29,073 nt of DNA from a virus. A model generated the notes under the pieces. That model saw only the letters and a list, made by a program, of their open reading frames with translations, ran no database searches and had not been told where the DNA came from. The position numbers and the translations under genes are program-made. Below are positions 1-29,073 of this stretch, in pieces. The DNA is taken from positions 1 through 29,073 of IMG/VR virus record IMGVR_UViG_3300031963_000696, one strand, 5' to 3'. The stretch's first letter is position 1; each line of letters begins with the position of its first letter.

Positions 1-1320
1 TCTATAACTCCATGTTCCGGTAACTGCATTTCCACCCAATATTATGCTTGTTGTTCCATTACCGTATTGATATCTGGTTCCATTTGGTCTATATACAGCC
101 CAATAGGTGTCACTAGATACATTGATATCAATTCTAATAGGAACAACGGTTACGATTTCCGCATCATTTTCATTTACTATAGAGTTTATTCTAGTTATAG
201 AAATAGTTGCATCTCCATCGTTAACGACATCATTAATATTAGAATTTGTATAAACTAAACTAATTGGTGTCGTGTTAACATTATATCTTATAACACCACT
301 ATTTAAAAGATTAAAATCGTATAAATCATATGGTGTTTGTACATATATTCCTCCACCTATAGTTGCATACATTCCAGATAAACTATGAGTTCCGGAGAGA
401 TATAGATTACCATTAGTTTCCAACCCTTTAACTATAGTTCCAGCTGTCATTTTTTGAGAGCTAAGAGTTAATGTTTTGGTTCCGTAATTATATGAAAACT
501 TATTTGTTGCTAAAGGATCAAATACTATATTATTTTGAGCAACATCTAAGACGTTTCTATAATTGTATAAATCACTTGATGGTATTCCACTTAAGCCAGC
601 AGAAGTTGTTCTGAAATATGAGAGATAATCATATACTTGTTGTAAGTCGTTAAATACTGAATATGTACTTGTTACACTGACATTTGTTTGATTGACAAAT
701 GAATCGAAAACATAACTTGGTTCTATATTAATAGTAACTCCGTTTAATGGATTTACTGAAAATGTTCCTTCTATAGTTTTGTAATTATATTTTCCTATTT
801 TATAGGACCATATTCCAGTTGATCCGTTTGGTAATGAAATTGAACCATTTGAATTTTGGTAATATTGTAATGTTCCGTTATTATCAAAAATAGAAATATA
901 ACCACCATCTAAATTTGTTATATTTAATATGGTTGGATTTACTAATAGTGATACATTTCCACTAGAACTATTAACAGTACTATTATCTAATGTTATAGTA
1001 AGTAATCCAGCTCCAGAATTTTGAACATTATCTACAACGCAATTTTTGTATGTAATACTCGTTGGAGTATTACTATTATATCTAACATTTGTTATGTTTG
1101 TATTTTGTAAATTTTGTGTAGTATTTATGAATACGGTTCCATTAACATTTATGTATGTTAAATTAGAAGAACCTGATAGATATATATTTCCTGTCGTTTG
1201 TATAGTATCAAATCTATTTCCAGATGATAGTGTTGTCGTTTTTAACGTCAATTTTTTTGAAGAGGATAAATATTCAAAATTAGTAGAATAAGTTCCATCC
1301 ATTACGATGTCATTAGAACC
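1..1320 (-). repeat. Tandem duplicated adhesin module within the beta-helix protein
   Basis: Two segments of the protein align by eye with an offset of about 780 nt (260 residues). Both have N-D/N-I-V-M/F-D, then K-x-L-T-L, then G-N-I/L-Y-L-S-G, then V-R/I-R-Y-N-x-N-T, and near the end a N-G-T-x-Q-Y stretch closing with T-G-I/T-W-S-Y. Copy 1 spans roughly 800-1320 and copy 2 roughly 1-540. Copy 2 continues beyond the window edge. Boundaries are approximate. Confidence 0.6.
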
Positions 1321-3441
1321 AATATTTAAATTATTTCCAATTTTATTTGTAATATCTATATAATAAGATGATGTTGGATTAGAATATGTCCAATATGTAC
1401 CTTCAGAATATAAATAATCTAAATTATATGGGATTGGGTATGCTGAAACTTGATTTTCTGTCAATATTATACTTGTATCAATAGTTTTACTTACATTAGT
1501 ATCGACATTATATCCATACCATCTAACATCTTTAGTTAATGGTGATATTGTTAAACCATCCAAATATATATAACCAGAAGTTGAACTACTTCTTCCTTTT
1601 ATTGATATAGATATATCACCAGTAGAATTTGGAATAAAATCATATTCAAAAGAATGCCATGTATTAGCAACATTTGGACAAGTAAATGTTTGATCAATAC
1701 CTAAACCATTAAATGAAATAGTAGGTAGCACATCTGTACCATATGTGGAATCGAATCTAAGATTTCCTTTTATTTTTAATGCCGTTCCAGCAACTCCTTT
1801 TATCGAATCTTGGAAATTGAAAGGTATGTTTGCGGATCTTGGTTTAATTCTAATAGAAGTTATTCCGTTTTTTCTTATAGAATTATCAGAATTTGCAGTA
1901 TATTGAGCATTTATTCTTCTATTTTCAATCGATATGTTATTTGGATTGAATACATCCATAATCCAGTTTTCACCAGATGGTTCGTTTCCATCTATCACAT
2001 AAGACGTATCGGTAAGTCCAGTTGGAAAAGAGCAGTTATTATAAAGCATTTTACCTGATTGCGCTGCCCACGTCCAAGATAATTTTGAGGTATTTAACGG
2101 TAATACAAAATTACAATTTTCGTATATTAAAGAACCATACTCTCTAGCACTATTATAAAAAGCAGCATTTCCTGATTGATTTTTAAAATTACAATTAATA
2201 AACTTAATATTGAAAAAATTTGCATAGGTTAAAAATATAGCTCCATAACTATTTCCTTTATAATTTAAAAAAGAATCTTTTACGGTTGTGTTATATGTAC
2301 CACCTAAAGAAAATGGAGTAGCCGCATTATACACATAACAGCGATTTATAAAAGTAGAAAGTCCACCACTAAATCCAAAGGGAATCGCAGCATTATCCAC
2401 ATCACACCAAAAACACATATCATTAAAGCTTAATGATCTGTTTGAATTTAAACTACCCATGATCTGGTTTGTATTGGGCGAATAAGAATGATCAAAAGCA
2501 ATATGTGAAAAGGTGAGATCTCGATATGCTCTATAAGCATATGATGCTAAACCAGCAACGTTTCTAAAAGTAACATATGATATTGTTGTTTTTGTTGAAG
2601 GCGAAGCAACCCAACAACAAACTCCTCCACCCCAAGAGGTGTTAGCTGCCGCTGATGCATCAGTGGTCAATATTATATTTGAAGTGAAATTGCTAATTTT
2701 TGTATTATAAGCTCTGTTGAAATTTAAAGGAACCGTTATTGGAACATTTTTACTGCCTGTGACATAACCAGCTGCTATATAAGTAACTAAACATCTTGTA
2801 GTGTCTAAAGTATCCGACTCCAATACCAATTTATCACCAACATTCCAATTTACTGCACTATTTACTGTAATTGTAGTAGATCCGCTTGATGCTGCGGCAT
2901 CCAAAAACGTATTTCTAGTTTTTTCTATACCATACATGGATATATTACCAGCTTGTAAGTCATATGCAGTTTGAGATCTTGGCATTATAATAGCAGAATT
3001 TCCTACTACATCTACGTTCCTAGTATTGCCAGATAAATAAATTATCGATGATCTGAGTAATGGGTCTGTTGGAGTTCCCCAATTAAAAAAACTATTAGTT
3101 CCAACATATAATGCTCCTTTTATTGTTATAGAAGTATCCACATCTCTACTTGCTTTTAATTCCCCACCACCACTTAAAAAAATAGCCCCTCCATTTAAAA
3201 ATTGAGTTTGGTCGTTAAGATTGCTTGCAAGTGGGTTTCCGATTGATCCTCCATTTCCAAACACACCAGATGGTAAATTATACGTAACAACGTGTGGTCC
3301 TCTTATTACAATCCTATCATTTCCATTAGATTGCGGTGGTTGACCAGCATCTCCTGATGGCGTGTTAACAGCATTAGCTGCTGTTAACCAAGTTGTTGCT
3401 GAATCCCAATCACCAGTTTGTTTAGAAATATACGTTGCCAT
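1..3441 (-). CDS. Giant beta-helix tail adhesin with G8-like N-terminus (3' end outside window)
   Basis: The frame is open without a stop from the ATG at 3441 to base 1, giving 1147 codons of a longer protein. The N-terminus (residues about 10-55) reads like a G8 domain: two spaced Trp (W12, W18), then G40-N-D-R-I-V-I and a V-V-T-Y strand. Residues 195-210 contain a W-N-V-G-D-K-L-V-L-E-S segment, like the strand that follows G8 in CEMIP/TMEM2-type proteins. Residues about 250-480 are rich in short Asn/Ser/Phe beta rungs typical of right-handed parallel beta-helices. The C-terminal part has at least two copies of a roughly 260-residue module. It is the last of four minus-strand fibre genes. 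It probably sits at the tail tip or fibre and binds or cleaves a surface polysaccharide; the enzymatic role is inference. A TATAAATA box lies 10 nt upstream of the ATG. Confidence 0.75.
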   Translation of the reverse strand, partial: MATYISKQTGDWDSATTWLTAANAVNTPSGDAGQPPQSNGNDRIVIRGPHVVTYNLPSGVFGNGGSIGNPLASNLNDQTQFLNGGAIFLSGGGELKASRDVDTSITIKGALYVGTNSFFNWGTPTDPLLRSSIIYLSGNTRNVDVVGNSAIIMPRSQTAYDLQAGNISMYGIEKTRNTFLDAAASSGSTTITVNSAVNWNVGDKLVLESDTLDTTRCLVTYIAAGYVTGSKNVPITVPLNFNRAYNTKISNFTSNIILTTDASAAANTSWGGGVCCWVASPSTKTTISYVTFRNVAGLASYAYRAYRDLTFSHIAFDHSYSPNTNQIMGSLNSNRSLSFNDMCFWCDVDNAAIPFGFSGGLSTFINRCYVYNAATPFSLGGTYNTTVKDSFLNYKGNSYGAIFLTYANFFNIKFINCNFKNQSGNAAFYNSAREYGSLIYENCNFVLPLNTSKLSWTWAAQSGKMLYNNCSFPTGLTDTSYVIDGNEPSGENWIMDVFNPNNISIENRRINAQYTANSDNSIRKNGITSIRIKPRSANIPFNFQDSIKGVAGTALKIKGNLRFDSTYGTDVLPTISFNGLGIDQTFTCPNVANTWHSFEYDFIPNSTGDISISIKGRSSSTSGYIYLDGLTISPLTKDVRWYGYNVDTNVSKTIDTSIILTENQVSAYPIPYNLDYLYSEGTYWTYSNPTSSYYIDITNKIGNNLNIGSNDIVMDGTYSTNFEYLSSSKKLTLKTTTLSSGNRFDTIQTTGNIYLSGSSNLTYINVNGTVFINTTQNLQNTNITNVRYNSNTPTSITYKNCVVDNVQNSGAGLLTITLDNSTVNSSSGNVSLLVNPTILNITNLDGGYISIFDNNGTLQYYQNSNGSISLPNGSTGIWSYKIGKYNYKTIEGTFSVNPLNGVTINIEPSYVFDSFVNQTNVSVTSTYSVFNDLQQVYDYLSYFRTTSAGLSGIPSSDLYNYRNVLDVAQNNIVFDPLATNKFSYNYGTKTLTLSSQKMTAGTIVKGLETNGNLYLSGTHSLSGMYATIGGGIYVQTPYDLYDFNLLNSGVIRYNVNTTPISLVYTNSNINDVVNDGDATISITRINSIVNENDAEIVTVVPIRIDINVSSDTYWAVYRPNGTRYQYGNGTTSIILGGNAVTGTWSYR
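3364..3388 (-). repeat. Perfect inverted repeat, 10-bp arms, 5-nt loop, near start of adhesin gene
   Basis: The arms GTTAACAGCA and TGCTGTTAAC are exact reverse complements around a 5-nt loop. The repeat lies about 53 nt inside the coding region and encodes an ordinary L-T-A-A-N-A-V-N segment. In mRNA it would fold as a stable stem-loop. Confidence 0.7.
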
Positions 3442-3451
3442 GTTATAGTAT

Positions 3452-3459
3452 TATTTATA
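3452..3459 (-). promoter_or_regulatory. T4-type late promoter box TATAAATA
   Basis: An exact TATAAATA on the minus strand ends 10 nt before the ATG of the adhesin gene and overlaps the stop codon of the gene upstream. T4 late promoters consist of this octamer centred near -10, recognised by gp55, and a gp55-type sigma is encoded at 21312-21944. Confidence 0.6.
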
Positions 3460-4018
3460 TGATAATTTGTTTTTTTGCTACTAAATTTGATAATATTCCA
3501 CCGGAAAAAATTTCATAGAATGAATCCTCACTTCCGTCGGTTGCAATATATCTATAATATGTTTTATCTGTTGAAGAAGTAGCATAAACATATGTATATA
3601 CATCTCCAGAACCTATAGATGAATTTAAAGTAGGTTCAATTTTAAATCCTCTAACCAAAGTAGTCCAATCTATAAAAGTTCCGTAAAATTTTGAGTTTGA
3701 AGATAAGTTTCCGGTCAAGGTTCCTCCAGATAACGGGAGGTAGTTAGTAGTTAAAAAAGAATTTGTTGCGTCTATAGTATATTCTACTAAATCATTATCT
3801 GTTGTTCCGTTTTTATACCAATATTTTTTTGGAACTCCGTTTATTACTAATCTTACTTCTAAAGATTTAAATCTTACTCCAGATGGAATAGATGAATTTG
3901 CTTGTGTTTTTGCTGCCGCTTCGTTTATTCCTTCGTATGGACCAGACCAAGCGTCGGTTGGAACAGGATTAAGTGGTTGTATTCCGAAAGGTAATTGAAA
4001 TCCGTTTGTTAATGCCAT
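3455..4018 (-). CDS. Small tail-fibre or baseplate-associated protein
   Basis: This 187-residue protein has a central Y-L-P-L-S-G-G-T-L-T-G-N-L segment (about residues 93-105). That is the recurrent shaft motif of phage tail fibres and their trimeric adhesins. The N-terminal part (F-G-I-Q-P-L-N-P-V-P-T) is followed by an Ala/Asn helix and a strand-rich region. It sits between two other fibre-like genes, so a role in the tail fibre or baseplate periphery is likely, although no specific family can be named. The start at 4018 is supported by a GGTAAATA box exactly 5 nt upstream. The stop overlaps the next gene's promoter box. Confidence 0.6.
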   Translation of the reverse strand: MALTNGFQLPFGIQPLNPVPTDAWSGPYEGINEAAAKTQANSSIPSGVRFKSLEVRLVINGVPKKYWYKNGTTDNDLVEYTIDATNSFLTTNYLPLSGGTLTGNLSSNSKFYGTFIDWTTLVRGFKIEPTLNSSIGSGDVYTYVYATSSTDKTYYRYIATDGSEDSFYEIFSGGILSNLVAKKQIII

Positions 4019-4023
4019 AAAAA

Positions 4024-4031
4024 TATTTACC
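4024..4031 (-). promoter_or_regulatory. Late-promoter-like box GGTAAATA, 5 nt before ATG
   Basis: The minus strand reads GGTAAATA-TTTTT-ATG. The octamer matches the T4 late box at six of eight positions. The 5-nt spacing to the ATG is the same as at 15552-15559, 15589-15596 and 17026-17033. It overlaps the stop codon of the upstream gene. Confidence 0.4.
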
Positions 4032-5364
4032 CTCTAGTTATTTCGTGTCTGTGTCCATTTGGAGTATATGGTGTAGCTATACTACAAGTGTAAACCTTAT
4101 ATGAATATGGGTTTCCGGAATAATCATTTACATTAAAAGGATTATTAACGTATGAAGTAGTAAGATTAGCGTCAGAAGCATCCCTATCTCTTACTAAAGT
4201 AATAGAAAGAGTATTTGGCATAGCTACTGTAAATTTAGTAAAAATGTTTCCAGTTTGTAAATCAAATGGATTTGATCCGTTTGTAAACATTCTTCCGGTT
4301 AATCCTCTTACTTGGGATGAATTTACTGGTGCTACTGAAGAAGAAGCATAGAAAATCATATTATAAAATGAAATTGTCGCTTGGTTTCCGATTGTTCCTT
4401 GATATCCATCGAATGCTGATAATCGATAGTATACGTTATTGGCTGAAGATGCTCCAGCGGGAATATGATTTGTTAATGAAACCGAAGCGGTTGGACCTGA
4501 TATAGAAACAGGAGTTCCGATAGTTGTCCATGATCCAGAATCAACTTTAAATTGAATTATATAACTAACTAAATCAACATAAGGAGAATTTCTGGTTATA
4601 GTTGCCGTTATATTTGAATTAACATTAGACTTCTCTCTAACTGTATTTGTTTCTGGAGACGTTATTGTGTTATATGCTGCTATAGTGGGAGCAGGAACTG
4701 TAGGTGATGAATATGCTGCTGGTGTTATTGCTAACGCCGCTGACGCCATAGCTCCGATAGTATCTGTTACTATATATCTATAATTAAAACTTTGAGTGTT
4801 AAACGGAGTATCTGTTAATATATGATTATAAGATCCATTATTTGTGGTGTTAGTACTTAAAACAGCCCAAGAACCGGAATCATTTCTTCTATATTGTAAA
4901 CTTGCGGAATTTACAGTTGCTCCTAAACTTTTTATAACATGCGTAAAATTAATAACATTGTTTATATTAGTTTGATTAAATGCTATCGTTGTTGGAGATG
5001 TTAAAGTGATAATAGGTTTAATAGGTTCTACTATAGACATCTGAATAACTTGACTTGGTGTTTTTCCTATCGATTCAATTATATCACCATTAACATATCT
5101 CCCGAATGTTTTTGCTCCTTCTAAAGATACTGTTAAATTTTGAGTGAATGTAGTTCCTCCCCCACCAGCTTCTTTCCATTGATCTCTAGCAGAATTTAAA
5201 AAATATAAAGTTTCAGTTTGTAAATCGGAAACGACTTGTCCTGAATATCTTCTTGGGTTTGTTAAATACGCAAGTCTTTCAGCTGTCGTTGAAAATACTA
5301 TATCTATATCAAGCGGTGCTGCGTATTGTCTTTTAAATTGTAGTGGGAATAAAAAGTCAGCCAT
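4027..5364 (-). CDS. Tail-fibre protein with Ig-like/FN3-like domains
   Basis: This protein is 445 residues long. The N-terminus has a fibre attachment-like segment (V-V-S-D-L-Q-T-E-T-L-Y-F-L). Residues about 115-330 form two or three beta-sandwich-like repeats (P-I-I-T-L-T-S-P, then Y-R-R-N-D-S-G-S-W, then F-K-V-D-S-G-S-W), in the style of Ig or fibronectin type III folds. The last 110 residues resemble the end of the neighbouring gene product (N-S-S-Q-V-R-G-L-T near residue 349 and Y-K-V-Y near 420). It was probably made by duplication and acts as a fibre subunit. The ATG at 5364 lies just after the stop of the gene at 5369, with no clear ribosome-binding site. Confidence 0.65.
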   Translation of the reverse strand: MADFLFPLQFKRQYAAPLDIDIVFSTTAERLAYLTNPRRYSGQVVSDLQTETLYFLNSARDQWKEAGGGGTTFTQNLTVSLEGAKTFGRYVNGDIIESIGKTPSQVIQMSIVEPIKPIITLTSPTTIAFNQTNINNVINFTHVIKSLGATVNSASLQYRRNDSGSWAVLSTNTTNNGSYNHILTDTPFNTQSFNYRYIVTDTIGAMASAALAITPAAYSSPTVPAPTIAAYNTITSPETNTVREKSNVNSNITATITRNSPYVDLVSYIIQFKVDSGSWTTIGTPVSISGPTASVSLTNHIPAGASSANNVYYRLSAFDGYQGTIGNQATISFYNMIFYASSSVAPVNSSQVRGLTGRMFTNGSNPFDLQTGNIFTKFTVAMPNTLSITLVRDRDASDANLTTSYVNNPFNVNDYSGNPYSYKVYTCSIATPYTPNGHRHEITRG

Positions 5365-5368
5365 ATTA

Positions 5369-6802
5369 TTAAATAATTACAGTATAAATAGAAGATTGTG
5401 TAAATGGTTGTACCGGAGTAAACACATAAACTTTATAACCTATAGCTGGATATGAATTTGCTCCTTCTACATTTACTAAAGTTTTAGTAAACGCAGTTTT
5501 TATCTCAGTTTTAAAAACTGGTTCTTCTACGCTAGTTACATCTCTTAAAGAACTTGGATATGCAAAAATTACACTTGTTGATCCTATTGGTATTGGAATA
5601 TCAAAAACCATACCGTTTGTTGGGTTTAATATTGTGCTTGTTAAGCTTCTAACTTGTGCTGAATTTTGACCTAATGAATCTACACCATAAAAACATTTTC
5701 TTCTGCCTACTATATTAGTAGTTTTTATCATGTAATTTGATGGATATTCAACATCATAATTATTTCCTTTATTATCGTATGGTTGTGGACCGCTAAAATG
5801 TCCTACACTAGCTTGTAATACATTGCTTCCATCGTTTATAACAGCACCCGCTGATGTATAATAATTTACTGTTCCAGTATTAACACCCATAATAATATAA
5901 TCATGAGCAGAACCCGATCTATAATTTTGAAATGCTATTGGATCCCAAACGTTACTAATATTTTTTCCGTTTATAGAACCTCTATCAAAAGTTGCAGTTA
6001 AAGAAACCCCTATAGTTCCAGATTCAACATTAGATGGTATATTAGTAGTCAAAGAAACACTTGGATTTATAAAAGTAGGATAAAATATTTTATTTAAAAG
6101 TTTTTCCGCAAATTGTTGGAATGTAGTTCCAGATAAAACTAATTGTCCCGCTGAAATAGCACCAACATTTATATCTGAAGTTATACTAGATGATAATATC
6201 GGTGATAATAATCTAGAACTATTACTAGTTATAAACGTAATAGTTGATGTTAGTGATGGAGACGTTAAAACCGCACTATTAGAAGTGAAGAAATTTATTG
6301 TGGACGAAAGAGGAGGAGAATTTAAATATGCGCTATTAGCAGAAACGAAGTTAAAAGCTGATTGCCAATATCCACTTAATGCTTTGAGATCAGATCCATC
6401 ATATATGTTATATATATTTGATCCATCACCCCAAAAAACACCAGATACGTTGTTTACGTATAAAAAATTTGAAGCATGACTTGATAAATTTGTACCTAAA
6501 GCAAAAGAATTTCTATGTCTAACTAAATTATTTTGACCTCCCAACACACCAGCAACTTCACTTATTACTACGTTATTTCCAAATTGTGTGTTTATTGAAC
6601 TTAAATTTAAATTTAAAAGATATGGTATTTGTTCGTTATTAAAAAACGTTACAATATATTCGTTTGTTCCATTTTTTTTCTTTAAATAAATTTGACCATC
6701 CGCTGTATTAACAGCTGGTTCTCCTAAATCTATAGAAGTTAATTTAGGAACTATTCCAGAAACATCGTTTCTTTTTAATAAAAGAGTATCATATTCAATC
6801 AT
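5369..6802 (-). CDS. Tail-fibre protein with shaft repeats and paralogous C-terminal domain
   Basis: This 477-residue protein starts with L-L-K-R-N-D, then L-G-E-P-A-V-N-T-A-D-G-Q-I-Y-L-K. That is the short N-terminal module seen in many phage fibres (R-x-x-A/D..., G-E-x-x-x-x...I-Y-x-K). A head-like G-G-Q-N-N...S-F-A-L-G-T-N stretch follows near residues 90-105, then three 19-residue shaft repeats. The C-terminal half ends with N-S-A-Q-V-R-S-L-T and Y-K-V-Y elements shared with the adjacent downstream gene, so the two look like paralogs. It likely forms a trimeric fibre or its tip. The start at 6802 follows a TA-rich leader containing ACTAAATA. Confidence 0.65.
   Translation of the reverse strand: MIEYDTLLLKRNDVSGIVPKLTSIDLGEPAVNTADGQIYLKKKNGTNEYIVTFFNNEQIPYLLNLNLSSINTQFGNNVVISEVAGVLGGQNNLVRHRNSFALGTNLSSHASNFLYVNNVSGVFWGDGSNIYNIYDGSDLKALSGYWQSAFNFVSANSAYLNSPPLSSTINFFTSNSAVLTSPSLTSTITFITSNSSRLLSPILSSSITSDINVGAISAGQLVLSGTTFQQFAEKLLNKIFYPTFINPSVSLTTNIPSNVESGTIGVSLTATFDRGSINGKNISNVWDPIAFQNYRSGSAHDYIIMGVNTGTVNYYTSAGAVINDGSNVLQASVGHFSGPQPYDNKGNNYDVEYPSNYMIKTTNIVGRRKCFYGVDSLGQNSAQVRSLTSTILNPTNGMVFDIPIPIGSTSVIFAYPSSLRDVTSVEEPVFKTEIKTAFTKTLVNVEGANSYPAIGYKVYVFTPVQPFTQSSIYTVII
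6178..6345 (-). repeat. Three 19-residue shaft repeats in fibre gene
   Basis: The encoded protein has three consecutive units of about 19 residues with the pattern (A/T)-S/A-N-S-A/S-x-L-x-S-P-x-L-x-S-T/S-I. Each unit corresponds to about 57 nt. Such short periodic units are typical of trimeric fibre shafts. Unit boundaries are approximate. Confidence 0.6.
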
Positions 6803-6853
6803 GTTTATTATATAATATTTAGTCCTAAATAAATGTTATTTGACCAATACTGA

Positions 6854-8698
6854 TTATGTTTGCGGTGATTGAGTTTGTGTTTCTGTAGCTCCGGTTGGTT
6901 CCGGTGTGGTTTCTGGTGATTGTTCTGGTGTTTCTGGTGGTGTTTCTTCTGCTCCTCCTGCTGAACCACCGAATTCTGGAACCCCACCGCTTATTGAAGA
7001 TTCTTCGCTAGACCCTCCTCCTGTAAATCCTGAAGCTTCTTGTCCTGCTTGTTCTGCGGCTTTTTGATGTTCTCTCCAATTTGGTCCTAATTGAGCTATT
7101 TGATCTAATTCCCATTTTAAAGCAGCATCTTTTCTTAACCACTCCATGTTTTCACTTATTTTAGAATCTGTTAAGCCTAAATAATGTCTTTGTGCAAATG
7201 TTTTAGCTATAGAATCGCTTTGTGTTATATCAGAAAATATTTTATTTTTTAATTCAAATTCTTGATTTTTTCTTATCGTAAACCAGCTTGATGGTGGATT
7301 AAACTCTAAAGTAAAATATGATTCATTTAATTTTAATTCTTTCCAAAGATTTTTTAATTTTAAATGGGTTATAAATGCTTTTTTAAATCCTTCCGCAAAT
7401 TGTATTTGCAATCTGATTATAAATTTTGCAAATTTTAATTCTTCTCTTAAAATTTCAGCGCCATCTTTATATCCAGATTCTGGATTTATTCTGGTCAATG
7501 GAACTTTTAACGCTTTGTATAATTTGTTTACAAAGTACATTAAATCTTCTAGTTTTCCTAAATTTGCGCCACCTTGTAATAATTCAACATCAGATCCCGT
7601 CTCTCCTGCTCTTTTTGCAAACCAAAAAGAATCCAACATCGATTGCGGATCATATATGTTTCCTGCTCCTTGGGCTGAACCAGAATCGTATGTTTTCTTC
7701 GTCCAATACGATTGCATTAATTGTTTTAAATATGCTTCAGCTTTAGCTGGAGGCATATTTCCAACATCAATTTTAAATTTTAATCTTTCTGGTGCTCTAA
7801 CCATTCTATATATAACAATAGCGTCTTCTAAAAGAGACAATTGTTTATATGCTCTTCTTGCGTTTTCGATGAATGGTGTTCTTATTGTAAAATCTTCATT
7901 CCATGAATCGGAATGAATGTATGTTACTTGATTTCCTTCAAGTGTTATCAACTGTTGTTGTAAAACATTTGCTGGATTTGGAGTGTTGTTTATATTTTTA
8001 TTATCTCTATCCTCAAGATTTATCGGTTTTTGAAAAATAAAATTTTGAATTACTTCATTTTGAACATTATCATAAATTGGATTTATTAATTCTCCCGGAA
8101 TCAATAAAGATCCTATTACTCCCAAATCCTTTTTTTCTTCATGTACTATATTTTCAAAAAATAATTCTCCCTCCGTTAAGAGTTGACGACAATAACCCCA
8201 TCCTTTTGCGTCTAAATCATATATTTTAATAAATTTAGCAAATTCTTTTTCTAATTCAGATCTAGTTTCAGAATCTAATTTTCCTATACCTGTAAAAATT
8301 ATTTTTATAACCTTACCGTTTTCGTCTTTGGTTAAAAATTCATCACAAATTTCATCTAAACAATCTGAAATTTCAGCATAAGCTGCCATCCTCCTATATT
8401 CAGCAAGTCTTCTGGTCTTATCAGAATCTATTTTAGCATATATAAATCTATGATATGCTTTATCAGAAGCAAAAGAACCGGCTCCACCATCATCTTGATA
8501 AAACGGTCCGGTTATAACAGACTGTTTCATTATTTTTAGTTGTCTGTTTTTTGAAATTCTTTCGAATAATTCGTATTTTGGATTGTTTACTTCAAGTTCT
8601 GTTGATGTTTGAACGTAAGGTAATTTATCTAAAATAGAAGATACAAATGATCTTCCGTTATTTAATTGTTTTGTAGGTGTTGGAATTATCGAAGCCAT
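6854..8698 (-). CDS. 20: Portal vertex protein (T4 gp20-like)
   Basis: The portal forms the ring at the capsid vertex through which DNA is packaged and to which the tail attaches. The 614-residue product carries gp20 hallmarks. These are R-L-A-E-Y-R-R-M-A-A-Y-A-E-I with D-x-C-L-D-E-I-C-D-E (97-120), L-L-E-D-A-I-V-I-Y-R-M-V-R-A-P-E-R (289-305) followed by I-D-V-G-N-M-P (310-316), and L-L-Q-G-G-A-N-L-G with V-N-K-L-Y-K-A-L-K-V-P (373-400). Length is longer than T4 gp20 (524 residues), mainly because of a Gly/Ser/Glu/Pro/Thr-rich tail from about residue 555. The ATG at 8698 follows an AT-rich leader with a stem-loop. Identification is firm; the tail is unusual. Confidence 0.93.
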   Translation of the reverse strand: MASIIPTPTKQLNNGRSFVSSILDKLPYVQTSTELEVNNPKYELFERISKNRQLKIMKQSVITGPFYQDDGGAGSFASDKAYHRFIYAKIDSDKTRRLAEYRRMAAYAEISDCLDEICDEFLTKDENGKVIKIIFTGIGKLDSETRSELEKEFAKFIKIYDLDAKGWGYCRQLLTEGELFFENIVHEEKKDLGVIGSLLIPGELINPIYDNVQNEVIQNFIFQKPINLEDRDNKNINNTPNPANVLQQQLITLEGNQVTYIHSDSWNEDFTIRTPFIENARRAYKQLSLLEDAIVIYRMVRAPERLKFKIDVGNMPPAKAEAYLKQLMQSYWTKKTYDSGSAQGAGNIYDPQSMLDSFWFAKRAGETGSDVELLQGGANLGKLEDLMYFVNKLYKALKVPLTRINPESGYKDGAEILREELKFAKFIIRLQIQFAEGFKKAFITHLKLKNLWKELKLNESYFTLEFNPPSSWFTIRKNQEFELKNKIFSDITQSDSIAKTFAQRHYLGLTDSKISENMEWLRKDAALKWELDQIAQLGPNWREHQKAAEQAGQEASGFTGGGSSEESSISGGVPEFGGSAGGAEETPPETPEQSPETTPEPTGATETQTQSPQT

Positions 8699-8725
8699 AC
8701 GATTTATTAATAATTAGTTTTTTTT

Positions 8726-8765
8726 ATTGATTATAAACTATTAATTGTTTAAAATCAATTTTTTT
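8726..8765 (+). terminator. Stem-loop with T-run on plus strand, upstream of portal gene
   Basis: Arms at 8726-8738 and 8747-8759 (13 bp with one mismatch) enclose an 8-nt loop and are followed on the plus strand by six T. This looks like an intrinsic terminator for plus-strand (antisense) transcription. On the minus strand, where the genes lie, the hairpin is followed by A's instead, so there it may only be a leader structure of the portal mRNA. Confidence 0.35.
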
Positions 8766-8770
8766 ATATG

Positions 8771-9244
8771 TTAAACTTGTTTTATCTGAATTCCTAATGA
8801 ACATGGTTTTTGAAAATTTTCAACGTTTTCGCATGGGTTTTGTCTAACTATGGTTGTTTCTTTTGTTAGCAAAGAGTATCCAGCTTCGTTTTCTATTATT
8901 ACATCAACTCGTCCTATGGTCTTAGGTATATTCGGAAAATCAAATGCTAAATAATTTTCAGAATATGAAAATTCGTTTAATTTGATACCGTAGAATGGTA
9001 TATTTTTTGCTGATAAAGTTTTTATTCCAGAAAAATTATTATAATATGTATGAATATTATTAAAGATTAAATTATTATCACAGCTTAAATAAACATTTGA
9101 TATATTTAAAAAATTTCCTTTGACTATAAATTGTAAATTTTGAATTGATGATAAAGCTGTATTTAAAATATATAATGAAGATCTGTTTATATCATAAATT
9201 TTAGGTTTTGCTCTATATGTTATGGTATCTTTTCTACAAATCAT
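8771..9244 (-). CDS. Unknown protein, probably virion-associated, Ig-like strands
   Basis: I do not recognise this family. The product is 157 residues from the ATG at 9244, which begins one base after the stop codon of the upstream gene. A GTG at 9256 would add four residues and overlap that gene. The sequence alternates short hydrophobic strands with Asn/Tyr turns (for example V-K-G-N-F-L-N-I-S-N-V-Y and R-V-D-V-I-I-E-N-E-A-G-Y), which suggests an all-beta fold such as an IPT/Ig-like domain. Its place between a gp15-like gene and the portal gene suggests a head or tail structural role. Function is not assigned. Confidence 0.55.
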   Translation of the reverse strand: MICRKDTITYRAKPKIYDINRSSLYILNTALSSIQNLQFIVKGNFLNISNVYLSCDNNLIFNNIHTYYNNFSGIKTLSAKNIPFYGIKLNEFSYSENYLAFDFPNIPKTIGRVDVIIENEAGYSLLTKETTIVRQNPCENVENFQKPCSLGIQIKQV

Positions 9245-9245
9245 A

Positions 9246-10034
9246 TTATTCTCCACATGTTGATGAGTTTTCAGACTCGGTTTTAATTAATTCATCTAAA
9301 TCTTCAAATATATTTGAAAAATCATCTTGATCTAAACAAGAGACATCGTTAAAATCAGCATTTATAGTGTAAATTTTTTTGTAGTAATCATCCATTTTTT
9401 TGAAAATCCATCCTTTTATTGTAAAACTAGTGTCTGCTACAATTCTATATGATTGATTTGATTGTATCTCAACTGGATATTGTAAATTTAAGTTACCATT
9501 CCAAAGTATTTCTGTTCTTATTTCATAAGGAATCTTAGATTCTGTTAAAGAAGGTAATTTCCACGAAATTACTATATATGGATCACAATATGGAACAAAA
9601 TTACTTATTATTTGATCCATATCATTTTGATATTTTGTTAAAATCGACATATTAACAACTATATTAACAGGAACTGGTTGTGGTATTTTTTTAAATAACT
9701 GTTCGCTGTTAGCTTTGGGATTGTAAAGAACATTAAACCCTTCGTTTTTATTAAAAACTCTCTGTTGATCTCTAGAAAGCGATCCTATACTTACTGATAT
9801 TACTGGAACCGTTAATCCTCCGGGCGCTGGATTTTTTAATGCGCTAAAAACTCTTTGTTTCGGAGCATAAACGTATAAAACTTTATGTCCGCTTGTTGGT
9901 TGAACTTGTGTTTTATTTAATTGAGACGTTAGAGTTGGAGAATATGTATATCTTTTAATTATAACATCATTAAAAGCAGATACAAACTGTTCCATTAAAG
10001 TTTGTATTTCCCAATTAAATGTATATGATTTCAT
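9246..10034 (-). CDS. gp15-like proximal tail sheath stabiliser (tail terminator)
   Basis: T4 gp15 caps the contractile tail and joins it to the neck. This 262-residue product is close to the gp15 size (272 in T4) and shows the same order of elements. These are an N-terminal helix with F-x-D-V-I-I-K-R (20-28), P-V-I-S-V-S-I-G-S-L-S-R-D-Q-Q-R (77-92), then a strand P-V-P-V-N-I-V-V-N-M-S followed by Y-Q-N-D-M-D-Q-I-I-S-N-F-V-P-Y (120-149). A late-type GATAAATA box lies 7 nt upstream of the ATG. The assignment rests on pattern recall, not alignment; another neck or tail-completion protein is the main alternative. Confidence 0.6.
   Translation of the reverse strand: MKSYTFNWEIQTLMEQFVSAFNDVIIKRYTYSPTLTSQLNKTQVQPTSGHKVLYVYAPKQRVFSALKNPAPGGLTVPVISVSIGSLSRDQQRVFNKNEGFNVLYNPKANSEQLFKKIPQPVPVNIVVNMSILTKYQNDMDQIISNFVPYCDPYIVISWKLPSLTESKIPYEIRTEILWNGNLNLQYPVEIQSNQSYRIVADTSFTIKGWIFKKMDDYYKKIYTINADFNDVSCLDQDDFSNIFEDLDELIKTESENSSTCGE
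9980..10007 (-). repeat. Perfect inverted repeat, 9-bp arms, inside gp15-like start
   Basis: The arms ATACAAACT and AGTTTGTAT are exact reverse complements separated by 10 nt. The repeat begins about 27 nt inside the coding region. Confidence 0.6.
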
Positions 10035-10041
10035 TAAGAAC

Positions 10042-10049
10042 TATTTATC
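10042..10049 (-). promoter_or_regulatory. Late-promoter-like box GATAAATA
   Basis: The minus strand carries GATAAATA (seven of eight matches to the T4 late box) ending 7 nt before the ATG of the gp15-like gene, in a short intergenic gap. Confidence 0.45.
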
Positions 10050-10072
10050 ATTTCTTAATGATAATTAATTTA

Positions 10073-10318
10073 TTAAGATGTTACTGTTTTTACTATAGAA
10101 AAATCTATATTTTTTCTAACACATGAACAAACTTGATATGCAAAATTAGTTATGTCTCTACCGTTGTGACCTTTACCATAACATTTTTTACAACTAATAG
10201 ATGGTTTTTTAACTAATGGTAATTGTCCAATATTTAATAATGGAATATCTTTTTCCGGAACTTCATAATATGTTCCGGAAAAAACACTATATATATTTTT
10301 TATATTGTTATTTTGCAT
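10073..10318 (-). CDS. Small zinc-finger-like protein (CxxCxGxGH...CxC)
   Basis: This 81-residue protein contains C-K-K-C-Y-G-K-G-H (near residues 43-51) and a second cysteine pair, C-S-C (near 69-71). The first element resembles the CxxCxGxG knuckle of DnaJ-type zinc domains, so a single zinc site is likely. A long inverted repeat lies within its first 70 nt of coding sequence. The start overlaps the stop of the upstream gene by 11 bp. I cannot assign a biochemical role; it lies among late genes. Confidence 0.6.
   Translation of the reverse strand: MQNNNIKNIYSVFSGTYYEVPEKDIPLLNIGQLPLVKKPSISCKKCYGKGHNGRDITNFAYQVCSCVRKNIDFSIVKTVTS
10250..10283 (-). repeat. Perfect inverted repeat, 12-bp arms, 10-nt loop
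   Basis: The arms TTTTTCCGGAAC and GTTCCGGAAAAA are exact reverse complements. The repeat is centred about 50 nt inside the small zinc-finger gene and contains a TTCCGGAA core in each arm. It is one of the longest perfect repeats in the window. Confidence 0.75.
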
Positions 10319-10661
10319 TTATAGTAAGAATTGTATCCCAAAATTTATTTCCAGATGATTTTTTGGGATAGAAAAGTAAATTGGTTTCTATTTCTGGTGA
10401 AAATTTAGATAATGATTTTAATCTATAATCAAAATATATTAAATTATCATCATAATGTGGTTCTATATCGTAAGGAATAGGGATTTCTATTTTTTCTTCT
10501 TTGCTTTTTACACTATCTAATATAAAAGTTAAATAGAAATTTTTTTGATGAAAAATAAGAAGTTTTCCTTGTTTATAAATTTTATCTTTAAGTTCTAAAG
10601 ATATATTTTTTTGCAGTAAAAATTTACAACATTCTTCTAATGGTGTACCGTTGATAGACAT
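10308..10661 (-). CDS. Unknown 117-residue protein
   Basis: I do not recognise this protein. It has an N-terminal E-E-C-C-K-F-L-L helix, a basic middle and a strand-rich, aromatic C-terminal half (L-I-Y-F-D-Y-R-L, F-Y-P-K-K-S-S-G-N-K-F-W-D). It has no signal peptide or membrane segment. The start codon overlaps the stop of the gene at 10661-11125 (TAATG arrangement), so it is translated as part of the minus-strand late operon. An 8-bp perfect hairpin (10583-10603, loop AGTTC on the plus strand) lies 59-79 nt inside the gene. Confidence 0.55.
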   Translation of the reverse strand: MSINGTPLEECCKFLLQKNISLELKDKIYKQGKLLIFHQKNFYLTFILDSVKSKEEKIEIPIPYDIEPHYDDNLIYFDYRLKSLSKFSPEIETNLLFYPKKSSGNKFWDTILTINAK

Positions 10662-11125
10662 TATGCTTTAACCTTGTAAAATTGACCTTTCTCGTTTCTT
10701 GTTTGATAAAAACGTTGACCAGATGGTTTGTTTCCATATGCAGAACCATTTGAATTTTTCATAAAACTTTCTTTCTGCAAAGTTGTCATATTTTTTACTT
10801 TTTTATCAAAAAATTCCCAAAATCTTTGTTGGTTTGCGGTAGGAACTGCCATTATAACTTCGCAAGAACTAGCCGGTATATTTCTCCAATCTTGCATTAA
10901 AATATCAAATACCGTAACCAACCCTTTACTTGCTGCGTCATAAGGATGAGGTTGACTTGGTGGTTTAAAATTAAATATTTCTTTTGATAATACAGAATTT
11001 AAAAAATCTCTATCTCTAGTGCAAAACATTCTTCTAACTGGAGGGACTACAAACTTTGTTCTTCTGTTGAATTTTAATTCAACTACATGTTTGTCACATA
11101 ATAATGTTAATCCCACAACAGTCAT
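10661..11125 (-). CDS. Unknown 154-residue protein
   Basis: No family is recognised. The N-terminus alternates hydrophobic strands (T-V-V-G-L-T-L-L, H-V-V-E-L-K-F) before a conserved-looking R-R-M-F-C-T-R-D-R-D-F-L segment. The C-terminus is a basic, Gly/Ser/Asn-rich disordered tail with a final strand (N-E-K-G-Q-F-Y-K-V). It is cytosolic by composition. It lies between a GroES-like gene and a small unknown gene, with one base between its ATG and the upstream stop. A 7-bp hairpin with a tetraloop (11066-11083) lies about 42 nt inside the gene. Confidence 0.5.
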   Translation of the reverse strand: MTVVGLTLLCDKHVVELKFNRRTKFVVPPVRRMFCTRDRDFLNSVLSKEIFNFKPPSQPHPYDAASKGLVTVFDILMQDWRNIPASSCEVIMAVPTANQQRFWEFFDKKVKNMTTLQKESFMKNSNGSAYGNKPSGQRFYQTRNEKGQFYKVKA

Positions 11126-11128
11126 ATA

Positions 11129-11506
11129 TTACTTTGGTTCGCAGACACCAAAAATTCTAGCTTCATTCAAGAAAACAATATTTTTCATTCCATTCAATAC
11201 TGCTACTTGCATTCCTTTATCATTTGGAAACATGATAACATCTCCTTCTTTAACGGTTTTGCAATGAGGTCCAGCTAAAATAACTTTGGCTAGTCTCCAT
11301 GCAAATGTTGATACGTTGATAGGAACATATAGAGATCCTCTTTTAACTTGGGTTCCATCATCGTTAGTATCTATGTACTGACACATTAAAATGTCATCTA
11401 AAACTTTAGTTAAGTTCCATTCTTCTAACATTATTGAATTTGATGGAATGTTTTCAATTTGAATTCTTCCGCCAATTACATCTTCTTGTTCTGGTCTTGC
11501 TATCAT
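11129..11506 (-). CDS. GroES-like co-chaperonin (gp31-type)
   Basis: Phage co-chaperonins such as T4 gp31 replace GroES on the host GroEL to fold the capsid protein. This 125-residue protein has the GroES layout. There is an opening strand K-V-L-D-D-I-L-M (34-41), a mobile-loop-like segment G-T-Q-V-K-R-G-S-L-Y-V-P (51-62), then A-K-V-I-L-A-G-P (73-80), V-K-E-G-D-V-I-M-F-P (85-94) and a final strand R-I-F-G-V (117-121). The first 30 residues are an extra N-terminal extension. It is the first gene of the minus-strand late block. The match is by motif order; the confidence reflects low sequence similarity. Confidence 0.65.
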   Translation of the reverse strand: MIARPEQEDVIGGRIQIENIPSNSIMLEEWNLTKVLDDILMCQYIDTNDDGTQVKRGSLYVPINVSTFAWRLAKVILAGPHCKTVKEGDVIMFPNDKGMQVAVLNGMKNIVFLNEARIFGVCEPK

Positions 11507-11512
11507 ATGTTA

Positions 11513-11884
11513 TTAATTATTTTTTTTGTTTAAAAAATCAAGCATATCTTCATAACTTTCAATTTCTTTTATTGAGAGTTCGTAATTTGATGCAATTTTT
11601 TGATAATCTTGATTTTCTTTATCTTTGTTTTTGTTATTTTTCTTAATATATTTTATGTTTTTTACTGTTTTAGGTAAAAATGTTCTATAAAATTTCAGTA
11701 AATTTATATTTTGATTTTTTAAGATCCATCTATTTGTTATTGAATTTATAATAAAACATATAGATGGATCGCTCATTGATAACCATCGATTTATAATATA
11801 AAAATTTTTTATACTGTGTTTTTCAACATCTATATTTTTTTTCTTTAGTACAAAATCAATTATGTCGAATATGTTGTTATCCAT
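11513..11884 (-). CDS. Probable clamp-loader small subunit (gp62-like)
   Basis: In T4, gp62 pairs with the ATPase gp44 to load the sliding clamp. This 123-residue product follows the short cyanophage-type gp62 pattern: I-I-N-R-W-L-S-M near residue 30, an F-I-I-N-S-I-T-N segment, an F-Y-R-T-F-L-P-K-T segment, a basic K-Y-I-K-K-N-N-K stretch, then a helical tail (Y-E-L-S-I-K-E-I-E). I chose the ATG at 11884, which overlaps the upstream stop by 8 bp (ATGGATAA). A GTG at 11932 would add 16 residues and a 56-bp overlap. No gp44 or gp45 is present in the window, which weakens the call. Confidence 0.45.
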   Translation of the reverse strand: MDNNIFDIIDFVLKKKNIDVEKHSIKNFYIINRWLSMSDPSICFIINSITNRWILKNQNINLLKFYRTFLPKTVKNIKYIKKNNKNKDKENQDYQKIASNYELSIKEIESYEDMLDFLNKKNN

Positions 11885-12560
11885 TACAATATAATTTTTT
11901 AAAAACTTTTGCTGATTTATTCCAATCATCACTCAACATACTATCTCCCATTCCGAAATGAGTGACTTTAATTGGATAAACCCCCATTTTAAGTTTATTT
12001 CTATTAGCATTCAAGCAAAATGATATATCATAATGATGAAAGTTAAAATTTTCATCGAATTTAGTATTGGTTTCTAATAATTTTTTAACATTTACCGCTA
12101 AAAATAACCCGTCTAAAATCAAAGCTCTAGATTCCGTTGGTCCAAATACAGTTGTCCACACTTTTTTATCTTTACTGTGAGATACTTCACCAACAAAGTC
12201 CTCTCTACTATTAGACATTAAGTGCCAAGCTGTCATATCAGCTTTTAAATTACAACTTTTAGATCCAGCTAAACCTACAATATCATAATTTTCAAAAGCT
12301 AGTGTTAATTTTTCAAAGAAAAATAAATCCTCTATTAAAACATCGTCATGAACGAAAATTAATTTATTATCTATATTTTGCTGGTTTATAAAAGAATTGT
12401 AAACTTTAGGTAATCCTTCTTTATTTTCATAAACAATATGAGAGTTTTTTAAAAAACTTTCTTTCTCTAAAAAAAGAGCTAATTGACTTTTTTCTAAAAA
12501 AGTTTCTTTATTATGCGGAGTTGCACATACAAATTTGTAATTATTTCTATCAATTGACAT
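11877..12560 (-). CDS. StrF-like glycosyltransferase (Glyco_tranf_2_5 type)
   Basis: This 227-residue GT-A-fold enzyme would transfer a sugar from a nucleotide-sugar donor. It shows the StrF-like signature: L-I-F-V-H-D-D-V (67-74, the DxD-like metal site), V-G-L-A-G-S-K (95-101), L-D-G-L-F-L-A-V (149-156), F-D-E then H-H-Y-D-I-S-F-C-L (175-183), and V-T-H-F-G-M-G-D (199-206). The acceptor is unknown; virion or host glycan is possible. It is oriented with the late genes and is divergent from the plus-strand gene starting at 12590. Its first 100 nt contain several A/T-rich palindromes. Confidence 0.75.
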   Translation of the reverse strand: MSIDRNNYKFVCATPHNKETFLEKSQLALFLEKESFLKNSHIVYENKEGLPKVYNSFINQQNIDNKLIFVHDDVLIEDLFFFEKLTLAFENYDIVGLAGSKSCNLKADMTAWHLMSNSREDFVGEVSHSKDKKVWTTVFGPTESRALILDGLFLAVNVKKLLETNTKFDENFNFHHYDISFCLNANRNKLKMGVYPIKVTHFGMGDSMLSDDWNKSAKVFKKLYCNG

Positions 12561-12567
12561 ATATCAA

Positions 12568-12575
12568 GATAAATA
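12568..12575 (+). promoter_or_regulatory. Possible late-promoter box GATAAATA before lone plus-strand gene
   Basis: GATAAATA on the plus strand ends 14 nt before the ATG at 12590, in the 29-bp divergent gap. It has one mismatch to the T4 late octamer. Confidence 0.35.
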
Positions 12576-12589
12576 TACTATAGATTTGT

Positions 12590-13183
12590 ATGAAAAGCAA
12601 TACCTTTAAAACAAGAAACATTTTAAATAAAAATTTAAAACATAACGATATTAACGAAGAAAGCGAAATTGCTTATGTATCAAGATTTTTAAATTCTCTT
12701 CTTAAAGAACAAGATGAATTACCAAAATCTGAAGAACCAGCATCAACAGAGGCCGACCCAATTGATAATTCTCAAAAAGATCCTTCTGAATTTACTCCCG
12801 AAGTTAATCAACAAGACTTTAAAAACTCTTTAGAAAAAGGAACCAATCCAAAAGATTTTGAAATTGAAGGAACTTCTCCTCACGCTACCGCTGAAACTAT
12901 TGCTTCTATAAGAGAATGGTCATCTAAACTAGATGATTTTGCTGAATTTTTAAATAATCCCGCTGAAACAACTAGCGAAGGAAAACCATCTTTACATAAA
13001 ATTCTTTCAGATGGCGATAGAAGCGGAAGTTTGTTAAGAGGCATAACAAGAAAAGCATCTGATAGTATAACTCGTATAGCTGGTGAAGTAGAAAAATTAA
13101 AAGAAATTCTAAACACCTACATCATTACAGCACCGAAGAAAATGAGAGATACTGAAGGTCAAGCTGGTTGGACCCAATTTTAA
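12590..13183 (+). CDS. Unknown acidic protein, lone plus-strand gene
   Basis: This 197-residue protein is not recognised. It starts with a basic stretch (K-T-R-N-I-L-N-K-N-L-K), then a long acidic, Pro/Ser/Glu-rich, probably disordered segment (about 45-95). A helical half follows (I-A-S-I-R-E-W-S-S-K-L-D-D-F-A, I-A-G-E-V-E-K-L-K-E-I-L). Scaffold-like or virion-internal proteins can look like this, but no claim is made. It is the only plus-strand gene between 1 and 15546. It is divergent from the StrF-like gene and convergent with the primase gene, with stop codons overlapping by 4 bp. Confidence 0.55.
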   Translation: MKSNTFKTRNILNKNLKHNDINEESEIAYVSRFLNSLLKEQDELPKSEEPASTEADPIDNSQKDPSEFTPEVNQQDFKNSLEKGTNPKDFEIEGTSPHATAETIASIREWSSKLDDFAEFLNNPAETTSEGKPSLHKILSDGDRSGSLLRGITRKASDSITRIAGEVEKLKEILNTYIITAPKKMRDTEGQAGWTQF

Positions 13184-14139
13184 TATAAAGAATTTAAAAT
13201 AAAGCTAGGGTCTATTTTGTTTGTATCTTCAAACATAGCTTTTTCATTAAAGTCTTTATAGTTTCCATCCGTCCATCTAAATACAAATTCTCCATTATTT
13301 AACAATTCTATCGTTTTTTCTCTTGAAGAATCATCAATAATAGGATTATCCAAAACCCAAATTCTTTTATGCATTGGAAATTCAGATAATTGGATGCTTT
13401 GAGATTTTGTTAAATTTAACCCTGCGGCAGCTACTCCATTTTTAACAAACATTGCATCTATCGGCCCCTCAAATATAAAAATATAAGGAAAATTAATATC
13501 TATTTTATCGATGTTAAAAATAGTTTTTTCATATCCACTCTTACCTAAATATTTTGGTATCGTATCGTCCAATGCTCTAGTCTGGTAAAACGCAATTTTT
13601 TTATTTCTATCATAGAATGGTATGCATAAACGATTTTTATGTATAAAATCAGATAATGAAATAAAAAGATTATTCGGTTTGTTAACAGCATCGAATAATT
13701 TTCTTTCTTTTATATATTTCAAAGCTTTTAAAACGTAAGCATTAGATTTATAAAAAAGAACTTGAGATGGATCGAATAGATTTATAGAATCAAACGGAAG
13801 ATCTGGTAATTCTTTTTTACTAGTATTAGATAATGCAGATAATCTTTTATCTATGTTTATAAAATTATCATTACATAAAATTTCAGAATCAATTTCTTCT
13901 TTAGTCAATCCGGAAACTTGAACTATCCAATTAAAAGCAGACCATGTTTTAGAACAATTAAAACAATGAAAAGTATTAGACTCTGGATAAAAGAAAAGCC
14001 TTTTCTTACGCCCTAAACTTTTACCTTCTCTGCAAATAGGACATCCGGCATTATACGTATCGTCATGTTTTCTATGTGTAGGTTCAATAGAATATGAAAA
14101 AAACTTGTTTAAAACATAACTAGTTGGTATCTTGGCCAT
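13180..14139 (-). CDS. 61: DNA primase (T4 gp61-like)
   Basis: The primase makes RNA primers for lagging-strand synthesis, working with the replicative helicase. The 319-residue protein has a zinc ribbon, C33-P-I-C36 and C59-F-N-C62. It also has a TOPRIM core, I-F-E224-G-P-I-D228-A-M-F, and an acidic pair motif, V-L-D264-N-P-I-I-D269-D. Between them lies the R-L-C-I-P-F-Y-D and F-Y-Q-T-R-A-L stretch typical of DnaG-type TOPRIM primases that make the product strand contact. Size is close to gp61 (342). The helicase gp41 is not in the window. The ATG at 14139 is used; no ribosome-binding site is seen. Confidence 0.88.
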   Translation of the reverse strand: MAKIPTSYVLNKFFSYSIEPTHRKHDDTYNAGCPICREGKSLGRKKRLFFYPESNTFHCFNCSKTWSAFNWIVQVSGLTKEEIDSEILCNDNFINIDKRLSALSNTSKKELPDLPFDSINLFDPSQVLFYKSNAYVLKALKYIKERKLFDAVNKPNNLFISLSDFIHKNRLCIPFYDRNKKIAFYQTRALDDTIPKYLGKSGYEKTIFNIDKIDINFPYIFIFEGPIDAMFVKNGVAAAGLNLTKSQSIQLSEFPMHKRIWVLDNPIIDDSSREKTIELLNNGEFVFRWTDGNYKDFNEKAMFEDTNKIDPSFILNSLY

Positions 14140-14171
14140 GGCTTAAAAGATAAACGTTATGTATCAAAATA

Positions 14172-14843
14172 TCAAGTATATTTTTTTGGTACGTATAACC
14201 CTTGATCGGGAACAGAAATATCAGAAATTAAACTTTTATCTTCACCAAACGGTAAACCATCAGCTTGAATATAAAATTCAGTCATTTTTATTCTTTCCTC
14301 TGGATTTCCAAAAATTTCTATTAAAGCTGGGGAGTCATCTTTTGGAAAAACTCTTCCATCTCCTCTATTATAAGAGTCTTGAAAGGCTTTAAAAATAGTA
14401 TCTATTTCCTCTCTATATACAGGATCGATACTTCTTAACCCATCGTCTTTGATTTCAATATTAGAAAATTTAGTTAGTGGGAGAAAAAATAATACATCAT
14501 ACAACTTAAGAGTTTCTCTGACGATTATTCTCGTTTGATCGAGAAATTTATCAGATACTTTATCATATAGATGTAACCATGACGAATATGCTAAATTATC
14601 TAATACGGATCGGTCTAAAATAACAAATTCTTTTTTTGATTCTTCTATAGCTTGATCTACTAAAGCATCAAGAATTATTTTTTGTGATTCTTCCGTTCCG
14701 TTTTCGTTACAGGGAAGGTTTTTTTCTTTTATAATATCCCTATAAGTTTTTTGGGGAGTTTCGTACATGGTCCATTTCTTTAAAAAATCGGAAATGTACG
14801 TTGTTTTACCTGTGTTTTGAGAACCTACTACAGCTATTTTCAT
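14172..14843 (-). CDS. P-loop kinase-like ATPase (NadR/AAA_28-like)
   Basis: This 223-residue protein opens with a Walker A loop, V-G-S-Q-N-T-G-K-T-T (6-15), directly after the first strand. It has a Walker B-like V-I-L-D-R-S-V-L-D-N (74-83), as in small nucleotide or nucleoside kinases of the NadR/AAA_28 group. Helical segments and an R-I-I-V-R-E-T-L region follow. It could phosphorylate a nucleotide precursor or act as another small-molecule kinase; the substrate cannot be read from the sequence. The start overlaps the stop of the upstream gene by 4 bp (ATGA), so the two are translationally coupled. Confidence 0.65.
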   Translation of the reverse strand: MKIAVVGSQNTGKTTYISDFLKKWTMYETPQKTYRDIIKEKNLPCNENGTEESQKIILDALVDQAIEESKKEFVILDRSVLDNLAYSSWLHLYDKVSDKFLDQTRIIVRETLKLYDVLFFLPLTKFSNIEIKDDGLRSIDPVYREEIDTIFKAFQDSYNRGDGRVFPKDDSPALIEIFGNPEERIKMTEFYIQADGLPFGEDKSLISDISVPDQGLYVPKKYT

Positions 14844-15115
14844 AAATCTTCTATGTTTTGCGTTGAAATATCAGGGAATAACTCGATAGCTTCGTCTGTA
14901 TGCTCGTCTTCATTTATGCAAGTTATAACTTCTAAGTTTTCAACCAAAACGTCTGTGTGTTGCGATCTTATTTTCTTTGCAAGTTCAAAGAATGATTTAG
15001 AATAATCTAAATCAAAATTTCCAATTATATCTACTGATGATGAATATAGTAAAGTTTCTAAAACCATTCTTAATTCATCTTTACTAAGATTTAAAGTATA
15101 ATTTTTATTAATCAT
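14840..15115 (-). CDS. Unknown small acidic protein
   Basis: The product is 91 residues and is not recognised. It looks helical, with L-S-K-D-E-L-R-M-V-L-E-T-L-L-Y-S-S at residues 9-25, and an acidic C-terminal third (D-E-H-T-D-E-A-I-E-L-F). It has no signal or membrane segment. It overlaps the start of the P-loop kinase-like gene by ATGA, so the pair is probably co-translated. Confidence 0.55.
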   Translation of the reverse strand: MINKNYTLNLSKDELRMVLETLLYSSSVDIIGNFDLDYSKSFFELAKKIRSQHTDVLVENLEVITCINEDEHTDEAIELFPDISTQNIEDL

Positions 15116-15159
15116 AATAAAATTATTATACTTATTTTTTATTAAAAATCAATTTTTTT

Positions 15160-15546
15160 TTATTCGAAATCGCTATTTGGTACGTTTTTAGGGTTTGTAT
15201 CTATTGTTTCTACTGGATTAAAAACTCCGTTTAACGTATCAATTATTTTTTTAATGTTTTCATCTGACTCGTCATCGGAAAGCATTTTTATTCTTTCTAC
15301 GTCAGTACTGTTTAATTCTTTATTTTGACCGTAAAAATTCTTTAATGATTTTAAAACTGATACTATTTGTTGATTTGATGCGACTGGTAATTCAGATTTT
15401 TCATCTGATAACGGAGTGGGTTGTTGTGCGTCAGGTGGCATATCTTGAGCTTGATCAGCACCCGCAACTGGAGCATCCTGAAGACCGTTTTGTTCGTTTA
15501 TGGTTTTTCTTATTTTTTCACAAATAGATATAAATTTGCTATTCAT
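15160..15546 (-). CDS. Unknown protein with Pro/Gln/Ala linker
   Basis: From the ATG at 15546 the product is 128 residues. A helical N-terminus (I-S-I-C-E-K-I-R-K-T-I-N-E) is followed by an Ala/Asp/Gln/Pro-rich linker (A-G-A-D-Q-A-Q-D-M-P-P-D-A-Q-Q-P), then a second helical part (I-V-S-V-L-K-S-L-K-N-F-Y) and a polar tail. I chose 15546 because a GGTAAATA box ends exactly 5 nt before it. A start at 15552 would add two residues, and longer frames run through the promoter region and into the divergent lipoprotein gene. Function is unknown. Confidence 0.55.
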   Translation of the reverse strand: MNSKFISICEKIRKTINEQNGLQDAPVAGADQAQDMPPDAQQPTPLSDEKSELPVASNQQIVSVLKSLKNFYGQNKELNSTDVERIKMLSDDESDENIKKIIDTLNGVFNPVETIDTNPKNVPNSDFE

Positions 15547-15551
15547 AAACA

Positions 15552-15559
15552 TATTTACC
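15552..15559 (-). promoter_or_regulatory. Late-promoter-like box GGTAAATA, 5 nt before ATG
   Basis: The minus strand reads GGTAAATA-TGTTT-ATG (ATG at 15546). The same octamer and the same spacing are seen before the gene at 3455-4018. It lies 29 bp from the divergent plus-strand TATAAATA box at 15589. Confidence 0.4.
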
Positions 15560-15588
15560 AAAAAAATATTAATTTTAAATGTATAAAT

Positions 15589-15596
15589 TATAAATA
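15589..15596 (+). promoter_or_regulatory. T4-type late promoter box TATAAATA, 5 nt before ATG
   Basis: The plus strand reads TATAAATA-TTAAT-ATG. An exact T4 late octamer lies directly before the first gene of the lysis-like cassette. With T4 geometry the transcript would begin at or within a base or two of the A of ATG. Confidence 0.6.
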
Positions 15597-15601
15597 TTAA
15601 T

Positions 15602-15886
15602 ATGATTAAATATTTTTTAGCCGTTATTTGTTTATTTTTAATATCCTGTAAAACAATAAAAAAGAAGGATGAACCAACACCTCCACAAATAAGCACTGGT
15701 ATATTAAAAGAATCTTTATTAAATACTAGAACCAATTTATCTAATGCTGGAGATTTAAATAACAAAATATCATATCAACTAGATAAAGCAATGAGTTTAG
15801 CAGAACAAATAGATTTTATTCTTTCTAAAATAGAAGAAGAACAATCAAAACCAAATTTTAAAACTGAAATCATAAAAAACCCATGA
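15602..15886 (+). CDS. Small lipoprotein, possible outer-membrane spanin
   Basis: The 94-residue product has a short basic start, a hydrophobic core and a lipobox L-I-S-C16-K, so it should be processed to a 79-residue lipoprotein. The mature part has a Pro-rich linker (E-P-T-P-P-Q) and then a helical, coiled-coil-like segment. Small lipoproteins next to holin and endolysin genes are often outer-membrane spanins that fuse the two membranes at lysis; that role here is inference from position. Its stop overlaps the start of the next gene (ATGA). A late box sits 5 nt before the ATG. Confidence 0.65.
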   Translation: MIKYFLAVICLFLISCKTIKKKDEPTPPQISTGILKESLLNTRTNLSNAGDLNNKISYQLDKAMSLAEQIDFILSKIEEEQSKPNFKTEIIKNP

Positions 15887-16365
15887 AAAAAATAATATTA
15901 CTTTGTTTATTGTTGACTGCTTCTTCTTTATACAGTCAAACCAATACATTATCAGAAGCTAGGAGATTACTCCAATTACAAAAAAAAGAACTTCTATCCG
16001 CAAAAGAAGAAAATAGAAAACTTGCTTCTGCTTTAAATGATTCTTTTGTTAAAATAACTCAAGGTGAAGTTCATTTAGCGGAAGTGCAAACTGCTGCTGA
16101 TACTATAAGACAATGGGGAATTGAACAACAAAGCGAATCAATGAATAATTTCAATCAAATGATGATTGAAAAAAAGGAAAAAGAAAAAACTATTAAAAAA
16201 TATCATTTTTCTAAGTTATTAAATTCTATAACAGCATCTATTCTAGGTTTAGTTCTAGGTTTAAACTTAATGAGATATGTTCCGCCGATTTATTCTTATT
16301 ACGCTCCATTTCTTCCATTACTAGGTGCAATACTTGGGTTTATTTTAATTTGGTTGATATTGTGA
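15883..16365 (+). CDS. Exported coiled-coil protein with C-terminal membrane hairpin
   Basis: This 160-residue protein starts with a signal peptide (M-K-K-I-I-L-L-C-L-L-L...S-L-Y-S, probable cut before Gln19), a form common in flavobacteria. Residues about 22-105 are a Glu/Lys/Gln/Leu-rich coiled coil. Two hydrophobic segments follow (about 113-133 and 143-160). The pairing with an upstream lipoprotein suggests an inner-membrane spanin partner or other envelope-disruption factor, but classical inner spanins have an N-terminal anchor, so the topology is unusual. Its end overlaps the end of the reverse-strand gene by 21 bp. Confidence 0.6.
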   Translation: MKKIILLCLLLTASSLYSQTNTLSEARRLLQLQKKELLSAKEENRKLASALNDSFVKITQGEVHLAEVQTAADTIRQWGIEQQSESMNNFNQMMIEKKEKEKTIKKYHFSKLLNSITASILGLVLGLNLMRYVPPIYSYYAPFLPLLGAILGFILIWLIL

Positions 16366-17019
16366 TGTTTTAAAACATATAAAGTGTCTATAAAATTTAA
16401 ATTTTAAAAATAAAAAACATAAATCTAAAAAAGATATTTTATATTTTAATAAAATCTTAAAAAAATCAAAAACTGATATGTTTTTATCATTTTTATCTGT
16501 TATATGAAAATGATAAACATAAACTACATATTTTTCGTTATCTTTTTTAGGTAAAAAATAAAAAATATTTTCTTTTTTATTATTAGTATAATATATCCAA
16601 TAAAATGTGGTTTTTTTATTTGTTATACACCATTTAGTATTTTTACCGTATTTTGCACATGCTTCATAAGTTTTAGGTGTTAAAACTGTTATTAAATCGT
16701 TTTCATATATTTTTGTGATTTGTTTAAATTTTTTTTGTTGTTCATATTTTTTATCAAGATTATATATAAAATCTTGAAATTCCTTTGAAGTTTTTTTTAA
16801 CCAAAAAGATATATCGTTTTGTGGACTTTTTATAATTTTTTTATTTACATAAAACAAAAATTTATTTAATTCGTATTTTGTTTCATTTTCAATATCTATT
16901 AGTAATTCAGCATTATTAATATATTTTATTTTGGATTGAAGCAACGTTTCGTATAGTTTATTGAACATAAAAGAACCAAATTTGGTTTTAAATGTTTTTT
17001 CTTCTAAATTAAACTGCAT
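16345..17019 (-). CDS. Unknown protein with YGKNTKWC motif, reversed inside lysis cassette
   Basis: The 224-residue product contains V-L-T-P-K-T-Y-E-A-C-A-K-Y-G-K-N-T-K-W-C (112-131). The YGxxTKWC block recurs, to my recollection, in proteins of many large phages, but I know of no established function. Ahead of it lies a Lys/Asn-rich helical region; after it come aromatic strands (F-Y-W-I-Y-Y, V-V-Y-V-Y-H-F-H) and a hydrophobic, Phe-rich C-terminus. It is encoded against the flanking lysis-like genes. It is divergent from the holin-like gene, sharing a palindromic late promoter, and convergent with the coiled-coil gene. Confidence 0.6.
   Translation of the reverse strand: MQFNLEEKTFKTKFGSFMFNKLYETLLQSKIKYINNAELLIDIENETKYELNKFLFYVNKKIIKSPQNDISFWLKKTSKEFQDFIYNLDKKYEQQKKFKQITKIYENDLITVLTPKTYEACAKYGKNTKWCITNKKTTFYWIYYTNNKKENIFYFLPKKDNEKYVVYVYHFHITDKNDKNISVFDFFKILLKYKISFLDLCFLFLKFKFYRHFICFKTSQYQPN
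16974..16987 (-). repeat. 14-bp perfect palindrome near start of the YGKNTKWC gene
   Basis: AACCAAATTTGGTT is its own reverse complement and lies about 33-46 nt inside the coding region. Confidence 0.6.
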
Positions 17020-17025
17020 AAATAA

Positions 17026-17039
17026 TATAAATATTTATA
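17026..17039. promoter_or_regulatory. Palindromic bidirectional late promoter TATAAATATTTATA
   Basis: This 14-bp sequence is a perfect palindrome and contains an exact TATAAATA on each strand (plus 17026-17033, minus 17032-17039). The plus copy ends 5 nt before the ATG of the holin-like gene at 17039. The minus copy ends 12 nt before the ATG of the divergent gene at 17019. It could therefore fire late transcription in both directions, although the two boxes overlap and would compete. Confidence 0.6.
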
Positions 17040-17461
17040 TGTTTGGTAAAATTTTACAAAATGTTAAAAATTTAACTTGGTTTTTACACTCTGGAGTTGC
17101 TCCAAAAAACGTTCCAGATAGATATAAACGAAATTTAGAAGATATAAATCACATGGCATCAAAGAAATTTGCTATGACTATGGTTGCTATATCTATAATT
17201 GCGTTTATGTATTTTACTTCGGTTGCTATTTTATTTCTTTTTAAAGGAGAGCCTCATGTATCAGCATTAGTTAATATGTACAAAGATATGATTATCTCTG
17301 TAGCATCTATAGCGGCTACTTTGGTCGGTATACAAGGATTGGTTGATTGGAAACACAATTCATCATCAAATGTTGAATTAAGCTCTGAGTATATTAAAGA
17401 AGAAATAGTAGAAACATTAACAAATAACACAAAAGAAGATGATTATGAAACCACCATCTGA
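17039..17461 (+). CDS. Holin-like membrane protein
   Basis: The 140-residue product has two hydrophobic segments (about 44-68 and 84-101), a charged linker between them and an acidic, polar tail. It lies directly before the endolysin gene, with overlapping ends, which is the usual place of a holin that opens the inner membrane. The ATG at 17039 is chosen over an in-frame ATG at 16961. The upstream part would be antisense to the divergent gene, and a TATAAATA box ends 5 nt before 17039. The holin role is inferred from topology and context. Confidence 0.6.
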   Translation: MFGKILQNVKNLTWFLHSGVAPKNVPDRYKRNLEDINHMASKKFAMTMVAISIIAFMYFTSVAILFLFKGEPHVSALVNMYKDMIISVASIAATLVGIQGLVDWKHNSSSNVELSSEYIKEEIVETLTNNTKEDDYETTI

Positions 17462-18056
17462 AAAAGCATTAGAACTACTACTCAAACATGAAGTAGGAGG
17501 AGGTAAGAACTACTATGAAAAATATCTATCTGGTTTTACATGGCCGGGTGGTGCAAGTGGACCCACTATTGCTATAGGAATTGATTGCGCTTATTACACA
17601 AAAAAAGAATTAGAAGATATTTTTCATTTTTTAGATTCTAAATCAATACAAATAATTCAAAATGCATCAGGAAAAAAAGGAATTTCTGGAAAAGAATATA
17701 CAAAGATATTAGCAAAATCAAAAATTAAAGTATCTTGGGAACAAGCATTAGAGATTTTCAATAAGATAACATGGCCTAAGTTTTCTAAAATGGCGGAAAC
17801 AATATATCCAGATTTAAATACATTATGCGATGATGCTTATGGGGCTATAGTATCTTTAGTTTTTAATAGAGGAACTAGTTTAAAAGGAGATTCTAGACTG
17901 GAAATGAGAAATATAAAAGATTTCATAAGTAAAAAAGATTATAAATCTATAGCTAATGAAATAAGAAAAATGAAACGTTTATGGTTAGGTAAAAACTTAG
18001 ACGGATTGATCAGAAGAAGAGAAGACGAAGCTATTTTAGTTGAAAGTTGTTCATGA
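17439..18056 (+). CDS. Endolysin, pesticin/GH24-like muramidase
   Basis: This enzyme should cleave the glycan strand of host peptidoglycan at the end of infection. In the 205-residue protein, H-E18-V-G-G-G is followed by W-P-G-G-A-S-G-P-T43-I-A-I-G-I-D49-C. The Glu/Thr/Asp order and the Thr-to-Asp spacing of six match the catalytic triad I recall for pesticin. Later come A-I-V-S-L-V-F-N-R-G (136-145) and R-K-M-K-R-L-W...G-L-I-R-R-R-E-D-E-A (176-198), typical of this lysozyme group. It has no signal peptide, so release through a holin is expected. A second ATG at 17445 would shorten it by two residues. Confidence 0.8.
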   Translation: MIMKPPSEKALELLLKHEVGGGKNYYEKYLSGFTWPGGASGPTIAIGIDCAYYTKKELEDIFHFLDSKSIQIIQNASGKKGISGKEYTKILAKSKIKVSWEQALEIFNKITWPKFSKMAETIYPDLNTLCDDAYGAIVSLVFNRGTSLKGDSRLEMRNIKDFISKKDYKSIANEIRKMKRLWLGKNLDGLIRRREDEAILVESCS

Positions 18057-18238
18057 TACAAAAATTTAGAGATCCAAATATTATTAATTTAGAAGATCAA
18101 GTATATTCTAAATTAAAAGAATTATATAAAGACGATATAGAACCAACTATAATAAAAAATAAAACAAAGTTTGTTTCATTTGAAGATGCTATCAAAGAAT
18201 TAGCAGAAATAAAAAAAAATTCTATTAAATTATTTTAA
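18053..18238 (+). CDS. Unknown 61-residue protein after the endolysin
   Basis: The ATG at 18053 overlaps the endolysin stop (ATGA), indicating coupled translation. The product is Lys/Glu-rich and helical (L-E-D-Q-V-Y-S-K-L-K-E-L-Y-K), with no signal or membrane segment. It contains a long inverted repeat at 18084-18116. The function is unknown. Confidence 0.5.
   Translation: MIQKFRDPNIINLEDQVYSKLKELYKDDIEPTIIKNKTKFVSFEDAIKELAEIKKNSIKLF
18084..18116 (+). repeat. Perfect inverted repeat, 11-bp arms, 11-nt loop
   Basis: The arms TTAATTTAGAA and TTCTAAATTAA are exact reverse complements. The repeat begins 31 nt inside the small gene after the endolysin. Confidence 0.65.
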
Positions 18239-18356
18239 TATATTAAGTGTATTATAGTATATTAATCTATTTAAATATTAAAATTAAGATCAAATACTAA
18301 AATTAAAACAACCACATTAATATCTTATTGCTGATTAATTCCAAAGTCAAGTGTTT
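18239..18356. other. 118-bp AT-rich gap between convergent genes
   Basis: This is the longest gap without a gene in the window. It lies between the ends of the plus-strand lysis-like cassette and the minus-strand gene at 18357. I see no convincing stem-loop with a T-run, no promoter box next to a gene, and no tRNA-like fold. Confidence 0.5.
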
Positions 18357-18839
18357 TTATTTTATTTTTTTTAATAAAACTTGAAGTGCTTCCTCTTCTT
18401 CACCGGAAGGGATTAAACAAGGTATATCGAAGAAACTACCTTTTTTATGTTTAAAATTTAACGCATTATGTTTATTTTCAATAAAATTAGGTAAATTTTT
18501 CTTACAAAGTTTTTTAGTTATTTCAATAAACTTATTAGTATCATCAAAATAAGCAGTCCATTCATAAAAACTAGAATTTATATTAAAAAAACATAAAACA
18601 TCACAATTTATTTTGTTTGAATGGTTCAAAACCTTTTGAACATCATTTTTAATTTTGTTTTCTAAGAATGATTTTACCATTTTAGTTTTAAAAATCACTT
18701 TCCCATCTTTAAACAAAGACCAATTATAAAGATAATCTACTGTTTCAGCTCCTAACTGCTGAATATACTCGTATATATCAAAAATTATTATGTTTTCTTT
18801 TATATAGAAAGAAAAATAAACTCTATCGTTCAATTTCAC
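18357..18839 (-). CDS. Unknown 160-residue protein (GTG start)
   Basis: No family is recognised. The protein is strand-rich at the N-terminus (R-V-Y-F-S-F-Y, I-I-I-F-D-I-Y-E-Y-I), has a Lys-rich helical middle and ends E-E-E-E-A-L-Q-V-L-L-K-K-I. The frame opens at a GTG at 18839, with an in-frame stop a short way upstream and no in-frame ATG before it, so GTG is the most likely start. It is the last gene of a three-gene minus-strand block. Confidence 0.5.
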   Translation of the reverse strand: MKLNDRVYFSFYIKENIIIFDIYEYIQQLGAETVDYLYNWSLFKDGKVIFKTKMVKSFLENKIKNDVQKVLNHSNKINCDVLCFFNINSSFYEWTAYFDDTNKFIEITKKLCKKNLPNFIENKHNALNFKHKKGSFFDIPCLIPSGEEEEALQVLLKKIK

Positions 18840-18862
18840 ATTACGATTATAATACTTTTATA

Positions 18863-19288
18863 TTAAAATTCAATACCTATAAATGTTTTTGGTGGAGAAC
18901 CAATTCTAACATTTATTATTCCATTATAATAGTCTTCTTTAAGAAGAACATTTTTTTCTAATTGCATTTTACATTCAAAATACGCTAACTCCCATTTACA
19001 ACTACACGTTTTTAAAATGGTAAACGTAAAATTTTCTTTACCATACTTCTTAATGTCCTCATTTAGATCGTTAGAAGACCCTGTGTATGTTTTCCAGTCC
19101 GATTCTTTGAAATCTATCCGACATCTCTTTTTACCCTTTAACGGCTTTCTTCTTATTTTTGATTTTATTTGTTTTTTACCGATATACTTTTTATTTGTAA
19201 TGTTATTTTTTATTTCGTATATAAAACCAAATGTTTCTTCATTAACATGAACGTTTTCACTTAAAACCCAATGTCCAAAATCATTCAT
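18863..19288 (-). CDS. GIY-YIG family nuclease
   Basis: The GIY-YIG fold cuts DNA and is common in phage homing endonucleases. The 141-residue protein has F-G21-F-I-Y24-E-I, then K-K-Y35-I-G37-K-K, forming the core motif. It goes on with W-K-T-Y-T-G-S-S-N-D-L, K-Y-G-K-E-N-F (81-87), the expected catalytic Glu E105 in Y-F-E-C, and Y-Y-N122. It has no evident extra DNA-binding domain, so it may be a stand-alone nuclease. It could be a mobile homing gene or a phage nuclease used in host DNA breakdown or repair; I cannot decide. The start overlaps the upstream stop (ATGA). Confidence 0.78.
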   Translation of the reverse strand: MNDFGHWVLSENVHVNEETFGFIYEIKNNITNKKYIGKKQIKSKIRRKPLKGKKRCRIDFKESDWKTYTGSSNDLNEDIKKYGKENFTFTILKTCSCKWELAYFECKMQLEKNVLLKEDYYNGIINVRIGSPPKTFIGIEF

Positions 19289-19494
19289 AAAGATCTTCTT
19301 TGTAAATTTCTTCTTATTATTTTTATTTTTTTCTTCTTTTTCTTTTTAGGAGATCCAGATATAGCCATTGCCATTTTTATATTAGGATCTGTTACTACAT
19401 TACCTGTTGCTTCTCCTCCACTCATGAGAGCATCACCAACAGAATTCATGTTTTCTAAAATATTATTAACTAAACGTTGAAAATTGTTAAACAT
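19285..19494 (-). CDS. Small basic protein with seven-lysine run
   Basis: This 69-residue protein is not recognised. The N-terminus is helical (F-Q-R-L-V-N-N-I-L-E-N), followed by G-D-A-L-M-S-G-G-E-A-T-G-N and D-P-N-I-K-M-A-M-A-I-S. It ends in a strongly basic tail with seven Lys in a row and R-R-N-L-Q-R-R. The tail could bind nucleic acid. The gene is coupled to the GIY-YIG gene by ATGA. The lysine run is encoded by an A-rich tract (pyrimidine tract on the plus strand around 19317-19349), which might allow slippage. Confidence 0.5.
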   Translation of the reverse strand: MFNNFQRLVNNILENMNSVGDALMSGGEATGNVVTDPNIKMAMAISGSPKKKKKKKIKIIRRNLQRRSL

Positions 19495-19517
19495 ATGTTA
19501 TGCTATTTTATATATTT

Positions 19518-19916
19518 ATGGATGTTATATCAAAATATAACGAAGAATTATTAGAAGATTTAAAACTGGATCAATTGAATATTTTAGATAAACAATTGAT
19601 GCTTCCTGCTTTAAAGCATAAATGGGTGTCTCGTTTAATACTAACAAAAAAACAAAAAAACGACTTAGAAAAGAAAAAGAAGTCTCTTAAAGACGAAGTT
19701 TTAAAAAAAATAGAAGAAGATGGATTACCAAATGGTGTTCCTAAAGTCGCTTTAAAAACAAAAGTAGATAACACAAAAACTATTATAGATATAAATCTAA
19801 CTATAGAAGAATGTGAGTTAGTAATAGAGTATTTGGAAAAGGTGGAAAAAATTTTAAGTTCCATGACTTATGATATAACAAATTCTACAAAACTTTTATC
19901 AATGGAACTATCATGA
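19518..19916 (+). CDS. uvsY: UvsY-like recombination mediator
   Basis: T4 UvsY helps load the UvsX recombinase onto single-stranded DNA. The 132-residue product (UvsY is 137) has E-E-L-L-E-D-L-K-L-D (residues 8-17), L-P-A-L-K-H-K-W-V (29-37), a charged helical centre, and a long C-terminal helix (E-Y-L-E-K-V-E-K-I-L-S-S-M-T-Y-D-I). This is the general UvsY layout. It directly precedes uvsW with ATGA overlap, as these two genes lie close in T4-like phages. The ATG at 19518 is preferred; one at 19500 would add six residues and crowd the divergent gene. Similarity is judged by pattern only. Confidence 0.6.
   Translation: MDVISKYNEELLEDLKLDQLNILDKQLMLPALKHKWVSRLILTKKQKNDLEKKKKSLKDEVLKKIEEDGLPNGVPKVALKTKVDNTKTIIDINLTIEECELVIEYLEKVEKILSSMTYDITNSTKLLSMELS
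19524..19541 (+). repeat. 7-bp perfect hairpin with CAAA tetraloop in uvsY start
   Basis: GTTATAT and ATATAAC pair exactly around CAAA, beginning 6 nt after the start codon of uvsY. Confidence 0.5.
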
Positions 19917-21331
19917 TAACGGTAAAACTATCTCAAAATAAAAAACAAGCACAATTATTATCAACAGATAATGATGATTTCTGTTTAATTAGAGAAAATT
20001 TTTCAATACCATTCAAATCTTTTTCAAAAAATAAAAAGTTTTTCCCTCAACGTAAGTATGCTATCACGCCATCTGGAAAATTTGATATAGGTTTAATATC
20101 AGAAATTAAAAATTTCATGGAACTTAATCAAATTCCATATGAAATAGACGAAGAAACAAAAAAATGTTTTGAAATAGGATTTAAAGATCCAATTATAAAA
20201 CAATATTCGTTATCCTATAGAGATCATCAACAGAAATCTATAAAAAACGCATTGGTAAAGGGTAGAGGAGTTGTTGTAATTCCTACTGCCGGTGGAAAAA
20301 CTCTCATAATGTGCTCAATTATAGAAAGTTTAAGACAAAATTTAAATGATCTTAACGCAAAATCACTTGTTATAGTACCTTCAATTCAATTAGTAGAGCA
20401 AACTGCTAAAGATTTTGAAGATTATGGCATGAAAAATATTACTAAATGGTCGGGAAACAACAAACCAGACCCAAACGCAACCACTATAATAGCTGGAATG
20501 CAAATATTATTATCAGATAAAACAGATTTGTCGTTTTTATCTGACGTTAAGATTTTTTTAAACGATGAATGTCATGGAACTAAAAAAGCAAACGAAATAA
20601 ACAACGTTTTTAACTTTTTAAATACAAACTATAGATTTGGATTTACAGGAACGATGCCACCATGTAAATTAGATTGTTGGAATATAATTGGCAAACTGGG
20701 ACCAATAGTATACGAAGAAAAAACAGATGATTTGAAACAAAAAAAATATATTTCAAATTTTAAAGTTTTTATTTTGAAAATAAATCACAACCCAGTTCCT
20801 AAATTTCCAATAGATATAAACAATCCTACTGATTCTTATAACAAAGAGTTGGAGTTTTTAATACATAACGATAAAAGAAACGAAACGATTTGCAATTTAG
20901 CTAATAAATTAAAAAATAATACTATTATAATGGTTGATAGAATAGATCATGGTATAAATTTAAGCTCTAAACTAGAGAAAACAACGACCAGACCATTTTA
21001 TTTTATACGCGGCTCTACTGATATTGAAGAAAGAGAAAAAATCAGGTCTTTAATGGAAGAAAGAAACGATATAATCGTTATAGCAGTATCAAAAATATTC
21101 AGCACCGGTATTAACATACCTAATTTACATAACATAATCTTTGCAACAGCAGGAAAAGCTAAAATAAAGATCATGCAATCCATAGGAAGAGCATTAAGGT
21201 TGCATCCAACTAAAACTATGGCGTATATTTTTGACATATCAGATAATACTAGATATGGAACAAAACATTTAGAAGAAAGAGAACAACTTTATTTAACAGA
21301 AAATTATAATTATGAGAAAAAAGAAATATAA
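19913..21331 (+). CDS. uvsW: UvsW recombination DNA helicase
   Basis: UvsW is a superfamily 2 helicase that unwinds R-loops and branched DNA and helps switch T4 from origin- to recombination-dependent replication. The 472-residue protein has a Q-containing segment before the core (R-D-H-Q-Q, 103-107), Walker A P-T-A-G-G-K-T-L (124-131), DECH at 218-221, F-T-G-T-M (244-248), and motif VI Q-S-I-G-R-A-L-R (422-429). Length is close to T4 UvsW (about 500). It overlaps uvsY by 4 bp and the sigma factor gene by 20 bp, forming one operon. Confidence 0.92.
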   Translation: MITVKLSQNKKQAQLLSTDNDDFCLIRENFSIPFKSFSKNKKFFPQRKYAITPSGKFDIGLISEIKNFMELNQIPYEIDEETKKCFEIGFKDPIIKQYSLSYRDHQQKSIKNALVKGRGVVVIPTAGGKTLIMCSIIESLRQNLNDLNAKSLVIVPSIQLVEQTAKDFEDYGMKNITKWSGNNKPDPNATTIIAGMQILLSDKTDLSFLSDVKIFLNDECHGTKKANEINNVFNFLNTNYRFGFTGTMPPCKLDCWNIIGKLGPIVYEEKTDDLKQKKYISNFKVFILKINHNPVPKFPIDINNPTDSYNKELEFLIHNDKRNETICNLANKLKNNTIIMVDRIDHGINLSSKLEKTTTRPFYFIRGSTDIEEREKIRSLMEERNDIIVIAVSKIFSTGINIPNLHNIIFATAGKAKIKIMQSIGRALRLHPTKTMAYIFDISDNTRYGTKHLEEREQLYLTENYNYEKKEI

Positions 21332-21944
21332 AAAAGAAGAAGACTTCGGATACGAAGATTTAATCGAAGAAACCATACAAGACGAACCATTTAACGATCT
21401 TGACGATGAAGAAGACCGCTTTTCATTCATTGAGAGAGAAATCGAACCGGAAGTTGTAGATGAAGATGACTTGGAAGAAGAAATTGAAGAAGTAGTAGAA
21501 ACCGAAGTAGAAAAAAAGCAAAAAAAGAAGTCTCAAAAACAAAAATTTTATGTAGATCCAAAAGAATTTGACAAAGAGATAATGGACTACTATGGTAGTG
21601 GGAATATATCAAATAATTTAGCTGATATGATAAGTAAAATTTCTCATAAATTAAGTTATGCTAGTAATTTTATAAATTACAGCTACAGAGAAGAAATGGT
21701 TGGTGATGGAATAGTAAGAATGATGAAAGCTCTTTTAGCAAAAAAGTATGATCGAGAAAAAGCAAGCAATCCATTCTCTTATTTTACAAAAATAGCGTTT
21801 AACGCATTTAGAAATAGAATAAAAAAAGAAAAACATATTCACGAAACCCATGAAAAGTATCAAGAACAATTAAATTTGCTATCTTCTAATTATAATTTGA
21901 TAACTAAAAATAAAAATACTAAAATAAACAAAATAGATAGATGA
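21312..21944 (+). CDS. 55: Late transcription sigma factor (gp55-like) with acidic extension
   Basis: gp55 directs host RNA polymerase to TATAAATA late promoters. The 210-residue product carries the conserved core: S-Y-A-S-N-F-I-N-Y (115-123), D-G-I-V-R-M-M-K-A-L (132-141), and N-P-F-S-Y-F-T-K-I-A-F-N-A-F-R-N-R-I (153-170), as in gp55. Unlike T4 gp55 (185 residues), it has a very acidic N-terminal stretch (about 9-66), mostly Glu and Asp, then a Lys-rich bridge. The start overlaps uvsW by 20 bp. Exact late boxes in the same window support the role. Confidence 0.85.
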   Translation: MRKKKYKKEEDFGYEDLIEETIQDEPFNDLDDEEDRFSFIEREIEPEVVDEDDLEEEIEEVVETEVEKKQKKKSQKQKFYVDPKEFDKEIMDYYGSGNISNNLADMISKISHKLSYASNFINYSYREEMVGDGIVRMMKALLAKKYDREKASNPFSYFTKIAFNAFRNRIKKEKHIHETHEKYQEQLNLLSSNYNLITKNKNTKINKIDR

Positions 21945-22993
21945 GTTTTACTCTAAAAAATAAAAAAATTGGAATTTTTTCCGATATTCATATCGGATTA
22001 GGCCAAGATAGTTCATTAAATCATAAAATTGTTTTAGATTTCGCAAAATGGGCGTCAGAAACCTTTTTAAATAAAGGAATATCAGATATTATAATACCCG
22101 GTGATATATTTCATAATAGAAATGAAATTTCTGTTGAAACATTATCAATAGCAAAAGAATTTTTTGATTATTTTAATGATTTTAGAATTTTTATATCTAC
22201 CGGAAATCACGATTGTTTTTTAAAAAATAAAAGCGATATAAATTCTATATCAATATTGAATGGATGGCCTAATATTAATATTATAGATAAAAAAACAGAG
22301 ATTTTAACCTATAAAGATAAAAAAATATCACTAGTTCCTTGGGGAGTAGATGCAAATGATATACCTTTATCGGATATAATGTTTGGACATTTTGAAATAA
22401 CAACTTTTAACATGAATTCATATAAAATATGCGATCATGGGATGAAATCGGAGTCATTATTATCAAAATCTCCACTGATTATATCTGGACACTTTCACAC
22501 TAAGCAGTCTAGAAACTATAAAAACGGTAAAATTGTATATGTAGGTAGTCCATATCAACAAAATTTTGGAGATTGTAACGAAGATAGAGGGATTTACGCT
22601 CTAGATTTAGAAAATGAAGAGTTTGAATTCATAGAAAACTTAATATCTCCAAAATATTATAAAATATCAGCATCAAAATACATTAAAGACGAAAATTACA
22701 TTAAAGATGTTGATATAGTAAGCAATAATAACATCATAAGTTTAGTAATAGATGATAAACTTTCACCAGAAGACATTTTATCCATCAAAGACAAAATAAA
22801 TAAAACAAATCCACAGTCTATAAGGGTTGATTATGAAAATAACGATAAAGATTTTGATAAAAACGAAACGGATAATGAATACGACTCTTCAAACATACTA
22901 AAATCTATAGAAGATTTCATACAAACTCTAGATATAGACAATAAAAAAGAAGTTGAAGATTACTTAAAAGAATTATATAATAAATTAACATGA
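21941..22993 (+). CDS. 47: Mre11/SbcD-type nuclease subunit (gp47-like)
   Basis: gp47 with gp46 forms the recombination nuclease that processes DNA ends. The 350-residue protein has the calcineurin-like phosphoesterase motifs: F-S-D15-I-H17 (metal), P-G-D55-I-F-H, G-N89-H90-D, G-H150 and S-G-H184-F-H186. Length matches T4 gp47 (339). It overlaps the sigma factor gene by 4 bp (ATGA). Its usual partner gene 46 is not next to it; instead a glycan-gene operon begins within its stop codon. A hairpin (21980-21997) lies at the first metal motif. Confidence 0.93.
   Translation: MSFTLKNKKIGIFSDIHIGLGQDSSLNHKIVLDFAKWASETFLNKGISDIIIPGDIFHNRNEISVETLSIAKEFFDYFNDFRIFISTGNHDCFLKNKSDINSISILNGWPNINIIDKKTEILTYKDKKISLVPWGVDANDIPLSDIMFGHFEITTFNMNSYKICDHGMKSESLLSKSPLIISGHFHTKQSRNYKNGKIVYVGSPYQQNFGDCNEDRGIYALDLENEEFEFIENLISPKYYKISASKYIKDENYIKDVDIVSNNNIISLVIDDKLSPEDILSIKDKINKTNPQSIRVDYENNDKDFDKNETDNEYDSSNILKSIEDFIQTLDIDNKKEVEDYLKELYNKLT
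21980..21997 (+). repeat. 8-bp perfect inverted repeat near gene 47 start
   Basis: TCCGATAT and ATATCGGA are exact reverse complements around TC, 39 nt inside gene 47. The sequence encodes the conserved S-D-I-H-I-G motif, so coding constraint may explain part of it. Confidence 0.5.
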
Positions 22994-23745
22994 ATAATAA
23001 TGAAATTGGAATAGGAATATTAGATTTATACGATCAAGACAGTCTTGATCGTTGTTTGGAATCTTTAAATGAGTATAAAGATTCAATATTTGTTGCATCT
23101 TTGACGAATAATAAGATAAAAACAGAAAATTATATAAGATATTCATCGCAAACTCCATTAGCAACACTCAGAAATTATATAATATCTCAATTTAGAATTA
23201 AAAATTTGAAATATTATTTTATAATTCATTCAAATAACATTATTAAAAATAAAAACTTCGCAAATGACACGATAAAACTCGGAGAAACATTCGGAAGTTG
23301 GGTTATTTTTGGAAATGAAAGCAAAAAGCTCTCATTAGAAGATGAAAGTGGACTAGAATTAAACATTTCTACTAAATTAAACTCTGAATTTTTATTTACG
23401 ATAAGCGGAATTATTAAAAATAACGGATATTTTGATGAAAGATTCTTTAATGGTAAAGAATTAGACATTATAGACTATTTAATAAACTTAAAAACAAAAA
23501 AAGTATATCCACCAAACGGTTATCACCCAACTATACCTCAAAATTGGTTTGAAAAAACAAATTCACCCATAAATGCTATAGGATATAAAGATCTTCCAGC
23601 AGAAGATAAATCTCTACAGCTATCTTATGGATATTTTTATCATAAAAACAAATATATACCAAACCAAAACGAGCCACAACCAGCATCTTCGGATGAATTA
23701 TTAAGTGTTATGGAAGAAATTCAAAAAAATTATGCAAAAAAGTAA
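22990..23745 (+). CDS. Degenerate GT-A glycosyltransferase-like protein
   Basis: This 251-residue product aligns by eye with the next two genes: an opening strand I-G-I-G-I-L-D-L-Y, C-L-E-S-L near 22, P-L-A-T-L-R-N-Y-I-I (56-65), and Y-Y-F-I-I-H-S-N-N-I-I-K (75-86). In its neighbours the last motif reads E-D-D-I/M-I-I-K. Here the acidic DxD metal-binding residues are replaced by S-N-N, so sugar transfer by the usual mechanism is doubtful. It may be a binding or regulatory partner of the neighbouring transferases. The start overlaps the gene 47 stop by 4 bp. A perfect 21-bp near-palindrome lies 41 nt inside it. Confidence 0.55.
   Translation: MNNNEIGIGILDLYDQDSLDRCLESLNEYKDSIFVASLTNNKIKTENYIRYSSQTPLATLRNYIISQFRIKNLKYYFIIHSNNIIKNKNFANDTIKLGETFGSWVIFGNESKKLSLEDESGLELNISTKLNSEFLFTISGIIKNNGYFDERFFNGKELDIIDYLINLKTKKVYPPNGYHPTIPQNWFEKTNSPINAIGYKDLPAEDKSLQLSYGYFYHKNKYIPNQNEPQPASSDELLSVMEEIQKNYAKK
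23031..23051 (+). repeat. Perfect inverted repeat, 10-bp arms, 1-nt centre
   Basis: CGATCAAGAC and GTCTTGATCG flank a single A. Arms are half G/C in an AT-rich genome, which makes chance less likely. It lies at codons 14-20 of the first gene of the glycan operon. As DNA it is an operator-like dyad; as RNA it would need a loop of several bases opened from the centre. Confidence 0.75.
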
Positions 23746-24523
23746 CGTAGGAGTAGCGATTATAACGTATAATCGACCTGATTTTTTCAAAAAATGTTTT
23801 AATTCTATCCCACAAGACAAAATTGATCATTTTTTAGTTGTAAATGACGGAGATAAATTACCATTTCATCTCGAAGATACGCAAATAATTCAACACGAAA
23901 CAAATAAAAACGTAGGAGAAAGTAAAAATGACGCAATGCGGTATCTTTTGGACAATAATTGTGATTATATTTTTACTTTAGAAGACGATATTATAATAAA
24001 AGATGATAATATTTTTGAAAAATACATTAATGCATCAAAAGAAACAGGAATTCAGCATTTTAATTTTGGATATTCCCAAAGAGAAAACCTAGATCACAAT
24101 TTAAAACCAGTTTGGCGTAAAATTATAGAATATAAGAACTCTAAAATAGTTTTAAACCAAAATATATTAGGTGCGTTTACATTTTATACTAGAAAAGCAC
24201 TACAAACGGTCGGATTACACCATAAAGACTTTAATAAAGGTCATGGAGATCACCTAGAATTGACATATAGAGCATACAAACACGGGTTAACTACGCCTTT
24301 CTGGTGGTTTGCTGATATATATGGTAGTTGGGATATGATTGAAAACCAAAGCGACTTTACTACAGACTCAAAAGTACGAAATCCAGAGACAATTCAAAAA
24401 TATTTCAATGAAGCTAGACAAATTTTTAAAAAATTACACGGTTTAGACATATTTGAAGTACCAAATTTAACTGAAACCGAAGTAATAAACTGTTTAAAAC
24501 AATTAAAAAATGAAATACATTAA
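23732..24523 (+). CDS. Family 2-like glycosyltransferase
   Basis: The 263-residue GT-A-type protein starts with V-G-V-A-I-I-T-Y-N-R-P (6-16), a classical family 2 opening. It continues with L-V-V-N-D-G (35-40), V-G-E-S-K-N-D-A-M-R (61-70), the DxD site F-T-L-E-D-D-I-I-I-K (81-90) and, near the end, T-T-P-F-W-W-F-A-D-I-Y. A G-H-G-D-H-L-E-L-T-Y-R segment probably provides the catalytic base. Donor and acceptor sugars are unknown. The ATG at 23732 is chosen (14-bp overlap); an in-frame ATG at 23705 would add nine residues. It is a paralog of the next gene. Confidence 0.78.
   Translation: MQKSNVGVAIITYNRPDFFKKCFNSIPQDKIDHFLVVNDGDKLPFHLEDTQIIQHETNKNVGESKNDAMRYLLDNNCDYIFTLEDDIIIKDDNIFEKYINASKETGIQHFNFGYSQRENLDHNLKPVWRKIIEYKNSKIVLNQNILGAFTFYTRKALQTVGLHHKDFNKGHGDHLELTYRAYKHGLTTPFWWFADIYGSWDMIENQSDFTTDSKVRNPETIQKYFNEARQIFKKLHGLDIFEVPNLTETEVINCLKQLKNEIH
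23757..23775 (+). repeat. 8-bp perfect hairpin near glycosyltransferase start
   Basis: CGATTATA and TATAATCG flank ACG, 25 nt after the start codon at 23732. Confidence 0.55.
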
Positions 24524-25319
24524 AAATAAAATTGGAGTTGGAATAACAACATATAATTCTGAAGAATATTTCAAAACTTTATATAAAAGTATCGACAATA
24601 CCAAAGTAAACGAATTAGTTGTTGTAAATGGGGGAGAAAAATACAATAATAATTATGATTGTGATTGGATTCAACATAATAAAAATTTTTATCCAGCACA
24701 ATCTAGAAATGATTGCATAACATATCTATTAAATAGAGATTGCGAACACATTTTCTTAATTGAAGATGATATGATTATTAAAAATTCAGATATTTTTAAA
24801 AAATATATTGAAGCATCAACTATATCCGGATTAAAATATTTTTCTTTTGTTAGTACAGGTCAAGGTTCAGGTTCAGCTTATAATAGAACACCAAAAACTG
24901 TTGTTGAATATAATAATAATATAAATTTATCTCTTTATCAAAATATGTGCAATGAATTTACATATCATCATTGTACAGTTTTTAATGAACTTGGTCTTTA
25001 TGATCCATCTCCAGAGCTTAGAAACGCCTTTGATATTGATATGGCTTATAGAGAAGCTAAAATAGGAAAATGGACAACTCCATTTTGGTGGTTTCCAGAC
25101 ATATCCAATTCAGATGATTATATAGAAAATAATCCAAACGCACAAAGTAGGTTACAATCTGATAGACCGGATGGATCTAGACAACAATTATTGTATAAAA
25201 CATTTGAATTTTTTAGAAAAAAACATAACATAGAAATACAAAATATACCAACAGCAGATAAAAATGAAGTTATTGATAAGTTAAGAAGAATAAAAAATGA
25301 AAATAGCAATAGGGATTAA
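24510..25319 (+). CDS. Family 2-like glycosyltransferase, paralog of preceding gene
   Basis: The 269-residue product matches the previous one along its length: I-G-V-G-I-T-T-Y-N (8-16), L-V-V-V-N-G-G (36-42), Y-P-A-Q-S-R-N-D-C-I (61-70), L-I-E-D-D-M-I-I-K (83-91) and T-T-P-F-W-W-F-P-D-I. The DxD site is intact, so it should be an active GT-A transferase. D-I-D-M-A-Y-R-E replaces the D-H-L-E-L-T-Y-R of its paralog. The pair arose by tandem duplication and presumably adds sequential or alternative sugars. Overlap with the upstream gene is 14 bp. Confidence 0.75.
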   Translation: MKYIKNKIGVGITTYNSEEYFKTLYKSIDNTKVNELVVVNGGEKYNNNYDCDWIQHNKNFYPAQSRNDCITYLLNRDCEHIFLIEDDMIIKNSDIFKKYIEASTISGLKYFSFVSTGQGSGSAYNRTPKTVVEYNNNINLSLYQNMCNEFTYHHCTVFNELGLYDPSPELRNAFDIDMAYREAKIGKWTTPFWWFPDISNSDDYIENNPNAQSRLQSDRPDGSRQQLLYKTFEFFRKKHNIEIQNIPTADKNEVIDKLRRIKNENSNRD

Positions 25320-26082
25320 TATTTTTAAATCTTATGATCGACAAACAAGATGTATAGACGTTTTAAAAAAATTAAAACGTCTATATTCAAATATAGAATT
25401 GTATAATATATCTTTTGACACTGAAAAGAATTTAGATAGTGATTTTATTCATCTTCCTTTATTAAAAAAAAGAGCAAAAGATATAATCAACGGATCAATA
25501 TCTGAAAAACCAATAGCAAAAGAGTTTTTTGATGTGCTATCTAATCAAGAATGTGATTATTTTTTATTTTTAAATAGTGATATTTTAATTTCCGAAAAAC
25601 TTTTAAAAGAAATTTTATCAAAAAAATTTGAAACTATGGTATTTTCTCGACATGATATATACCCACTAACAAGTTTAACAGATAAAATCATTCCTTTTCG
25701 GATAGAAATTGCTGGATTTGATTGTTGGTGTGTAAAAAAAGAATGGTGGGTTAAAAATAATAATATTTTTGAAGATTTTATATACGCAGAACCACTTTGG
25801 GATGTTGATTTTTCTTTAAAAATGTTTAATTATAGTGATTGTATATTACAAAATAAAGAATTCTTTATAGCTCATGAAAAACATGATTTAAATTGGAATG
25901 AAAATTCTTTAGAAGCCAAATATAATTCTTTATTGTGGGAAAAAACACCATACCACGAAAAGTGGCATGAATTTATATATTCAAATTTAATACATAGAAA
26001 ACCATATGGTCAGTTTTTGACTCCATTGGAAAATGAAAATGAGTTACAAAATAAATTTTTAAAAATTTCAAATGAAAATTGA
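25297..26082 (+). CDS. GT-A-like putative glycosyltransferase
   Basis: The 261-residue protein has an opening strand K-I-A-I-G-I-N-I-F, a DxD-like site C-D-Y-F-L-F-L-N-S-D-I-L-I (86-98), and a downstream E-P-L-W-D-V-D-F-S-L-K (165-175) resembling the catalytic-base region of GT-A enzymes. It also has C-W-C near 143-145. It is more divergent than the two preceding transferases, and no named family can be given. It overlaps the gene before it by 23 bp and the next by 11 bp. The strongest inverted repeat in the window lies within its first 90 nt. Confidence 0.6.
   Translation: MKIAIGINIFKSYDRQTRCIDVLKKLKRLYSNIELYNISFDTEKNLDSDFIHLPLLKKRAKDIINGSISEKPIAKEFFDVLSNQECDYFLFLNSDILISEKLLKEILSKKFETMVFSRHDIYPLTSLTDKIIPFRIEIAGFDCWCVKKEWWVKNNNIFEDFIYAEPLWDVDFSLKMFNYSDCILQNKEFFIAHEKHDLNWNENSLEAKYNSLLWEKTPYHEKWHEFIYSNLIHRKPYGQFLTPLENENELQNKFLKISNEN
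25353..25385 (+). repeat. Perfect inverted repeat, 14-bp arms, AAAAA loop
   Basis: TATAGACGTTTTAA and TTAAAACGTCTATA are exact reverse complements around five A. It begins 56 nt inside the coding region, in an operon with very short or no spacers. It encodes K-K-L-K and neighbours, so the A/T part follows from lysine codons, but the G-A-C-G arms do not. Confidence 0.8.
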
Positions 26083-26812
26083 TTTAAAGCACACTACGAT
26101 AGTATCTTTAAACACTAGAGATCCGGAAAACAGTATAAAAGCAATAGAAAGAAGTTCAAAATATATAAATTTTGGAAAATATATTCTTTTATCTGATAGA
26201 AAAATTGAACATCCTTTTATAGAAACAAAAATTATAAAAACATTTAATGATGTAAATGAATATAGTTTTTTTTGCATCAAAAAATTAGTTGATTACATAG
26301 AAACAGATTATTGTCTAGTCGTTCAAACCGATGGTTATGTCACTAATCCTTTCATGTGGACTGATGAGTTTTTAAAATATGATTATGTCGGATCTCCTTG
26401 GGATAAAAGAGTATCTCAATTAGTATTACATTTCACTAGAGTTGATATTAATTCTTTAAAATCTATACCAAATATTGTAGGAAATGGGGGTTTTTCTCTT
26501 AGAAGTAAAAAGTTTTTACAAGAATCTTCAAATCTTAATTACGATTATCCTCTTAATGAAGATATGTTTTTATGTGGAGTATCTAGAAGACAATTAGTAG
26601 ATAAAGGTATTAAATTCGCACCCATGAAAATAGCAAATAGATTCGGTATTGAGCTTCCACCACATCACGACGAAAAAGTTATAAATTTATGTTCATATTT
26701 TGGATTTCACGGAAGAGAGGAATTTAAAAAACCACTTTTGGATTTATTAGATAATTACGATGATGATATTGAATTTATTAATAATTTAAAAAAATTTAAA
26801 CTTTTATCTTAA
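26072..26812 (+). CDS. DUF5672-type glycosyltransferase-like protein
   Basis: The 246-residue product carries the DUF5672 signature: V-V-Q-T-D-G-Y-V (83-90), W-T-D-E-F-L-K-Y-D-Y-V-G-S-P-W (96-110), and G-N-G-G-F-S-L-R-S (137-145), followed by E-D-M-F-L-C near 168. DUF5672 proteins are regarded as GT-A-like sugar transferases found in glycan gene clusters. Here the neighbours support that. The start overlaps the gene before it by 11 bp. A two-part stem-loop lies at 26083-26112, 11 nt after the start codon. Donor and acceptor are unknown. Confidence 0.82.
   Translation: MKIDLKHTTIVSLNTRDPENSIKAIERSSKYINFGKYILLSDRKIEHPFIETKIIKTFNDVNEYSFFCIKKLVDYIETDYCLVVQTDGYVTNPFMWTDEFLKYDYVGSPWDKRVSQLVLHFTRVDINSLKSIPNIVGNGGFSLRSKKFLQESSNLNYDYPLNEDMFLCGVSRRQLVDKGIKFAPMKIANRFGIELPPHHDEKVINLCSYFGFHGREEFKKPLLDLLDNYDDDIEFINNLKKFKLLS
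26083..26112 (+). repeat. Two-part stem-loop near DUF5672 gene start
   Basis: TTTAAAG pairs with CTTTAAA; inside it ACTA pairs with TAGT around CGA, leaving a small internal loop (CAC/AT). Confidence 0.45.
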
Positions 26813-26814
26813 AA

Positions 26815-27501
26815 ATGAACAAAGATTTTTTAATTTTAACCTCTAACTTTGGTCAAAAAGATTTATTAAAAGATCCTTCCGAAGTATATGATAATTGCGA
26901 TTATATAGCTTTTACAGACAACCAAACCGATTTAAAAGTATGGAAACAACAACAAGGGTTTCACTTTTCCAATATAGATAATTATTCAGATCGAAGAGAT
27001 GCTAAAATCTACAAGATATTAAGTACTACCTTTTTCCCAAATTATAAATACATTGTTTGGATGGATGCTAACAAAGAATTAATAGTAAATCCAAAATTAA
27101 TAATTGATGAATACGGAGATGCGGATATATTAGGTTTCTTCCATCCAGAGAGAAATTGCATTTATCAAGAAATGGAAATAGTTAAACTTCTAAATTTAGA
27201 TGATAATCAACTGATTAATAACCAAAAACAATTTTACATTCAAGATAATTTTCCAAATAATATAGGATTATTAGAAATGTCTTTTTTTATTAGAAAAAAT
27301 ACAGATAAAATAAAACATTTAGAATTTTGTTGGTGGGAACAAATTTGCAAATTTAGTTCAAGAGATCAATGTAGCTTTATGTATTGTATTTGGAAATTAA
27401 GAAATAAAAATGTAATATACTCTTTTAAAAGATTGAAAGGGTTTGCAAATAATCACGGAGGAGGTAATTTATATTCAAAAGAAATTCCTCATTTAAAATA
27501 A
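26815..27501 (+). CDS. TOD1/MUCI70-like (DUF616) putative glycosyltransferase
   Basis: The 228-residue protein shows the DUF616 pattern: A-F-T-D-N (32-36), a basic R-R-D-A-K (60-64), Y-I-V-W-M-D-A-N (79-86, DxD-like), F-H-P-E-R-N-C (109-115), G-L-L-E (151-154), then W-W-E-Q-I and S-R-D-Q-C-S-F (182-188). Such proteins are regarded as glycosyltransferase-like and occur in bacterial glycan clusters. It starts two bases after the upstream stop with no visible ribosome-binding site, which suggests coupled translation. Substrates are unknown. Confidence 0.78.
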   Translation: MNKDFLILTSNFGQKDLLKDPSEVYDNCDYIAFTDNQTDLKVWKQQQGFHFSNIDNYSDRRDAKIYKILSTTFFPNYKYIVWMDANKELIVNPKLIIDEYGDADILGFFHPERNCIYQEMEIVKLLNLDDNQLINNQKQFYIQDNFPNNIGLLEMSFFIRKNTDKIKHLEFCWWEQICKFSSRDQCSFMYCIWKLRNKNVIYSFKRLKGFANNHGGGNLYSKEIPHLK

Positions 27502-27502
27502 T

Positions 27503-28834
27503 ATGTGTAGTATTTTATTTTCAACCAAACATAACAATGAAGATTTAGACGATTTAAATTATTATTTAAAATTTAGAGGTCCGGATTTTACTAATGTTAA
27601 AACTATTAATAATAATATTTTTATACATAATTTACTTTCTATCACTGGAGAATTTAAATCACAACCATATCAAGATGATGATATTCATTTGATTTATAAC
27701 GGAGAGATATACAATTATGATGAATTTGGAAACTATTCTTCTGATGGCGAATGTTTAATTCCTTTATATAAAGAGTATGGTGATAATTTTATTAAAAAAT
27801 TAGACGGGGAGTTTGCAATATGCTTAGTTGATTATAAAAAGAATTTGGTGGTTTTGAGTTCAGACATTTTTAAAACAAAACCATTATTTTATTCTTTAGA
27901 TGATGATGGTTTTGGTTGTTCTTCATATAAAACACCGTTAGAAAAATTAAATTATAAAAATATTAAAAAAGCAAAACCAAATACTACATATACTATATGT
28001 TTAAAAACGTTTAAAATTTTAAAAGAACAAAGTATATATAATTTTGATTTAAAACAACATAAACAATCATATGATGATTGGTGTCTTGCTTTTTCAAACT
28101 CTATTATAAAAAGAACTAAAAATACAGATAAAAAAATTTTTATAGGTCTTAGTAGTGGTTATGATAGTGGTTTAATATTTTCAGAATTATTAAAAAATAA
28201 TAATACATTTTATTCTTTTAGTTTATTAGGGTCTGAAAATGAAGATATTGTGTTGCGAAGATTGGAACTTAAAAATGAAAACTCTACGTGTTATAAATTA
28301 TATAAAGAAGATTCGATGTATAATTTTTCGCATATGACTATAAAAAATAGGACTGAACCTTTTTATTATACCATTCATTCTTCTTCTAGTGATTATAATG
28401 AATACAATACTTTGCTTATAGATGATGGAGGGTCTAATAACTTCGCCTCTATATGTAGAGCAGCAAAAAAATATGAATGTAAAATATGTCTATCTGGTTC
28501 CGGAGCAGATGAAATAATTTCTGATTATGGATTTAATGGTAAAAAATTATACCAACATAGTAATTTCGGTGGAAAATTTCCAGAAGATTTAAGTTCAATA
28601 TTCCCATGGGCGAGTTTTTATGGTTCTACTTTAGAGTCATATTTAGCAAAAGAAGAATATGTTGGAGGAGCTTTTGGTATAGAAATGAGATATCCTTTTT
28701 TAGATAAAAATGTGGTTCAAGAGTTTTTATGGTTGCATCAAGATTTAAAAAATAAAGAATATAAAGCACCTATAGATTATTATTTTAATAAAAATAATTT
28801 TCCGTATGCAAAACTAGAAAAGAGAGGATTTTAA
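27503..28834 (+). CDS. asnB: Asparagine synthetase, glutamine-hydrolysing (AsnB-like)
   Basis: AsnB-type enzymes hydrolyse glutamine and use the ammonia to amidate an acid, classically aspartate, with ATP. In this 443-residue protein the glutaminase has Cys2 as nucleophile, R25-G-P-D28 and Y-N66-G-E-I-Y-N. The synthetase half has a PP-loop S-S-G-Y-D-S (217-222), C-L-S-G-S-G-A-D-E (329-337) and E-M-R-Y-P-F-L-D (394-401), ending in K-R-G-F. The usual PP-loop reads SGGxDS and the later motif SGEGADE, so two positions are altered. E. coli AsnB is 554 residues; this protein is shorter. In a glycan cluster it may amidate a sugar acid rather than make asparagine (inference). Confidence 0.85.
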   Translation: MCSILFSTKHNNEDLDDLNYYLKFRGPDFTNVKTINNNIFIHNLLSITGEFKSQPYQDDDIHLIYNGEIYNYDEFGNYSSDGECLIPLYKEYGDNFIKKLDGEFAICLVDYKKNLVVLSSDIFKTKPLFYSLDDDGFGCSSYKTPLEKLNYKNIKKAKPNTTYTICLKTFKILKEQSIYNFDLKQHKQSYDDWCLAFSNSIIKRTKNTDKKIFIGLSSGYDSGLIFSELLKNNNTFYSFSLLGSENEDIVLRRLELKNENSTCYKLYKEDSMYNFSHMTIKNRTEPFYYTIHSSSSDYNEYNTLLIDDGGSNNFASICRAAKKYECKICLSGSGADEIISDYGFNGKKLYQHSNFGGKFPEDLSSIFPWASFYGSTLESYLAKEEYVGGAFGIEMRYPFLDKNVVQEFLWLHQDLKNKEYKAPIDYYFNKNNFPYAKLEKRGF

Positions 28835-29073
28835 TGAAAAAAGTTGTATTAGATTGTGGTTCTCATTTAGGCGAATCTGTTAAAAAATTTAGAAATATAT
28901 TAAATGATATAACATATGAATATCATATGTTTGAAGCTAACACTTATTTGTATAATCAAATAGAGTTAAATCCCGAATTTGATGACTGTAAAAAATTTAA
29001 TTTCGCAATTTCAAACAAAAATGATGTAATAAAGTTATGGGGGTGCGTAAAAAATAAAAACAGTATTGGGTCA
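28834..29073 (+). CDS. FkbM-type methyltransferase (N-terminal part, runs off window)
   Basis: Eighty codons are visible. The start M-K-K-V-V-L-D7-C-G-S-H-L-G-E is the SAM-binding motif I of FkbM-type O-methyltransferases (V-x-D-x-G-A-x-x-G). H-M-F-E-A-N (31-36) gives the acidic residue after strand 2. It would methylate a sugar or other small acceptor. The ATG overlaps the AsnB stop (TAATG). The rest lies beyond the window, so catalytic completeness is unknown. Confidence 0.75.
   Translation, partial: MKKVVLDCGSHLGESVKKFRNILNDITYEYHMFEANTYLYNQIELNPEFDDCKKFNFAISNKNDVIKLWGCVKNKNSIGS
28911..28931 (+). repeat. 9-bp perfect hairpin in methyltransferase start
   Basis: AACATATGA and TCATATGTT flank ATA, 77 nt after the start codon. 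It is mostly A/T, so chance is more likely here than at the G/C-containing repeats. Confidence 0.45.

Follow-up and report, generated by a model that had tools for sequence, protein, structure and literature searches.

Late genes in a clade of T4-like phages are very probably transcribed from gp55-type promoters that start RNA at, or 1–3 nt before, the A of the ATG, which would give leaderless or near-leaderless late mRNAs, and the early and middle genes appear to be arranged likewise. We came to this clade through one window, a complete IMG/VR virus record 29,073 bases long (27.7% G+C, 72% A+T). Judged by its phrog matches, which include a portal, a UvsW-like helicase, a gp47-like nuclease, a primase, a tail sheath stabilizer and a gp55-like sigma factor, the window represents part of a T4-like phage genome. 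Downstream of the gp47-like gene lies a row of genes with short overlaps (22990–28834) whose translations look glycosyltransferase-like and include a glutamine-dependent asparagine-synthase-like protein. We propose that RNA polymerase, at late boxes serving as gp55-type promoters, would begin on the start codon or just upstream of it, and that sigma70-type promoters of early and middle genes would be placed alike, one nucleotide further out, as the geometry requires. Most promoter-proximal genes would then be translated from a 5′-terminal AUG with no Shine-Dalgarno leader, and operon-internal genes would use internal starts that likewise have no Shine-Dalgarno sequence.

A preliminary description of this DNA had pointed to four genes with a T4-type octamer exactly 5 nt before the ATG. 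Searching both strands for NRTAAATA-N5-ATG gave exactly four matches, each at an ATG that opens an ORF of 94–187 aa (Table 1); among 38 usable called starts, four boxes at this distance compare with 0.117 expected, and none of 2000 shuffles reached four. The four genes are thereby borne out. The distance proved not to be fixed: octamers in the window also lie 7, 10, 12, 13 and 14 nt upstream of further gene starts, and 5 nt is a minimum only. One pair of divergent genes is separated by a 14-bp pseudo-palindrome, TATAAATATTTATA (17026–17039), which holds one late box per strand, 5 nt from the plus-strand ATG and 12 nt from the minus-strand ATG (region 17013–17041), and which may possibly act as a single two-way late promoter. 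In relatives, gp17 and gp25 are preceded by similar arrangements. At 12545–12590, an early-type promoter with a late box inside it suggests that the gene at 12590 is expressed in both phases.

Table 1. Candidate promoter elements and reference genes in the window.
Feature	Position	Strand	Distance to ATG	Gene or remark
Late box TATAAATA	15589–15596 (core match 15590–15604)	+	5 nt to 15602	ORF 15602–15886, 94 aa, lipoprotein-like
Late box GGTAAATA	15552–15559 (core match 15544–15558)	−	5 nt to 15546	ORF 15160–15546, 128 aa
Late box TATAAATA	17026–17033 (core match 17027–17041)	+	5 nt to 17039	ORF 17039–17461, 140 aa
Late box GGTAAATA	4024–4031 (core match 4016–4030)	−	5 nt to 4018	ORF 3455–4018, 187 aa
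Late box TATAAATA, second half of pseudo-palindrome	17032–17039	−	12 nt to 17019	ORF 16345–17019
Late box GATAAATA	10042–10049	−	7 nt to 10034	gp15-like tail sheath stabilizer
Late box TATAAATA	3452–3459	−	10 nt to 3440	Long ORF leaving window at left end
Variant late box CTAAATA	6816–6822	−	13 nt to 6802	
Late box GATAAATA	12568–12575	+	14 nt to 12590	Within spacer of TTGACA...TATAGA early-type promoter
Early-type promoter TTGA-N19-TATCTT	14147–14175	−	7 nt to 14139	Primase; kept in diverged relatives
T4-type portal protein (gp20)	6854–8698	−		phrog_213 E=6e-94; query for finding relatives
gp55-like late sigma factor gene	21312–21944	+		phrog_234 E=3.7e-26; PDB 7d7c gp55 E=1.3e-8

Portal and gp55 searches yielded 160 loci of uncultured relatives, to which six large relatives of 160–226 kb were added. 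Because an iterated position weight matrix collapsed to its seed word, all 7-mers lying 5–9 nt upstream of starts were enumerated instead. The top words of this unbiased ranking (TAAATAT, TAAGTAT, ATAAATA, ATAAGTA and GTAAATA) define the clade's box as VTAARTA, a broader motif than the T4 octamer. In 2.45 Mb of non-redundant relatives' sequence we then counted how far VTAARTA lies from ATGs that open ORFs of at least 100 aa. With the background at about 7 cases per position, there is no excess at 0–4 nt (1, 7, 4, 10 and 11), and the counts at 5–10 nt are 103, 126, 87, 57, 57 and 46. The 5-nt spacing of the window is thus very strongly enriched elsewhere in the clade, as the sharp lower limit of a 5–12 nt distribution in which 5–8 nt is usual and a tail follows. 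Permuted words gave no such cliff in the relatives' sequence; the valid controls are these and VTAARTB, since the reversed word ATRAATV matches ATAAATA itself and is not an independent control. Diverged orthologues largely retain the spacing. Orthologues of the gene at 15602, with 35–100% identity, keep a distance of 5 nt in 7 of 8 sequences while the spacer letters differ (TTAAT, TTTAT, ATAGT, TGAAA, GTTTT, GATGC); those of the gene at 15546 have distances of 5, 10, 6, 7, 5, 7, 5 and 5 nt, and those of the gene at 17039 mostly 5–8 nt.

Genes lacking a late box have an upstream element of their own. TATAAT is the top word 3–10 nt before their ATGs, with an onset at 6 nt. The two-part motif TTGA-N18-TAnnnT precedes 70 starts at this distance and TTGA-N19-TAnnnT 45, against about 3 per position at 0–5 nt; spacers of 14–17 and 20–22 gave no rise at 6 nt. 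The sigma70 hexamer ends at −7, so a distance of 6 nt also places +1 on the A of the ATG. Early onset at 6 nt and late onset at 5 nt is the difference that the two geometries predict, and it provides an unplanned internal check on the analysis. Seven genomes supplied 681 promoter-type starts, of which 214 are preceded by a late box at 5–12 nt and 130 by an early promoter at 6–13 nt; 337, about half, have either class, the early class being assigned by a loose motif. On the same count T4 has 1 and 2 of 129. Leaderlessness had been suggested as a property of late messages. That part is supported for the late genes, but the property would not be confined to them: what is new here is that genes without the box have sigma70-type promoters, and the early messages, like the late ones, appear to have no leader or almost none.

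The position of +1 relative to the late box can be estimated from T4. In the cryo-EM structure of T4 gp55, the pocketed adenines are those at −12, −9 and −8 (PMC7892883). By our own derivation, the only register that fits both these adenines and the P23 sequence (GAGTATAAATACTCCTGATAC) would place TATAAATA at −13 to −6. The five spacer bases then end at −1 and the A of the ATG is +1; a spacing of 5 nt is the minimum because a nearer box would lose the start codon. At sites with a distance of 5 nt and no opposing box, the base before the ATG is a pyrimidine in 89% of cases, compared with 56% of operon-internal starts (p=3e-10), as expected of a pyrimidine-purine initiator. Sites at 6–8 nt have no such bias, and leaders of 1–3 nt are therefore likely there. 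Late genes with longer distances, such as those for the tail sheath (gp18, 12 nt) and gp25 (10 nt), would have leaders of 5–7 nt. The earlier suggestion that transcription starts on or next to the A of the ATG thus gains support from the 5-nt onset, the −1 pyrimidine and the match to the T4 gp55 structure. It is also conceivable, if unlikely, that the boxes are late promoters whose RNA starts lie several nucleotides further upstream than T4's, leaving leaders of about 5–10 nt: the gp55 homologue has diverged, and many boxes lie at 10–12 nt. Yet the 5-nt cliff and the pyrimidine-purine bias at T/ATG would not be expected unless +1 could coincide with the A, and the early promoters independently display the matching 6-nt cliff. 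The exact late register could differ from that of T4, given the changes in gp55 and the unrecognised gp45 and gp33.

The genes that carry the box point to its function. It is all but absent from operon-internal starts (6 of 418). In families matched to T4 genes, late structural starts have a box within 20 nt in 26 of 78 cases, and replication or early starts in 0 of 83 (p=5e-10), in keeping with the earlier reading of these octamers as T4-type late boxes. The wider loci have the box at gp13 (22/22), gp25 (13/14) and gp20 (37/46), and at none of 28 genes for gp43 (DNA polymerase), gp41 (helicase), uvsX and gp46. By this distribution the box is very probably a promoter, and it marks late structural genes and not replication genes. 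The major capsid gene, gp23, usually lacks a late box in relatives; in five loci and others its leader is conserved and contains TCTATCCATA, after which many relatives have an AGGAG-like sequence, in a clade otherwise almost free of Shine-Dalgarno motifs.

The gp55 homologue retains Y97 and T99, which in T4 hold the adenines at −12 and −8, and L54, E70 and D74 are also conserved; R57 is replaced by A and E77 by I or V. No C-terminal clamp-binding motif is evident in the gp55 homologues of the window and its relatives. Searches for gp45 and gp33 with Pfam PF02916 and PF09116 gave no match, in a search run with no positive control, and single-sequence hhalign was weak. Late transcription in the clade might be clamp-independent or might use diverged partners.

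That the A/T-rich box is instead a translation-initiation element, providing a ribosome binding context free of Shine-Dalgarno pairing, seems to us improbable. Starts in the clade do lack Shine-Dalgarno sequences and are A-rich upstream, and ribosomes of Bacteroidota and similar bacteria prefer an upstream A (PMC7366714). Such an element should not be missing from operon-internal starts and from all replication genes, nor does this reading sit with a word that matches the T4 gp55 octamer, or with early genes that rely on another element, a two-part one of sigma70 type, at a fixed distance of their own. It is more improbable still that the box-adjacent ATG is part of the promoter and that the true start codon lies downstream. 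Some phage promoters do take in bases of the first codon, but here the cliff appears only at ATGs that open long ORFs, other ATGs having no rise, so the ATG is not merely part of a DNA motif; the N-termini of orthologues also align at the box-adjacent ATG. Chance in an A+T-rich genome, for which whole-window dinucleotide shuffles averaging 0.98 matches and reaching at least four in 2 of 100 might speak, has a negligible probability and was rejected, with 0.12 boxes expected at starts, more than 300 cases at 5–7 nt in relatives and permuted words without a cliff.

A Bacteroidota host, offered in the preliminary description, is unproven. It would fit the scarcity of strong Shine-Dalgarno motifs, found at 4% of starts in the clade versus 27% in T4, and one relative's contig, with 62% portal identity, was binned in a Chitinophagaceae MAG. 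Early promoters are informative on the host because its polymerase must read them. They are sigma70-like and not of the Bacteroidota type, in which TAnnTTTG is joined by a TTTG near −33; TAnnTTTG was not enriched (39 matches versus 32 in shuffles) and had no sigma70-like distance peak; exact TTGACA-N17-TATAAT was not enriched in Chitinophagaceae genomes. In B. thetaiotaomicron only about 3.7% of 5′ UTRs are shorter than 10 nt (PMC7366714). The ribosomal protein bS21, with a shared KRAFETP motif, is encoded by 4 of 10 large relatives; a search of the Chitinophagaceae MAG revealed none. No distance peak appeared in 100 kb of RM378, a T4-like Rhodothermus phage whose host belongs to a related phylum. 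Nor is the 5-nt layout tied to Bacteroidota, since the Pelagibacter phage HTVC008M has nine late starts at exactly this distance.

On balance we favour the broader view that the whole clade relies for its entire programme, with host sigma70-type promoters early and gp55 promoters late, on mRNAs that are leaderless or nearly leaderless and are translated through recognition of a 5′-terminal AUG, perhaps with the aid of bS21, although transcript 5′ ends and leaderless translation are here deduced from DNA. In phages, leaderless mRNAs generally count as exceptions, and the clade would show a large phage dispensing with most promoter-proximal leaders. The distance cliff offers a ruler for transcription starts that needs sequence only, and the 5- and 6-nt offsets of the two promoter classes agree with independent structural registers. 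There is also a warning in these results, in that the absence of Shine-Dalgarno sequences can mislead both start-site prediction and host assignment.

The nearest known system is late transcription in T4, directed by gp55, gp33 and gp45. Both have an octamer of the TATAAATA type, an AT-rich downstream segment, a sigma factor of the gp55 family and late structural genes as targets. They differ in placement. T4 octamers lie mostly 21–34 nt before the ATG and leave a leader with a Shine-Dalgarno sequence, whereas those of the clade usually lie 5–8 nt away; no NRTAAATA box occurs 5–12 nt before called starts in T4, and the peak near 28 nt leaves room for its Shine-Dalgarno sequence. The clade also often uses the variants TAAGTA, GTAAATA and CTAAATA, and differs from T4 in having no recognised gp45 or gp33 and no evident clamp-binding motif at the gp55 C-terminus.

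Leaderless mRNAs are known from lambda cI and from Actinobacteria and Deinococcus, in which a −10 element, TANNNT, adjoins the ATG. As in those cases, the promoters of the clade adjoin the start codon and would yield a 5′-terminal AUG; the known examples are isolated phage genes or host genomes, and here early and late programmes of a lytic T4-like clade would be involved. The components are of known kinds. Their adoption on such a scale by a lytic T4-like clade, or any leaderless late mRNA in T4-like phages, was not found in a literature search that had most subscription journals outside its scope. Freshwater phages that encode bS21 resemble the relatives described here in habitat and in that gene, and neither promoters nor leaderless messages come up in the searched text of the paper describing them (PMC9723584).

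The closest parallel in culture is HTVC008M (Kyanoviridae), in which nine genes, some of them for tail and baseplate, have VTAARTA-N5-ATG exactly. Unlike the clade, it has a second class of late promoters at 18–28 nt, some with an SD-like aggaga, its gp55 retains a T4-like C-terminus, and its host is the SAR11 alphaproteobacterium Pelagibacter. Since this cultured phage has the late feature, the arrangement is directly testable.
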